Source: an uncultured Erythrobacter sp. (GTDB taxonomy: Bacteria; Pseudomonadota; Alphaproteobacteria; Sphingomonadales; Sphingomonadaceae). Taken from it: a stretch of DNA of 64,000 bases. A model generated the notes under the pieces. It did no database searches. It was not told where the DNA came from and worked only from the letters and a program-made list of their open reading frames with translations. Numbering within the stretch: position 1 is the first letter of the stretch; each line of letters opens with the position of its first letter. Below, one piece after another: positions 1 through 64,000 of the stretch. Location: positions 2,220,566-2,284,565 of the forward strand of contig CANLPY010000001.1 of the NCBI GenBank assembly GCA_947493165.1, read 5' to 3'. The position numbers and the translations under genes are program-made.

Positions 1-792
1 TCATTTGGCGTGAACTTAATCACTATGCACCCGCAGTTGTTTGATTTGATTGCGGTCTGCAAGAGGCATGGTGTCACTCACGTTGTGCTTGCCGGCGGGA
101 TCCCTCCGAAGGGCAGCGTAGAGGCGATCAAGGAATTTGGCGCTAAGGTTATTGTGTTTGCGCCTACCCTTGCGCTGGCGAAGAAGCTGCTTCGCTCCGG
201 CGGAGATGCGCTTGTGATCGAAGGAATGGAGGCCGGCGGACATATCGGTCCCGTTTCAACGAGCGTTCTTGCGCAAGAGTTCTTACCTGAACTTGCCGAA
301 GATCATGTGCTTTTTGTCGCCGGTGGTATTGGTAGAGGGGAAGCTATTGCGAGCTATCTCGAAATGGGTGCTTGCGGAGTTCAGCTGGGCACTCGTTTTG
401 CCTGCGCGAGTGAAAGCATCGCTCATCCTGATTTCAAGAAAGCGTTCATCCGCGCCAAAGCTCGTGACGCAGATGCCAGCGTACAGGTTGATCCGCGCCT
501 TCCAGTCATTCCTGTGCGGGCATTGAAGAATAAAGGCACAGAGGAATTCACCGCGAAGCAAATCGAAGTCGCCGGCATGCTCGACCGCGAAGAGGTCGAC
601 ATGGGTGAAGCGCAATTGCAGATCGAACACTATTGGGCAGGTGCATTGCGCCGCGCGGTAATCGATGGAGATGTCGAAAACGGGTCCCTAATGGCTGGGC
701 AAAGTGTGGGTATGGTCAAGATTGAGGAACCTGTTTCCGACATCATGGCAACATTGATGCTACAGTGCGAACAGGCTTTGGCTCGGCGTTGA
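1..792 (+). CDS. Nitronate monooxygenase / 2-nitropropane dioxygenase family protein, 5'-truncated by window edge
   Basis: Frame open to the window edge; [18 protein letters not shown] and [29 protein letters not shown] are typical NMO motifs. Confidence 0.85.
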
Positions 793-793
793 T

Positions 794-1648
794 ATGCCAG
801 ATGCCTTGATCCTTACTTTGGGCTGCGCCGACCAGCCTGGCATCACAGCGCGGGTGACGGCTTTCTTATTCGAACGTGGCTGCAATGTACTCGAAGCGCA
901 GCAATTCAACGATCAGGACAGCGATCGCTTCTTCATGCGCGTTGCTTTTGATCCGGCGGACTGCCCGGCTGACCAATTGCGCGATGAGTTCGGCGTAGTC
1001 GCAGACGAGTACACCATGCGATGGAAGCTGGCCCCGCGCGACCGACCGCGCCGAGCCCTGATTATGGTCAGCAAATTCGATCACTGCCTCACGGATTTGC
1101 TATACCGTTGGCGCACTGGCGAGCTTAACATTGAGCCGGTCGCTATTGTTTCGAACCATCCTCGCGAAGCAATTTCACACAGCGACATTGGTAATGTGCC
1201 ATTTCATCATTTGCCTGTCACGAAAGAGACAAAGCCCGACCAAGAAGCAGAATTGCGACGGATCGCCGAACAGGCTCAGGTGGAATTGGTCGTTCTCGCG
1301 CGCTACATGCAAATCTTCTCAGATGAACAATCCAATCATTTCGCTGGTCGATGCATAAACATCCATCACAGCTTTCTGCCCGGCTTCAAAGGGGCCAAGC
1401 CCTATCATCAAGCCCATACACGCGGAGTCAAAATCATCGGCGCGACCGCACACTTCGTCACCGCCGACCTCGACGAGGGGCCCATCATCCACCAAGATGT
1501 TGAGCGCATCACCCATGCTGACAGCGCCGACGATCTTGTCCGCAAAGGCCGCGATATTGAACGCCGCGTTCTAGCAGAGGCCGTTCGCATGTTCGTTGAA
1601 GAGCGGGTTCTCCTCAACGGTACGCGCACTGTCGTGTTTCGGGGCTAG
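794..1648 (+). CDS. purU: Formyltetrahydrofolate deformylase
   Basis: N-terminal ACT-like segment plus formyltransferase-type core ([44 protein letters not shown]). Confidence 0.93.
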
Positions 1649-1651
1649 AAT

Positions 1652-3838
1652 CTACTTACTCGCCACCTTCTGAGCGCCGTCAATCGTCTTGTCCTCGTTC
1701 GCGCGGTGGATGACATAAGCGCGGATGGCTTCGATCTCACCCTTGCTCATCGAATCCGAGAACCCGACCATACCATTATCTTTCAGCGCGCCGTCATGCA
1801 CGACCGTTTGCCAGGTCTTGGCATTGCTCAGCGCTCCAGAGCGGCGCAAGTCCGGCAGCAGTGTTGAACCGACCGCAGCTGGTGCGTGACACACCGCGCA
1901 GTAGCGGGCATATTTTTGCTTCCCGAGTGCGATAGTCTCAGTACTGGCACGGCTTGCAGGCGGATCAAGCGGCAGCGCTGCCAGCTCAGGCTCCGTTGGT
2001 AGTTCGGCATCGCCGCCCAGCTTGAATACTAGCAGCCGGCTGATGTTCTTCACAGGCTTTTGGGCATTGATCAATTCGCCATCGGCGGTGATGGCATAGG
2101 CTCCGCCCCATCCAGCCAGAACCGCGACATATTGCTCCCCATCAACTGTGTAGGTGATGGGAGGGGCAACGATGCCAGTCTGCGCTGCGAAGCTCCACAG
2201 CTTGTCGCCGCTAGCTGCGTTGTATGCGCTGAACTCGCTGCCCGAATTGCCTTGGAAGACTAGGTTGCCGCCTGTTGCGAGCAACCCGCCATTCCAAGGG
2301 CCGGGATGTTCGATGGTCCACCGCGGTTCTTGCGTTACAGGATCCCAAGCGACCAGCATCCCTTTGACCGTGCCATAGATTTCGCGCCTGATGCCGAGGT
2401 CTGGCGGCAAATCGCCCGCGCCAAGATCAAAGCCAACGTTGAATCCGCGCGCGCGGTCCGGCTTCCAGTCTGATTCTGGCGCATAAACCATCGCAGCTTC
2501 GAAAGCCGGGATGTAGACCAGATTTTCATCCGGATGGAACGCCATTGGATGCCAATTGTGACCGCCCAGTGCGCCCGGGGTCACAAGTGCTGGTTGTCCG
2601 GTTTTGTCGATCCGTGTTTCGGGATTTTCAACTGGACGGCCATTCTCATCGATCTCGCTTGCCCAATTCACTGATACGTATGGTTTGGCCGAGATAAACT
2701 CACCAGTGGCCCGATCAATCACATAAAAGAAGCCGTTCTTAGGCGCCTGCATCAGCACTTGACGCTTTTCACCCTCGATTTCCATGTCCGCGAGCATGAT
2801 ATGCTGAGTGGCGGTGTAATCCCAGGTTTCGCCCGGCGTTGTCTGGTAATGCCAAACATACTCACCGGTGCTTGGCTTGATGGCGACTATGCTGGAGAGG
2901 TAAAGATTGTCACCTTCACCAGTGCCATCTTCGCCTGGGGAACGGTAGGCGCGGTTCCACGGTGAACCATTGCCCACCCCGATATACAGCAGGTCGAGTT
3001 CTGGATCGTAGGCCATCGAATCCCAAACGGTTCCGCCGCCGCCAATCGCATCTGATCCAGCCAGAGCATCGGTGTTCCATGTCTCGGCTGCAGCCTGCAT
3101 GTATTCAGGCGATCCGTCGTCCTCGCTGCCTTCTGGCACAGTATAGAAGCGCCAAAGCTCCTCACCATTGTCTGCGTCATACGCGGCAACATAGCCGCGC
3201 ACACCGAATTCAGCACCGCCATTGCCAATAATGATTTTGCCATCGATCACGCGTGGTGCGCCAGTGACTGTGTAAGACTGTTCCTGATCGACGGTGATCG
3301 TTTCCCATTCAACCTCGCCGCTATCGCGATTGAGTGCAATTAGGCGTCCGTCGAGCGTTCCTAGGAACAGCTTGTCGTCCCATGCTGCTAGCCCGCGATT
3401 AACGGTGTCGCAGCAAGCCTTAACCGCCGTTTCGCCGGGCACTTCAGGATCGTAGTCCCACAGCGGTGCGCCCGTCGCTGCGTCATAGGCTTTGACTTTG
3501 CTCCAAGCGGTCGTGACATAGAGCCTGCCATCCATGACGAGCGGAGTCGCTTCTTGTCCGCGCGCTGTGTCCATATCTGCAAACCAAGCCAAGCCTAGAT
3601 TGCTGACGCTTTCGGCGTTTACCTGATTGAGCGGAGAGAAACGCTGCTCTGAATAAGTCCGCCCGTGAGTGACCCAATCGGCGTTGTTGTCACCGGCGTT
3701 AATCAAGGTGGCATTGGTGATGCCTTCCGCATTATCTCCGGTCTCCAGCATTCCGCAACTAGCCAGCACTAGAGATGCTGACAAAGCCAATCCCATTCTT
3801 AGCATTTTACTCTCCCTTGGGGACAACTTGCCTCGCAA
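1652..3838 (-). CDS. PQQ-dependent alcohol dehydrogenase (quinohemoprotein) with C-terminal cytochrome c domain, lipoprotein-like signal
   Basis: WADMDTARGQEATP, repeated PQQ-propeller motifs, vicinal KACCDTV, C-terminal CAVCH heme site; lipobox LASC; true start may be an internal Met. Confidence 0.9.
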   Translation of the reverse strand: MRGKLSPRESKMLRMGLALSASLVLASCGMLETGDNAEGITNATLINAGDNNADWVTHGRTYSEQRFSPLNQVNAESVSNLGLAWFADMDTARGQEATPLVMDGRLYVTTAWSKVKAYDAATGAPLWDYDPEVPGETAVKACCDTVNRGLAAWDDKLFLGTLDGRLIALNRDSGEVEWETITVDQEQSYTVTGAPRVIDGKIIIGNGGAEFGVRGYVAAYDADNGEELWRFYTVPEGSEDDGSPEYMQAAAETWNTDALAGSDAIGGGGTVWDSMAYDPELDLLYIGVGNGSPWNRAYRSPGEDGTGEGDNLYLSSIVAIKPSTGEYVWHYQTTPGETWDYTATQHIMLADMEIEGEKRQVLMQAPKNGFFYVIDRATGEFISAKPYVSVNWASEIDENGRPVENPETRIDKTGQPALVTPGALGGHNWHPMAFHPDENLVYIPAFEAAMVYAPESDWKPDRARGFNVGFDLGAGDLPPDLGIRREIYGTVKGMLVAWDPVTQEPRWTIEHPGPWNGGLLATGGNLVFQGNSGSEFSAYNAASGDKLWSFAAQTGIVAPPITYTVDGEQYVAVLAGWGGAYAITADGELINAQKPVKNISRLLVFKLGGDAELPTEPELAALPLDPPASRASTETIALGKQKYARYCAVCHAPAAVGSTLLPDLRRSGALSNAKTWQTVVHDGALKDNGMVGFSDSMSKGEIEAIRAYVIHRANEDKTIDGAQKVASK

Positions 3839-3907
3839 TCGCGCACTTGTCCATCACGCGCTCTCTGGCATAGTTACAATACGGACAATGATCGAAGGAG
3901 CTGCGCT

Positions 3908-4798
3908 ATGTGCGATGACGCAAAACTGGAACTATGGGCCAAGGATCGCTTAAGCCGACGTCAGTTCGGGGCGCTAACAGGAGCGGCTGCTGTTGCTGCG
4001 TGCGCACCCAGCGATGGGACGAGCGACGCTTCCGCTAGTGGTGGCGGCAATGGAATGAGTGAAAGCTTACCGGGTCGCGAAGTGAGGTTTGCGACCGGGA
4101 GCGGCACAATGGATGCGCGTTTCCTTCCAAGTTCTGGCGGTGCTGCACCAGCTGTAATTCATTGGCCTGATATCGCTGGCATTCGACAATCGCACTTGGA
4201 AATGGCGCAGCGCACTGCTGATGAAGGCTATGCCGTTTTGATCGTGAACCCCTATTATCGTGATGCGTCTGGCGTGATCTGGCCTGACTTTGCCGCCTTT
4301 GCAGATGGCGGATGGGGCCGCGCTAGTGAAATGCGGGAGAAGCTCTCATCATTTGCAATCAAGAGTGACACGCGGGCCATCGTCGAATGGCTAGACGCGC
4401 AAGAGGAAGTTGACAGCGCGCGCGGAATTGGCGCGGAGGGTTATTGTATGGGCGGCCCGTTCACCGTTTACTCGGCCCACAGTATGCCAGATCGCATCAA
4501 AGCAGCGGCGAGCTTTCACGGGGGAGGATTGGTGCGTGAGGATGATGAGAGCCCGCACAAGCTGCTTGCTGATACGCAGGCAAGCTACCTTTTCGCTATC
4601 GCTCAAGATGACGATATAGAGGCTCCTGATGCCAAGGGTGCGCTACGCTCTTCAGCGGACGCTGCGGGGCGTCCTGCGGTTGTCGAGGTGTTTTCGGGCG
4701 ACCACGGTTGGACTGTGCCTGATAGCCCAGCTTATGCGAAAGAAGCCGCTGAACGAGCTCACGCTGCCAAGCTGAAGCTGTATCGCGCGGCGCTTTAG
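3908..4798 (+). CDS. Dienelactone hydrolase family protein, Tat-like signal
   Basis: SRRQFGALTGAAAVAAC signal, GAEGYCMGGPFT nucleophile elbow, GDHGWTVPDSPAY. Confidence 0.85.
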   Translation: MCDDAKLELWAKDRLSRRQFGALTGAAAVAACAPSDGTSDASASGGGNGMSESLPGREVRFATGSGTMDARFLPSSGGAAPAVIHWPDIAGIRQSHLEMAQRTADEGYAVLIVNPYYRDASGVIWPDFAAFADGGWGRASEMREKLSSFAIKSDTRAIVEWLDAQEEVDSARGIGAEGYCMGGPFTVYSAHSMPDRIKAAASFHGGGLVREDDESPHKLLADTQASYLFAIAQDDDIEAPDAKGALRSSADAAGRPAVVEVFSGDHGWTVPDSPAYAKEAAERAHAAKLKLYRAAL

Positions 4799-4799
4799 G

Positions 4800-5756
4800 T
4801 CATGACCGAGCTGACCGGGTGTTCTCAAGACCGAACCGGCCAAACTTGCGATAGCGGACCATCCATTTGTCAAGGAAGAGACCAAGCGGCTTTGGCTCAA
4901 TGCCCAGTTCTTTGAAGCCGGGATGGTCTCCAGAGGCCACATTTCCCGGTTTCAGCAGGGACCACTGATCCCGCCTCATAGGTGTGCCAGGAATTGATGC
5001 GAACAGGGAACTGAGGCCATCTGGCAAGGCGACGAATTTCCGTTCACGACCTTGAGCAGCGGCAATCCGTTCATTGATTTCCAACATGGTCAGCTGTTCC
5101 GGGCCGCCCAACTCAAAAATCTTGCCGCCGTGCTTGGCTGGATTTTCGAGCGTGCGCAACACTGCCTCGGCAACATCATCAACATAAACCAATTGCAGTT
5201 TCGCACCCGGTGCAAAAACGGGCAAGGCGGGAAGCGATGAGATCATCTGTCCGAACATGTTGATGAAGTTATCGTCTTTGCCGAACACAATGGAGGGGCG
5301 CAGGATTGTTGCTTTTGGAAATGCTTCGGTAACGCGCCCCTCTCCAAGGGCCTTTGCGCGGGCATACTCCGCGCTCGACTCCGCGCCAGGGCCGATCGCG
5401 CTCACATGCACGAACGCTTTAACCCCTTGTTCGGCGGCCAAGCGTGCCATCGTGCCAGGGGCCTCCCCCATAATTTTCGTCTGGTCGCCCGCAAACACAC
5501 CGACCAGATTAACGACATAGCTTGCGCCGTTGATTGCTGCGGCGACGCTCTGCTCATTGGTGATATCGCAGCGGGCGAATTGCAGCTGACCAAGGTCGGC
5601 AAGTGGCTGCAGCGAGAAACCCTTTTCCGGATTGCGGCTTGCGATGCGCAGGCGAGCGCCGCGCTCAAGCAAGCTTTGCGCGACATAATTGCCGATAAAG
5701 CCCGCGCCCCCAAATACGGTTACGAGCTTGTCTTGAAACGGGTTGGTTTTTGACAT
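4800..5756 (-). CDS. Complex I NDUFA9-like / NAD(P)-binding extended-SDR protein
   Basis: VTVFGGAGFIGNYVAQSLLERGA Rossmann motif, ILRPSIVFGKDDNFINMF. Confidence 0.85.
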   Translation of the reverse strand: MSKTNPFQDKLVTVFGGAGFIGNYVAQSLLERGARLRIASRNPEKGFSLQPLADLGQLQFARCDITNEQSVAAAINGASYVVNLVGVFAGDQTKIMGEAPGTMARLAAEQGVKAFVHVSAIGPGAESSAEYARAKALGEGRVTEAFPKATILRPSIVFGKDDNFINMFGQMISSLPALPVFAPGAKLQLVYVDDVAEAVLRTLENPAKHGGKIFELGGPEQLTMLEINERIAAAQGRERKFVALPDGLSSLFASIPGTPMRRDQWSLLKPGNVASGDHPGFKELGIEPKPLGLFLDKWMVRYRKFGRFGLENTRSARS

Positions 5757-5939
5757 CTACCTTGGAGCTTTCTCAGCTAGAATCCTTGAGCACTGCCATG
5801 TCTCAAGCCGCGCCGTACTTCAAGCATTGCTATGAGTGTTGGCGTGATTCCCCCGTATGTGCGTTGACATGCTGGCCGACTCTTCGTAGTTGCCCGCGCC
5901 TACCCGCGAACTGGATGACAGCATCTGGGACGCTAGGGT

Positions 5940-6026
5940 GCCCAGATGGCGGAATTGGTAGACGCGCTAGCTTCAGGTGCTAGTATTCGCAAGGATGTGG
6001 AGGTTCGAGTCCTCTTCTGGGCACCA
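5940..6026 (+). tRNA. tRNA-Leu (anticodon CAG), CCA encoded
   Basis: Cloverleaf readable: acceptor GCCCAGA/TCTGGGC, anticodon arm CTAGC-TTCAGGT-GCTAG, variable arm, T-arm GGTTCGAGTCC, 3' ACCA. Confidence 0.95.
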
Positions 6027-6072
6027 TTTGTTCTTCCCTTGTTCTCTCAGATAATCTATAAAAACCGCAGAA

Positions 6073-6096
6073 ATCCAAGGGGTTTGGCCCTTGGAT
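6073..6096. repeat. 24-bp inverted repeat ATCCAAGG-N8-CCTTGGAT
   Basis: Perfect 8-bp arms read directly, between tRNA-Leu 3' end and integrase. Confidence 0.75.
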
Positions 6097-6140
6097 CGTT
6101 CCGGATCGTCCCACCTGTTCTCGGCCGTTCCAGACATTTT

Positions 6141-6192
6141 TGCGGGCCTTTTGTGGGCCTTTTGCAAAAGGCCCAAATGAAAAGGCCCACAC
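6141..6192. promoter_or_regulatory. Cluster of GGGCCTTTT/AAAAGGCCC half-sites, including perfect 20-bp palindrome GGGCCTTTTGCAAAAGGCCC (6155-6174), abutting integrase start
   Basis: Four copies of the half-site in about 50 bp upstream of the ATG at 6193. Confidence 0.75.
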
Positions 6193-7410
6193 ATGCCTCT
6201 GACGGATACCAGACTCCGAGCCCTCAAACCGAAGGCAAAGCCGTACAAGGTCGCTGACGAGCGTGGCCTATATATCGAGGTCACACCCGCTGGTGGCAAA
6301 CATTGGCGGTTTCGATATCGAATTGGAAAAGCGCAAAAGAAGGTGTCGCTCGGCAGCTACCCTGTGGTTAGCCTCAAGGATGCGCGAGAAGCAGCAATGG
6401 AAGCGAGGCAGACCATAGCTTCTGGCGGCGACCCAGCGGTGGAGAAGCGCAAACAGAAGATTAGGGATGAGTTTCTTTCGGCGAGTACTTTCGAGGCGGT
6501 CGCCCGCGAGTACATAGAGCAGATCATGGTTCAGAATGGCCGCGCTGAAGCGACTATCGTCAAGGCGAACTACTTTCTTGATAAGCTGGCACCAGCGATC
6601 GGAAATCGGCCGATCCACGAGATCGAACCTTTCGAAGTGCTCGCGCCTTTGAAACGTCTTGAAGCTACTGGGAAGCACGAGACGGCAAAAAAATGTCGAT
6701 CATTTGCAGGACGGGTATTTCGGTACGGGGTGGCGACAACTCGGTGCAAATCTGATCCAACTTCGCTGTTGAAGGGAGCGCTCATCACGCCAAAGCCGAC
6801 GCACTACGCCGCCATTCTTGATCCAGAGAAGCTAGGCGGGCTGTTGAGAGCTATCGACGACTTTGAAGGTTACACTCTCACAAAGTTTGCGTTGAAGATT
6901 GCCCCGCATGTTTTTGTGCGTCCTGGTGAACTGAGGCATGCTGATTGGGCGGAGTTTGACCTTGATGAAGGCGTCTGGCGGATCCCAGCAGGCAAGATGA
7001 AAGCACGGCGCGCGCACGCGGTTCCGCTCTCAAAGCAGGTCATCAGCCTTTTCGAAGAGCTCGGCACCATGATGGGTAAATCAGGTTATGTGTTTCCATC
7101 AGCCCGGTCCGGTCTACGTCCCATGAGTGAAAACGCTTTGAACGCAGCCTTTAGAAGGATGGGGTTTAGCAAGAAGGAGGTCACCGCGCATGGGTTGAGG
7201 GCGACCGCATCTACCCTGCTCAATGAAAGCGGAAAATGGAGCTCAGACGCGATTGAGCGCGCGCTCGCGCATGGAGACAGTAATGCGATCCGTGGTGTTT
7301 ATCATCGAGGTAAGCACTGGTCTGAGCGCGTAAAGATGTCGCAGTGGTGGAGTGACTATCTTGATAGCCTCAAGTTGGGCGGTGACTTGGTATTGCTGAA
7401 AGCGAGCTAA
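6193..7410 (+). CDS. int: P4/DUF4102-type tyrosine integrase of the ICE
   Basis: MPLTDTRLRALKPKAKPYKVADERGLYIEV N-terminus; PGELRHADW, AHGLRATASTLLNE, ALAHGDSNAIRGVYHR; adjacent to tRNA. Confidence 0.95.
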   Translation: MPLTDTRLRALKPKAKPYKVADERGLYIEVTPAGGKHWRFRYRIGKAQKKVSLGSYPVVSLKDAREAAMEARQTIASGGDPAVEKRKQKIRDEFLSASTFEAVAREYIEQIMVQNGRAEATIVKANYFLDKLAPAIGNRPIHEIEPFEVLAPLKRLEATGKHETAKKCRSFAGRVFRYGVATTRCKSDPTSLLKGALITPKPTHYAAILDPEKLGGLLRAIDDFEGYTLTKFALKIAPHVFVRPGELRHADWAEFDLDEGVWRIPAGKMKARRAHAVPLSKQVISLFEELGTMMGKSGYVFPSARSGLRPMSENALNAAFRRMGFSKKEVTAHGLRATASTLLNESGKWSSDAIERALAHGDSNAIRGVYHRGKHWSERVKMSQWWSDYLDSLKLGGDLVLLKAS

Positions 7411-7435
7411 CTCTTGAGCTTCTTCAAGATCGCGC

Positions 7436-8023
7436 TCATTGTTTGGCGTATGCCATCCATCGCCGGATAACGTTTCTCACATATCCTGGGGTTTCTCGAT
7501 TTTTCGGAATGCCTCCTGCTCGTGATACGGCACCTGGGCCAGCATTGTAGGCTGCCAATGCGAGATGGATCGCACCGAACTGATCGAGCATCTGCCGCAA
7601 ATATCTTGCGCCGCCATCGATGTTTTGAGCGGGGTCATGCCGATTGGTAACCCCGAGCTCCCGTGCTGTTGCTGGCATGAGCTGGGCTAATCCAGCTGCC
7701 CCTGCTGGGCTGATTGCCATCGGATTGAACCGTGATTCTTGCCAGACTAACGCTTGGAGGAGCCTTGGCGGCAAGCGGTGACGAGCTTCTGCTTGACGGA
7801 TCAGAGGCTCGTAGAGCGCCTCTTTGAAGCTTCGTTCAATCTGCGATTTCTGACTTCTAGGATCGTGTTGAACGTCCGCTCGTCGGTCTGACGCGCTTTC
7901 AACCGACCCCATAACATGATCGAAAATCTGGAATTCTTGCGCGATGGCGCAGCTTGGGACTGCCAGTCCTAGCGTACCTATCCCGATCGCTATTTTCGAA
8001 CTTTTCACTGCGCAATCTCTCAA
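7436..8023 (-). CDS. Lytic transglycosylase (SLT-like)
   Basis: [34 protein letters not shown] ... [17 protein letters not shown]. Confidence 0.92.
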
Positions 8024-8147
8024 TCTTGATAATTCTGGCGTGAGAACATATTATGAACGTATGGGTGTAGGAAACCATATGATTGGTTGCATCAACAAGA
8101 GGAGAGGGAAGCGACAGAAGGGGCAATTGAGCAACTAAGGAGCTCGC

Positions 8148-9062
8148 ATGTCCTTTTCGAATTCCCATCAGTCTCGCGCGTCTATTGAGGAAACAGCACG
8201 AAAGATCTGCGAAAGCCGAGGCGGTAAGTGGTCTGGCACTAAAGGCATGGCCTGCTGCCCAGCCCATAGCGATCGCACCCCCTCGCTTGGCGTTACCCTT
8301 GGCCGCAAAGCCATTCTGTTCCACTGTTTCGCGGGATGCGATCGACTTGATGTGCTCGCTGCTTTTGCCCGCGAGGGAGTGGAAGCCGCTTCATTATTCT
8401 CCGGCTCGCAAGATTGTGTGAGAATTGAAACCAACGCCACTACGTCGCCTTCAGGAGCGGCACTGCGCATCTGGCGTGAAGCCCGTCCACTTAAAGGGAG
8501 TCTCGCCAAGGCCTATCTTGAGAAACGGGACATTCTTGCGGCATCGCCTGCGCTGCGGTTTCATCCGCGCACACCGCTTGGGCCGAAAGGTCGCGCGCGG
8601 TTCCTGCCCGCGATGATCGCGTCGGTGAGCCTTGATGAAGGGCCCGTCGCCATTCATCGGACATTTCTTTCGGCATCCGGTGACACCAAGGCACACTTCA
8701 AGAAAACGAAACGTGCGCTGGGGTCGCTCGGTGAGGCGGCGGTACGTCTGTTCGCACCTGCTGAGCGAAGGCTCGGTCTCGCCGAAGGCATTGAAAGCGC
8801 GATGTCGGCCTATGCGCTCACCGGTATCCCAACATGGGCGACGCTGGGCAATGAACGCTTCGGCCTGGTTGCGATCCCGGAGTGCGTGAGCGAACTCCAT
8901 CTCTTCGTCGATCACGATGCGGGCGGCGACCTCGCAGCCGACCGAGGGCACGATGCCTATCTGCGTGAGGGGCGACACATCCAAGTTCGACGGCCCAAAT
9001 CGCGCGGGACCGATTGGAACGACGAGCTTCAGTCATGGCTGCGCCGAAAGGGGTCTCGCTAA
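8148..9062 (+). CDS. Toprim / CHC2-zinc-finger primase-like protein
   Basis: CCPAHSDRTPSLGVTL...FHCFAGCD zinc site, LGLAEGIESAMSA and LFVDHDAGGDLAAD toprim motifs. Confidence 0.88.
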   Translation: MSFSNSHQSRASIEETARKICESRGGKWSGTKGMACCPAHSDRTPSLGVTLGRKAILFHCFAGCDRLDVLAAFAREGVEAASLFSGSQDCVRIETNATTSPSGAALRIWREARPLKGSLAKAYLEKRDILAASPALRFHPRTPLGPKGRARFLPAMIASVSLDEGPVAIHRTFLSASGDTKAHFKKTKRALGSLGEAAVRLFAPAERRLGLAEGIESAMSAYALTGIPTWATLGNERFGLVAIPECVSELHLFVDHDAGGDLAADRGHDAYLREGRHIQVRRPKSRGTDWNDELQSWLRRKGSR

Positions 9063-9140
9063 GAGGAGAGAGAGCTTTTCGAATTCCTGACCCGGCAGAG
9101 GGCACGTGTCCCGATGCCTCAATCAGGAGGACGACAAGCC

Positions 9141-12100
9141 ATGTTCCAGTCAGACTTTTTCCCCGACAGCGAAACCTCAAGCACGGTTCCGCTCGCTTTC
9201 GCAATCGGTGAGCAAATTTCCCGGCGACTTGCGGATGGATGCCACCTCACCCGATCTGACATTGCCGAGTTCTTCGCCTCTCAAACCGGGGTGCAGGACT
9301 GGGGCAGTGCGTGGACGATCGACGACTATAACAACGCGGTCGAGATTGGAGCCTTGCTCTGGCTTCGCGAGTTCTCACGGATCGAGCTTGATACAAGCTT
9401 CCACGAGACCGCAGCACGGTTCGATTGGCTCGGTGCCGCCTTGCCGCCTCGCCACGTGCGCAGCGAATGCCAGATCGAACTTCAGCAGTTCTCGACGCCG
9501 CCGATCCTTGCCTGGCTCATGGCCAAAGCCGCATGCCTTGGCTCGCGCGATCACGTTCTTGAACCGTCAGCCGGCAATGGCGCCCTTGCGCTCTGGGGCG
9601 ACGTCCGAGGGTGCTCGCTGAGCCTCAACGAGATCGATTCCGGGCGGCGCGATGTGCTAGCGCATATCTTCTCTCGCGCTCGGCTTTCAGCATATGATGG
9701 CGAGTTGATCGCCGAACTCGCCCATGGCCCAAGCCCCAGCGTCATCTTGATGAACCCTCCCTTCGCCCGAAGCCGCGAGCGGGGCGTCGATGGCCGCACG
9801 GCAATGCGCCACCTGCGCAGTGCGCTGAGGGTTTGCGCGGTAGGAGGCCGCCTTGTTGCCATTCTCCCCGACGGCTTTGATGCCACGGCTTTTGTCGGAG
9901 ATCAGGAGCGGGCTACGCTGCTGCTCAATATCCGCCTGTCAGGCGTATTCTCACGAAGCGGAACGGGCATCGCTGTCAGAATGGTCGTCATCGAGAAGGC
10001 GGCTCTTCTGGACGCCTCCACGATCGCGGGGGAGTTCGCCGATCTTACTGAACTCCATTCCTGCTTGGCGAGTTTGCCCGATCGCGTGCCATTGCACGCC
10101 AACCTCCATCGCCTTCCGGTACGCTCGGTTGCGACCTCGGTAGGCGGCGCTGCATCGCGCAAGCCGGTCGCTCCCTTCGTGACTGGAGCCGCCCAAAAAA
10201 GCGCGGCAGTCGCGCTCGACTATCAAGCATTGGACGAGCCAGCACCCGTTCCCGAGCAGGCGGGTATCTACCTGCCCTACAGGCCGAGCCGTGTCATTAT
10301 GCAGGATGCCCTCGTCCACCCGACGCCGCTCGTAGAATCGGTTGCGATGGGCTCGGTCGCAGCACCGGTGCCGAAAGCGCGCCCCTTGCTTCCCGCGAAT
10401 TGGCAGGAGGGCAAACTGCTATCGGCAGCACAGTGCGAAAGTCTGGTCTACGCTTGCGAGGCATTTGCCCGCGACCTTCCCGGGCAGTTTCGACCGAGCC
10501 AACAGGGGACGACGGTCGAACTCGCGGAGGACGGACACTTCTACCGCCAGGGCTTTTTCCTCGGTGACGGTACAGGCGCAGGCAAGGGGCGCCAAATCGC
10601 GGGTGTCATCATGGACCGCTGGCTCTCGGGCGAACGCCGTCACATCTGGATCACCAAGAACGAGGCACTGCTCGAAGATGCGCGCCGCGACTGGGAAGCG
10701 CTTGGCGGGCTACCCCTCGACATCCAGCCGCTCTCCCGATGGAAGCTCGGAAATCTGGTGACGATGCCCGAGGGTATCCTATTCGTAACCTATCCAACGC
10801 TTCGTTCGGGACGCGCCGAAGACACGAGGCTCGATCAAATCCTCGACTGGGCCGCTGAGGATTTTGAGGGCGTGATCGCCTTCGACGAAGCGCATGCCAT
10901 GGCCAATGCGCTCGGCTCTTCGTCCACCCGCGGCAAAGTCAAAGGCTCTGAGCAAGGGATGGCAGGACTCCGGCTTCAGAACCATCTGCCGCGAGCACGT
11001 GTGCTTTACGCTTCCGCAACCGGCGCATCGGACATTGCCAATCTGGGCTACACAGCCCGGCTTGGATTGTGGGGCCCGGAAACTGCATTTCCGACGCATG
11101 AGGCATTCATGACCGAAATTCGCGCCGGCGGCGTCGCGGCGATGGAACTGGTTGCCCGCGATCTCAAGGCACAGGGGCTCTACCTTGCACGCGCATTGTC
11201 CTTTGCCGGGGTCGAATACGAGATCCTCGAACATCAGCTCACCGAAGCGCAGGTGCGGATCTATGATGCCTATGCCGAGGCTTGGGCGATCATCCACCGC
11301 AATCTCGAAGAAGCGCTCGAAGCGACTCGCGTAGTCGACGAGGACAGCGGCGATACGCTCAATCGCAACGCCAAGGCTGCGGCGCTCTCGATATTCGAAG
11401 GTACCAAGCAGCGCTTCTTTGCGCAGCTTCTGCTTTCGATGAAGCTGCCGAGCCTTATTCCGGCGATGGAAGCGGCGCTTAACGACGATAATTCGGTGGT
11501 CGTGCAGCTGGTCTCGACCGCCGAGGCTATGCTCGACCGGCGCCTGGCCGATCTCTCGGACGAAGAACGCGAAGCGCTCGATATCGATCTCTCTCCGCGC
11601 GAATATGTCATCGACTATCTCGCCAATAGCTTCCCCGTGCGCCTGATGCAGGTCTTCACTGACGAAGAGGGCAACTTGCGATCCGAAGCGATGAGCGACG
11701 AGCACGGCAATCCCGTTCTCTGCTCGCGTGCCATCGCCGCGCGCGACGCACTGATCGAGCAGCTCTGCGCGTTGCCGCCCATCGCAACAGCACTCGATGC
11801 CATCATCGAGCACTTCGGGACCGAGGCCGTGGCGGAAGTCACAGGCCGCACGCGCAGGTTGGTCTTGGGGCGCGACGGTCAGCAGCAGCTTGAACGTCGA
11901 AGCGCAAGCGCCAACGTCGCTGAAGCACAGTGCTTCATGGACGGAACCAAACGGATTCTGGTGTTCTCGGACGCAGGGGGTACGGGACGATCCTATCACG
12001 CCGACCTTGATGCAAAGAACCAGCAGCGCCGCGTCCATTTTCTCCTCGAACCGGGCTGGCGTGCCGACAATGCAATCCAGGGTCTTGGCCGGACAAACCG

Positions 12101-13376
12101 CACCAACCAGGCTTCTGCGCCGCTGTTCCGCCCGGTCACTACCGATGTGAAGGGCGAACGCCGCTTCATCTCGACCATCGCGCGAAGGCTCGATGCATTG
12201 GGCGCTCTCACACGCGGTCAGCGTCAGACAGGGGGACAGAACCTGTTCGACCCTGCCGACAATCTCGAAAGCGATTATGCGAAAGACGCGCTCTCGCGCT
12301 GGTTCCACCTGCTTTACGATGGCAAACTCGAGGCGGTCGGTTTCGGGGACTTGGTCGAGAGGACGGGACTCAAGCTCGAGAACCCCGATGGCGGCCTGAG
12401 CGATAACCTTCCCTCCATCCAACGCTGGCTCAACCGCATACTCGCACTTCCCATTGCCCTGCAGAACGGCATCTTCGAGGAATATCTCGGACTTGTTGAA
12501 GCGCGAATCGAGGCCGCACGCGAGGCTGGCACGCTTGATCTGGGGCTGGAAACTGTCCGCGTCGACAGCTTCGCGGTGCCGTCTGATGAAGTGCTCCGCA
12601 CCGATCCTGTTTCGGGGGCCGAAACCCGCCTCGTTTCGCTCGAAGTGGAACGCCAATTGCGTCCGCTGCGCTTCAAGCGTCTCGTGGGGATGCACGAGAT
12701 CGGGTCGCCCCAGGCCATTCCACTGCGCAATGCGCGCTCGGGCAAGGTGGCGCTGTCAATTCCGGCGCGGCGCCTCATTGCCGATGATGGCGCGGTGATC
12801 GAACGCCGTCGCCTTCTCCGACCGCTTCAATCGGTCAACTGGACGCTCGAAGCTCTTGGAGAAAGCTTATGGGAGGAAGTCGGCGTGACCGAGTTCACCC
12901 GTCTATGGACACAAGAAGAAAACGCCGCAGCCGCTTCGCCGGTGACCGAACGAGTGCATCTTGCCGCGGGACTGCTGCTCCCGGTCTGGAAGCGGCTCCC
13001 TGGCGACCATGTTCGCGTCACGCGGCTTGTCGCCGAGGACGGCAGCTCGATCATCGGGCGCGAAGTCCTCGATATCGACCTCACCAAGATCGCGGAAACG
13101 TTCGGCTTGAAAGGTGTGTCCGGCCCGGCTCCAGCCGAACTCGGGAAACTGGTCCTGTCGAGCGGAACGCCCCAGCCGCTTACCAGTCATGACGCACTGA
13201 CCATCAAGCGCTCTCTGGTCGGCGGCGAGCAACGCCTTGAACTCACCGGGTATGCACCTGAGCGACTCGACTGGTACAAGACCAAGGGCTGTTTCACCGA
13301 GATCATTCGTTACCGCACCCGGCTTTTCGTCCCCGTGTCGAAGGCATCCTCCATTCTCCCGACTATTGCAGCCTGA
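9141..13376 (+). CDS. Large DNA methylase-helicase of the strawberry-notch family
   Basis: MTase-like LEPSAGNGALALWG and ILMNPPFAR; Walker A GDGTGAGKGRQ; DEAH box IAFDEAHAMANA; SNO-type C-terminus FSDAGGTGRSYHADL; ATG at 9141 preceded by AGGAGG. Confidence 0.88.
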   Translation: MFQSDFFPDSETSSTVPLAFAIGEQISRRLADGCHLTRSDIAEFFASQTGVQDWGSAWTIDDYNNAVEIGALLWLREFSRIELDTSFHETAARFDWLGAALPPRHVRSECQIELQQFSTPPILAWLMAKAACLGSRDHVLEPSAGNGALALWGDVRGCSLSLNEIDSGRRDVLAHIFSRARLSAYDGELIAELAHGPSPSVILMNPPFARSRERGVDGRTAMRHLRSALRVCAVGGRLVAILPDGFDATAFVGDQERATLLLNIRLSGVFSRSGTGIAVRMVVIEKAALLDASTIAGEFADLTELHSCLASLPDRVPLHANLHRLPVRSVATSVGGAASRKPVAPFVTGAAQKSAAVALDYQALDEPAPVPEQAGIYLPYRPSRVIMQDALVHPTPLVESVAMGSVAAPVPKARPLLPANWQEGKLLSAAQCESLVYACEAFARDLPGQFRPSQQGTTVELAEDGHFYRQGFFLGDGTGAGKGRQIAGVIMDRWLSGERRHIWITKNEALLEDARRDWEALGGLPLDIQPLSRWKLGNLVTMPEGILFVTYPTLRSGRAEDTRLDQILDWAAEDFEGVIAFDEAHAMANALGSSSTRGKVKGSEQGMAGLRLQNHLPRARVLYASATGASDIANLGYTARLGLWGPETAFPTHEAFMTEIRAGGVAAMELVARDLKAQGLYLARALSFAGVEYEILEHQLTEAQVRIYDAYAEAWAIIHRNLEEALEATRVVDEDSGDTLNRNAKAAALSIFEGTKQRFFAQLLLSMKLPSLIPAMEAALNDDNSVVVQLVSTAEAMLDRRLADLSDEEREALDIDLSPREYVIDYLANSFPVRLMQVFTDEEGNLRSEAMSDEHGNPVLCSRAIAARDALIEQLCALPPIATALDAIIEHFGTEAVAEVTGRTRRLVLGRDGQQQLERRSASANVAEAQCFMDGTKRILVFSDAGGTGRSYHADLDAKNQQRRVHFLLEPGWRADNAIQGLGRTNRTNQASAPLFRPVTTDVKGERRFISTIARRLDALGALTRGQRQTGGQNLFDPADNLESDYAKDALSRWFHLLYDGKLEAVGFGDLVERTGLKLENPDGGLSDNLPSIQRWLNRILALPIALQNGIFEEYLGLVEARIEAAREAGTLDLGLETVRVDSFAVPSDEVLRTDPVSGAETRLVSLEVERQLRPLRFKRLVGMHEIGSPQAIPLRNARSGKVALSIPARRLIADDGAVIERRRLLRPLQSVNWTLEALGESLWEEVGVTEFTRLWTQEENAAAASPVTERVHLAAGLLLPVWKRLPGDHVRVTRLVAEDGSSIIGREVLDIDLTKIAETFGLKGVSGPAPAELGKLVLSSGTPQPLTSHDALTIKRSLVGGEQRLELTGYAPERLDWYKTKGCFTEIIRYRTRLFVPVSKASSILPTIAA

Positions 13377-13475
13377 GGAGCAAATCCAAGGTCAAGCGTG
13401 AGAGAGGGGAGGGTGCCGGTGGCTTGTCGGGCCATGCACCTTCGCGTGGCTCTTCAATCCATCAGGAGACAATCC

Positions 13476-15446
13476 ATGATCCAGTCTATTCCCTTGAAGA
13501 AGCTCGTTCAAAGCCCGCGCAATGTGCGCAAGTCGAGCGACGTCCTTGCCGACCTGCAGCTTCGTGCGGACATTGCCGCCCGAGGCCTCTTGCAGAACCT
13601 CGTCGTGCGAAAAGCCAAGCGCGGCAAATTCGAAGTCGAAGCCGGCGGTCGCCGTCTTGCTCAGCTCCAGGCTCTGGCCGAAGAAGGCACACTTCCCAAG
13701 AACCACGAAGTCACTTGCCTTGTCATCGAAGGCGAGGAAAGCGAAGTGCGCGAAGCGAGCCTCGCCGAGAACTTCCAGCGGCTTGCGATGAACCCTGCCG
13801 ACGAAGCGCAGGCTTTCGCCGCAATCATCGAAGCGGGAGCGAGCACCGAAGACGTGGCTCGCCGGTTCGGTCTCACAGTCCGCTTCGTTGAGGGCCGTCT
13901 GCGTTTGGCTGGCCTCGCACCATGTGTCTTCGAAGCGCTCGCCCAAGGCGCGATCACGCTCGACATGGCCCAGGCCTATGGAGCGATCTCCGACATTGAT
14001 CGTCAGGCACACGTCTATGCCGAGCTGCAGGATGCCTGGTACCAAGTCACGCCAGAGACGATCCGCCGCATGGTGCTCGATGCCACTGTTCGTGGCTCCG
14101 ATCCGCGCGCGGTTCTGGTCGGGCGCGATGCGTACCTCGCTGCAGGTGGCCGCATCGAACGCGAACTCTTCGACGACGAAGCCAGCGAGAGTTGGATCGA
14201 TGTCGTGCTGCTCGAAGACCTTGCCCAGAAAGCGATGGATGATGCTGCGAAAAGGGTAGCTGAAGAACACGGACTTGCCTGGGTGCGACCCACGCTTGGG
14301 AACTATGTCAGCCACGACCTCGTCGAGGGTCTCAACCGGCTTCCATGCGAACCGGCTCCGCTCACCGAAGAGGAGGCCCGCGAGCTCAGCGAACTTGAAG
14401 CGGACTACGACCGGACGGCGGCCATCCTCGAAGATGAGGACAGCGACGAAAGCGAGGTCGCGAAGGCGGAAGAAGAACTTGTCTCGATCGACCGCGCGAT
14501 GCGCGATCTCAACGATTGTCCGCCGGTCCTTGCCGACGAGCTCAAGTCGGAGGCTGGAGCCTTCCTTGTGCTTTCTCGCAATGGTGAACCGGCATTGGTG
14601 CCGCAGTACTACACGGAGGCAGAAATCATCGACGAGGATGACGGAGTAGTCGAATCGGTGGATGCAGGTGCCGAATCCAAGCGCAAGAGCGGTGCGCTTT
14701 CGCAGCGCCTGCTCGACGAGCTCGCGATGCAGCGTCGCGATATCCTGGCAATCCACTTGGCCAACGATCCTGCGCTTGCGCTCGACTTCATGGTCTTCAC
14801 GCTCGCAGATGCCGATGGGCATGACTGGCGCGCGAAGAAGGCATCGACGCTGGTCGGCTCGGTAGCATCCGGACCGGTGACCGGTTTCGAGGCCAAGGAT
14901 GCGCCCGCAAGCGCAGCGCTTGCTGAATTCGCCGCTACGCTCGACGAGAGCTGGCGCGCCGGTGAGACCGATGTCGAGCGGTTCGAACGCTTCCGCGCAT
15001 TGAGCGATGAAGCACGTTCCGCCTGGCTCGGCCATGTCGTATCCCGCACCCTGGTCGCGAGCCTTGCCTGTGTAGGCGATCGCTCGGCACCGCTGCACGA
15101 GATCCTCGGGTCGCTGCTTGAGATCGAAACCGCGCATTGGTGGCGGCCAACGGCGGCGAACTTCTTCGATCGTGTGGCCAAGGCGCGCACACTCGAAGCG
15201 CTCGATGCAGCAGGCGGCGCTGAACTCGTCAGCCGCTATGCAGGTTCGAAGAAAGCAGAACTGGCGAGCGCAGCTGAACGCATCTTCTCCGGCAATTTCA
15301 TCGGAGAGGCGGATGTGAAGACGCGAGCGGGAGCGTGGGTGCCGGAGATCATGCGCTTCGGTTCACCTGAGGAACCGGTCGAGGATGAAACTGCGGACCC
15401 GGCTGATGACGAGACCGTGAACGAAATTGCCGAGCAGGCTGCCTGA
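13476..15446 (+). CDS. ParB/RepB/Spo0J-family protein with long C-terminal region
   Basis: IPLKKLVQSPRNVRKSSDVLADLQLRADIAARGLLQNLVV..., LAENFQRLAMNPADEAQAF; start ATG 13476 with SD AGGAG. Confidence 0.88.
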   Translation: MIQSIPLKKLVQSPRNVRKSSDVLADLQLRADIAARGLLQNLVVRKAKRGKFEVEAGGRRLAQLQALAEEGTLPKNHEVTCLVIEGEESEVREASLAENFQRLAMNPADEAQAFAAIIEAGASTEDVARRFGLTVRFVEGRLRLAGLAPCVFEALAQGAITLDMAQAYGAISDIDRQAHVYAELQDAWYQVTPETIRRMVLDATVRGSDPRAVLVGRDAYLAAGGRIERELFDDEASESWIDVVLLEDLAQKAMDDAAKRVAEEHGLAWVRPTLGNYVSHDLVEGLNRLPCEPAPLTEEEARELSELEADYDRTAAILEDEDSDESEVAKAEEELVSIDRAMRDLNDCPPVLADELKSEAGAFLVLSRNGEPALVPQYYTEAEIIDEDDGVVESVDAGAESKRKSGALSQRLLDELAMQRRDILAIHLANDPALALDFMVFTLADADGHDWRAKKASTLVGSVASGPVTGFEAKDAPASAALAEFAATLDESWRAGETDVERFERFRALSDEARSAWLGHVVSRTLVASLACVGDRSAPLHEILGSLLEIETAHWWRPTAANFFDRVAKARTLEALDAAGGAELVSRYAGSKKAELASAAERIFSGNFIGEADVKTRAGAWVPEIMRFGSPEEPVEDETADPADDETVNEIAEQAA

Positions 15447-15471
15447 CCCCTCCTGACAGGTCCAGGTCACT

Positions 15472-15511
15472 CGGCGGGCGGTTCGTCCCTCTCGGGACGG
15501 GCCGCCTTTCT
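15472..15511 (+). terminator. Rho-independent terminator after parB-like gene
   Basis: GGCGG...CGTCCC-TCTC-GGGACG..CCGCC followed by TTTCTT. Confidence 0.7.
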
Positions 15512-15650
15512 TCATGTCAGTTTTTGGGCCGGAACCTGTCAGTCTGCTTTTCGGTTTGGGTAGTACAGAAGCTGCCATTCCGCTCCCGACCCAATTGCAG
15601 AAGTTTACCTAGGCCAATCCGACAGGTGGCTCGTCCCTGCCAACCAGCGC

Positions 15651-16136
15651 CTAATCGACATCAAGATTATCGCGCATCTTCAGCAAGGCTTTACCGAAGC
15701 ACTCCAGATCGTTGAGCTCCAAACCAGAGAGCAGTCTCTCATATGTAGCGTCCGCCTCCTTGCGCAATGCTGGCAATAACTCGATTGCAGCAGGCAGCAG
15801 GTGTACGTGCCATACGCGCCGATCATTCTGCGCACTTCGTCGTTCGACCAGCTCCATTTTCTCAAGCCTATCGATTGCCTGACCAATGCTGGCGCGCTCG
15901 AGGTCCAGCCGCTTTGCCAGCTGCGTCTGGGTCATTCCGGGTGTCCGGTAGACATAGGCCAAGGTGCGCCACTGCGTGCGAGTGAGGCCAAACTGTTCGA
16001 CCGAAAAATCAAAATTGCGCCGCAATCGCGAGGTCACATCCTCTAGCAGAAATACGAACCGATCAGTGTCGGTCAGAAAGCTCTCTGCGGCTGCGTCAGC
16101 GTCTTGTTTCGAGTTCGATACCATCATCGGACCCAT
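15651..16136 (-). CDS. MarR-family transcriptional regulator
   Basis: LTRTQWRTLAYVYRTPGMTQTQLAKRLDLERASIGQAIDRLEKMELVERR; start taken at internal Met (MGPMMVSNSK). Confidence 0.9.
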   Translation of the reverse strand: MGPMMVSNSKQDADAAAESFLTDTDRFVFLLEDVTSRLRRNFDFSVEQFGLTRTQWRTLAYVYRTPGMTQTQLAKRLDLERASIGQAIDRLEKMELVERRSAQNDRRVWHVHLLPAAIELLPALRKEADATYERLLSGLELNDLECFGKALLKMRDNLDVD

Positions 16137-16162
16137 ACCAGCCCTCTGAACAAAATAAAATT

Positions 16163-16189
16163 CTTTACTGTAAAGTGCATTACAATGTA
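16163..16189. promoter_or_regulatory. Two palindromes (CTTTACTGTAAAG and TACAATGTA) between divergent marR and hydrolase: putative MarR operators
   Basis: Palindromes read directly in the divergent intergenic region. Confidence 0.6.
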
Positions 16190-16202
16190 GCAACTGACAG
16201 TT

Positions 16203-17090
16203 ATGTCAGACAACGCGCAAACCATCAGAGGCCATGAGGCGATCACGCTCGCCGCCGAGGTCTCAGGAGACGAAAGTGCACCCCCCGTCCTGCTGGCGCA
16301 TGGCGGCGGACAAACCCGCCGCGCTTGGAAACGTGTCACCGGTGAGCTCACCTCGGCTGGCTTCCGCGTCATTGCGCTTGATTTGCGCGGTCATGGTGAC
16401 AGTGCGTGGTCCGAAGACGGCTCCTATGACCTGCGCGATTTCGCGTCTGACCTCGTTGCGGTTTCGTCGCAGCTTGATCGCAAGCCTGCGGTCGTGGGTG
16501 CATCGCTTGGCGGGCTTGCAGGAATGATTGCCGAGGGTGAACTTGCTTCGGGCAGCTTCGCTTCACTCACTCTTGTCGACATAGCACCGCGGATGGAGCC
16601 AAGCGGGGTCATGCGTGTGGTCGGCTTCATGGAGAAGCATATTGATCGCGGGTTTGCTTCCCCACAAGAAGCGGCAGAAATTATCGCCAGCTACATGCCG
16701 CATCGCCAGAAGCGCGGGGCTGGAGGAAACCTCAAACACTATTTGCGGCAAAAGGCCGATGGACGCTTTTATTGGCATTGGGACCCCCAATTTATCCGCA
16801 ACATAATGAGCGAAAAGCGATTGGACCCAGAGCATCAAGAAAGACAGTTTGAAGGGTTGAGCAAGGCGGCGGCGAATCTGTCGCTCCCGCTGCATCTCGT
16901 TCGCGGGGGATCGAGCGACCTCGTCTCTGAGGAGTCAGTCACGCACCTAAGAAAAATGGTTCCCCATGCCGAATACACAGACATTGCCGGTGCAACGCAC
17001 ATGGTGGTCGGGGATTCCAACGATGCATTTTCGGCGGCGATTGTCGGCTTTCTCAAACGCCATCATGGCACGACGGAAAAGGCTACATGA
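16203..17090 (+). CDS. Alpha/beta hydrolase
   Basis: LLAHGGGQTRRAWKRV, VIALDLRGHGDS, VVGASLGGLAGM nucleophile elbow, catalytic His in GATHMVV. Confidence 0.9.
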   Translation: MSDNAQTIRGHEAITLAAEVSGDESAPPVLLAHGGGQTRRAWKRVTGELTSAGFRVIALDLRGHGDSAWSEDGSYDLRDFASDLVAVSSQLDRKPAVVGASLGGLAGMIAEGELASGSFASLTLVDIAPRMEPSGVMRVVGFMEKHIDRGFASPQEAAEIIASYMPHRQKRGAGGNLKHYLRQKADGRFYWHWDPQFIRNIMSEKRLDPEHQERQFEGLSKAAANLSLPLHLVRGGSSDLVSEESVTHLRKMVPHAEYTDIAGATHMVVGDSNDAFSAAIVGFLKRHHGTTEKAT

Positions 17091-17500
17091 CCAAGGAGCC
17101 AGCCCTTATCGAGCGCGAACAGCTGGAAGAGATGTTGCGCATCGCGCCCTTCCACCAATGGCTGGGCGTCGAGATCAAGTCGCATTCAGCCGATCAGCTT
17201 CAGCTCCTAATGCCATGGCGCAATGAGATTGTTTCCAACCCCATGTTAGGCGCTGCTCACGGGGGCGTTCTGGCGGCTCTTATCGATCTTACCGGACTTT
17301 ACACACTCCTTGCGATGGGGACGATGGTCAAAGCGACCGCCGATCTAAGGGTCGATTATCATCGTCCTGCCACATCAGGGCCGCTCACGGCGACGGGGCG
17401 CATTGTGAAGATTGGGCGGCAGATATCCGTTGCAGAGACAAACATTACTGGCCCTGAGGGCAAGCTCGTAGCAAGTGGCCGGGGTGCCTATACATGCTGA
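17087..17500 (+). CDS. PaaI-family (hotdog) thioesterase
   Basis: MLGAAHGGVLAALIDLTGLYTL ... DLRVDYHRPA. Confidence 0.9.
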   Translation: MTKEPALIEREQLEEMLRIAPFHQWLGVEIKSHSADQLQLLMPWRNEIVSNPMLGAAHGGVLAALIDLTGLYTLLAMGTMVKATADLRVDYHRPATSGPLTATGRIVKIGRQISVAETNITGPEGKLVASGRGAYTC

Positions 17501-18606
17501 GGCGCGGAGCCCTGTCTTGGCTCGCCATTTGCGCGCTCGCTCTGGCAGCGTGTTCGGACAACTCGGAAACTGTCGATGCGACCGAACCGGCGCAATTAGA
17601 ACTACGCCAAGTCGAAACGATCATCGTAAAGCCTGAACTCTTGGCAGAGCCGGTAAAGGCATTCGGCACCATCGCGGCAAAGCAGCGCAGCGCAATTGGT
17701 GCCTTGGCCGAAGGGCCTGTCGAACGGATATTCGTCAAAGTCGGCGACCGGGTAACACGCGGGCAGCCGCTCTTCCGAATTCGTCAGGCTGATTACCAAA
17801 GGCGCGTCGCAGAAGCTCAGGCGGCAGTTGATCTAACCGACGCACAAGCGATTGAGGCAGAGCGCCGATATGAACGCGTGATCGCGCTGGCCCCCAGAGG
17901 TTTCGTTTCAAAAGCGCAAGTCGACGCTGCCGAAACCGAGTTGGCCGTTGCCCGTGCGCAGATGGCCCAAGCCGAGGCCGTTCTTGGGACCGCAAAGCAG
18001 GCGCTCAGTGATACGATCACGCGCGCACCTTATGACGGCGTTGTAACGGCAAGATTGGTCGATGAGGGCGTTTATCTCAACAACCGGTTTTCGACGGGCG
18101 GGCAATCCGCAGCGCTTGAATTGCAGGAGATTGGGACTGTCGCGGCTATCGTAAATGCCCCGCAGGAATATGTGGATTCCTTCCGTCGCAATATGCCCGC
18201 TCGCGTGTTTATCGAAGGGTTCGATGAGCCGTTCGATAGCATCGTTTACATCATTAATGACCGCGTCGATCCGGAAAGCCGAATGGTTGAACTGCGGCTT
18301 CCGATCAGCAACCCGAATTATCGGATTAGCTCGGGGTTGGCCGCACGTGCTTTGATTGAAGTTTCTCCCGAACCGGCGATCATCCTGCCGGGCACCGCCA
18401 TTCAAGGCGACAATGCATCCGCTATTGTATTGGTGGTCGAAGACGGCAAGGCGCAGCGCCGCGAGGTAACCTACGAGAGTATCGATCTTGACAGAGTTCG
18501 CGTCCAGTCGGGGTTGAACGAGGGAGACGAGGTCATACTCAATCCTCCGGCCACATTGCGTGTAGGCGCTCCAGTCAAGCCGCGCCGCACGCCAAGCGAA
18601 ACCTAA
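17494..18606 (+). CDS. RND efflux periplasmic adaptor (MFP) lipoprotein
   Basis: LALAACSD lipobox, VGDRVTRGQPLFRIRQADYQRRVAEAQA, ITRAPYDGVVTARLVDEGVYL. Confidence 0.92.
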   Translation: MLRRGALSWLAICALALAACSDNSETVDATEPAQLELRQVETIIVKPELLAEPVKAFGTIAAKQRSAIGALAEGPVERIFVKVGDRVTRGQPLFRIRQADYQRRVAEAQAAVDLTDAQAIEAERRYERVIALAPRGFVSKAQVDAAETELAVARAQMAQAEAVLGTAKQALSDTITRAPYDGVVTARLVDEGVYLNNRFSTGGQSAALELQEIGTVAAIVNAPQEYVDSFRRNMPARVFIEGFDEPFDSIVYIINDRVDPESRMVELRLPISNPNYRISSGLAARALIEVSPEPAIILPGTAIQGDNASAIVLVVEDGKAQRREVTYESIDLDRVRVQSGLNEGDEVILNPPATLRVGAPVKPRRTPSET

Positions 18607-18607
18607 T

Positions 18608-21600
18608 ATGTGGTTAGCCGACGTATCAATCCGGCGACCGGTCTTTGCGACGATGCTGATTGCATCGCTTGTCGTGCTTGGCATTGTCTCTTTTGGCCGT
18701 CTTGGCGTTGATCTCTTCCCTGAGGTCGAGTTTCCCTACGTATCCGTTACCACCACTCTGCCCGGTGCTTCTCCGGGAACAGTCGAGACTGAAGTCACCG
18801 ATATTATTGAGGAGCAGCTCAACACCATATCCGGCCTCAAAAAGATGCGATCCATCAGCGCCGAAGGTGTCAGCATCGTCAATCTGGAGTTCGAGCTTGA
18901 GGAAGACGCAGACCTGAAAGCGCAGGAAGTTCGCGACAAGATATCCCGGCTGGGAGGGGACCTGCCCGCTGATGCTGAGCCACCGGTGATCGAAAAAGTT
19001 GATCCTGATGCAGCACCGATCCTTTCGGTGCTCCTTTCCGGCGACTTGCCGATCCGTGATCTAACCACATTCGCCGATGAAGGGGTCAAAGAGCGTTTGC
19101 AGCGGGTTCCCGGTGTCGGTTCGGTTGAGCTGGTCGGTGGGCGCGAGCGCGAGATGCGCATATGGCTTGATGCATCAGCAATGCGAGCGCGCGGAGTGAC
19201 AGCGGATGATGTGCTGTCCGCGATCCAGCGCGAGAACGCAGAGCTGCCGGGCGGGCGGCTGGTAACCGATGGCCGGACCCGGCAGTTCGGTATTCGCACA
19301 TTGGCCGAGGCGACAAATGCGGCGGAGTTTGCGGCGATCCCGGTAGCCTATCGGCCCAATGGGCAAACGGTGCGCATTGGCGATATCGGTCGAGTGGAAG
19401 ACTCTGTCGAAGACGAAGATAGCTACGCTCAGCTCGACGGTGAACTCGGCGTGGTACTCGAAGTGCGCAAGCAAAGCGGCGAAAACACAGTCGCCGTCGC
19501 CGAACAGATACGCGCAGAAATCGAGAACATTGAAGCCACCGATTCCGAAGGGGTGAACTTTGTCATCGCACGTGACACCTCGCGATTTATCGAACAGGCG
19601 ATTGGCGATGTTCTGTTCGACCTCTTTATCGCGGTGCTGTTGGTTGTGGCAGTGACCTTCCTGTTTCTGCTGAGTTGGCGTGCGACGATCATTGTGCTGC
19701 TCGCCATTCCAACCTCAATCGTTGCCACCTTTGTTGCCTTTGCAGCGTTCGATTTTACCATCAACATGATCACTCTGCTGGCGCTGACGGTCGCGATCGG
19801 CCTGCTGGTCGATGATGCAATTGTCGTGGTCGAGGCAGTGCAAAATGATGTCGATGAAGGCGTTGACGCCACCGAGGCGGCGCACTCGGCAACCAAACGC
19901 GTGGCGTTAGCGGTCTTGGCCGGGACATTTGCGACGTTGGCGGTATTTGTGCCGATCGCCTTTATGGAGGGGATCGTTGGGCGGTTCTTTTTCCAATACG
20001 GGCTTTCAATCGTCTTTTCGGTCAGCGTGTCGATGCTGGTCGCCTTCACGCTGACACCAGCCATGTCGGCCCGGCTGCTGCGCCCCGAACATCCCGAGAG
20101 TGGCTGGCTAGGCAGGATCGAGAATTTCCATGTCGGGATGCGCAAACGCTACGAACGGTTGGTGGGATGGGCGATTGACCGCCGTTATCTGGTACTCGGA
20201 GGCGCGCTCGCCAGCGTGTTTATTGGCGGACTATTTGCATCCCAAGTTCCCAGCACATTCATGTCGACCACTGATCGGTCCGAATTTCTGACAACGGTTA
20301 AACTGCCACTCGGAACGGGCATTTCGGGCGCGAAGGAAGCTGCAAGGCAGGTCGATGAAACCTTACGAGAGCACCCTGAGGTTGACCTCGTATTTGTAAG
20401 CGCAGGCAGCGGCAGCAACCCGAAGGTGCACGAGCTCGATATCTATGTCGGCCTATCGCACAAACGCTCCCGAGATCTATCACAAGATGATCTGATGACA
20501 TTTGCCCGCGATGCGCTTGGCGAAAGTGTGCCAAGCGCACGCGAAATTGCCATCGGCGAGGTTCCTTGGGTATCCGGGGCAGGTGTTGGACAGACCGCCA
20601 TTGAGCTAATCATCACGGGACGGGATTCCGCCGCAATCAACGACTATGCCCAATTGCTCTCAGGCGAGCTTGCTGCTCAATCCAATTTTGTCGATGTGCG
20701 ATCAACTTTCGAAGGTGGGCGTCCAGAATTGCAAATTGTGGTCGACCGCGACCGAGCGGCAGATTTGGGAATTTCAGCTCGCAGCCTAGCTGCTGCGTCT
20801 CGCACCCTTATCGGGGGCAGTGATGCTGGCACATTCAACGATCAAGAGCGCCGATATGATGTGCGGGTCCGCCTTGATGAAAGCGCGCGGCAAAGCCTTT
20901 CCGATGTCGAAACACTGCCATTGCGCACGGGGCAAGGAACGCTTGTCGACCTCGCTTCGGTTGCCACGGTTGAAGTGAACCAGAGCGCCGCAGAAATAGA
21001 ACGGATTGATCGATCTCGCCAGATTTCAGTATTGGCAAACACCGCGCCTGGTGTGCCTTTAAGCGTCGCCGTTTCACAGGTTGAAGATTTGCTAGCCGCG
21101 AACCCGCCCCCCGCTGGATTGGCCACCCAAATGGAGGGCACCGCCCGCCGTTTGGCCGAAACGGGCGAGGCCATCATCTTTGCCTTCGGACTGGCGCTTG
21201 TGGCGCTCTACATTGTGCTGGCGAGCCAGTTTAACAGCTTTGGTCAGCCGATAATCATTATGCTGACCGCGCCGCTATCATTCTCCGGAGCGTACTTTCT
21301 GATGTGGGCCACAGGCGAAGAGATGAGCTTGTTCGCGCAGATTGGGATGATCGCGCTGATGGGTATTGTGATGAAAAACGGTATCCTGTTGGTCGATCTC
21401 GCCAATCAGTATCGCGACCGAGGCGATGAGGCTGGCGCTGCGATGCGCAGTGCCGCCCCAGAGCGTCTACGACCCGTGCTGATGACTGCGCTGGCAGCCG
21501 TCTTTGGAATGCTACCTGTGGCCCTCGCGCAATCCGACGCCGCCGAATGGCGCAACGCAATGGGGTTCATCATCATCGGAGGTTTAACGACCTCGACTTT

Positions 21601-21721
21601 CCTCACATTGCTCGTCGTTCCTGCAGCATATGCGGCCTCGGCGGACTTGAGGGGCGGCGTAAGTAAGCTACGTACAAAACTTGCGAGATTCTCGTTCATC
21701 CGTTCTAATTCTGGCGCATAG
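18608..21721 (+). CDS. RND efflux permease (HAE1/AcrB-like)
   Basis: MWLADVSIRRPVFATMLIASLVVLG...FPEVEFPYVSVTTTLPGASPGTVE; LLVDDAIVVVEAVQ; 1037 aa. Confidence 0.95.
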   Translation: MWLADVSIRRPVFATMLIASLVVLGIVSFGRLGVDLFPEVEFPYVSVTTTLPGASPGTVETEVTDIIEEQLNTISGLKKMRSISAEGVSIVNLEFELEEDADLKAQEVRDKISRLGGDLPADAEPPVIEKVDPDAAPILSVLLSGDLPIRDLTTFADEGVKERLQRVPGVGSVELVGGREREMRIWLDASAMRARGVTADDVLSAIQRENAELPGGRLVTDGRTRQFGIRTLAEATNAAEFAAIPVAYRPNGQTVRIGDIGRVEDSVEDEDSYAQLDGELGVVLEVRKQSGENTVAVAEQIRAEIENIEATDSEGVNFVIARDTSRFIEQAIGDVLFDLFIAVLLVVAVTFLFLLSWRATIIVLLAIPTSIVATFVAFAAFDFTINMITLLALTVAIGLLVDDAIVVVEAVQNDVDEGVDATEAAHSATKRVALAVLAGTFATLAVFVPIAFMEGIVGRFFFQYGLSIVFSVSVSMLVAFTLTPAMSARLLRPEHPESGWLGRIENFHVGMRKRYERLVGWAIDRRYLVLGGALASVFIGGLFASQVPSTFMSTTDRSEFLTTVKLPLGTGISGAKEAARQVDETLREHPEVDLVFVSAGSGSNPKVHELDIYVGLSHKRSRDLSQDDLMTFARDALGESVPSAREIAIGEVPWVSGAGVGQTAIELIITGRDSAAINDYAQLLSGELAAQSNFVDVRSTFEGGRPELQIVVDRDRAADLGISARSLAAASRTLIGGSDAGTFNDQERRYDVRVRLDESARQSLSDVETLPLRTGQGTLVDLASVATVEVNQSAAEIERIDRSRQISVLANTAPGVPLSVAVSQVEDLLAANPPPAGLATQMEGTARRLAETGEAIIFAFGLALVALYIVLASQFNSFGQPIIIMLTAPLSFSGAYFLMWATGEEMSLFAQIGMIALMGIVMKNGILLVDLANQYRDRGDEAGAAMRSAAPERLRPVLMTALAAVFGMLPVALAQSDAAEWRNAMGFIIIGGLTTSTFLTLLVVPAAYAASADLRGGVSKLRTKLARFSFIRSNSGA

Positions 21722-21887
21722 GAAGGAGCGATCTGGGATGATCTTCCCGACTGATCTGCGTCATGAGATAGTCGCGCAGAATCCCTACACCTATCGCTAG
21801 ACAAAGGCTGGCAATAGCGATCAGAGCCGCCTGCTTTTTCGCGGCGGAGCGGACGCCAGTCCAAGCGAGACTGGCGTTCCATAGCGG

Positions 21888-22520
21888 TCAGATCTCGGTC
21901 TTTTCAGCGAGCGTGAGAGCGTCCTCAATGTCAACGCCTAGATATCGAACGGTGTTTTCGATCTTCGAATGACCAAGCAAGATTTGGATCGCCCTTATGT
22001 TGCCTGTGGCCTTGTAAATGATCGAGGCCTTTGTGCGGCGAAGCGAATGGGTTCCATACTCTTCAGGCATTAGGCCAATCCCTTTTACCCACTCGTCAAC
22101 CAGTCGAGCATACTGTCGCGTGCTCAAGTGGCGAGTGGCATCAACTCGGCTCGGAAAGACGAAGTCCTCAACGTCACCTCCTCTGAGCTCCAGCCACGCG
22201 AATAGACTTGCACGTGCGTCTGTCGCAATCTCGAACTGAACAGGCCGACCAGTCTTGCGCTGCGTGATCATCGCTCGTTTCCTGATTTCGGGACCGCTCA
22301 CCAAGTCGCCGATTTTCAACTCAACGAGATCGCAACCACGCAGCTTGCTGTCGATTGCCGAGTCGAACAACGCCCGGTCTCTGATGCGCTCTTCGCGATC
22401 TAGGAAGAAGCGAATGGCCCAGATCTGCTTCTGATTGAAGGGGCGTTTGGGGCCAATCTTCGCGCCGAAATTCCAAGGCACTCGGTTTTGGGCAGCAGGG
22501 TCGAATTGTAAATAGGTCAT
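21888..22520 (-). CDS. Compact tyrosine recombinase (210 aa)
   Basis: SKLRGCDLVELKIGDL, THSLRRTKASIIYKATGNIRAIQILLGHSKIENTVRYLGV. Confidence 0.9.
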   Translation of the reverse strand: MTYLQFDPAAQNRVPWNFGAKIGPKRPFNQKQIWAIRFFLDREERIRDRALFDSAIDSKLRGCDLVELKIGDLVSGPEIRKRAMITQRKTGRPVQFEIATDARASLFAWLELRGGDVEDFVFPSRVDATRHLSTRQYARLVDEWVKGIGLMPEEYGTHSLRRTKASIIYKATGNIRAIQILLGHSKIENTVRYLGVDIEDALTLAEKTEI

Positions 22521-22693
22521 CTTCGTTCTCCTAGGCCGGAATGGCCTCGGAGAATGTCTGCTTTCGGGCGCTAAGATCTCGAATGGCTACGTCTTGGTTT
22601 GGGGCGCATATCCGACATAACTGAAGGAGAGGAGAGAGAGCTTCGTCTTTCCTGAGCCGGGAAATCTGTGTCCCGGTCATCAGGAGACCTCCA

Positions 22694-23623
22694 ATGATTA
22701 AGTCACGCCGCACAGCTTCGATATCGCCAGCTCAGCGCATCACTGCCGCCATTATTGAAAAGTTTGAAGAGGGAACCAAGCCCTGGGTCAAGCCGTGGCG
22801 CGGCGTGCCGCTTTCTCGCCCGCTGCGCTCCTGCGGGACGCCGTATCGCGGCATGAATACCTTCTGGCTCTGGATGGTTGCTGATGCCTGCGGCTACGCC
22901 TCACCATACTGGATGACATATCGCCAGTGCCAGAAACTCGGTGGTCAGGTCCGCAAAGGCGAGAAATCGACCATCGCGATTTTCTACAAAAGCTACACCA
23001 AGGAAGTCGAAAACTCTGAAGGTGGGCAGGATACGGAGAGCCGGCGCGTGCTGAAAGCCTATTCAGTCTTCAATCCCGACCAGTGCGATGGCCTCCCCGA
23101 ATTCTACCATCCCAAGCCACTGGTTGCCGCGCTTGAGCCCGAAGGCCGCGAAGAGCGGCTCGATGCCTTCTTCGCTGAGATCGACGCAGACTTGCGCCAT
23201 CACGGCGCGCAAGCCTACTACGAGCCACTGCGTGATCGCGTCACCATGCCGCCAGCCGAACTCTTCGAAGCCTATGACCATTACTACGCAACACTTGCGC
23301 ATGAGCTGTCGCACTGGACTGGACATTCTTCGCGACTCGATCGAGGCCTCAAGAACCGCTTCGGCAGTGATGCCTATGCCGTCGAAGAACTTGTCGCCGA
23401 GCTGTCCTCCGCCATTCTTGGTGCCGAACTGGGATTGCCCGTCTCGCATCTCGATCATCATGCTAGCTACATCGCGTCCTGGCTCAAGATTCTTAAACAG
23501 GACGGGCGCGCAATCCTGACTGCGGCCGCAAAGGCCGAGGAGGCAGCCACCTTGCTGCTCGAAATGGGCGGTCACCAATCGAGTGCCAATGAAGCTGATG
23601 TCGAATTTTCTGACGCAGCCTGA
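22694..23623 (+). CDS. ardC: ArdC-like antirestriction protein (ssDNA-binding domain plus zincin domain)
   Basis: RITAAIIEKFEEGTKPWVKPW, HELSHWTGHSSRLDRGLKNRFGSDAYAVEELVAELSSA. Confidence 0.92.
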   Translation: MIKSRRTASISPAQRITAAIIEKFEEGTKPWVKPWRGVPLSRPLRSCGTPYRGMNTFWLWMVADACGYASPYWMTYRQCQKLGGQVRKGEKSTIAIFYKSYTKEVENSEGGQDTESRRVLKAYSVFNPDQCDGLPEFYHPKPLVAALEPEGREERLDAFFAEIDADLRHHGAQAYYEPLRDRVTMPPAELFEAYDHYYATLAHELSHWTGHSSRLDRGLKNRFGSDAYAVEELVAELSSAILGAELGLPVSHLDHHASYIASWLKILKQDGRAILTAAAKAEEAATLLLEMGGHQSSANEADVEFSDAA

Positions 23624-23989
23624 ATAGGAGATTGAACTAAAGCAACTCCGTCAGCCAGCCCGCACGTACTGGCACTTGCCTTCACACCGAGTCAGTTTGG
23701 CCTTGCCGAGCGCTCCCGAACCGATCCTGGATCACTCCCAGACCACTCTTGCACCACTCCGACACGATCCCGCACAGCCTGTTCGCTGGTCCTCGTGCCC
23801 TGGACCGGTCAGGTCCCGCAGCAACCCGCGCAAGGCTGCGGCCCGTGTGGCCCGCGCCAGCCTTGCCTTGCGGGGTTTCCCGCTGACGCGGTGCGGTGGT
23901 CCCTTGTCCCGGTCCTTTTCGGACACGGCGAACAGGCCCGCGCGGAAATTCCTCCGTCGGCATTCGCCGGTCTCAGGAGGACTAAAGAT

Positions 23990-24922
23990 ATGTATGACAG
24001 TTTCGCCGCCCAGCTTGCCGGCCTCGATCTATCCGGCTTCTCGATCACGCCTGCCCCTTTCAACGAATGCGACTTCCCTTGCGAGGAAGCCATGTCTCAC
24101 ACGCTTGGAGCAGTCTGGTCAGATCTGTTCGCGCTGTTTGCCGACACCGCGCTCGAGGCCGACGCCGAGGATCTCGCCTGGGGCTTCGTCAATCTCTTTC
24201 ACCGTGCAGCCAGCCGCAAAACAACCCAAGTAGATCGAGCTTCGGATGAAATTCGCGCCCTATTGGCATCCGCAGACGGCTCCGAAGTGCATTCGTCAAA
24301 CCTCGAGGAACAGACCCTGCGTGCCCAGTCGGCTGAAGCCAGCATGCAGGTTTTCGAGCAGATGCGTGAGGTTGCAGCAGGTCTCTATCGCGACGAAACC
24401 GGTTCCTCTTGGAAGCCCGTATCGGGATCGCGTGCGCGCCACTCGAAGAACATGACATCGGCATTGATTGATGCCCGCGATTTTTTGCGCGTACGCAAGG
24501 AACGTCGTCAGGCTGCACATTCACCCGAGGGTACTCCGGTCGTGTTTGCCGGTGGTCGCAACCGCTTTGAAAGCGAGGCTGAAGCCAAGACCTACGCGGG
24601 CAACATCTGGGCTACGCTCGACAAGGTTCGCGAGGTCGTTCCTGACCTGTTTCTCGTACATGGCGGAGACGGCAAAGGAGCTGACAGATTGGCTGCGTCC
24701 TGGGCCGAGCGCCATGAAGTGCAGCAGCTAACATTCGGGCTTGAGCGTCGTCTGGGTGCTCGTGCAGGGTTCAAGCGCAACGAGCAAATGCTCGGTCTTA
24801 GTCCTCGCTACGTGGTGGCATTTCCGGGCAACGGCGTGACCGAACGCCTGGTGATCGAAGCCAAGAAGCAGCGCATCACGGTTGTTGATCGTCGCGGGCC
24901 GTTGGGCACTAGTCCCGCTTGA
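23990..24922 (+). CDS. DUF2493 / YpsA-related SLOG-family protein
   Basis: VVFAGGRNRF ... VPDLFLVHGGDGKGADRLAASWAERHEV; start ATG 23990 with SD GGAGG. Confidence 0.85.
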   Translation: MYDSFAAQLAGLDLSGFSITPAPFNECDFPCEEAMSHTLGAVWSDLFALFADTALEADAEDLAWGFVNLFHRAASRKTTQVDRASDEIRALLASADGSEVHSSNLEEQTLRAQSAEASMQVFEQMREVAAGLYRDETGSSWKPVSGSRARHSKNMTSALIDARDFLRVRKERRQAAHSPEGTPVVFAGGRNRFESEAEAKTYAGNIWATLDKVREVVPDLFLVHGGDGKGADRLAASWAERHEVQQLTFGLERRLGARAGFKRNEQMLGLSPRYVVAFPGNGVTERLVIEAKKQRITVVDRRGPLGTSPA

Positions 24923-25246
24923 CGGGGAAAGAGCAACTAAACCTCTTGGATGATCAATTCCCAATCGCCGAAGAAGGGCGGCCCCATTCAAGGCCGCCCA
25001 TGAGGCGCAGAACTCATTGCTGCTCCGAGTCCTACGGGTCGCAATGGCAGGGGAGTACCGAACGCAATCAATTCCATTGTAGGGTTATGAAATGCCCGAA
25101 TGGATACGCCTCTGAACAGCTTCATTGCTCATCGCGCGTAACCAGCGCGCCTGTGCAGCAATCTTCCTGGACGGACGCGGTTACTGAAAACTGCGGCGCG
25201 GCACTTATCGTTCCCGCATCCGATTTTCCAAGCTACAAGATCGGCA

Positions 25247-25516
25247 ATGCAACTCGATGACCTTCTTCTTCGCTACTTTGCCTCGACCAATTTGTCTAAC
25301 GTGGCGCCAGACACTTTGGCTGCCGGGATCGAGCATTGCCGGGTCGACCTCGGTCTCGAGCAAGACAGGGACAAGCGCTTTGCACTGTGGTCGTTCTTGC
25401 ACATGTTCGGGTCGGCCCCCGACCTCGACGTGGCGTTCGACAACGAGGAAGACCGGGAGGCTGCGCGCAACTTCATGGATCTCCTGGCGGCATCGGGAGG
25501 CGATGGTGTAGGTTGA
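25247..25516 (+). CDS. Small hypothetical protein
   Basis: 89-aa ORF in line with leading-region genes; no motif recognised. Confidence 0.5.
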   Translation: MQLDDLLLRYFASTNLSNVAPDTLAAGIEHCRVDLGLEQDRDKRFALWSFLHMFGSAPDLDVAFDNEEDREAARNFMDLLAASGGDGVG

Positions 25517-25744
25517 TTGAAGAGGGGTCACGCGAGCCTTCAGACCCGCACCCGATACCCATCCGGCTTTCTTCGCGAACAGTCCTGAACCAGGTCAGCT
25601 GAGGAGCCGCAACCCGTTCCTTTCCGACCGTGTTGTCGCGCTTCGCGCGCCTGCCCGCACCACCCGTCATGAACAGGTTCCCCTTAGAGCTTCGCTCCTG
25701 CGGTGCAGTCCTCCCATGCCCTGCTTCTTCTGGATGTTCGCAAG

Positions 25745-25761
25745 CCGGAGATGGTCTCCGG
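25745..25761 (+). promoter_or_regulatory. Perfect 7-bp-stem hairpin CCGGAGA-TGG-TCTCCGG just upstream of ssb
   Basis: Read directly; 25 nt before ATG. Confidence 0.6.
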
Positions 25762-25786
25762 TTTGAGGAACTGAAGGAATACACCC

Positions 25787-26185
25787 ATGACCAATATCGC
25801 AATCCTCACCGGCCGCATCGCTCGCGATCCCGATACCCGCGAGACCAAGGGCGGCACCAACGTCACCGGGATCACCGTAGTTACTGATCGCCCCGCGCGA
25901 GACAAGGATGGCAAGACCTACAAGGACGAGAACGGCTACACCGCTAAGGAAAGCGAATTCCACCGTGTGACCTGCTTCAATGGCCTCGCCAAGACCGTCG
26001 GACAGTTCTGCTCCAAGGGCCAGCTGGTCAGCGTCCAGGGCCGCATCCACTACACCCAATGGGAAGACAAGGACGGGGTCACACGCTATGGCACAGAGAT
26101 CCTCGCCGACAAGGTCGACTTCCTCTCAAGGGGCAATGGCTCCGGCGAGAACGACGAGAACAAGGATGCTCCCGAGATCGACTGA
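25787..26185 (+). CDS. ssb: Single-stranded DNA-binding protein
   Basis: MTNIAILTGRIARDPDTRETKGGTNVTGITVVTDR...SEFHRVTCFNGLAKTVGQFCSKGQLVSVQGRIHY. Confidence 0.95.
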   Translation: MTNIAILTGRIARDPDTRETKGGTNVTGITVVTDRPARDKDGKTYKDENGYTAKESEFHRVTCFNGLAKTVGQFCSKGQLVSVQGRIHYTQWEDKDGVTRYGTEILADKVDFLSRGNGSGENDENKDAPEID

Positions 26186-26206
26186 TCTAAGTCATCCAGC
26201 CTCCCA

Positions 26207-26243
26207 AGAAAGGGCTCTGTCCAAACCGGATAGGGCCCTTTCT
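26207..26243. terminator. Bidirectional-type terminator between ssb and convergent small ORF
   Basis: AGAAAGGGC...GCCCTTTCT inverted repeat between converging genes. Confidence 0.65.
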
Positions 26244-26254
26244 CGTATTCACTA

Positions 26255-26515
26255 TCAGTGGCTTTGAGCTGTGCGTGATGCGGAGGCTTGCTTTTGAACA
26301 AGCCGCTTTATGGCTTCCTCTTCGCCGAGTTTTCCGAGCTCATTTGCAACTTCGGATAGGCCCCTCTTTGAGAAGGTTTCTAACCCCGTTCCAAGAATAA
26401 CCTGGCCCAGTTCAATGGCTGCCTGTTTCTCGAGTTCTTTCTGACGTTGGTCGAGTGCCAGCCTGTCGGCCTCCAGTTTCTGGAGTGCGGCTACAGCGCT
26501 TCGTTTCGATGGCAT
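26255..26515 (-). CDS. Small charged coiled-coil hypothetical protein
   Basis: 86 aa, MPSKRSAVAALQKLEADRLALDQRQKELEKQAAIELGQVIL; coding-like composition. Confidence 0.6.
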   Translation of the reverse strand: MPSKRSAVAALQKLEADRLALDQRQKELEKQAAIELGQVILGTGLETFSKRGLSEVANELGKLGEEEAIKRLVQKQASASRTAQSH

Positions 26516-26859
26516 TGAGGATACTTCTTTCTTCCCCTCCGATGACCCTCTCCTCGGCTGACGTGGACTATCACCCGTCCTGTAGGAAAGCGATTTCCCC
26601 CTTGGTTTTCGCGAATACCTGAGATCGAACGGGAGGGGAGTCTAGCTCACGGACTTTCAAGGATGATGGGCGTGCAGCTGGCGCGTCAAGGACGGCGGGG
26701 CCCCACTATTTTGGCGTCCCTTCGCTTCGCTGCAGTCCGACAAAATCGTTGCCCCCACAGCCGCTTGGCGGTCGCCCAGCCGGGCGATCCCTGACCCGCC
26801 AACCGAACACCCATCTGCCTTCCTCTCGTCGTCTTACCGACAAATATCAGGAGGATTTC

Positions 26860-27081
26860 ATGACTGCACTTGCATCGTTTCAATCAAACTCGAACAGCTA
26901 CTTCGAAGCACTGGCCACTGCCGAACGGCGGGCCTTGCACAGCTTCTTCGACCAGCACGTCGTGGAAGATAATGACCTAGGATACTTCGCCCTGGACGAG
27001 GGTGACTACAACGCCTTGCCGGCGCATCTGGCCAGCCGGGTGGTGCACACGGTGCACGGCGCAATGCTCGACGAGTTCTGA
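26860..27081 (+). CDS. Small acidic hypothetical protein (73 aa)
   Basis: ATG 26860 preceded by AGGAGG; followed by strong terminator. Confidence 0.65.
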   Translation: MTALASFQSNSNSYFEALATAERRALHSFFDQHVVEDNDLGYFALDEGDYNALPAHLASRVVHTVHGAMLDEF

Positions 27082-27090
27082 ACGTCCGAT

Positions 27091-27126
27091 GGGGCGGGAG
27101 CCGGTGACGGTTCCTGCCCCTTTTTT
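27091..27126 (+). terminator. Rho-independent terminator
   Basis: GGGGCGGGAGCC-GGTGA-CGGTTCCTGCCCC followed by TTTTTT. Confidence 0.85.
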
Positions 27127-27569
27127 GTGTTCGCCGGTGGAAGAAGAGAGAGTGGTGAGGAGCGGTGCTGGTGACGCGCTCGGTCCCGCACCACCTGCGG
27201 CGGCGCTCCTGCGGGCGCGGCGTATATGGTCCCGGCCCCGCATGCACTCCTGAGCGCCAACGGGTCGAAGCGGCGCGAGGCTGACGGGAGCGACAAACCC
27301 CGCTCCCTTATCTCGCACGCGCTTCTTTGCCGTTAGCTTATCAGGGGTGCGTCTTGGCTGGGATGCTTGCTTCCGAACTGGCGCTTGCGGTTCGCTTCAG
27401 CGTCCCGGGCTGTTGCTTTCGCTCGATTGGCACGGATGCCAATGTCCGTTCAAAACCCATTCCCGTCGTTTCTGGACTTAGACCTCGCAGTGGGAAAACG
27501 GTAGCACACCGTACGCAGCGGGGCTGGCAAGTAAGATCATGAAGTTTATCATGAATTTGGCAATGTCCA

Positions 27570-27697
27570 CTTCTGTGCCAGTCGTGTGCCAATGGCTTTA
27601 TCGACTGTGCCAGAGTGTGCTGAATTCACTTAGCACATTGAATTTCTGTCCTAATTTTCCAGTTTCCTACACCCTATTGCGCGTGCCAGAGTGGCAC
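27570..27697. other. oriT: Candidate oriT (repeated GTGCCA motifs, inverted repeats, F-like nic GGGTGT^AGG on minus strand)
   Basis: Inverted repeats TGTGCT/AGCACA (27616-27637) and GTGCCA-GAG-TGGCAC (27683-27697); GTGCCA at 27575, 27586, 27607, 27683; upstream of accessory gene, traD and relaxase. Confidence 0.5.
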
Positions 27698-27750
27698 TCG
27701 CTTTTCCGAAGAGTGAACCAGGTTCTTTTTAGCAAAGGGAACTTGGATTC

Positions 27751-28080
27751 ATGCAAAGACATCATCGTTTTGTGACCTATGTCACGCCTCTCATTGCCGA
27801 GTGGATTAAAGCTCAGGCCGATGAGCGGCGGGTAAGTTCAAGCATCGTGATTGGCGATTGCATTTTTGATGCCTGGCAGCGTGACACGGAAGCCGATTTG
27901 AGGACGCCAGCGACCGATCCGGTTCGCCAGAACATCTTCATCACCGTAGCTTTGGATGCGCTGCTCACGCACCATTCTGTGCCCAATCTGCGCGAGCAGA
28001 CTGTCGCGGCCTATCAGCTCCGGCTGGAGCGTTTGGGGCTCGTTGCGCCGCGCCCGCAAGGGGGCCACGATGAAGCATAA
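27751..28080 (+). CDS. Small protein, possible relaxosome accessory factor
   Basis: 109 aa, immediately upstream of traD and downstream of candidate oriT; overlaps traD start. Confidence 0.6.
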   Translation: MQRHHRFVTYVTPLIAEWIKAQADERRVSSSIVIGDCIFDAWQRDTEADLRTPATDPVRQNIFITVALDALLTHHSVPNLREQTVAAYQLRLERLGLVAPRPQGGHDEA

Positions 28081-30397
28081 TCTCGTCAACTTCACTCGTG
28101 GAAGCCAGCTGCTTGGGCACTTTGGTTTCATGTTCGCAGCCGGGCTCAAAGGCCCGCTGATCATCACCCTGCTTGTCATTCTAGGACTGATCTATTGGGA
28201 GGTTACAAGCGGCCTCAGTGACCACCAAACCTACCTTGTCTGGATGCATATCTATTCGTCCTTCTTCGCGTTCATGGAGTTCGATCCCGACAAGCTTGTG
28301 AACCTCACCTTGGCTGATGGAAGCATGGTCGCGTTCCCGCTCAGCGTAGTGACAGAATACCCACCCATGAAGGAGGCAATGACCGCATTTGAGGGGGCGG
28401 TTGAGGCTGCGCTTGTCACCTCGGCGTGGGGTCTCGTTCCTGCCTTCATTGCCTTTTGGTGGGTCGCTGAACATTTCGGTTGGCGCTCCAAGCAAAGGAA
28501 GCATGTGCGCGGCGCATCGCTTGCAAGCCTTGCTGAACTGGAAGGCGAAATCGACGATCACAATCGCCATGAACGCGCTCGCGAATATGGCAGCAATTTG
28601 GGATGGAGGTGGCGGCTTGCAGGCAGCAGCGCGTTAGCTTCAGCCGGTCTCTACAGCTCCGCGCACCTTGCAGGCGTGAGCTGGCCCTGGCGTAAAGAGC
28701 AAAGTCACACCATGCTGGTCGGCACGACAGGCACGGGCAAAACGGTCGCCCTTTTCGAGCTCCTTTCCGAAATCAGACAAAGAGGCGAACGTGCGGTCAT
28801 TTTCGACCTGACCGGCGCCTTCATCGAAACCTTCTTCGATCCCGAACGCGATATCATTTTGAACCCATTGGATACACGCTGCCCAAGCTGGAGCGTCTTC
28901 GATGATTGCACATCGCGCGCGGAGTTTCATGCAGCAGCGGAGTCGCTTGTGCCCCATGATGGAGGCGGCTCGGAACAGTTTTGGGTGCTCGCTGCGCGCA
29001 CACTATTTGTTGAAACATGTATCAAGCTGAAAGAAGCAGGGCGCGGGACCAATGCCGCGCTTGCCGATGAATTGATGAATGCAGATCTCTCGGATCTGCA
29101 CCGCCTGGTAGAGGACACAATGGCTGGACCGATCAGCACGCCTGCCGCTGCTCGCATGGCGGAATCGGTCCGCGCCGTCTTCAATGTGAACGCAAAAGCG
29201 ATGCAAATGCTGCCTCAATCAGGGGACGCTTTTTCGGTGCGGCAGTGGGTGACTGGCGAAGGAAAACCGGGCTCCTTTCTGTTCCTATCCGCGCGCTATG
29301 TAGACATGAGCGTGCTCTCACAATTGCTGACGCTGTGGCTTGATACAGCAATCAACACGCTGATGACGGGTCGCCGGACGCGTGACCTGCAACTGTGGTT
29401 TCTGATTGATGAGCTCGGCGCGCTTCACCGCCTGCCGTCGCTCGAAAAAGGTCTGCAGACTGCGCGCAATTTTGGCGGTGCTATCGTGACGGGTGTCCAT
29501 ACCTTCGCGAAGCTCAAGGAGGTCTACGGCGAGAACATGGCAATGACCTTGTCCTCGCTTGCAAGGACCAAGCTTATCCTTGCAACTGCTGATCGCGAGA
29601 CCGCCACATGGTGCTCCGACATTATCGGCCACCGCGAGGTTCGCGAGATGGAAGAAGGGTACAGCTATGGCTACAACAATGCGCGCGATGCGGTCAGTCT
29701 GACGCCGCGTCGGCAGGTGGTTCCGCTGCTTTTGCCTGATGAGTTTATGGGCCTTCCAAGCCTTGAGGGCTTCATCAAGTTCCCTGATGGTTTTCCGGCG
29801 GCGCCTGTCTCTTTGCAACCCCGAGATTGGCCGCGCCGGGCCGAAGGTTTTATCCCGTACGAGGATGCCAAAGGACCAACGTCAAAGGCAAAGGCTGAAA
29901 CTCTCAAGGAAGGCGAGGAGACTTCCGAGGCTACGGCAAATAAGGGCGGAGAGGAAGGAGAAGACGGCGGCGATCCGCGCAAGATGAAGGAAGCCACGGA
30001 TCGCAAGCGTGAGCCAGCGAAGCGTCCCAAAGCGCAGTCTCGCGCGCGTGACAAGAAGGTAAAGACTGACAAGCGAGAACGTTCGGGGTCTCGCTCTACG
30101 ACAACCCTCAAACAAGCTGTTGAAGCCTCGCTCAGAAGCGAAAGAGCAGCCTCTTTGGGCAAGGTACAAGGCGAGCTTCCGCTTAGGGAGCAGCAAGTCG
30201 ATGACCGTGAATCAGACGCTCTGAAAGAGCCTGCGCCTCGCACTGATCGGCCCGATCCTGACGCCGCGCAGCGTGAAGGTGAGCAACGAGCAAAGACGGA
30301 TAAGACGCTTCAAGAAGAGCAGCAGCGTTCGCTCTTGGGCGGCGCGGCACGCGAAGAATATGATCACGATCTCGGCGACTTCGACGCTGAGATGTGA
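28070..30397 (+). CDS. traD: Type IV coupling protein (TraD/TrwB-like)
   Basis: TMLVGTTGTGKTVALFELLSEIRQRGERAVIFDLTGAFIE Walker A; LWFLIDELGALHRLPSLEKGLQTARNFGG Walker B; start ATG 28070. Confidence 0.93.
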   Translation: MKHNLVNFTRGSQLLGHFGFMFAAGLKGPLIITLLVILGLIYWEVTSGLSDHQTYLVWMHIYSSFFAFMEFDPDKLVNLTLADGSMVAFPLSVVTEYPPMKEAMTAFEGAVEAALVTSAWGLVPAFIAFWWVAEHFGWRSKQRKHVRGASLASLAELEGEIDDHNRHERAREYGSNLGWRWRLAGSSALASAGLYSSAHLAGVSWPWRKEQSHTMLVGTTGTGKTVALFELLSEIRQRGERAVIFDLTGAFIETFFDPERDIILNPLDTRCPSWSVFDDCTSRAEFHAAAESLVPHDGGGSEQFWVLAARTLFVETCIKLKEAGRGTNAALADELMNADLSDLHRLVEDTMAGPISTPAAARMAESVRAVFNVNAKAMQMLPQSGDAFSVRQWVTGEGKPGSFLFLSARYVDMSVLSQLLTLWLDTAINTLMTGRRTRDLQLWFLIDELGALHRLPSLEKGLQTARNFGGAIVTGVHTFAKLKEVYGENMAMTLSSLARTKLILATADRETATWCSDIIGHREVREMEEGYSYGYNNARDAVSLTPRRQVVPLLLPDEFMGLPSLEGFIKFPDGFPAAPVSLQPRDWPRRAEGFIPYEDAKGPTSKAKAETLKEGEETSEATANKGGEEGEDGGDPRKMKEATDRKREPAKRPKAQSRARDKKVKTDKRERSGSRSTTTLKQAVEASLRSERAASLGKVQGELPLREQQVDDRESDALKEPAPRTDRPDPDAAQREGEQRAKTDKTLQEEQQRSLLGGAAREEYDHDLGDFDAEM

Positions 30398-30447
30398 TTG
30401 CGATAATCGGGGAGGACAGAGGGACTTGAATTGTGTGAGGCCTGCCC

Positions 30448-33357
30448 ATGCTCTCCGTTGCCAATGTCCGCTCGTCCTCCGCAGCGGCCAACTACTTCGC
30501 ATCCGACAACTATTACGCCAAAGCTGATGCTGATCGCTCGGGTGAATGGCTCGGTGAAGGCGCAAAGCGGCTTGGTCTAGAGGGGAAGGTATACGCCAAA
30601 GCCTTCGACGCTTTGTTGCGCGGTGAGCTCCCCGATGGAACGCAAGTTGGCAACCTTGGGCAGGCCCATAGGCCGGGCACCGACCTTACATTCTCTGTTC
30701 CCAAGAGCTGGTCGCTTCTTGCGCTTGTGGGCAAAGATGAGCGCATCCTCAGCGCTTATCGTGAGGCGGTTGTCGAAGCGCTTCAATGGGCGGAAAAGAA
30801 CGCTTCCGAAACCCGCATCATGGCGCAGGGCAAGGTTCAGACCCAAAAGACAGACAATCTGGCAATTGGGCTTTTTCAGCACGACACCAATCGCAACCAG
30901 GAACCCAATCTCCACTTCCACGCCGTGATTGCCAATGTGACGCAAGGCAAGGATGGCAAATGGAGAACGCTCAAGAACGACAGGCTTTGGCAGCTTAACA
31001 CCACACTCAATTCCATCGCGATGGCGCGCTTTCGCGTCGAAGTTGAAAAGCTCGGCTATGAAACCGGACTAACTCTCAAGCACGGCAATTTCGAAGCGCG
31101 CGGGATTTCGCGCCAGGATGTCATGGCCTTCTCTTCTAGGCGCCAAGAAGTGCTAGAAGCAAGGCAAGGTCCAGCCCTTGAAGCGGGGCGGATCGCTGCG
31201 CTTGATACCCGATCTGCCAAAGCGCCGATCGAGGATCGCGATACGCTTGGACGCATGTGGCAGGAAACCGCGCAGTCCATCGGGCTCGATCTAACTCCCA
31301 CGGTTGAGCGCGCGCGCGTGCGATCCTCCATGCCAGAAAAGCCTCATTCGGGTTTCGCGACACTGGTGGAACGGGGCCGAGCTTTGCTTGCCAAGTTTGC
31401 GAGCCATGTTCGAGGGGCAGCTGAAGATCCATTGGTGCCCGCCTCGGTGCTTAAACAGGGCAAGCAGACGATCGCAGCCGCGCAAGCGGTTGCCTCAGCC
31501 GTACGGCATTTGTCGCAGCGCGAGGCCGCATTTGAACGTGAGGCACTTTACAAGGCAGCGTTGGATTTTGGGCTACCAACGACCATCGGAGCAATCGAAA
31601 CGCGCACTCGCGCGCTCGTCAATTCTGGTCATCTTGTAGCGGGACGCGGCGAGCATAAGGGCTGGCTCGCATCGCGCGAAGCGATTGAAACCGAGCAGCG
31701 CATTATTACCGAGGTTCATGCGGGGAAAGGGCAGGTCACGCCTGGCCTTGGCGCTGAAGAGGCAGAAACCCGCGTGCAGGCCTCAGCCGAGATTGGACAC
31801 GGCTTTAGACTGAATGACGGCCAAATCTCGGCTGCGCGCCTTATCCTCACTTCATCGGATCGAACCGTTGCGGTGCAGGGCGTTGCAGGCGCTGGCAAAA
31901 GCAGCGTGCTGGGGCCGGTTGCCAAAGTGCTCGGCGAAGAGGGACGGCCTGTCATTGGTCTCGCAATCCAGAACACGCTCGTCCAAATGCTGGAACGCGA
32001 TACAGGGATTACATCACAAACGCTTGCCCGCTTTCTGGGGGGCTGGAAGCCTTTGCTGGATGATCCCTCCAATCGCACACTCAGAGCCGAAGCGAAGCAG
32101 GCGCTCGGTGGTAGCGTGCTCATTCTGGACGAGGCTTCCATGGTCGCCAACGGCGACAAAGAAAAGCTCGTGACGCTCGTAAATCTAGCCGGCGTCAATC
32201 GCTTGGTGTTTATGGGCGACCGCCAACAGCTTGGAGCTGTCGATGCCGGCAAGCCCTTTGCGCTCTTGCAGAAGGCTGGGATTGCGCAGGCCCAAATGAA
32301 CACCAATCTACGCGCGCGCAATCCCGTTGTTCGCGAAGCCCAAGCCGCTGCGCAGAAAGGTGATGTTCGAACTGCGCTTGCCAAACTTGAGCCCTATACG
32401 ATCGAAGCCAAAGGCGATGGCGCGATTGTTGCTGCCGAGCAGTGGCTTTCGCTGAAGCCAGAGGACCGAGCGCGCACATCAATCTATGCCTCGGGGCGCA
32501 GGATCCGCTCAGCTGTCAATGAGGCTGTGCAAACAGGTCTTCTTGCTAGCGGGCAGATCGGGCCGGAGAAAGCTCGGTTGGCTGTACTGGAGCGCGTGAA
32601 CACCACTTATGAAGAGCTGCGCCATGTTGCAGCCTATCAGACCGGCCGCATTCTTGAGGTTTCAAAGAGACAAAAGGCGCTTGGTCTTATGCCGGGAAAA
32701 TACCGCATCTTAGGCAGCGATCCGAAACGCAAAACGGTCACTTTGGAGAACGCCCGCGGGAAACAATTCAGCTTCGATCCTTCGCGGATAAGGGCAGACA
32801 AGGCCAATGACACTCTGGCTCTATTCAACGACCGACAGCTCGAAATCCATCGTGGCGACAAAATTCGCTGGACGCGAAATGATCACAAGCGCGGGCTGTT
32901 CAACGCTGACCAGGCAAAGGTCATTGCCATCGATAAGGGCAAGGTCACGGTTGAGACATCAAAGGGTGAGCATGTGACGCTTGGAAAGGACGATCCTATG
33001 CTGAAGCGCATCGATCTCGCCTACGCGCTAAACGCTCACATGGCGCAGGGCTTCACCTCAGATCGCGGGATTGCTGTTATGGACAGTAGAGAGCGCAATC
33101 TATCGAACCAAAAGACGTTTTTGGTGACGGTGACCCGGCTGCGCGATCATCTGACTTTGGTCTTGGACAACACTCAAAAGCTGACTGCAGCGGTTGCTCA
33201 CAACAAGGGGGACAAAGCCTCTGCGCTTGAGGTGACATCGCGTCTGCGTGCTGCTGCGGCCAAAGGCGGCGGGGTTGATCAAATTGATCGAGGCGAGAGG
33301 AGCGCTGGCAATGAGCTAGAGCGTACTAAAAGTAGGACGCTTGACCGGGGAATCTGA
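30448..33357 (+). CDS. traI: MobF relaxase-helicase (TrwC/TraI-like)
   Basis: MLSVANVRSSSAAANYFASDNYYAK, HUH motif NLHFHAVIANVT, helicase motif AVQGVAGAGKSSVLGPV. Confidence 0.95.
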   Translation: MLSVANVRSSSAAANYFASDNYYAKADADRSGEWLGEGAKRLGLEGKVYAKAFDALLRGELPDGTQVGNLGQAHRPGTDLTFSVPKSWSLLALVGKDERILSAYREAVVEALQWAEKNASETRIMAQGKVQTQKTDNLAIGLFQHDTNRNQEPNLHFHAVIANVTQGKDGKWRTLKNDRLWQLNTTLNSIAMARFRVEVEKLGYETGLTLKHGNFEARGISRQDVMAFSSRRQEVLEARQGPALEAGRIAALDTRSAKAPIEDRDTLGRMWQETAQSIGLDLTPTVERARVRSSMPEKPHSGFATLVERGRALLAKFASHVRGAAEDPLVPASVLKQGKQTIAAAQAVASAVRHLSQREAAFEREALYKAALDFGLPTTIGAIETRTRALVNSGHLVAGRGEHKGWLASREAIETEQRIITEVHAGKGQVTPGLGAEEAETRVQASAEIGHGFRLNDGQISAARLILTSSDRTVAVQGVAGAGKSSVLGPVAKVLGEEGRPVIGLAIQNTLVQMLERDTGITSQTLARFLGGWKPLLDDPSNRTLRAEAKQALGGSVLILDEASMVANGDKEKLVTLVNLAGVNRLVFMGDRQQLGAVDAGKPFALLQKAGIAQAQMNTNLRARNPVVREAQAAAQKGDVRTALAKLEPYTIEAKGDGAIVAAEQWLSLKPEDRARTSIYASGRRIRSAVNEAVQTGLLASGQIGPEKARLAVLERVNTTYEELRHVAAYQTGRILEVSKRQKALGLMPGKYRILGSDPKRKTVTLENARGKQFSFDPSRIRADKANDTLALFNDRQLEIHRGDKIRWTRNDHKRGLFNADQAKVIAIDKGKVTVETSKGEHVTLGKDDPMLKRIDLAYALNAHMAQGFTSDRGIAVMDSRERNLSNQKTFLVTVTRLRDHLTLVLDNTQKLTAAVAHNKGDKASALEVTSRLRAAAAKGGGVDQIDRGERSAGNELERTKSRTLDRGI

Positions 33358-33465
33358 TGGCTGCTTTTGGGCCCCAATTTCGGTCATCAAACCATACCAG
33401 CTGATTTTCCAAAAGCCGCCGTTCCCCCACTTCCAGATATATCAGCTCTTCAGCCAAGCCTTCTG

Positions 33466-34176
33466 TTAGGGCGTGAAGTTTCGCAGTCCGTAGCGACGAT
33501 AGCACTCTGTGAGGACAAGATTGGGCTCCTTCTCAGCCAGCCAAGTGCACTGCGCCACAGTGCCGATGCTGTAGGAAGCAATCGCCTTCGAGCGGTGGAA
33601 GAGATACAGGCTGAAGAATTTGTCTGTAAACACATAATCCAGACGACCGGGATCATGACTAAGTGAGTGGGATAGCTCATGAGCCATCGAGTTTATTGCA
33701 AGCGAACGCGTGCGAGGATCATCTGATTGCCAATTCGATCGGACCTCGTTCGTCAGATTGATCATCGACCCCGCGCCGGACCCATTATTTGAATTGCCCC
33801 CGCTTGCACCCCATCGGACCTGTGTGGACACGTAGGAGTATGCAGGATCCGAACCAAGCAATAGTGTAAGCACCGTGACCGAACTCACCCGACGCCCGAA
33901 TGGTGACAGCGCGATTGGCTGGTCGATGGAGGTCAAGTTGCGGGCAAAAGTGTCGGACAACACTATTCGAGTGGCCTCATCGATAAGCGATCTCATCTCT
34001 TGCGCTTCGACTGTTCCCGCGTCTGCTTCGGGTTGCGCCGCAACAAACGACGGAGTGTCGCTGAAGGAAGATGAGGCTGTGAGCGGAGCGGGCTTCCCTG
34101 CGCACGCCGAAAGCGAGATCGCCACCGCGACGATTCCCAGATAACCCAAAAGTCTCTTCTCATGCGAAATTATCAT
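33466..34176 (-). CDS. Putative lipoprotein with HExxH zincin motif
   Basis: AVAISLSACAG lipobox; NSMAHELSHSLSHD. Confidence 0.65.
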   Translation of the reverse strand: MIISHEKRLLGYLGIVAVAISLSACAGKPAPLTASSSFSDTPSFVAAQPEADAGTVEAQEMRSLIDEATRIVLSDTFARNLTSIDQPIALSPFGRRVSSVTVLTLLLGSDPAYSYVSTQVRWGASGGNSNNGSGAGSMINLTNEVRSNWQSDDPRTRSLAINSMAHELSHSLSHDPGRLDYVFTDKFFSLYLFHRSKAIASYSIGTVAQCTWLAEKEPNLVLTECYRRYGLRNFTP

Positions 34177-34235
34177 ATCCGATGCCCCCCTCTTCTATGC
34201 CCCAAGCGTTCTTGACAAGTTCTCTCCTGCTGAGC

Positions 34236-36662
34236 TTATCCCAAGGCGTCGAGAAGGTCAGCTGTGTCGAAGTTTAGCAGAAACTGCGCATACGATGACT
34301 TGAATAGGTCCGAGACGTAATCGGCCAGCTGAACGTCGCTGCGACTATGCTCATTGCCCTTCGTCAATTCGTAGCTGCGCGATTTGGTCGTCGCGAAGAG
34401 AAAAAGCGTATGGAAATAGACGGCACTGATATACCTGCGCTCAGCCAGCTCACTCGCTTCGGTAGATTTTGCTCCGCCTCTGAAGTCTTTCAAAACTTTG
34501 CTGTCGATATTGACGATGATCTCAGAGAGCTTGTCGTCGTCGAGCACAGGGTAGACCACTTCAGAATAGTCCATCCCGACACCCAAAGCCTCAATTTCGT
34601 CCCACGATTTGACACCATCACCGCCTTCCTTGGAGCAAAGCACAAGCTCTGGGATCCCAAGCGGTGGAGGCGCGTCGTCTTTTTTGCGCGGCGGCTTGCG
34701 GTCCGGGTCTGAGATTTTCACCAAGACCGTTTCTGTGAGAGGCCCTCGGGGCGACGATAGACTTGCCGTCATTTCGACAGCATCACCGACTTGCATTTCT
34801 TTGGAAGCACGTAGCCCGATCTTGATCGTTCCATCTTTTGGGCTGGAACGCGAGATATCGATTTCATCGCCATCACCACCCGGTAGAGGATCTGGATTAT
34901 CTCCTCTCCCTCCTTCGCCTGGCTTCGCCAAGCTGATAGTCAACGAGCCTGGATCATCGCTGCGATCAAAATACTCGTTTTCGACGTCGGTCGCGAAGGC
35001 GATTGTCCGTGTGCCGCCTTTGGGCAGTTTGAAGAGTTTCAAACCGCCCTTTCCATCCTTCCCGCCCTTAACGTTGAAGGCAGAAGGATATCGTTTTGGA
35101 TCGAAGGGTGGGGCCGCGCGCGGCTCGCTGTCCTTTCGCTTTTCATCCTTTTTGGGTTTGGCCTTCGCATCGCCCGGCTTGGCCTCTGGCAGGTCGAAAG
35201 TCTGACGCAAAATCTGCGTGAGAGCATCGTTCATCGGAAGATTGCGCGTCACCTCGCGCAGCATCTTTCCTGTATCCTCGCTATCCAGACTGAGGTTGGC
35301 TTTTCGACTCTTCGCAATATCGCTGAGCTCACTGTCTGCCAGCAATTTGCGCAAATGCGCTCGCAGGGCATCGGAGGTCGCACTATTTTTTAGGCGATCA
35401 CGCGAGGCCATAAATAGCTCGTTGCGCACCCCGAGATGGAGCTGGGTGCAGTCAACTTGGATAAGAATGTAGTCCTTCAGCAGCGGCATCTTCAGGCTGC
35501 GGGTAATGAACTCGGACGTAAAGCTGCCATGCACCTGGCCATTGAGTGCGAACATCACCGACATGTCGTTCTTAAAATACTCGCGACGAATGTAAGCCTT
35601 CGTCTCTTTAACCCCCTTGCCGCGGGAGCGCGGGCTGAAGACATAGACGGTGAGCACGAGCTTACCGAATTCTTTGCTCGTATCCTCCAGCGAGAACTGC
35701 GCTTCGATTGTGCGGTCATCGCCCTCTAGCCGGCGTTTCAAGCCAGCTACGACAGTCACTGGGTTTACGTTATCAGGATAGCGCTCATTGTTGTCGACCG
35801 TGAGGAACGGCAGCGCAGGCTCGAAAAGGTATTCGTTAAGGCTGAGGTTGAGATCGCGTGAGATGATTGAACGCGCGCCGCGCGGTAGCTCGTAGGAGTA
35901 TAGCTTAACGAAGGAGCCCGTCTTGAACATGCGCTCTTCAAGACCAAGATCAAGTTCATCGATTTCAACGCTCGGTATCTCGCCATCAATGACGAGATAC
36001 TCGTACCAAGTGTTCTTGCGGTTGGCTGCGTCGACCAGATGTGGTGGATGCTGGCGTAGCAAGGTAAAGCCGAGAGGCTTCGAACCATCATAGCGCTTGC
36101 TCGCGATGAGCTGATAACGTTTCGTTCCGCAGAAGACGACTGCGCCTGAGCCGCCCATATTGTACTTTCCTTGTACGAAATGAACATCGTTCTTGTTGCC
36201 GCGAAGGAGCGAGAGAAAGGTGGTCGGAAAGTCCTCCGGCGCCTGGCCGACACCGTCGTCATAGATAAGAAGCGAAGTGTCTTTGCGCGGCCCGCTGGCC
36301 ACGATCTGTAAATCGCGGGCCCGCTCGCGCCGAACTTGTCCAATGTCCCAGTTTTTGTGATTGGGAAAATATCGGTCCAGAGCTTCTGCAATGCTTTGAG
36401 GTGCCTCGGACGAGCGTGGATCGATACCGTCTTCGAGAACCTTCTTTTCAAGAATAGCGTCGATTCCGTTGGTTACCTTCTCGACTAACGCTGGCACTGG
36501 GTTGGCTTGCTGGTTTTCGACCACGCCATAGAAGGCCTCGTTGTCACCATAGGGGCGCCAATACTCAGCTTTTTCAGTCAGCAAGTACTTCTTTAGGATC
36601 CTGTCGACATCATCTTCGCACGATGCCGCAAGAAATTCATCAAAAAGCTGTTTCGCCTGCAA
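34236..36662 (-). CDS. GHKL (Hsp90-like) ATPase protein, 808 aa, candidate defence effector/sensor
   Basis: N-box VEKVTNGIDAI, G1 LIYDDGVGQAPEDF, G2 KYNMGGSGAVVF. Confidence 0.8.
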   Translation of the reverse strand: MQAKQLFDEFLAASCEDDVDRILKKYLLTEKAEYWRPYGDNEAFYGVVENQQANPVPALVEKVTNGIDAILEKKVLEDGIDPRSSEAPQSIAEALDRYFPNHKNWDIGQVRRERARDLQIVASGPRKDTSLLIYDDGVGQAPEDFPTTFLSLLRGNKNDVHFVQGKYNMGGSGAVVFCGTKRYQLIASKRYDGSKPLGFTLLRQHPPHLVDAANRKNTWYEYLVIDGEIPSVEIDELDLGLEERMFKTGSFVKLYSYELPRGARSIISRDLNLSLNEYLFEPALPFLTVDNNERYPDNVNPVTVVAGLKRRLEGDDRTIEAQFSLEDTSKEFGKLVLTVYVFSPRSRGKGVKETKAYIRREYFKNDMSVMFALNGQVHGSFTSEFITRSLKMPLLKDYILIQVDCTQLHLGVRNELFMASRDRLKNSATSDALRAHLRKLLADSELSDIAKSRKANLSLDSEDTGKMLREVTRNLPMNDALTQILRQTFDLPEAKPGDAKAKPKKDEKRKDSEPRAAPPFDPKRYPSAFNVKGGKDGKGGLKLFKLPKGGTRTIAFATDVENEYFDRSDDPGSLTISLAKPGEGGRGDNPDPLPGGDGDEIDISRSSPKDGTIKIGLRASKEMQVGDAVEMTASLSSPRGPLTETVLVKISDPDRKPPRKKDDAPPPLGIPELVLCSKEGGDGVKSWDEIEALGVGMDYSEVVYPVLDDDKLSEIIVNIDSKVLKDFRGGAKSTEASELAERRYISAVYFHTLFLFATTKSRSYELTKGNEHSRSDVQLADYVSDLFKSSYAQFLLNFDTADLLDALG

Positions 36663-36809
36663 GTCTAAGCCCCCGATTTACGCTAAGTTGTACAGCCATC
36701 GATCAGGTCAGAAGATGGGTCAAGCCCGAAGACGAGCAACGATTGACAGCTCACGATTGCACCGTTCACTACTACTGGCTACAGACGCCAAAAGAATTCG
36801 GGGGTTTTT

Positions 36810-39218
36810 TTGCGTTTTCGGGTTACAGCTCGCACTATGCTGCATCTTGGGTCGGAACTCATTAGTTCCGATGCTATCGCTTTCTACGAGCTCATCAAAA
36901 ACGCTCTGGATGCTCGATCGACAGCAATTACGGTCGATATTCTCCAGCGTTTGCCATTCGAGATTTATGACGAGATCATTCGCGAACTGGGCGAGGATCG
37001 AGAGACACCTGCCAGGATCCGTGAGCGCTTCATTCAGGAACTCGGCGATAAACGTCGCGACTGGGAAGAGTTAAAACAGTATGCGATGGCCAACCTCGTT
37101 GAGGGTTCACCGAAATTAAATAAGTTTCGCGAGAAGCTCAAACGCAGTCGGAGCCGCGCTCGCTTCCTCGATAACTTGAGGCACGCAAACCTCATCGAGA
37201 TCGACGACAATGGGCATGGTATGTCACTCGAAATCTTGGAGGATGTGTATCTGACCATCGGCACCCGGTATCGTGCCAATGAACGCGAAGCCCAAAGTGA
37301 ATCTGACGATCAAGTGATCCTTGGCGAGAAAGGTATCGGGCGTCTGTCTGCCATGCGGCTCGGTGAAATCCTCGAGGTGATTACCGGTGAAGACGGCAAA
37401 GACCATTGGAACCAGCTCGAGGTCGATTGGAACGATTTTGCGGACGCTCAGGAAGACGATCTCTCAAGCGTTGAAATTGAAGCAGGCTTAGGCCGGGAAA
37501 AGGACGAGGATGAGTACGGTACTCGTCTTCGCATTTATGCACTCCGCTCGGAGTGGAGCGTGGAAAAACTTCGGGACCTTGCGGTCAGGCAATTTTCGAA
37601 ACTCACGGACCCGCTGAACGAAGATAGCAGGCTTCCGCTCACCCTTACTTTCAATGGCGAGCCGGTTGAGATACCGCGCTTCGCCGACTTTCTTCTGGAG
37701 CAAGCGCACGGTCACTTTACCGCGTCACTTGAGATCGATGACGACGGCGATGTCGGCGTTCAAGGGCTCATGGAATATCGCTTGCACGATCGGCAGCGTA
37801 CGTTCTCGCTGTCCGCGCTCGAACTCGCGACAATGACCGGTGCGGACGTTGAGACGATCCGCCGGGTGGGCCCATTCGAAGTCGAGATCTATTGGTTCAA
37901 CCGACGCATTCTCACTAAAATCGAAGGGATCGGTACGCTCAAGGTCGTCCGCGAGATTCTGAAGGAGTGGGCGGGCGGTGTCGCAGTCTATCGCGACGGT
38001 TATCGAGTTAACCCATACGGGAGCGCCGACGACGACTGGCTCGATCTTGATCGCGATGCGTTCTCGACCAGTGGTTTCAAGCTCAACCGCGGGCAGATTA
38101 TCGGCGGCGCGAATATCACGTCGCGCGGCAACCCTTTCCTGATTGACCAGACCAATCGCGAAGGCTTGAAAGATAACAGCGAACAACGTGCTTTTCGCGA
38201 TATTCTCGCTGGCATGACGGAGATGTACCGTCTCTACCTTGTCGAAATCGATCGCGACATTGCAGATGCGCGGCGCGAGACCGCGACAACGGCGCTAGAG
38301 CGCTTTCAGGACAAAGATGAGCGCCTGATGGAGCTCATCCCGATGCTCGAAGATGTATTGGGCGATCTTCCCGAGGCGCGCGAGCTCAAGAAGCATTTTG
38401 TCGAGCGGATTGAAGAGCTTCGCACTGCTGCCGATATAATGCAGCAGGTCGGTCGGAGTCAGGCCGAGGAGCGCGGCCGTGTCTTCCATCTGGCCAGCAT
38501 AGGTTTGATGATCGAGTCGCTCGCACACGAGCTTTACCGCGCGACGAGTGCGGGACTTGCAACGATTGCGGATGCTCGGCGCTCCGATAACGAGAGATCG
38601 ACGCAAAGTTCACTGCGCGTGCTGGGATCGCAGCTGCGCACGCTTCAGAAGCGTTTGAAGGTTCTCGATCCGCTATCAACAAATGCGCGGCAGACCAAGG
38701 AGCTCTTCGAACTGGTTTCCTGGGTGGATGAGATTGTCGCTGGCTATGCTCGTCGAAACCAATCGAGAAGTGTCGAGTTCGAGATTTCTGTGCGGCCAAA
38801 GAACGGCAAACTAACCGTCAAGGCCGTGAAGGGCATGTTCGTACAAGTTATCGAGAATCTGCTCGCGAACTCTGTCTTCTGGATTGATGCACAGCATAAG
38901 ATTGATCGAAAAGCCGGTATCGTTGAGGACGATGCTGACAAGCCGATCGGGACAGTGAGCGTCGAGCTCGATCTGCGCACCAATCGTATCACTGTCACTG
39001 ACACGGGTCCTGGAATTCCGGAAGAACGACGCGACCTGGTGTTCGAGCCGTTCTTCAGCACGAAGAAGCAGAAACAAGGCAAGGGGCTCGGCCTCCACAT
39101 TTCGCGAGAGATCGCTGAATATCACGGCGGACAGCTGATTTTGGGGTCTGCCAATGATGACGGCACTATTCACTCGGTTGTTTTCGATTTTGGGGACATT
39201 GCTGTCGATGACGAATAA
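36810..39218 (+). CDS. Two-GHKL-module protein: N-terminal Hsp90-like ATPase plus C-terminal histidine-kinase module
   Basis: N-terminal: LIKNALDA / IDDNGHGM / GEKGIGRLSAMRLG; C-terminal: LIESLAHELYRAT (H-box-like), VIENLLANS, VTDTGPGIPEE, FFSTKKQKQGKGLGLHISREIAEYHGG; TTG start likely. Confidence 0.85.
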   Translation: MRFRVTARTMLHLGSELISSDAIAFYELIKNALDARSTAITVDILQRLPFEIYDEIIRELGEDRETPARIRERFIQELGDKRRDWEELKQYAMANLVEGSPKLNKFREKLKRSRSRARFLDNLRHANLIEIDDNGHGMSLEILEDVYLTIGTRYRANEREAQSESDDQVILGEKGIGRLSAMRLGEILEVITGEDGKDHWNQLEVDWNDFADAQEDDLSSVEIEAGLGREKDEDEYGTRLRIYALRSEWSVEKLRDLAVRQFSKLTDPLNEDSRLPLTLTFNGEPVEIPRFADFLLEQAHGHFTASLEIDDDGDVGVQGLMEYRLHDRQRTFSLSALELATMTGADVETIRRVGPFEVEIYWFNRRILTKIEGIGTLKVVREILKEWAGGVAVYRDGYRVNPYGSADDDWLDLDRDAFSTSGFKLNRGQIIGGANITSRGNPFLIDQTNREGLKDNSEQRAFRDILAGMTEMYRLYLVEIDRDIADARRETATTALERFQDKDERLMELIPMLEDVLGDLPEARELKKHFVERIEELRTAADIMQQVGRSQAEERGRVFHLASIGLMIESLAHELYRATSAGLATIADARRSDNERSTQSSLRVLGSQLRTLQKRLKVLDPLSTNARQTKELFELVSWVDEIVAGYARRNQSRSVEFEISVRPKNGKLTVKAVKGMFVQVIENLLANSVFWIDAQHKIDRKAGIVEDDADKPIGTVSVELDLRTNRITVTDTGPGIPEERRDLVFEPFFSTKKQKQGKGLGLHISREIAEYHGGQLILGSANDDGTIHSVVFDFGDIAVDDE

Positions 39219-41202
39219 AGAAAACGGGGCGGACACGGCGGTTGTCGACACTCCCGAGGCTCAGACTGCGGACCCCGCTAACGAAGCGACCGAGCCGCCG
39301 TTCCCGATCCGGGTAGCCATCATTGATGACGGGGTTGCTGTTCCGTCGTTCGATCTGTTTGATGATCCCTCCGATGCCCAGTCCCTGTTGGAAGGCGCCG
39401 ACGACCTCGACGAGGATCTATCGGCGATCGGGGCTGAGCGCGACGGCGATCCGGCTGTCAATCTGGCGGCACTTATAGAGTCGGGACAGCGTTTGGGATC
39501 TCTCGGTGAGCTCGCCGAGAACTCGGACGCATTTCGCGCGCGTTGGGATGACTATCTATTCCACCGGTCACTCCGTGGAAGCCTCCAAAGCCTTGTCGCT
39601 GAGGTGATCTCTGTCGACCCCTCTCAAGGGCTTCCCGATTTGTCCGTATGCGAGGTAATCTTTCTAGACTACTATCTCGAAGACCCTAGCAAAGGGCCCG
39701 TTCTTGCAGAGGAGATCGCTCGTCAATTAATCGCGCAGCCGGGGCGCTCGGCTCTCCAGCAGATCATACTCATGTCCAATCGCGAGAATGTTGCACGCGA
39801 GCGGCGAACTTTTCGAAAGCAAGCGAATATTCGCGGTGCATCGTTTGCCTTCGTTCCAAAGAAAGAGCTTTCCTCGCGGCGCCAAATTTACAGTCATTTG
39901 GCCGTGTTAGATCGCGCCCGCCCCATGGCGCCCAAGATCGATGCCTATCACGACGCACTTACGAGTGCGGTGAAAGACGGAGCTCGGACATTTCTCGAGC
40001 TGGTCGATGAGCTCGACATCGATGACTACGCCCATCTCCAGAACGTCGCCCTCATGAAAGACGGTGACCCGCTGGGCGAATATATCGCAACACTGTTCGC
40101 CGCCGAGTTGGCGTCGCGCACCGTGGAGGCGGACGAGGTCCGTACCGCTGAGCGCGGCCTCGACAAGACCGAGTTCGAGCGGAAGCCGTTTGCAAGCACG
40201 GAGCCATCTACGATCGTCAAACAACTCTACCATAGCGCTCTGATCTGCAGCAATATGGGAGAACTGGGAGACCATCCCAGGGCTGCCCCTGATAGCGACT
40301 TTGCTGGAATGCCGCTTGTTAGGATGGGAGACCTGTTCTTCTCGTCCGACAAGGAGCGCGTGGTCGCAATTCTCAGCGCCGATTGTGATCTTGCCTTCGC
40401 ACCGAACGAGGACCGTCCTCCAAACCCCGATACCGCCGTGTTGCTTGTCCCGGGGACCACCGAGAAACTTGCCGGAGCAGGAAAGGTCATCGACGCCATC
40501 ACGGAAGGGTTCGTCGACGGCGACGAAGTCTTTCGCATTCATTGGGCGTTCTCCAGCTACCGAAGCGTAGCGCTTAAAGAGCTCAAAGACTATCTCAAGT
40601 GCGATGGCTATGACGTGAAGCGCCGCGATCGGCTGCGCGCGCCGTTCTCGTTCCGTCTTCAGCAGGAGTTTGGGGCTAATTTGTTCAGGGTCGGTGCGCC
40701 AGCAATGCCGCCAATGACGCGCGAAGCATCTGCTTCAATCAAGCTATTTTGCAAAGGCGAGGTACAAGAACAGGTTGATATTGACGACCCGCAGCTGCGC
40801 CTCACTTCATACGGCACCGATACCTGTGTGCGGCTCGGCATCGCGGATACCGAAAAACTGTACAGCTTGTGCGAGACGCTCTCTGCCAATTTTGACGATG
40901 AGATTGTGGAGTTGAGCGAGGGGTTGGCAGACCTCAATGAAGGCCAGAGAAAGGCGTTAGAAAAGAAGATTTTCCCGCTCGAAAAGCAGCGCGCGGCGTT
41001 GGACAAAAAACTCTCTGATGACCTTTTTTGGCACGAACTGCACGGTGACCATCCAATTGCGAGAAAACTCACTGCGCTGCGCGGTATCGCTAAGCTCGTT
41101 CTCGGAGACGAGTGGGATCAGGAGCAGCACAACCAAATTATTCTTCATGTGTATGACCCGGCCAAGCCTGACCCCGGCCAGCAATCTACAGCTGACAAAT
41201 AA
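39208..41202 (+). CDS. Receiver-like protein with large C-terminal region of unknown function
   Basis: RVAIIDDG ... CEVIFLDYYLEDPSKGPVLAEEIA ... IILMSNRENVARER ... FVPKKEL resembles REC DD-D-S/T-K; ATG 39208 overlaps upstream stop by 11 nt. Confidence 0.75.
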   Translation: MTNKENGADTAVVDTPEAQTADPANEATEPPFPIRVAIIDDGVAVPSFDLFDDPSDAQSLLEGADDLDEDLSAIGAERDGDPAVNLAALIESGQRLGSLGELAENSDAFRARWDDYLFHRSLRGSLQSLVAEVISVDPSQGLPDLSVCEVIFLDYYLEDPSKGPVLAEEIARQLIAQPGRSALQQIILMSNRENVARERRTFRKQANIRGASFAFVPKKELSSRRQIYSHLAVLDRARPMAPKIDAYHDALTSAVKDGARTFLELVDELDIDDYAHLQNVALMKDGDPLGEYIATLFAAELASRTVEADEVRTAERGLDKTEFERKPFASTEPSTIVKQLYHSALICSNMGELGDHPRAAPDSDFAGMPLVRMGDLFFSSDKERVVAILSADCDLAFAPNEDRPPNPDTAVLLVPGTTEKLAGAGKVIDAITEGFVDGDEVFRIHWAFSSYRSVALKELKDYLKCDGYDVKRRDRLRAPFSFRLQQEFGANLFRVGAPAMPPMTREASASIKLFCKGEVQEQVDIDDPQLRLTSYGTDTCVRLGIADTEKLYSLCETLSANFDDEIVELSEGLADLNEGQRKALEKKIFPLEKQRAALDKKLSDDLFWHELHGDHPIARKLTALRGIAKLVLGDEWDQEQHNQIILHVYDPAKPDPGQQSTADK

Positions 41203-41983
41203 GACAGCCGCTCTCCTCCACTTCTTCCACGTCATCGCCGAACACTTGGGCTAGGGTAAGGTTTTCACCGCGCTCCTGCTTCCGTTTGCGGCGGCGTTCA
41301 TTCTCGTCCTTGATGGCTTGCATGCGCTCGGGCTGCTCAAGTTCCGCCAGGCTTTCGCGTTCGCTCCATGTGAAAGTGTTCCCACTGCCCTCGAACGGCT
41401 TCTCGTAGGCCTTGGCTTTCTCAAACAAATCAGGATGTGTTTCTTTCAATCGCACCCATTCGATCTTTTGCTGGTAAAAGCAGAAGAAACAGCCTGACCG
41501 CGTGCGACCCCATTCGGTGTAGGGCGGCAAGCCGATACCCGAACTCATCAGGATCTCGCGGATGTCCGCCAGCTTCAACCCATCTTCTTGGAAAGGATAG
41601 ACGGCCGTAATGTTGGGCTTGTGGCTGATATAGCCTGAACGGTTCTCGTCGGCGCGCAAGCCCACATAATTGACCACCGGATCGTCGCCGACAAACTCCT
41701 CGAATGGCTTGAGCTTGAGCATCTTGGTGCACCAGCGCCGGTGGTTGGAGGGGATCATGCCGCCGTAGACATCGTACCAATGATCGAAGCCTAGTTCTGC
41801 ATTGAGGCGATGAACCCGTTTGCCCAGATAATCTTCGATGCGCTCGAGGTATTCGTAAGTCTCGGGGATCTCTTTACGGGTGTCGGAGAAGATATATTCC
41901 ATGTCCGGCACGCGGTCGCGCATGTAGATGGCCAGTGCCGCGGAATCCTTGCCGCCGGAAAGGCTCAGAATGTGGCGTGTCAT
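41186..41983 (-). CDS. sspD: PAPS-reductase/ATP-pyrophosphatase family protein (DndC/SspD-like)
   Basis: ILSLSGGKDSAALAIYMRD PP-loop; RSGCFFCFYQQKIEW; last in apparent operon. Confidence 0.82.
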   Translation of the reverse strand: MTRHILSLSGGKDSAALAIYMRDRVPDMEYIFSDTRKEIPETYEYLERIEDYLGKRVHRLNAELGFDHWYDVYGGMIPSNHRRWCTKMLKLKPFEEFVGDDPVVNYVGLRADENRSGYISHKPNITAVYPFQEDGLKLADIREILMSSGIGLPPYTEWGRTRSGCFFCFYQQKIEWVRLKETHPDLFEKAKAYEKPFEGSGNTFTWSERESLAELEQPERMQAIKDENERRRKRKQERGENLTLAQVFGDDVEEVEESGCLICQL

Positions 41984-44900
41984 TGAGCGTCCTCTTTGTT
42001 TTTGTCCGCCAGCATGGACTGCAAAACCTTAATCAGCACCGCTTCGGGCCGGTCTACACCGGCAAGAAGTTTGCGAAGCTTGGTCGCTGTCTTCTCATCC
42101 GCCTCACTGACTTCGTGGAGGAAATAGGCACGGTCAGCTCCGCCGGACGTGGTTATATGGATCGCGGTGATCGGTGTCGTTCCCGCCGCCTCCTTACGCA
42201 GAATAGCAAGCCTTCTTGCAAGTTCCTGTGCAACGGCATTCACTTCGAACCCGAACTGGTCGAGATGGGTGTCGTCCCAGCCTTCCAGACGCTTTCCGAC
42301 AAGCAGGCTCGCCACCCGGTCTAGCCAAAGCGCCTCGGTAAGGTCTTGGTTCATCGCCCGCTCGACGAAGGCTTTGAGCTTGTAGTCGCCCAGCTTCGCC
42401 AGATGATCTTCGTAGTCCGAGCGCAATTGCTCGCGAAGCTTCTTCAAGGAGCGCGCACCGAAAGCCGACCTGATGTGTTCGGAGGCTCGAATGCGAAGGC
42501 GTGGCAGCGCCTCTTCGAGTTCGCACAATGCCGCATCGAAAGTCTCAATGAAGTGATCGTCGTCAATCCCGGGTTCGTCGACCGCATTGCATGCCTGAGG
42601 GAGCGAAAGGAATACGAACTGGATCGGGTCGCGCGCCTTTTTCAAAGCAAGTCTAACGGACTTCGCGATCCCGCTCACTTCGTTTGTGGTACGAGCGTAA
42701 GCATTGAGATCGCGCCACCAAACGAATATCCGCTCGACCACTGGCTTAAGCTCGGGTTCTGGCCGGTCAGTAGCGAAGATTGAAAGCTCGTTACTCAGTC
42801 GTTGCAGCAGGTCATCATTGTTTTCCGCTGCGACTTTTCGGAGTGCGAAATGCTTTGGGTTCTTCGCAAGCCGCATAAAATGCGCCTGCGACAGCTCGGG
42901 CTGGAAAGTTCCGCGCTCAATCAGGGCGATGGTCGTGCGATGGTGTAGCATGACCGCGGCGATCAGCAACAAAGCAGGCCCCGCACGCAACCCCGTGGGC
43001 GGCTCTGCCAGTTTTTCGATCAGCTCTTCGAAGGAGACTGGATCGTCTGAACGCACCAGGTCTTCGACACGTTTCCAAGCGTGGTGCCAGCCTGGCTCGC
43101 TACTCTTCGCAGGTGGGTGGAAGGCGAGCGTACCTTCTTCTTCCCGGTGCATGCCCGTAGCCTGCAACATCGAGCGGTAAATCGTCTTCTCGGGAGGTGC
43201 GCCCTCCAGGCCCAGTGACTCTTTGCCTTCCTCTTCGATCATCAGCTTCAAGAGGCGCATGCGAGCCGCGGCGATCGCCGTCGACAGCTTGGAGCGATTG
43301 ATAAGCTCGTTGCGCAGCTTCGGCGCCTTTTTAAAAACATCGTCGCAGATTGCGCTCAGTTTGCGGCTCAGTTCCGAGCGGCTCCGGAAAGCCATGGGCG
43401 TTCCGAGATAGAACCAGCTCTCGCCATTCGCATCAAAATCGAACGGCGACAGACGGGATTGGAGCTGCTGCTCTCGTTGAACGATATTGCGCTGCACTTC
43501 ACCTCGCGCGAGATCGTCCATCCGCAGTTCCTTGCAGGCCTCCGCGACCCATCTCCAGCATTTGAGCTCGTGTGATAGGGTTAGATCTGCCTCGGACACC
43601 GGCTTCAAATGAACGAGCGCAAGCGGACCCAAGCGTTCCGAAAGCGCCGTGGCGTGACGCCGGCGGTCTTCGATTTGCTCACCAGGATTTACAGGGATAA
43701 TCGCGATACGGCCATCGATACTATCCGGGAGAACTATTGGCGCTTCTCCGAACGCTGGCAGAAAACTGCGAAGCGTTCCCGCTCGATGATAGTGTCGCTG
43801 TGCAATTACCGGACGAAGCGGGGGTATTGAAGCGATGTCATCATTCAGATGCGATGGCTTGCTGATCGCGCGCTGTGCCTCTGCGTACCAGTGCGATAGA
43901 TCGACACTGCTGTTCGACCACAAGCTATAGTCCCTCGACGACGCACGAGCATAAAGGATACCAGCCCGAGCAAGCTCGGAAAGGGCTTCTTCAACATCAT
44001 CGCATGGGATATCGAGCGCCCATGAAAGCGTGTCTGCGTCACTCCGGAGCCCTGCCAACGGCTCGAGCGCGGCGATGACAGCCACCGATTTCAAAACTCG
44101 TATCTCGACTTTGTCGCCGCAGACCAAGCCCTCGACTGCTTCGCGACCCATGGCCCAGCGGCGATCCCGATCGGCACCGTCGAACCGGAGGCTTCCCAAA
44201 GTGCTCATGTAATCGTAGACTTGGTCGAGCCTATACCACTGGTCTGCCCCATAAGCGGTCGAATGCGCAAATTGCAGATATCCGGCAGGCTCGGAAGACT
44301 GAAGAAAACTGAAGACCGAGCGATCATGCTGGCCGAACCGACTTGCTGCCATCGTCAGGCACGATAGGGCGGCCGGATGCAGTGGATAAAGGTCTCCGCC
44401 CATCCTGACGAGTTCGGCATCATCGATCGCAAAAAGCGAGCGCTTTGCTGCGCTCTCGAAACAGGATTTGGCCGCCTTGCGAACCGCAACTGCATGCTCG
44501 TTTTCTCGCTCGAGTGCATTCGCGACGAGGTAGATCGCCTGCTCGCGTGGCTCGGAAAAGGCAATCTCTTCGTACCGCTCGGCGCTCCGGGCCCACTCCT
44601 GGCTAGTCCAGCCTTCGCTCGAGCCGAGATAATCATCGAAGCGGTGATGGAGAAAGGCGACTACACCTAGTGCCGGATGCGCGCGACCGCTCGCGCGTTC
44701 TGCCAATTGCTGAAAGAGTGCCGGATCTTCGCTGCGCGGGTGAGCCGCAGCGTATTCGAGATAGCGGCCCATCTCATCGACCAGCACCAAGAGACTGCGT
44801 CCGTCCGCTTCCGCAATCGCCGCACCGAGACGCGTCAAATGGGAGAGCACCGCCTTGGTCGATATTGTGTTCGCGTTATCCGCGCTGCGCAGTTGTCCGC

Positions 44901-45327
44901 ACTGCGATGCAATTTCACTATCTTCGCCAAAAAGCGCAGAGGCTTTCTCGCCAACCGCATTGAGCAAGTCGCGCGCCAGGCTGGTCCGACTTCCGGTGAG
45001 GACTAGAATCTCGCAGTCGGGCAGTCCGCTCTTCCCCAGAACGGGCGAGATTATTTCTTCCGCTTTCCAAGCGGCATCTCCGGCGAGCTTGGCGAGCAGC
45101 AATCCAAATGACGATTTGCCCGAGCCATAGGGGCCGGTGATCCTAAAGGCTCTTTGCGTTGAACTCTTCGAAAGCCCTGTCGACAAGCGCATGAGAGCCT
45201 CACGCGCTCGGGAGGTGAGAATATAGCCCTCAAGCGACGCAGGATCGGTCAGATCGCGTTCGATATCGACAGCCCGCACATAGCGCGGGTGAACCTGGAT
45301 GCGATCGGCAATTAGCGTGCGGGCCAT
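41980..45327 (-). CDS. sspC: Large P-loop ATPase (SspC-like by context)
   Basis: FRITGPYGSGKSSFGLLLAKLAG Walker A; SLLVLVDEMGRYLEYAA Walker B; ATGA overlap with sspD-like gene. Confidence 0.75.
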   Translation of the reverse strand: MARTLIADRIQVHPRYVRAVDIERDLTDPASLEGYILTSRAREALMRLSTGLSKSSTQRAFRITGPYGSGKSSFGLLLAKLAGDAAWKAEEIISPVLGKSGLPDCEILVLTGSRTSLARDLLNAVGEKASALFGEDSEIASQCGQLRSADNANTISTKAVLSHLTRLGAAIAEADGRSLLVLVDEMGRYLEYAAAHPRSEDPALFQQLAERASGRAHPALGVVAFLHHRFDDYLGSSEGWTSQEWARSAERYEEIAFSEPREQAIYLVANALERENEHAVAVRKAAKSCFESAAKRSLFAIDDAELVRMGGDLYPLHPAALSCLTMAASRFGQHDRSVFSFLQSSEPAGYLQFAHSTAYGADQWYRLDQVYDYMSTLGSLRFDGADRDRRWAMGREAVEGLVCGDKVEIRVLKSVAVIAALEPLAGLRSDADTLSWALDIPCDDVEEALSELARAGILYARASSRDYSLWSNSSVDLSHWYAEAQRAISKPSHLNDDIASIPPLRPVIAQRHYHRAGTLRSFLPAFGEAPIVLPDSIDGRIAIIPVNPGEQIEDRRRHATALSERLGPLALVHLKPVSEADLTLSHELKCWRWVAEACKELRMDDLARGEVQRNIVQREQQLQSRLSPFDFDANGESWFYLGTPMAFRSRSELSRKLSAICDDVFKKAPKLRNELINRSKLSTAIAAARMRLLKLMIEEEGKESLGLEGAPPEKTIYRSMLQATGMHREEEGTLAFHPPAKSSEPGWHHAWKRVEDLVRSDDPVSFEELIEKLAEPPTGLRAGPALLLIAAVMLHHRTTIALIERGTFQPELSQAHFMRLAKNPKHFALRKVAAENNDDLLQRLSNELSIFATDRPEPELKPVVERIFVWWRDLNAYARTTNEVSGIAKSVRLALKKARDPIQFVFLSLPQACNAVDEPGIDDDHFIETFDAALCELEEALPRLRIRASEHIRSAFGARSLKKLREQLRSDYEDHLAKLGDYKLKAFVERAMNQDLTEALWLDRVASLLVGKRLEGWDDTHLDQFGFEVNAVAQELARRLAILRKEAAGTTPITAIHITTSGGADRAYFLHEVSEADEKTATKLRKLLAGVDRPEAVLIKVLQSMLADKNKEDAQ

Positions 45328-46256
45328 GCAAGCGCCTCCAGTTCTTCAAAGTGCTTGTCATCTGGCGAAATCAGCGCCTTTCCCCCGGCGCCGTCGCTTT
45401 CCAGCTCCATACTCGTATTGTGAGCCACTTCTTCCACGAGGATTTGCAAACTGCCTTCATCCAGTCTGAATGCTGCAGCCGGCCCGCGTTTGTCCAATTG
45501 CAGCGTTCGAAGCGAAAGCTGCTGGGACGAAGCGCCGGTGCCGGCCCAGTAGTCGCGAAGCGCAAATGCGAAATCTCCCAAGCGAAGATCAGACTTCGGC
45601 CCGCGGTTGAGACTAACGATGGTTCCTCCGCTCGATTGAGTGGTTTCGAGCAGTTTCAACTCCTGAAACGGCGAGCCTGCGCCTTCTTCGGCTGCGGATA
45701 GCGTGTCGCCGCGCGACCAGTCGTAGGTGCGAAGAAAAATATCGACATGAACGCTAGCCGTACTGGCCGAGATAGCGCCTTTCGTTGCTGCCGCGCCGGC
45801 TTCGACAAGACCAATGAGGTGCTCACGCGTGATCCGCGCATCGAACACGTCCTGCAATGCGATCACCCACGCCCCCAGGCCGCCATGAGCCGCAATCTGC
45901 CAATGCAGTCGCCACAGCGTGCCATTGTCTTCCAGATAGGGGTCAATACCCTTCGTGGGATGCATCAGGCGATGCGCAAGATCGGTGTTGAGCGTCTGGC
46001 CTGATGCGGTTCGCGTCAGTCCAAAAGTCTGCCCCCAGAAACGGATAGACTTGACCATGTTGCGCCCGAGACCAAGCGCCAAAATCGCGCCTTCATCGTT
46101 CGCGAAGAGTTTCGGATTCTCCTCCAACGCTTGGTAGAGCTTGACGAGCCATCCATATCGACACGCAAAGGATTCATGCCCTGAGAAAAGGCGCGATTTG
46201 CCTTCATCAAGAGACCACGGCGTTTGATCTGACACCAGTGTTTCTGTTTTGCTCAT
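45312..46256 (-). CDS. sspB: DUF4007-family protein (SspB-like)
   Basis: SRLFSGHESFACRYGWLVKLYQAL, LALGLGRNMVKSIRFWGQTFGL, LWRLHWQIAAHGG. Confidence 0.82.
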   Translation of the reverse strand: MSKTETLVSDQTPWSLDEGKSRLFSGHESFACRYGWLVKLYQALEENPKLFANDEGAILALGLGRNMVKSIRFWGQTFGLTRTASGQTLNTDLAHRLMHPTKGIDPYLEDNGTLWRLHWQIAAHGGLGAWVIALQDVFDARITREHLIGLVEAGAAATKGAISASTASVHVDIFLRTYDWSRGDTLSAAEEGAGSPFQELKLLETTQSSGGTIVSLNRGPKSDLRLGDFAFALRDYWAGTGASSQQLSLRTLQLDKRGPAAAFRLDEGSLQILVEEVAHNTSMELESDGAGGKALISPDDKHFEELEALAWPAR

Positions 46257-47383
46257 GACTTCTCCAGCAAGCGTGAAATCGCATTGGCGATGAGGTCCGC
46301 TGCCTCATCTATTTCGGATTCGAGGCTCATTCTCCCAAAGCCGATCCGTACCGCCGTATTCAGCCGAGCTTCCGGCAGGCCCATAGCGGCGAGCACTATG
46401 GACTTGCCGATCGCCCCGGAACTGCAGGCCGAACCCGTAGCAAGCGCCAGTTGAGGCAACAAGGCCAGTAGCGCATCGGCATCGACTTCATTGAAACTCA
46501 GATTGAGGTTATGCGGAATGCGCTCCGAAGCATTCCCGTTGATCGCAATGCGGACGTCACGCGACCCGAGCCGCTCAAGAAATCGGTCCGTGAGATCCGC
46601 GCAGCGATCCCAGTCGTGAACCCGCTCGGCTATCGCGAGCTCTGCCGCCCGTCCGAACCCAACGGCAAGCGCGGTCGGAACGGTGCCTGGAAACATTCCG
46701 CCCTGTTGTCCGCCACCTGTGACAAGTGGAGTCATTCTTTCGATCATGTCGGGCGAAGCGCAGATTGCTCCGATGCCCTGTGGACCATAAGCCTTATGGC
46801 CGGATAAAGTGATAATGGCGTCAGGCCCGAGCCCATCGATGGGAATACGACCAAGAGCCTGCGCGGCATCGGTATGAAAGATGATACCCTGAGCGTTACA
46901 AAACTCTGCCAACTCGACAATCGGCTGTATGGTTCCAACCTCGTTGTTGACTGCCATAACCGATACAAACGACGCACCGGCGATGAGATCGTAGGCCGCA
47001 TCGAGATTTATTACGCCTTCTTCCGTAACCGGAAGGATATCCAGGGACGCGCCCATAGCTTCGCACCATTTGGCAGTTTCCATCACGCAAGGGTGCTCGA
47101 TAGCGCTCACAGCAATGCGCGCATCAGTTCCAGCAAAGCTTCTTAAAACCTGGTTGCAAGCGAAGGTTGCGCTGGGCGTAAATATGATGCCCTCTGCAGT
47201 CTTGCCAGTTGCGCTGGCGATCTGAGCCCGTGCCTGGTCCACTGCTCTTTCTGCCGCCAAACCTGCCTCGTGTTGCACCGAGTGTGAATTGGCAGGCGCT
47301 CTGAACCAAGGCAGCATCACTTCGAGCACCCGCGCATCCATCGGTGTCGTCGCTTGGAAATCAAGAAAAATGGGCAAGTTCAT
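46253..47383 (-). CDS. sspA: Cysteine desulfurase (SspA/DndA/IscS-like)
   Basis: Lys site LSGHKAYGPQGIGAI, catalytic Cys loop ATGSACSSG, FLDFQATTPMD. Confidence 0.9.
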   Translation of the reverse strand: MNLPIFLDFQATTPMDARVLEVMLPWFRAPANSHSVQHEAGLAAERAVDQARAQIASATGKTAEGIIFTPSATFACNQVLRSFAGTDARIAVSAIEHPCVMETAKWCEAMGASLDILPVTEEGVINLDAAYDLIAGASFVSVMAVNNEVGTIQPIVELAEFCNAQGIIFHTDAAQALGRIPIDGLGPDAIITLSGHKAYGPQGIGAICASPDMIERMTPLVTGGGQQGGMFPGTVPTALAVGFGRAAELAIAERVHDWDRCADLTDRFLERLGSRDVRIAINGNASERIPHNLNLSFNEVDADALLALLPQLALATGSACSSGAIGKSIVLAAMGLPEARLNTAVRIGFGRMSLESEIDEAADLIANAISRLLEKS

Positions 47384-47668
47384 GAATTTACGCGATTCTC
47401 ACGAATTGCGAGTGGTGATCGCACGAATACATCAAGAAAAGGCGGGCTAATGCTTTAAACATGGTACACGGACCATTGCCGAGCTAGCTGCGAATTACAA
47501 TTGAAAGAGCGATCTTACACCCGCAAAATCGCGCGAAATTGTCGCTCGAGCAGATGTGCCTTCGTCCGCTTTCGCGTGGTACCTGCTGAAGCTTCCGGCC
47601 CGCAAATCGCAATCGTCGAGAGTTGCTCATTCGCCCTGAACCTGTCTGGCTATCGGGCTCAATACTCC

Positions 47669-47698
47669 TGTCCGAAGTTTGTATACACATTTCGGACA
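47669..47698. promoter_or_regulatory. 30-bp dyad TGTCCGAAGTTTGTATACACATTTCGGACA upstream of ssp operon
   Basis: 8-bp perfect outer arms plus central TGTATACA palindrome, symmetric spacing. Confidence 0.7.
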
Positions 47699-47842
47699 AT
47701 TTCGGTCCCAGCCGGCTTCCGCTGCCATCAAAAGGGTAGCCGGCTCTCAGGTGGTCGTAATGCGGAAGTTCGCGCGAGCTGCTAGGTGCACTTCCTCGCT
47801 GCCGAAAATGACCGGTGCCATCCCGGCTTTTGGCACGCGAGG

Positions 47843-48478
47843 TCATAAAGCCCTCCCAAACCATATGACGCGGCCGATCACCTCAACTCCTTCACGATCC
47901 ACATCATTCCACGAAGGATAGGCGGGGTTGTCACTGGAAATCGTAATCTGCTTTGCGCCCGGCTTGATGGCGATGCGCTTTACAACCAGCGTGTCGTCAG
48001 AGCGCAGCACATAGATTCCATCCCGCAGTCTGGAGCCATGGTCGGACGCATCGACGAGAACCTCATCGCCATCGCTAAGCGTGGGCTCCATGGAATCCCC
48101 CAGGACACTGACGATTGAAAGACTTGCGCCCTTGGCGCCGGTCAATCTCCTGAGCCATTTCTCGTCAAAGCCAAAGCGCGTGTAGCTGGTCTCATTAGAT
48201 GCAATAGCGCCGAATCCGGCTGAGGCATCCACGTCCAAAACGGGAACTTCGATCATTCCGTCCATTGGTGTTTGAGCAGGACCACCGAGCCTTTGTTCAT
48301 CGACGCCAAAGAAGCTTGCAAGTGTCTTGCGATCCTCGGGGTCGAGGACACGCGGCGATCCGCGCTTTATGAATTGCTGGATATAGCTTGGATTGCGTCC
48401 AAGCAGCCTTGAAACCGCTGCGTAGCCGTATCCGCCTTTGGTGATCAGCCGCTCAAGTTCCTCTCTAATATGTTCCAT
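47843..48478 (-). CDS. HTH / S24-peptidase (CI/LexA-like) repressor
   Basis: YAAVSRLLGRNPSYIQQFIKRG HTH; SVLGDSMEPTLSDGDEVLVD and VVKRIAIKPG S24 catalytic motifs. Confidence 0.9.
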   Translation of the reverse strand: MEHIREELERLITKGGYGYAAVSRLLGRNPSYIQQFIKRGSPRVLDPEDRKTLASFFGVDEQRLGGPAQTPMDGMIEVPVLDVDASAGFGAIASNETSYTRFGFDEKWLRRLTGAKGASLSIVSVLGDSMEPTLSDGDEVLVDASDHGSRLRDGIYVLRSDDTLVVKRIAIKPGAKQITISSDNPAYPSWNDVDREGVEVIGRVIWFGRAL

Positions 48479-48490
48479 TTGTGTGGTCCT

Positions 48491-48540
48491 TCAGGATTGA
48501 TCGTAGGATTTCTTCCTAGACTCGCGGAAATCATCCTAGT
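48491..48540. promoter_or_regulatory. Operator-like AGGAT/ATCCT repeats between divergent S24 repressor and small DNA-binding ORF
   Basis: AGGATTGATCGTAGGATTTCTTCCTAG...ATCATCCTAG. Confidence 0.5.
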
Positions 48541-48589
48541 AAGAACATAACAAGAACACAAGGGATTTGCGAGTCGGAGTGAGAAAGGT

Positions 48590-48829
48590 ATGACGCTGCT
48601 GGAACGGATCGAAAAGCATCTGAAGGAAAACCATATTTCGGCAACGCGTTTTGGAAGACGCGCCGTAGGCGATCCCCGATTTGTGCTCGATTTGAGGATG
48701 GGGCGCAGACCACGCCGAAGGACCATTGAGCGACTCAATGCCTATCTGAATACCCCTGAAAGCAGGCGTCCGTCGATCTCCGCTCAGAATTGCGCCAAAG
48801 GCCCGAATGGTTTGACCAACAGACCCTAA
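48590..48829 (+). CDS. Small putative DNA-binding (Cro-like) protein
   Basis: LLERIEKHLKENHISATRFGRRAVGDPRFVLDLRMGRRPRRRTIERLNAYL; divergent from S24 repressor. Confidence 0.65.
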   Translation: MTLLERIEKHLKENHISATRFGRRAVGDPRFVLDLRMGRRPRRRTIERLNAYLNTPESRRPSISAQNCAKGPNGLTNRP

Positions 48830-48933
48830 GTCCAGTTGATTGTCGACCAGATTTTGAGCTTCGCAAAACTTGGCTTACACTCTCGTCTCGGGAGCAGAGG
48901 GGGCTTTGGTTTTTGGCGAAAGGATACTGACAG

Positions 48934-49143
48934 ATGAGCAATGCCGACAAAACTCCGCCAGAGAGCAAAGGCGATTGGGAAGGCTTTCGCGAGATCGACC
49001 GCGCTATCGCTGAGGATCGCCTTACTTCGTACACTTGGAAAAAGATCTGGGCTGATCCTTGGGAACGAAAAGGCATTTACCTCTTCGCAGCCTTATTCAT
49101 CGCATTTGTAAGCTACGTGGTGATCTACGACGGCTTGATCTAG
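48934..49143 (+). CDS. Small single-TM hypothetical protein
   Basis: 69 aa with C-terminal hydrophobic helix YLFAALFIAFVSYVVIY. Confidence 0.5.
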   Translation: MSNADKTPPESKGDWEGFREIDRAIAEDRLTSYTWKKIWADPWERKGIYLFAALFIAFVSYVVIYDGLI

Positions 49144-51846
49144 CTACCATTCCTTCACATCGTCCGCCGCTTTGGCAGACGCGCCTCGTGCGTCTCGTGT
49201 AGTCCGCTCAAGCTTCCCTCTTCTTTGCTCGATGCTTCGAAAGCCTTCGCTTTGCCTCTGACTAACGTCGCCTGCGATCTCATCTCTGGCATCTGACGGA
49301 TCTTCGAGCGAGCTCGGTAAGCCGCCGAAGCGAACCGAACTGCGCACCCCGCCTGCGCTTCCAACATTAGGCCGCGCCACTGGCGTTGCATCAGGTAGGA
49401 CTAGTTCGCTCGCGATCTCGTCATTGAAGCCATCAGCGTAGCTTTCCACAAAACGGGATTGCAGTTGTTGCCCTTGCGCGCTCATTTGGAAGTCGATGTC
49501 ATCAAAGCGTGCTTGGCCGTAATAATCCCGATTGGCATCGATCTCAGCCATGCCCCATTCGCGGTAGGCTTGGCTTAGATTCAAGGTTCCGGCTGCATTG
49601 GTGCTTTCATACCAGCTGGCCTGGCTCTCCAACCGATTGGCTATCTCTTCAGCCCGCCGTGCTTCGAGCGTGTAGCTTTGCGCTTCAGTCAGTGAGGTTG
49701 TGACACCGGCGGCGCTGCTCGAGACAAGCGCTTCTGAGCTTGAACTCGTTTCGCGCAAGAAACCTTCTCTCGAGTTTGACCAGTTCTGGCTTTCTGAAAT
49801 TTGGCTCAATGCACCTTCGATGCGTGAACGATCTTCCGAGGCGATCCCGATATCGCTGTCGGTCCAGGTCTGGTTCCTTCCGCCACTCAGACCGAGTGAA
49901 CCACGCGTACCCTTTCGTTCTACTCTTCCCTCGGCCCCCGCGTTTCCATTCAGGAACCATGAGACCGTGATGTCGTCCGACGCCCGGCGTGATAGGCCAA
50001 ATTGCTGCTGGAGTGTGTTCGATGCATTATCGAGTTCACTGAAGGTTCTGCCAATGCTGTCATTGCTTGATGTTCCGCTGACCGTCTCATTCGAGCGCGA
50101 CCGGGTGTAAGCATCGCGCAGTTCGCTGAATCGCGTAACCGCCGAGCTCGTCGATTGCTGAGCGAGATTTGAGAAGGTCTCGCTCTGGCTGCGGCTCTCG
50201 CTCGCCATGGTCGAGAGGCGGCTGGAAAAATCTTGCCCAAGCGTCGGTGTGAAGGGATAGCTCGAAGTCGGGACATTTGCGAACTCGGCTTGCGGGAAGC
50301 TGGTTGTCTGGGTGCCGTTCTCGCCAATACCTCGTGTTTGGGCGGCGCCATGAGCGATATTTGGCGCGAGGCTGCCTTGCGCAAATTGCCGAGAGAACAC
50401 GCTCGAATTATCGAGATTGGTGTTGCCGAGCGAGACGTTGCCTGTGCTCGCTTCGCGCGCTGCCTCTTCTGCGGCGTTTTGACTAGGGTTGAGATAACTG
50501 GTCGCTTGACCCGAAATGGCCATCGCGCCGCGCGCAACCCCGCCTGCAAGGAAGGGAATCGAGGCGACAAGATATCCAGCGAGAATGCCGATATCATTGT
50601 TGACGTCGGTCATGCCTGAAAAGGTTGCAAGGCTTAGACCGCTTGAGCCGCTTGCTGCCGCAACATCGCCTGCGCCTTTCAGCATCAAGATCATGTGGAG
50701 GATGACGAAGAGCGGTCCCCAGGCAGCAAGGTAGAAAAAGCCGGTGACATAGCCTCTCAGCGCAATCGGCCCGGTCCTTGGCATGAGAAAAAGCGGGAAG
50801 AGAACAGGAAAGAGCGCATAGAATACCACCGTCAGCACGACATTGAGGATCGGCACCCATTTCATCGCGTTATGCGCGATCGAAGAATAGGTGCGTTCGG
50901 TCTGAATATCGGCTCGGGTCTGGGCAAACACATCAACACTTGAAGCGCCGCTTGATCCGGCAAAGCCATGCATGGCCTGATTCATCGCGTTGATCGTCAG
51001 CACTTGGCGAAAGATGCTGCTCGCATCCTTCGAAATGCCTGTCAGATATTGGTAAGCGACGGGTAAGTCTGCGATGAGCTTGGCCTTGGCTAGCGCTTCG
51101 GTTTGCCTCGGATAGAGCTGGCGGCCGGCAACAAGCGTCATCTCATCGATCATGCTCGCCCATTGACCAGAGAGGCTTGTGTAGGCCTCACGGCAGGTGA
51201 CGATATTCGCTGTCACGCTGTCATCACCTTGGCGGGTCAGGAACTTCTGCGCACGCGCCGGGCTTCCCGGCGCTATCGTGGCCCAGATGTCATCGCTTTC
51301 TGAGAGCTCTTTCATCGAATAGCGGCCAAGCAGCAGATCGTAGAACACGCATTGGCGCACATGCTCATCAAAGTTCGCTGCAAATTCAGGATCAGCGATG
51401 CGCAGGCTCCGCGTCGCTTCGAGGAGGCGCGCGCCATAGATCATACCGTTTTTCGAATAATTGAGATCATCGGGGAGACCGAACACGGTCTCAGCCGAAC
51501 GCGTTAGATAATCGCCAATTTGGCTGGTGAAGCTCGCCATAAGCGCAAGGCCTAGTGGGACATTGGCGACTGTTGCAGGAGCCAGGCTGGGATTGACGCG
51601 GTCTGTCACTTGCACATCCATGCGCGGCACCATCAGGCACATATAGATGAGTGTCGCTCCCAGGAACCAGTTGAGCCAAGCGCGCCAATTCTGATTGAAT
51701 GCAACGACTATAACCGCCAGCGTCATAGCCATAACGAGCGCCACCTGAATCAGGCTCTTATAGCCTCCGGCACCCGTCCAAGCGGCTACGGCGTTCAGGA
51801 CATTGACGATGTATTCGCCGCCGCCCGTGGTGAAGATCTCAACCAT
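49144..51846 (-). CDS. traG: F-type conjugation protein TraG (mating pair stabilisation)
   Basis: 900 aa; N-terminal membrane segments, long Ser/Gln-rich C-terminus; first of the tra cluster as oriented. Confidence 0.88.
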   Translation of the reverse strand: MVEIFTTGGGEYIVNVLNAVAAWTGAGGYKSLIQVALVMAMTLAVIVVAFNQNWRAWLNWFLGATLIYMCLMVPRMDVQVTDRVNPSLAPATVANVPLGLALMASFTSQIGDYLTRSAETVFGLPDDLNYSKNGMIYGARLLEATRSLRIADPEFAANFDEHVRQCVFYDLLLGRYSMKELSESDDIWATIAPGSPARAQKFLTRQGDDSVTANIVTCREAYTSLSGQWASMIDEMTLVAGRQLYPRQTEALAKAKLIADLPVAYQYLTGISKDASSIFRQVLTINAMNQAMHGFAGSSGASSVDVFAQTRADIQTERTYSSIAHNAMKWVPILNVVLTVVFYALFPVLFPLFLMPRTGPIALRGYVTGFFYLAAWGPLFVILHMILMLKGAGDVAAASGSSGLSLATFSGMTDVNNDIGILAGYLVASIPFLAGGVARGAMAISGQATSYLNPSQNAAEEAAREASTGNVSLGNTNLDNSSVFSRQFAQGSLAPNIAHGAAQTRGIGENGTQTTSFPQAEFANVPTSSYPFTPTLGQDFSSRLSTMASESRSQSETFSNLAQQSTSSAVTRFSELRDAYTRSRSNETVSGTSSNDSIGRTFSELDNASNTLQQQFGLSRRASDDITVSWFLNGNAGAEGRVERKGTRGSLGLSGGRNQTWTDSDIGIASEDRSRIEGALSQISESQNWSNSREGFLRETSSSSEALVSSSAAGVTTSLTEAQSYTLEARRAEEIANRLESQASWYESTNAAGTLNLSQAYREWGMAEIDANRDYYGQARFDDIDFQMSAQGQQLQSRFVESYADGFNDEIASELVLPDATPVARPNVGSAGGVRSSVRFGGLPSSLEDPSDARDEIAGDVSQRQSEGFRSIEQRRGKLERTTRDARGASAKAADDVKEW

Positions 51847-51856
51847 TGCCTTTGCC

Positions 51857-53293
51857 TCAGGGCACTATCGAGCGCGATTGCAGGCCGCGCGACCAGTCGA
51901 GCGCAGCCGACATGGACGGTGACATCGACGCGGCGAGCGCGTTTTCGATCATCGCTGTCTTCTCGATGATCTGCATGATCGCAGAGACTTTGGCTTGGCC
52001 TGTCGCTTGCCGCTGGATGAGACTGCTACGCACTTCGGTCACTTGTCCGCGCCAGATCGCCAACTTGGCTTCGTCCGCAGCAATAAAGCTCGCCATCGAA
52101 CGGCCAGCTTCCGAGACGATCCGGTCAAGGATTGCAAAGAGCAGGTCGACGCTTGCAATCTCAGCCAGCGTGTCGCGGTCATCGGTCGGCATGCCGCGCC
52201 CATAGGCGGCTTGGACAGTTAGTATCTTGTAGAGCGGGATCGAGGCGACCTGAAGCAGCTCCTTTTCGGCATTCCCGATGGCCGTGTCTGTCCGGATCGC
52301 ATCGACCATATTGCCAATGAGCTGCGCCACGCGTGGTCGGATCGCCTTGGCGTTTGACAGGCTCATCTGCTGGAAGGTGGGATTGAGGCAGAGATCGATT
52401 TCATCGCAGCGGAACACGCGCACGCTTTGGCCTTGGGTTCCATCAAGCAGCGCGCTCACCAGCGTCGAAGACGCATCGCCAGCGAAGGGCACAAACTTGC
52501 CCGGCTCGTCATCCTTGGGCGGGACGTAGATAACCGTGCCGATCAGCGTCATGGCGTATTCGGCGAGCTCGCGGTCGAAAGTGCCGCTGGGGTTGAAGAA
52601 GGCGCTCTCTTTAAGGACGTGCCAGGTGTAGTTGCGCGCTACGCCGGGATTGACGTCTGCATAGTCACTACCGGCGCTTTCATTGGTTGAAGCGCGCTGG
52701 CCTCGCGTGCCGCAGCCATGCTTGGCAGCGGCATAGTCGGTGAAGATGCCTTCAGAATTCCCGATCGCTTCGCAGATCGCTTTGTCGGCCAAATCGCCTT
52801 TGGGCCAGAGCCCTCCCACCAGCCCCTGCGCCATCTCACAGGAGTTGATCGAGAGATTGTTCATGAGCTGAGCCTTTTGGCTAAACTCCTGCATGATCTT
52901 ATTACATTCAGGGCAGACGGTATCGATCGCCAGACTGAAGGCGAAGCCGACTGCATTGTTGGCCACTGCCTTCATCAGCGCGACCATCTCGCTTGCATTG
53001 ATAAAGGAAAAGGAGCCGGCAAAGATATCGATCCCGCCGCACCCCGCACGCGCTCTTGGCAATTGCAGATTGGCGATATTGGTCGTCTTTTGCGGAAATC
53101 GCGTCCAAACATTGCCCAGACTATAGTAGCCTGCGGACTGGCCTTCGAAGGCGGTCGGACCAGTGACGTTCGCCGCCGCGCCCATATCATCCATGAAACG
53201 GTCCATGCTGTCGCCGACATTTGCGGCAACAGGCGCTGCGACCATGCTGGCCGCGGCAATGGTGAGCGCTGCATTGCGGATGCTAGTAATCAT
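51857..53293 (-). CDS. traH: F-type conjugation protein TraH
   Basis: MITSIRNAALTIAAASMVAAPVAANVGDSMDRFMDDM signal; PRARAGCGGIDIFAGSFSFINASEMV; start trimmed to Met at 53293. Confidence 0.9.
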   Translation of the reverse strand: MITSIRNAALTIAAASMVAAPVAANVGDSMDRFMDDMGAAANVTGPTAFEGQSAGYYSLGNVWTRFPQKTTNIANLQLPRARAGCGGIDIFAGSFSFINASEMVALMKAVANNAVGFAFSLAIDTVCPECNKIMQEFSQKAQLMNNLSINSCEMAQGLVGGLWPKGDLADKAICEAIGNSEGIFTDYAAAKHGCGTRGQRASTNESAGSDYADVNPGVARNYTWHVLKESAFFNPSGTFDRELAEYAMTLIGTVIYVPPKDDEPGKFVPFAGDASSTLVSALLDGTQGQSVRVFRCDEIDLCLNPTFQQMSLSNAKAIRPRVAQLIGNMVDAIRTDTAIGNAEKELLQVASIPLYKILTVQAAYGRGMPTDDRDTLAEIASVDLLFAILDRIVSEAGRSMASFIAADEAKLAIWRGQVTEVRSSLIQRQATGQAKVSAIMQIIEKTAMIENALAASMSPSMSAALDWSRGLQSRSIVP

Positions 53294-54104
53294 GTCCGGC
53301 TTCCTTTGAAGTGAGGAGATAGATGCGGTCTTGCAGCTCATCAGCGGACAGCACACCGTATCCGATCGGGATCGGCCGTTTGGCCTCGCTGTCCCACAGG
53401 ACCAAAGCGGGCGTTGCTTTGGTCTCAAGGCCCATCCGCTCTCTTTGATTGGTCTCGACCCTGTAGTCGGGGAAATGCCTTGACGGCCCGCCATCGGTTG
53501 AGATCGCGCGTATGGTGATCCCCCAGCGGCTGGCTACGCCTTTTACGATCGGGCTCATCACTTCGCAGGGGCCACAAGTGGCGCTAAAGAAATAGAATAG
53601 GCCATAACGCTCCGAGAGCCTGCCCATCACATTGTCGCGCTCGGCCGCGCGCACATCCTGCCACTGCTTTTTGGCGACTGCTCCAACGGGGCGCTGCAAC
53701 GTGTAGTCAAGTTCAGGATCCTGCCAGATGGCCCGCTGCCAGACGTCGGAGAAGAGCGAAGCACGATCGAGCTGCGCGCGCTGGAAGCGGATGTACGCTG
53801 CGACATTGTCTCTCGTCGGATAGAGGATCGCGCGCGCTTTCAACTCGCGCAGCTCGCTGGTAATTGCTTCCAATTCTTGGGCGGCTGGTATCGCCTCCTG
53901 CTCCGGTACTACCTCTTGCTGTGGCTCGTTTTTGGGGATCGGCTTGGCGCAATAGAACCAATAGCCGAGCTTGCGCTCCTGGCAGTAGAGCGTGTCTGCT
54001 GCAGTGCTTCTCTCGGTGCTCTCAACTCGCTGTGCGCTTGCTGGCGCTGCGCTCACGACTGCCGAGATGAGGATTAGCGCAAGCCGTGATGCTACGCTCA
54101 TCAT
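53283..54104 (-). CDS. traF: F-type conjugation protein TraF (thioredoxin-like)
   Basis: GLFYFFSATCGPCEVMSPIVKGVASRWGI; GYWFYCAKPIP. Confidence 0.9.
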   Translation of the reverse strand: MMSVASRLALILISAVVSAAPASAQRVESTERSTAADTLYCQERKLGYWFYCAKPIPKNEPQQEVVPEQEAIPAAQELEAITSELRELKARAILYPTRDNVAAYIRFQRAQLDRASLFSDVWQRAIWQDPELDYTLQRPVGAVAKKQWQDVRAAERDNVMGRLSERYGLFYFFSATCGPCEVMSPIVKGVASRWGITIRAISTDGGPSRHFPDYRVETNQRERMGLETKATPALVLWDSEAKRPIPIGYGVLSADELQDRIYLLTSKEAGHDY

Positions 54105-55822
54105 TGACCGCCCCTTGCGTAATAGTCGTCGATCTTTTGCTGGATGAGGATGCTCGTTTCGAGCTCATCGGGGAGGCGCGCCGCTTCGGTGAATTCGGCA
54201 TAGACTTCGCTGAAATCCATGAGGCTCAAATCAAGCTGCGCAAACTCGTCGAGGGTAAATCCTTCGCACTGCTCGTGCTTGGGCTTGTCCCATGGTTTGG
54301 GGAGCTGTTTGCGGCCCTGTTCCTGCAAAATGCGCGAGAGCTTACTCTCAAAGCAGCAATAGGCTTTCTTCTTGGTCAGGCAGACACCAAGGAATTTCTT
54401 CGAACAATAGGTCCCGACATAGGCACAAAGCCCCTGCGCATCGCGTTCATGGAGCAGCACTTCCTCGCGGTCGCAGCCAAGCGCGACCAGCAAGCTGATG
54501 CCGGGGATCAGCGGGAAGCCTTTGCCCTTGCAGCAATTGAGCACGCCAAGGACTTTGGACGAGCAGGTGTTTCTGGTCCCGCGGAATAACGTTAGCGTAT
54601 TGGGATCGAACTGCCCACGCGCCTCATCCATTGCATTGAGCGCGGTGACCGCATCTTTGAACTCATCATTGGGCGTGCGCTCAATGGTCTCGCAGCTTCC
54701 ATCGATGCAATAGACATCGCCATCGCAGACAAATTGCTCAGAGTTCTCGGTTTCTGGAAGCGGGCATTCGTAGATGCGCTCCCAGGTCTCACAGGGAACC
54801 TCCTCTGTGATGCATTCTTCGCGCACAAAGCGGCAGGTGCCGAGCGCTTCGATCTCCGAGCAATCGCTTGCCGCTTCGCGCGATGTGCAAGTGTAGCTTC
54901 GCTCCCATTCCCAGCAGCTCTGGGTGACAGCCACTCCATCAACAATCCGGGTTCGCGGGCTCTCATCGGTGCAGATTTCCGCATCGAGTGTGCAATCTCC
55001 ATCCTCCGCAAAAGGCTGGCACTGGGTTTCATCTGGAGCGGCGTCGACCGTGCTTTGCGTGGTGATCGCATAGGGCGTGTAGCGCGAGTCAGGCGCGTCG
55101 CAGGAAATCTCAGCGATAGGATCGCCCGGTTCAGAGCAGTAACGGTTAAAGCCGTTATCCCACCACTGCAGACATGGGCCTGGTCGATAGCCGGTGATGC
55201 GGCACAAGCCGCTGTTAAATGTAGAGCACCATGGGAGACCTTGTTGGATGCCAGTATCGTTGCAGAGATAGTGCCATTGCTGGCGCTGGGTCACGCTTGC
55301 GACTAGCGGGACAGAGCATTGCCCCTGGGCTTGCTCGACCCGTGTGCCTGTGTTGCATGTTGCTGTGTAAGTGCCAGCGGACCCGGAGCCAGGCGGCAAG
55401 GGGACGCATTCGCCTTGACTGCCCGAGATCGACATACCGCTGGTGTAATCAAGCGGTGCTGTATTGATTGCCAAGCTGCGGGCAATCACCGCTTCAATAT
55501 CATCGCTTTCAAACCGAGCGCGATTGGCCATGCTATCGCGCACCAATCGATGGCCTTGATGATTGCGCGATGCGGCCGTCGCCGTTCCCTCGATCTGGTC
55601 AGGATTGTCAGCAAGCCGCTCGAGATTTCGCACGGCGTTGCGGTCAAAATTGGGAAGCTCGGATGCGTTCGGCTCACTTTTGCTTGCAGCTTGCGCTTCA
55701 CCGCGCAGGCTCTCGCCAAAGGCTTTGCCATCGCTTCTGGCCTCCTGCTGCTGAGCCGAGGCCGGAACCGCGAGCAAAGACAGAGCAAACAATAGCGCTT
55801 TCATGCCTTGGAGCCGGATCAC
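54101..55822 (-). CDS. traN: F-type conjugation protein TraN (Cys-rich)
   Basis: Very Cys-rich 573 aa protein with signal peptide in tra cluster. Confidence 0.88.
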   Translation of the reverse strand: MIRLQGMKALLFALSLLAVPASAQQQEARSDGKAFGESLRGEAQAASKSEPNASELPNFDRNAVRNLERLADNPDQIEGTATAASRNHQGHRLVRDSMANRARFESDDIEAVIARSLAINTAPLDYTSGMSISGSQGECVPLPPGSGSAGTYTATCNTGTRVEQAQGQCSVPLVASVTQRQQWHYLCNDTGIQQGLPWCSTFNSGLCRITGYRPGPCLQWWDNGFNRYCSEPGDPIAEISCDAPDSRYTPYAITTQSTVDAAPDETQCQPFAEDGDCTLDAEICTDESPRTRIVDGVAVTQSCWEWERSYTCTSREAASDCSEIEALGTCRFVREECITEEVPCETWERIYECPLPETENSEQFVCDGDVYCIDGSCETIERTPNDEFKDAVTALNAMDEARGQFDPNTLTLFRGTRNTCSSKVLGVLNCCKGKGFPLIPGISLLVALGCDREEVLLHERDAQGLCAYVGTYCSKKFLGVCLTKKKAYCCFESKLSRILQEQGRKQLPKPWDKPKHEQCEGFTLDEFAQLDLSLMDFSEVYAEFTEAARLPDELETSILIQQKIDDYYARGGQ

Positions 55823-56574
55823 ATCTGTTCTCCTTGTATGCGGCGGAGATGAAGGCGGGCGAGGCGAGCACCGGGACCGCTGCCACTGGCAAAGGTTTCG
55901 AGCACGTCTTCAACGCTGATATTGCCAGCCACGCGGTCATGGGGTGGCACGGCATCGGTGCAGTCGAATCCATCGCAGGGCGCAAAGTCGCTGGCGACCA
56001 TGACGAAGCTCGGTGCAGCTTCGATCTGAAAAGCGCGGAAAAGACGCGGATCGATCCCGAGCGCGCCGGCTTCATCACCATCACTCCAAATTGCTGCAAG
56101 ACGCTGCTTAAAGGCTTTGCTGTCGCCTTGAGGGAAACCTCGAAGGACAGTGATACCGCCCGCTTTGGTCACGTCTCGCACCAGCGCTTTCAGCGAAGCT
56201 TCCGGCATGCCTAGCGAAGCAAAGGCGATGAATTTGGGTGTCTCAGTGAGGCTCGCCGCTTCTGCATCGGCTTGCGCGCGGATCATACCATCCAGATCAA
56301 GCGGGCCTCCATCCACTGCCGCCTGGGCTGTCGCGGCGTAGCCAGCGCGATTGTCATTTGCCTCTTGCTGGGTTTGTTTGGCTTCTTGTGCCAAAATATC
56401 GGCTTTGGTGCGCACTGCGGTGGCGAGCGCTTCGGCGTCGTTCGTGTGTTCGCTTGCGCGCGCTCGGATTTCAGCAAGATCGAGTTCGGGTGAAGCATCC
56501 TGAGCTGATGCGACAGCTACAGTTGCAGCGATCGCAAGACTGGTGATGGCGAAAAGCGGGAAGCCATGTTTCAT
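55819..56574 (-). CDS. trbC: TrbC pilin-assembly protein
   Basis: FIAFASLGMPEASLKALVRDVTKAGGITVLRGFPQGDSKAF. Confidence 0.88.
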   Translation of the reverse strand: MKHGFPLFAITSLAIAATVAVASAQDASPELDLAEIRARASEHTNDAEALATAVRTKADILAQEAKQTQQEANDNRAGYAATAQAAVDGGPLDLDGMIRAQADAEAASLTETPKFIAFASLGMPEASLKALVRDVTKAGGITVLRGFPQGDSKAFKQRLAAIWSDGDEAGALGIDPRLFRAFQIEAAPSFVMVASDFAPCDGFDCTDAVPPHDRVAGNISVEDVLETFASGSGPGARLARLHLRRIQGEQM

Positions 56575-57584
56575 AGCGCGCAGCAATTCCTTTTGCGCCA
56601 GACGAGATATCCCATGTCTTCGCCAATGGCGGGGATCATCTGTCCGGGGGATTGAAAGGTGGTTGAGGCCCCGATGGGAGGGCAGGCGTAGCGGCCTTTG
56701 GTTGCCGGATTAGGGTTGGTGGCTTGGAAGCGATATTGCTGCTTCCGCATCACAGGCATGAGGTATTTGCCGCAAAGCCCTTTGGAGCCCATCGTGCCCC
56801 ATGAAACGAGCTGGCGGTGCAGCTTGTAAGCAAAGCGTGAAAGAACGAGCCGCGAGGCTTGCACATGACCGATCGAGGCAGAGACATTGCCATTCATCGG
56901 ATACATTGAACCCTGGCAGCCCGCGCACCAGAACATTTCATCAAGCGGAAGATTGGCGGTCGAAGCCGCGCAGTCGGCAGCGCAGGCGGCTAGTGCGAGC
57001 GGATTGGCGAAGAGCACCGCTTCAGGGTTGATGATCGCGGTAAGCTCGCTGTCCTGCCACAGCGGATCAATCTCGGAGATGTAGAGAATGTCGATTGAGC
57101 CGGGTTCGAGGCACAGGAAATCAGCAACGATCTCCATCCAATAGATAAGAGGATAGGCGTACCAGTGGACGTGCCAGCTTGAATAGTACTGGCTTGCTCC
57201 GCCAACCGCAGACGGTCCGGAAATCGAGCGAAAGCCGATATCGAAGCCGGGATCGAGCTTCATCCCGCCCAGATTGACGAAGCACCATGGCTTCATGCTG
57301 ACATCAGCAAGCCGGACAGGCTCCCAGAAACCCATGGCGATGCCGGGCCGGATACCGCACAGGCAAACGGGCAGGTCGGGATTGTCGGGATCGGGCCGAC
57401 TGCTAGGCCAGATTTCTAGCCCGCCCACCGAGATCGGGAACAGGCACGACCAACAAATATCGGTGATCGGATTGACGAATTGCCCGGTGCATTTGCCCGG
57501 CCCGGAATCAGCGGAAGCGGGCGAAGCGAAGGCCAACGACAACGAGGCGATCACGAGAGCCAGGAAAGCGCGGAAACCGCTCAT
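56571..57584 (-). CDS. traU: F-type conjugation protein TraU
   Basis: CTGQFVNPITDICWSCLFPISVGGLEIW; LMPVMRKQQYRFQ. Confidence 0.92.
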   Translation of the reverse strand: MSGFRAFLALVIASLSLAFASPASADSGPGKCTGQFVNPITDICWSCLFPISVGGLEIWPSSRPDPDNPDLPVCLCGIRPGIAMGFWEPVRLADVSMKPWCFVNLGGMKLDPGFDIGFRSISGPSAVGGASQYYSSWHVHWYAYPLIYWMEIVADFLCLEPGSIDILYISEIDPLWQDSELTAIINPEAVLFANPLALAACAADCAASTANLPLDEMFWCAGCQGSMYPMNGNVSASIGHVQASRLVLSRFAYKLHRQLVSWGTMGSKGLCGKYLMPVMRKQQYRFQATNPNPATKGRYACPPIGASTTFQSPGQMIPAIGEDMGYLVWRKRNCCAL

Positions 57585-58216
57585 GGCCGCACCTTCCGCA
57601 CTGGCAAAGCGATCTCGCTTACCTCAAGTATGCGTCCTTGCTGACGCACTCGTGCTGGCACAGCTTTGATGTTGAACTTGGCCGTGAGTTTGCCGGCTTG
57701 ATCGAAATAGAAGCGGCGTTGACGAGCTTTCATGAGTTCGAGCGGTGCGCCTTTGACCAAGATCAGCTTGGCCTTTGAGTCTTGCTCAAGCGCCCATCGG
57801 ATCTGCGCTGGATCATCGCCATCGAGGAACAGAAGGTCAGCGCGCAGCTTCACACTGTCGAGCGGATTGACCCGCGTTCCGGCAGCATGGATGAGCTCGC
57901 CTTTTGCCCCGCGAATATCGGCAGCCAGCGTGATGGTTGGATCGAAGATCCAATTGCGGCTTTCATGCGCGCGGATGAGACCGGGAACAGGATCAGGCCG
58001 ACTAACCCGCGCAATCGTCCGCCGCTTCAATTCCTGATTGAGCCGCGCGGTCTCGCCCGACTTCTCCATTGCCACAAGGCGCGAGTGGATTTGTTCGAGC
58101 AGGTCGCGCTCGACAATCGGAAAGAGCGCGCCGCGCTGACCGTAGTCGCGCGCTTCTGCCTGTGTCGGCAGGATGGCGAAAGAAAGCGCGATGAAAGACA
58201 GAGTGGCGCGCATCAC
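57581..58216 (-). CDS. traW: F-type conjugation protein TraW
   Basis: GQRGALFPIVERDLLEQI; RNWIFDPTITLAADI; FDQAGKLTAKFNIKAVPARV. Confidence 0.9.
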   Translation of the reverse strand: MMRATLSFIALSFAILPTQAEARDYGQRGALFPIVERDLLEQIHSRLVAMEKSGETARLNQELKRRTIARVSRPDPVPGLIRAHESRNWIFDPTITLAADIRGAKGELIHAAGTRVNPLDSVKLRADLLFLDGDDPAQIRWALEQDSKAKLILVKGAPLELMKARQRRFYFDQAGKLTAKFNIKAVPARVRQQGRILEVSEIALPVRKVRP

Positions 58217-58719
58217 AGGATGGCCCTCCCGCTGCCAGTGACCTGCCTGCCGCAGACAAAACCTATTTCCGCATAGCGGCTATCAAGACCGCGCGGATGA
58301 TCGGTTCCGGCGTAGAAACACCCTTCCGGGATCTCGCCTTGCGGCCCTTGCGTGAGCGCTATGCCGAGGCTGGTTCTGTCGAGACGCGTAGCAATGGGTT
58401 CGCCATTGATGAAGACTTGGTCGCCTTCATGGCTGACCATATCGCCGGGCATGCCCAGCACGCGCTTGCCGAACATTTGTGGTTCTTTGCCAAAATGGGT
58501 TTCGACGAGCTCGCTTTTTGGTGGCTCGAAGAAGATCAGACTGCCGCGCGTGATCGGTGTCTTCTTGTTTAACCAGAACGCCCAATTGGGCAGGCTTGGG
58601 CTCGCATTGATGAGGAAGGCGTGGCTCTTGCTAAAGGCATCGAGCGGTGCCCATGCGAATGGCAAGAGGATGAGGCCGGTCAGCAGCAACGGGCGCTTGA
58701 AGCGAAGAGGCAGATTCAT
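58213..58719 (-). CDS. S26-family conjugative transfer signal peptidase
   Basis: ITRGSLIFFEPP, KRVLGMPGDMVSHEGDQVFING, GCFYAGTDHPRGLDSRYAEIGFV. Confidence 0.88.
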   Translation of the reverse strand: MNLPLRFKRPLLLTGLILLPFAWAPLDAFSKSHAFLINASPSLPNWAFWLNKKTPITRGSLIFFEPPKSELVETHFGKEPQMFGKRVLGMPGDMVSHEGDQVFINGEPIATRLDRTSLGIALTQGPQGEIPEGCFYAGTDHPRGLDSRYAEIGFVCGRQVTGSGRAIL

Positions 58720-59096
58720 GGCCGTTCTCCCGCTTTGAGCTTTTCAGCGATGCGCGCTTCGAGCTCGGGTGTTGCGTCCTCGGCCGCGCCTGCGAGCACA
58801 GCTTCGGCAACCAGAATGACGCGGCCATCGCGTCCCATATCGTCAACCGCGCTTTCCGCTGCTTTGAGGTAGGCAAGGCTTGCCGCCTGGACCGCCGCAG
58901 GATCCGCATCAGCGCGCGCGGCTTCTTCGACAAATGTCCCGATCGTCTCGGCAAGCCGGACTGTGACGATGCGTTGGACGGGTGGTTCGCTTGTGATCTC
59001 TCGCGTGATCCATACGCCCCAAAAAAAAGCGGCGATGCAGGCTGACATGACAAGCGCTTTGAGAAGGAGCGGGCGGGTTAGGTTTGCATCAGGCAT
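58716..59096 (-). CDS. trbI: TrbI-like conjugation protein
   Basis: Short N-terminal TM protein, TVRLAETIGTFVEEAA; position in cluster. Confidence 0.65.
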   Translation of the reverse strand: MPDANLTRPLLLKALVMSACIAAFFWGVWITREITSEPPVQRIVTVRLAETIGTFVEEAARADADPAAVQAASLAYLKAAESAVDDMGRDGRVILVAEAVLAGAAEDATPELEARIAEKLKAGERP

Positions 59097-59493
59097 GGGA
59101 CACCTCGTCTTCATGGAGGCGGCGCTCAAGCCGACGCAGGAAACCTGGTATTCTAAAGAGGGCAAGCGTCCCCGCGATTATAAGGAAGGCGATCTGCAAA
59201 TCCGATGCAAAGAGCCGCTGCGCTAGGGGTTCAGCGGTTCGGTAATGGTCAGCAAGATTGCCAAGCTGCGCGAACAGCGTGGTGAGATCCCAGCCTGCGA
59301 GCAGCAGAAAAACGAACAGCGGCAGGCCAAGCACCAGTAACAGAGTGCTGGCTGCGAAGATGACGCATTCGATCAGCACAAAGCAGCTGCCTTGAAAGAG
59401 CGCGAGCCAATTGAAGGAGCGCCGCGTACGCTGTGCCCATTTCGTCAGAGGCAACGGTGTGCGATCGACAAGCGTGTTGGTTTCGAGCGTCAT
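59089..59493 (-). CDS. Small membrane protein in tra cluster
   Basis: 134 aa, hydrophobic segments, overlaps flanking tra genes. Confidence 0.6.
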   Translation of the reverse strand: MTLETNTLVDRTPLPLTKWAQRTRRSFNWLALFQGSCFVLIECVIFAASTLLLVLGLPLFVFLLLAGWDLTTLFAQLGNLADHYRTAEPLAQRLFASDLQIAFLIIAGTLALFRIPGFLRRLERRLHEDEVSHA

Positions 59494-62042
59494 TGGCTTT
59501 CTCCCGAAACGCCCGCGACCAAAGAGACTGCACGTTCCAGAGGCATGCCGCTTCCGACATGGCTCTGGATGGCCGCATAGGTTTCAGGATCAGAGGAGAA
59601 GATCGTGGCTGAGAGCGGGTCGAGCACCAGCCTTCCCACCGCTTCTGTCTCCGGGCCCTTCACATAGATCTCGCTATATTCGGTGCCCGAGCGCTTGAGG
59701 CTGCGGATCAGCGTCTCGGTCCGGTCGTCCATATCGAGCCGTGCTTCTTTGCGGAAATCGGCGATGGTCTCGGGCTTTTGCTGGAGCACGAGCATCCAGT
59801 CGCTGTTTTCAAGCGCGGCGCGCGCGCCATCCGATTTGTAATAGTCATTGAGAGATTGGGTGGCGGTCGCGAGAGCGCCGCCATATTTGCGCGCTGTTCG
59901 AGCGTAAGTCTCGACAAACTCGCCCATCGACCCGCCTTTGAGCATGGCCCAGGCTTCATCGATGAGGAGCAGCTTCTTGGTCGCCCTCGAACTGCGCGTC
60001 ATCGCCTGACCGGTCATGAACATGATCGCTGAGAGAACGACGCTCCTCAACTCCTCGCGGCTTGCGAGATCGCTCATCTCAAAGACGGTGAAATCATCTT
60101 CGAGCGCAAAGCTGGCTTTGCCCGAAAAGAACCCGGCATAGCTTCCGCCCTGGCAAAAGGGCGCGATCGCCGTGGCCAATTCCTTGCCCGCTTGGTTCTC
60201 GCTTAAATGAAGCGCGTGGGCGACATCATCCACGGCCCCGCCGCTCCCAAGTGCATCCCATACATGGGTCACGGCCTGGTCGATCAGCCCGCGCTCGGTG
60301 TCCGACGGCGCAGCGCTTGGCCGTGCCATCTGGCCGATGATCGCTTTGATCATGGCGAAGCAATCGAGCCTGTAATCCTCGTCGATCTCGGCGCGCGCAT
60401 CATCGACCATCGAAAAGGGATTGAGCGAGAAGCCCGAAGCGAGCGTAAACTCGACAAAGCGACCGCCCTGCAGCTTTACTGAATGCTCAAAGCTGCGACC
60501 GTCATCAATCACCACAACCTTCGCGCCGGCACCGCGCAAAGCGGTGCAAAGTTCTTGGAGCAGCACCGACTTGCCCGAACCGGATTTACCGCAGATCGCG
60601 ATATTGTGATTGCCCGCATTGTTCTCGAAGGGCGACCAGAAAAAGGGTTGGCCGCGCCTTCCAAGCAGCAAGAGATGCGGGATTTCTCCGCCAAGATACT
60701 CGCCTTGCATCGGCGCGATATTGGCAGCTGTCGTTGAGAGCATCGTCCGAAAGCGTTTGAGACGCGCCATGTCTTGAACAAGGCCGTCTGCAAGGCTCAG
60801 CGGGAACGCAGCGACCAGACCTTGCAATTGCAGGAAGCGTTCGTCGGCCAAATCCCATCCGGCCGCTTTGTAGATTGCCTTGATTGTGCGCTCATGCGCA
60901 TCGCCTTCGCCAAGCGGGGAGATGGTGGTGACACCGTAGAAGAGTTTGACCAGTTTCTTGCCCGCTTGAAGCTCGGCCTGAACGTGTTTCCATTCGGCCG
61001 ATTGCTGCGAGAGATTGGGGAGAAAGCGCGCGCTTTTCGTTTCAGAAAGGCTGGTTGTACGCATGAATTTATAGCCTGCGCGAGCGCTAGCAGCTTCCTG
61101 ATCGGGATAGTGCAGGCACAGCATCGTGGCTGCAGGGCAAGGGAAGCGCAGTTTGTCGGTGAACATATCACCGATAAGGCGCGCACATTCCCACGGCGCC
61201 CAGCGTTCAGGTGTCGAACGCACGCCATAATGGCGAACGTCAAAGCGGTCGGGATAGCATTCGCCCATTTGCGGCACGCCATCGCGGCTTCGCCCGGTTT
61301 CGCGAAAGCGCTCGGTGCGAAGGATCAACCGATCATCTTCGACTTCCAGTTCGATATCGCGTCGGATCGCTTGGGCATCGAGCGTGTCTTCGCGGTTCCA
61401 ATATGTAGTCTCAGGCTCGCGCGCCGTGGTGGGCGATGTGAGTTCATCGATCAGCGCCAAGAGCCCAGCGGGCTCAAGCGGGGTTGACGAAAGGCCCAGC
61501 GAATTGAGCATGCCCATCAGGCCCTTGCGGCATTCGCTAAGCTCTGCGTCGCTCACATTGCTTGGAACTGGCACGCCAAGCGAAATGATCAATCGTGTAT
61601 GGCGGGCATGGAAAGGCGCGTGCTCGGAGCCAGATTGCCAGACAAGATCGTAAAGCCGGTCGGTGCGCGCTTTGGCTATCGCTTCATAGATGCCGCCTTG
61701 CTCGTAACGCGGAGCAAACCAGGGCGCGACAATCGAGCCGATGCGCGGGCTCGCGAAATTGAGCACTTGCAGGCATGCGCCCCGCGGCAGACTTTCAGAA
61801 AAGAACTGGCCCAGGATTTCGCCCGTGCGATCGTCGGCACCGATCAGCGGGGTTACTTCAAGCGCAAAGCCTTTCGAATGGGCGTTGCGATAAAGCCCGG
61901 CGCCTTCATCGAAGACGCGGTAGGGTAGCCAGTCCGACAGCATTTCAAGCGAAAAATGCGCCGCCGTTTGGTCGGCCTTTTTGGCATCGCCGAACAGGCC
62001 TGAAAGAAGCGCATCGCGCGCAGAGCTTAGTGAGAGGGTCAT
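59490..62042 (-). CDS. traC: T4SS ATPase TraC (VirB4-like)
   Basis: NIAICGKSGSGKSVLLQELC Walker A; KKLLLIDEAWAMLKG Walker B. Confidence 0.95.
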   Translation of the reverse strand: MTLSLSSARDALLSGLFGDAKKADQTAAHFSLEMLSDWLPYRVFDEGAGLYRNAHSKGFALEVTPLIGADDRTGEILGQFFSESLPRGACLQVLNFASPRIGSIVAPWFAPRYEQGGIYEAIAKARTDRLYDLVWQSGSEHAPFHARHTRLIISLGVPVPSNVSDAELSECRKGLMGMLNSLGLSSTPLEPAGLLALIDELTSPTTAREPETTYWNREDTLDAQAIRRDIELEVEDDRLILRTERFRETGRSRDGVPQMGECYPDRFDVRHYGVRSTPERWAPWECARLIGDMFTDKLRFPCPAATMLCLHYPDQEAASARAGYKFMRTTSLSETKSARFLPNLSQQSAEWKHVQAELQAGKKLVKLFYGVTTISPLGEGDAHERTIKAIYKAAGWDLADERFLQLQGLVAAFPLSLADGLVQDMARLKRFRTMLSTTAANIAPMQGEYLGGEIPHLLLLGRRGQPFFWSPFENNAGNHNIAICGKSGSGKSVLLQELCTALRGAGAKVVVIDDGRSFEHSVKLQGGRFVEFTLASGFSLNPFSMVDDARAEIDEDYRLDCFAMIKAIIGQMARPSAAPSDTERGLIDQAVTHVWDALGSGGAVDDVAHALHLSENQAGKELATAIAPFCQGGSYAGFFSGKASFALEDDFTVFEMSDLASREELRSVVLSAIMFMTGQAMTRSSRATKKLLLIDEAWAMLKGGSMGEFVETYARTARKYGGALATATQSLNDYYKSDGARAALENSDWMLVLQQKPETIADFRKEARLDMDDRTETLIRSLKRSGTEYSEIYVKGPETEAVGRLVLDPLSATIFSSDPETYAAIQSHVGSGMPLERAVSLVAGVSGESQ

Positions 62043-62602
62043 AGCGTCTCTCCATCATCTGTTGGCGATTGGGGCACCCGGCCTGGGGAGGGGGAAAGGC
62101 CGGGTGCCCCTGCGGCCGGCGCTTTCGCGCCGGGCAGCTCCGGAAAAGTCTGGGAGGGGATAACCAGAACGTCCGGGAGCTGCTGGGGGGTAAAACTGGA
62201 AGGTGGAGCAATGGGTTGCTGTTGCTGTGTGCCTTGGCTGGCACGGCCGAGCGCGCGAAGAACCTGGCCCGTTGAGAGTGGCGCCCGCCACTCCGAATGC
62301 GGCGGCTGAGGCAAAGGCACATGGACAATGCGCGCTTCATGCTCATGTCCGCTGGCGTCGCGCCGCGCAGCGACCACAATACGCAGCCTGCGGTCACTGC
62401 TTGGCGAGGCCACCTGAGTGACAGGTTCTTGAGGCAGGCTCGCCTTGGTCGCGGCATCATCAATCGCCGATGTGGGCGCGCAGCTGCCACCCGGCGCGCG
62501 GCAAGCGAAATCACCGCTCACATTGCTGCCCAAGGTTGCGCAGCCACTGATTGTGACAGCGAGCCCAGCAAGGATCGCAAGCTTGTAGGTGCGCGGACTC
62601 AT
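62039..62602 (-). CDS. traV: TraV lipoprotein
   Basis: AVTISGCATLGSNVSGDFACRAPGGSC. Confidence 0.85.
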   Translation of the reverse strand: MSPRTYKLAILAGLAVTISGCATLGSNVSGDFACRAPGGSCAPTSAIDDAATKASLPQEPVTQVASPSSDRRLRIVVAARRDASGHEHEARIVHVPLPQPPHSEWRAPLSTGQVLRALGRASQGTQQQQPIAPPSSFTPQQLPDVLVIPSQTFPELPGAKAPAAGAPGLSPSPGRVPQSPTDDGETL

Positions 62603-63462
62603 TGGTCTGCTCCGCCTTTGGCAAAACGGATCAGCGTTTGCGCATCGCGGTAGCCGTGAAGCACTGCACCATCTTTCGCGCGAACGATGACGGGCGTTCC
62701 GGAAAAGCCATTGGCTTTGGCAAAGGCCTCATTGGCATCTAGCGCCTCGCTTACATCGCAGCTCGAGGGTATTGGGTGTGTCTGCCCGGCATAAGCCTGA
62801 TGCATCGCTTTGGCGGGATCACGCGCGCAGAGCACGCCTTCAGCCATCAGGCGGCTTGATGCGCCAAAGATCGAGATCGGGCGTTCTTCGATGAAAAGGC
62901 CTGTGTCTTTGAGGGCGCCGGTGAGCTGGCGGCAATAGCCGCATTGAAAGTCTGAAAAGACGATCAGCTTCTCACTCCTGGGATTGCCCCAGTGCACTGC
63001 GCCGTCTTTCGGGAGGCCAGCTGTATCGACTTTGGACTTGGCGGCTTTCGCTGGGTGGTTTTGATCCGCGCTATCAGCGCCTCCACCGCCGCGCGCGGCT
63101 CCTGCGGCCAGAAGATCGGGGTTGAGCTCGATCAGCCGAGTGGCCGTCACATCACGGCGTTTTTCAAGATCATAGAGCCGTCCGACGAAGAGATAGCGCG
63201 CCGCCTCGTCGATATAGAAAAGCGTGTCGCCTGAGACCACTTCGCACCAGGGCGCAAAACTCTTGCAATCTAGCGCATCAATCGGCGTTTTTGGCAGCCG
63301 GAGCTTGAGCGCCTGGCTGACATCGCGCGCAATCGCGGCATGGGCCGGGATGGCGGTCACCATGGCGACACCGCTGGTGAGCACGGCAGCGGCGCTCGCC
63401 GCTGCAATCGAGAAATGAATAGCCCGTGTCATCAGACCGGGACGAAAATCGTGAAAGTTCAT
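62599..63462 (-). CDS. DsbC-like disulfide isomerase
   Basis: LIVFSDFQCGYCRQLTGALKD, ANGFSGTPVIVRAKDG. Confidence 0.9.
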   Translation of the reverse strand: MNFHDFRPGLMTRAIHFSIAAASAAAVLTSGVAMVTAIPAHAAIARDVSQALKLRLPKTPIDALDCKSFAPWCEVVSGDTLFYIDEAARYLFVGRLYDLEKRRDVTATRLIELNPDLLAAGAARGGGGADSADQNHPAKAAKSKVDTAGLPKDGAVHWGNPRSEKLIVFSDFQCGYCRQLTGALKDTGLFIEERPISIFGASSRLMAEGVLCARDPAKAMHQAYAGQTHPIPSSCDVSEALDANEAFAKANGFSGTPVIVRAKDGAVLHGYRDAQTLIRFAKGGADQ

Positions 63463-64000
63463 TGAGAGGGGCTCCTGACATGGACGCCGTCGAGAAAGAC
63501 GATCTCGACTTCGATGCCGGTCGGCATCTCGACGACGGGTTGATATTGTTCGGCGCGTTCGATGAGATATTGGCTAACGGTGTCGGCAGCTTCGCCAGCG
63601 CCTTGACCAAAACCGCCAGCCAGAATGTCGGTGGGTGAAAGCGAGGCGCGCTCGCCATCTTCGCCGATACGACCCGCGAAAATGCCATTGGCGTTGGCAG
63701 AAAAGCCTCGGCCAAATCCGCCGACGATTCCGGCGAGCAGCGCTTGGCTCACAAGACTGCCTTCGCGGCTGACGACGCGGCCGCGCACGCCTGATTTGCC
63801 TGCAAAGGCGATGAAGCCTTTGACTTCGCTGACTGCGTAACGGCCACCCGGCTGCGCGCAGGTCATACGCACCAATTTGACGTAGACTTTCTCCGCTGAG
63901 AGATCGCCGCGCGCCGCGCCATTGACGAGGCAACCGGTCAAATCCGTGGTGAGGAGGCGTTTTCCTTTGAGGACAGAGCGCGCCGGGCCGGTGATGCGCA
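63459..64000 (-). CDS. traB: TraB (VirB10-like) C-terminal portion, truncated by window edge
   Basis: GPARSVLKGKRLLTTDLTGCLVNGAARGDLSAEKVYVKLVRMTCAQPGG continues beyond the right edge. Confidence 0.88.
   Translation of the reverse strand, partial: RITGPARSVLKGKRLLTTDLTGCLVNGAARGDLSAEKVYVKLVRMTCAQPGGRYAVSEVKGFIAFAGKSGVRGRVVSREGSLVSQALLAGIVGGFGRGFSANANGIFAGRIGEDGERASLSPTDILAGGFGQGAGEAADTVSQYLIERAEQYQPVVEMPTGIEVEIVFLDGVHVRSPSQ

What the first reader, a model, noticed from the sequence alone, without database searches (positions are those of the whole stretch)
41186..47383. SspABCD-type DNA phosphorothioation operon on a conjugative element
Seen: four minus-strand genes with start/stop overlaps (46253/46256, 45312/45327, 41980/41983) encode a cysteine desulfurase (ATGSACSSG), a DUF4007 protein, a 1115-aa P-loop ATPase and a PP-loop PAPS-reductase-like protein. 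Established: this set matches the single-strand phosphorothioation module SspA-SspB(DUF4007)-SspC-SspD rather than DndABCDE, since no DndB/DndE-like ORF is visible. Carriage on a self-transmissible element would spread backbone modification horizontally.
Basis: partly seen in the sequence, partly recalled or inferred. Interest (0 to 1): 0.75.

Follow-up and report, generated by a model that had tools for sequence, protein, structure and literature searches.

The report
Ssp DNA-sulfur operon with unstudied partners
A mobile element in this bacterium carries genes that put sulfur into the DNA backbone (a known phage-defence mark), next to a signalling kinase, its partner and a third ATPase that keep turning up beside this operon in very distant bacteria, so they are probably missing working parts of the defence system.

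Summary
The genome has no SspE and no SspFGH, the known restriction partners. Beside sspD sit a paraMORC-type histidine kinase (HK), a receiver-domain response regulator (RR) and a divergent MORC/Hsp90-like ATPase. The HK-RR pair is a dedicated partner: in species genomes, 37 of 43 HKs of this clade have sspBCD within about 10 kb, against 0 of 37 more distant HKs (p=8e-17). It spans several phyla, sits inside the operon between sspC and sspD in some, and changes at least 10 times on the SspC tree. Phosphorelay residues are conserved in 53 pairs. The third ATPase's close clade is next to sspBCD in 8 of 9 cases. The general kind (HEF_HK/Response_reg_2 pairs near methylation R-M systems) was described in 2021, and one 2025 paper notes a two-component system near ssp in A. 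baumannii. This is a new variant of Ssp, in which a phosphorelay probably controls or executes restriction. No function was tested.

The parts
46253..47383 (-). sspA, cysteine desulfurase (376 aa)
   Evidence: PADLOC SspA 344 bits, DndA 337; Aminotran_5; solved IscS, DndA and SspA relatives; ATGSACSSG motif visible
45312..46256 (-). sspB, DUF4007 protein (314 aa)
   Evidence: PADLOC SspB 242 bits; DUF4007 183 bits; PDB 6juf SspB E 8e-32
41980..45327 (-). sspC, P-loop ATPase (1115 aa)
   Evidence: PADLOC SspC 790 bits against BrxC 306; SspC tree
41186..41983 (-). sspD, PP-loop PAPS-reductase-like protein (265 aa)
   Evidence: PADLOC SspD 388.5 bits against DndC 18.5; convergent 17-nt overlap with the RR gene
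39154..41202 (+). RR: receiver domain plus conserved C-terminal GD...CDL domain (682 aa from the first ATG; likelier start near 39208). Candidate output protein
   Evidence: no Pfam or PADLOC family; D58, D59, D172, S/T208, K236, G392, C411, D412, R512 kept in 52-53 of 53; receiver-like fold; related by profile to RRs of other paraMORC-HKs
36810..39218 (+). HK: soluble hybrid, N-terminal HATPase_c_3 (paraMORC-like) plus histidine kinase core (802 aa, TTG start)
   Evidence: HATPase_c_3 60 bits, HATPase_c 80 bits; H573, N683, D731, G733, G735, G759, G761 invariant in 53 of 53; linked to sspBCD
34236..36662 (-). H808: MORC/Hsp90-like GHKL ATPase with Ig-like and helical C-terminal parts (808 aa), divergent from HK
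   Evidence: weak HATPase_c_3; fold match to Hsp90, GyrB, Morc3 at E 3e-9 to 1e-7; 46-67% identical copies on plasmids, next to ssp
47843..48478 (-). HTH plus S24 peptidase (LexA/CI-type) repressor upstream of sspA, possible regulator
   Evidence: Peptidase_S24 63 bits; role inferred from position only
5940..7410 (+). tRNA-Leu (5940-6026), attachment repeat (6054-6095) and tyrosine integrase (6193-7410): left end of the element
27956..33357 (+). TraD coupling protein (27956-30397) and TraI/TrwC MobF relaxase (30448-33357)
49144..63941 (-). F-type mating-pair formation genes (TraG, TraH, TraF, TraN, TrbC, TraU, TraC, DsbC), continuing past the window as TrbI/TraB, TraK, TraE, TraL

Best explanation
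This is an SspABCD phosphorothioation (PT) module whose restriction side is not SspE or SspFGH but a phosphorelay pair (HK-RR), helped by a MORC-like ATPase (H808). SspA-D mark host DNA with single-strand PT. The soluble HK carries a paraMORC-type GHKL clamp in place of a membrane sensor; it probably detects a DNA state linked to missing marks or infection and autophosphorylates at H573. The phosphate passes to D172 of the RR, whose conserved C-terminal domain, alone or through SspBCD/H808, then acts against unmarked DNA. Shown here: gene identity, absence of SspE/FGH, linkage, and conservation of the phosphorelay residues. Inferred: the PT mark itself, the signal, the phosphotransfer and the output. 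Not known: whether the RR is the effector itself or a switch.
For: SspA-D identity. Own genome has no DUF262 protein, the N-terminal fold of SspE, and SspH finds only one FtsK-like 809-aa frame. Linkage in species genomes: 37 of 43 close HKs with sspBCD, 0 of 37 distant HKs (Fisher p 8e-17). Of the six without, two have sspF/G(/H) in range, one (L022) lies beside PT-restriction PbeA/PbeC genes, two are short contigs and one is a real exception (L052). A separate sample of 301 genomes of the order, chosen by HK alone, gave 3 of 3 intact close HKs (besides the window) with sspABCD, one of them (G828) in the window's arrangement with H808. All 8 RR-bearing plasmids have the pair beside ssp or sspFGH genes. 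In L003, L019 and L057 the pair lies between sspC and sspD. At least 10 changes of HK presence on the SspC tree. Catalytic residues in 53 pairs. No other widely recurrent effector in HK-bearing loci that lack FGH. paraMORC ATPases and HEF_HK pairs are found around restriction-modification systems (PMC2292703, PMC8011034).
Against: No experiment. The RR C-terminal domain has no match, so its activity is unknown. About a third of close HK loci (13 of 43 in the species genomes) also carry sspFGH genes, so there the pair cannot be the only effector. In an unselected survey 0 of 10 other SspB-bearing Pseudomonadota had the pair, so it is a minority type. H808 relatives also occur alone and in phage contigs. 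HK was the search key, so rates in the other direction are lower: 16 of 67 SspC-bearing plasmid records.
Confidence: 0.55

Rival explanations
1. HK-RR is a regulator, not an effector: it tunes expression or activity of SspBCD (how much PT is laid down), and the real nuclease is encoded elsewhere or lacking.
For: Classical two-component systems regulate. The pair coexists with sspFGH genes in 13 of 43 close HK loci. PMC12421847 suggests either a new variant or an epigenetic role in A. baumannii. A repressor-like S24 gene also lies upstream of sspA.
Against: No known DNA-binding domain was found in the RR by Pfam or by structure search. In several loci the pair lies within the operon it would regulate.
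Confidence: 0.25
2. HK-RR and/or H808 are independent defence systems that merely share defence islands with ssp.
For: H808 relatives occur without ssp, two of them next to genes that look like C5 methyltransferases, and in phage contigs. Two clade loci (L011, G724) have H808 but no HK-RR.
Against: For HK-RR: 37 of 43 against 0 of 37 linkage, immediate adjacency and insertion inside the operon in several lineages. For H808: 8 of 9 in its close clade are beside sspBCD.
Confidence: 0.12
3. An orphan SspABCD that only marks DNA (gene regulation or oxidative stress), with the neighbours non-functional.
For: Most sspBCD loci (2,211 of 2,678) lack sspE and sspFGH (PMC8092258).
Against: All three neighbours are intact open frames, HK and RR with conserved catalytic residues, and they recur beside ssp.
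Confidence: 0.08

Closest known systems
SspABCD-SspE and SspABCD-SspFGH PT defence systems (PMC9646914, PMC8092258)
   Same: Same four modification genes, same order, high scores on the PADLOC models
   Different: No SspE and no SspFGH in this genome; HK, RR and H808 stand beside the operon instead and have no dedicated PADLOC models
HEF_HK / Response_reg_2 two-component-like pairs with paraMORC ATPase domain (PMC8011034)
   Same: HATPase_c_3 + kinase core + adjacent receiver protein next to DNA-modification genes; one relative (L034) passes the HEF_HK cut-off
   Different: Window HK has no HEF_HK match and the RR no Response_reg_2 match; linked to phosphorothioation, not C5 methylation; that paper's main text has no hit for DUF4007, phosphoadenosine, PAPS or BREX
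Two-component system beside ssp in A. baumannii global clone 2 (PMC12421847)
   Same: L017 (A. baumannii) carries the same HK-RR beside sspBCD, with no SspE-like gene found in the stretch
   Different: That paper mentions it in one sentence as a possibility; no family, distribution, residues or H808 in the passages found
MORC / paraMORC ATPases of R-M systems (PMC2292703)
   Same: H808 folds as GHKL plus S5 like Morc3, Hsp90, GyrB
   Different: Distinct family without a Pfam hit over cut-off, with a clade tied to sspBCD
BREX type 4 (PMC12839542)
   Same: Homologous ATPase, DUF4007 and PAPS-reductase parts
   Different: BREX models score far lower here; no PglZ or BrxL among the scanned neighbours; SspB and SspD not fused

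Membership tests
SspABCD modification module | SspA, B, C, D homologues in one operon | tested here: met
   overlaps
SspABCD modification module | single-strand PT in host DNA at a specific motif | not testable with these tools
   needs LC-MS/MS or PT-seq
SspABCD-SspE system | SspE (DUF262 + DUF1524) | tested here: not met
   no PF03235 match in the own genome; the same search rings in 8 of 14 control genomes
SspABCD-SspFGH system | SspF, G, H | tested here: not met
   SspH model hits only one 809-aa FtsK-like frame in the own genome; no F/G/H in the window plus 19 kb
Dnd system | DndC, D, E (B) | tested here: not met
   sspD scores 18.5 bits as DndC against 388.5 as SspD; no DndB, D or E hit among the nine proteins scanned; not every window ORF was scanned
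BREX type 4 | PglZ, BrxL, BrxP (often fused to DUF4007) | tested here: not met
   BrxP 44 bits only, DUF4007 separate, no PglZ/BrxL among scanned neighbours
HEF_HK / Response_reg_2 pair | HATPase_c_3 + HEF_HK + HATPase_c in the kinase | tested here: inconclusive
   window HK: both HATPase domains, no HEF_HK; L034 HK 24.2 bits (cut-off 24.1), L043 20.6
HEF_HK / Response_reg_2 pair | Response_reg_2 domain in the regulator | tested here: not met
   no match in window RR or relatives; profile link to broader RRs, one of which scores 25.2 against cut-off 27
Two-component phosphorelay | H, N, G1, F, G2 boxes and receiver DD, D, T/S, K | tested here: met
   53 HK and 53 RR sequences
Two-component phosphorelay | autophosphorylation and transfer to the receiver | not testable with these tools
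   needs a kinase assay
GHKL (MORC/Hsp90-type) ATPase, H808 | GHKL fold with ATP-site motifs and S5 domain | tested here: met
   model confidence moderate (pLDDT 70)
Integrative conjugative element | integrase, att repeats, relaxase, coupling protein, T4SS | tested here: met
   transfer not tested

The most novel reading that the evidence does not exclude
A PT-based immune system run by a phosphorelay: a MORC-type kinase reads DNA marking status and, through His-Asp phosphotransfer, switches on a response regulator whose uncharacterised C-terminal domain is itself the antiviral effector, with H808 as a second, MORC-like restriction ATPase.
Probability: 0.3. Interest if true: 0.82.

Novelty: new variant of a known kind. 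Interest (0 to 1): 0.62.

Why it matters
More than four fifths of sequenced sspBCD loci have no known restriction partner (PMC8092258), an open question in the field. This locus offers two concrete candidates with distribution, residues and test constructs. It also ties part of a large, functionally unassigned group of paraMORC-kinase/regulator pairs to a chemically defined DNA mark, so their signal can be tested by switching PT on and off. The pair is also present beside the ssp genes of the one A. baumannii record examined (L017).

Tried and rejected
DndABCDE and BREX type 4 rejected on scores and missing parts. SspE and SspFGH sought in the whole genome and not found. RR C-terminal domain: no Pfam, PADLOC, PDB-sequence or significant fold match; a MazF/PemK-like barrel was considered by eye only and not tested. 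A third recurrent neighbour was sought by clustering: apart from mobile-element genes, only a small methyltransferase with an adjacent gene in about six loci, absent in the window. First search for the right attachment site with the tRNA 3' end failed; the repeat lies just downstream of the tRNA. H808 as a strictly Ssp-specific protein rejected: distant relatives are alone or in phages.
Full report
OBSERVATION. PADLOC places them as SspA, SspB, SspC and SspD, with Dnd and BREX models far behind except for the desulfurase, which scores similarly as DndA. Pfam finds Aminotran_5, DUF4007 and PAPS_reduct over cut-off. SspB matches the solved SspB 6juf, and SspA matches IscS, DndA and SspA structures. 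The catalytic motifs of SspA, SspC and SspD are readable in the translations.

CARRIER. The window lies in a 2.97-Mb genome. A tRNA-Leu at 5940-6026 is followed by a 42-bp sequence repeated exactly 90.8 kb downstream, at 96829-96870 in window numbering. Between them lie a tyrosine integrase, an ArdC antirestriction gene, MobF/TraI, TraD and F-type transfer genes. This is an integrative conjugative element by gene content; transfer was not tested.

WHAT IS MISSING. The known Ssp restriction partners are SspE and SspFGH. SspE has a DUF262 N-terminal domain (PMC9646914), and no DUF262 protein was found in this genome. The SspH model hits only one 809-aa FtsK-like reading frame. In PMC8092258, 2,211 of 2,678 sspBCD loci had neither partner.

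WHAT IS THERE INSTEAD. Convergent with sspD, overlapping it by 17 nt, are two plus-strand genes: an 802-aa kinase without a recognised membrane sensor domain, with an N-terminal HATPase_c_3 and a C-terminal HATPase_c domain (HK), and a 682-aa protein without any database match (RR). Divergent from HK is an 808-aa protein (H808).

LINKAGE OF HK-RR. tblastn with the RR gave 8 plasmid records; in all of them the same pair lies beside sspABCD/sspBCD or sspFGH, including the Chloroflexota plasmid of Candidatus Chlorohelix, where the pair sits between sspC and sspD (L009 by our own profile search because the record has no annotation). A scan of species genomes with the HK alignment gave 80 loci, which fall into two groups by profile score. 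Of 43 close HKs, 37 have sspB/C/D within about 10 kb, and 41 have the RR gene. Of 37 distant HKs none has sspBCD (Fisher p 8e-17). The six close HKs without sspBCD are two with sspF/G(/H), two on short contigs, L022 beside PbeA and PbeC (a PT-linked restriction set), and L052, a genuine exception next to a TniQ gene. An independent search of 301 genomes of the same order with the HK gave, besides the window, three intact close HKs, all beside sspABCD, one broken copy without, and three distant ones without. G828, another genus of the family, repeats the window's arrangement including H808. The pair occurs in Alpha-, Beta- and Gammaproteobacteria, Planctomycetota, Verrucomicrobiota, Chloroflexota and a Magasanikbacteria contig. 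On a tree of 64 SspC proteins, presence of the pair needs 11 changes, 10 of them forced by well supported branches. The tree is a quick search with some long branches, and the sample was chosen by HK. In an unselected survey, 0 of 10 other SspB-bearing Pseudomonadota genomes had the pair, and on plasmids 16 of 67 SspC-bearing records had it (two of the 16 were not in the printed list, one of them confirmed). So it is a minority type.

CHEMISTRY OF THE PAIR. In 53 aligned sequences of each protein, HK keeps H573 (H box), N683, D731/G733/G735 and G759/G761 without exception, and the N-terminal GHKL site (D133, G135, G137, K174, G177) as well. RR keeps D58-D59, phospho-acceptor D172, S/T208 and K236 in 52-53 of 53, although RR identity is only about 20%. 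The model of RR has a receiver-like fold (probability up to 0.99 against DrrB and others, but E about 0.1) and a C-terminal part with no match. That part keeps G392, C411-D412-L413 and R512. Profile comparison shows that it is shared with regulators of the wider paraMORC-kinase group (hhalign probability 99.4).

H808. The model matches Hsp90, GyrB and Morc3 ATPase modules. Members close to the window copy (window, Devosia, Ensifer, Hymenobacter, Ponticaulis, Caulobacterales, G724, G828) are beside sspBCD in 8 of 9 cases; the ninth is a phage-like contig. Hymenobacter and G724 have H808 with sspBCD but without HK-RR. Distant relatives are not linked to ssp; two of them (G711, G667) lie near genes that look by eye like C5 methyltransferases.

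PRIOR ART. paraMORC ATPases in R-M systems were described in 2008 (PMC2292703). HEF_HK/Response_reg_2 pairs near C5 methylases and Vsr were described in 2021 (PMC8011034). L034 HK just passes the HEF_HK cut-off; the window HK and RR do not match the two Pfam models. PMC12421847 remarks in one sentence on a two-component system near ssp in A. baumannii clone 2 without sspE; L017 suggests it is this pair. No held paper was found that describes the pair as an Ssp component across bacteria, but subscription papers and preprints are not held.

MECHANISM. The best reading is that SspABCD marks self DNA and HK-RR, with H808, forms the sensing and restriction side, with phosphotransfer as the switch. 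Identity, linkage and residue conservation are shown. The mark, the signal, the transfer and the output are inferred. The main rival is a purely regulatory role.

VERDICT. [quoted passage not shown]

Noticed in passing
window 22694-23623: ArdC-type antirestriction protein on the same element that carries the PT module.
   Followed up: no
own contig C1 about 2317436 (window numbering 96871): Right after the right attachment repeat the sequence resembles the first codons of the element's own integrase, with no long integrase frame there: possible remnant of a second or tandem element.
   Followed up: partly
L208:10822-17067: Outer-membrane efflux protein, RND pump and CusF-like copper protein next to the right end, inside the element: metal-efflux cargo.
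   Followed up: partly
L107-L184: Many viral contigs carry distant paraMORC-kinase plus receiver pairs with varied C-terminal parts: a large uncharacterised phage/prophage-borne family.
   Followed up: partly
L022:4733-14262: An HK-RR pair of this clade beside PbeA and PbeC/DndD-like genes and no sspBCD in range: the pair may serve other PT systems too.
   Followed up: partly
L005, L007, L009, L025, L026, L029, L042: A ~200-aa SAM methyltransferase, often with an adjacent unknown gene, recurs near sspA in some HK-RR loci; absent in the window.
   Followed up: no
L011:16433-18311: In Hymenobacter, sspBCD is next to a DUF262 protein and a SIR2-family protein with H808 beyond: another possible effector set.
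   Followed up: no
window 33466-34176: 236-aa minus-strand ORF next to H808 with only a sub-threshold peptidase match; nature unknown.
   Followed up: no
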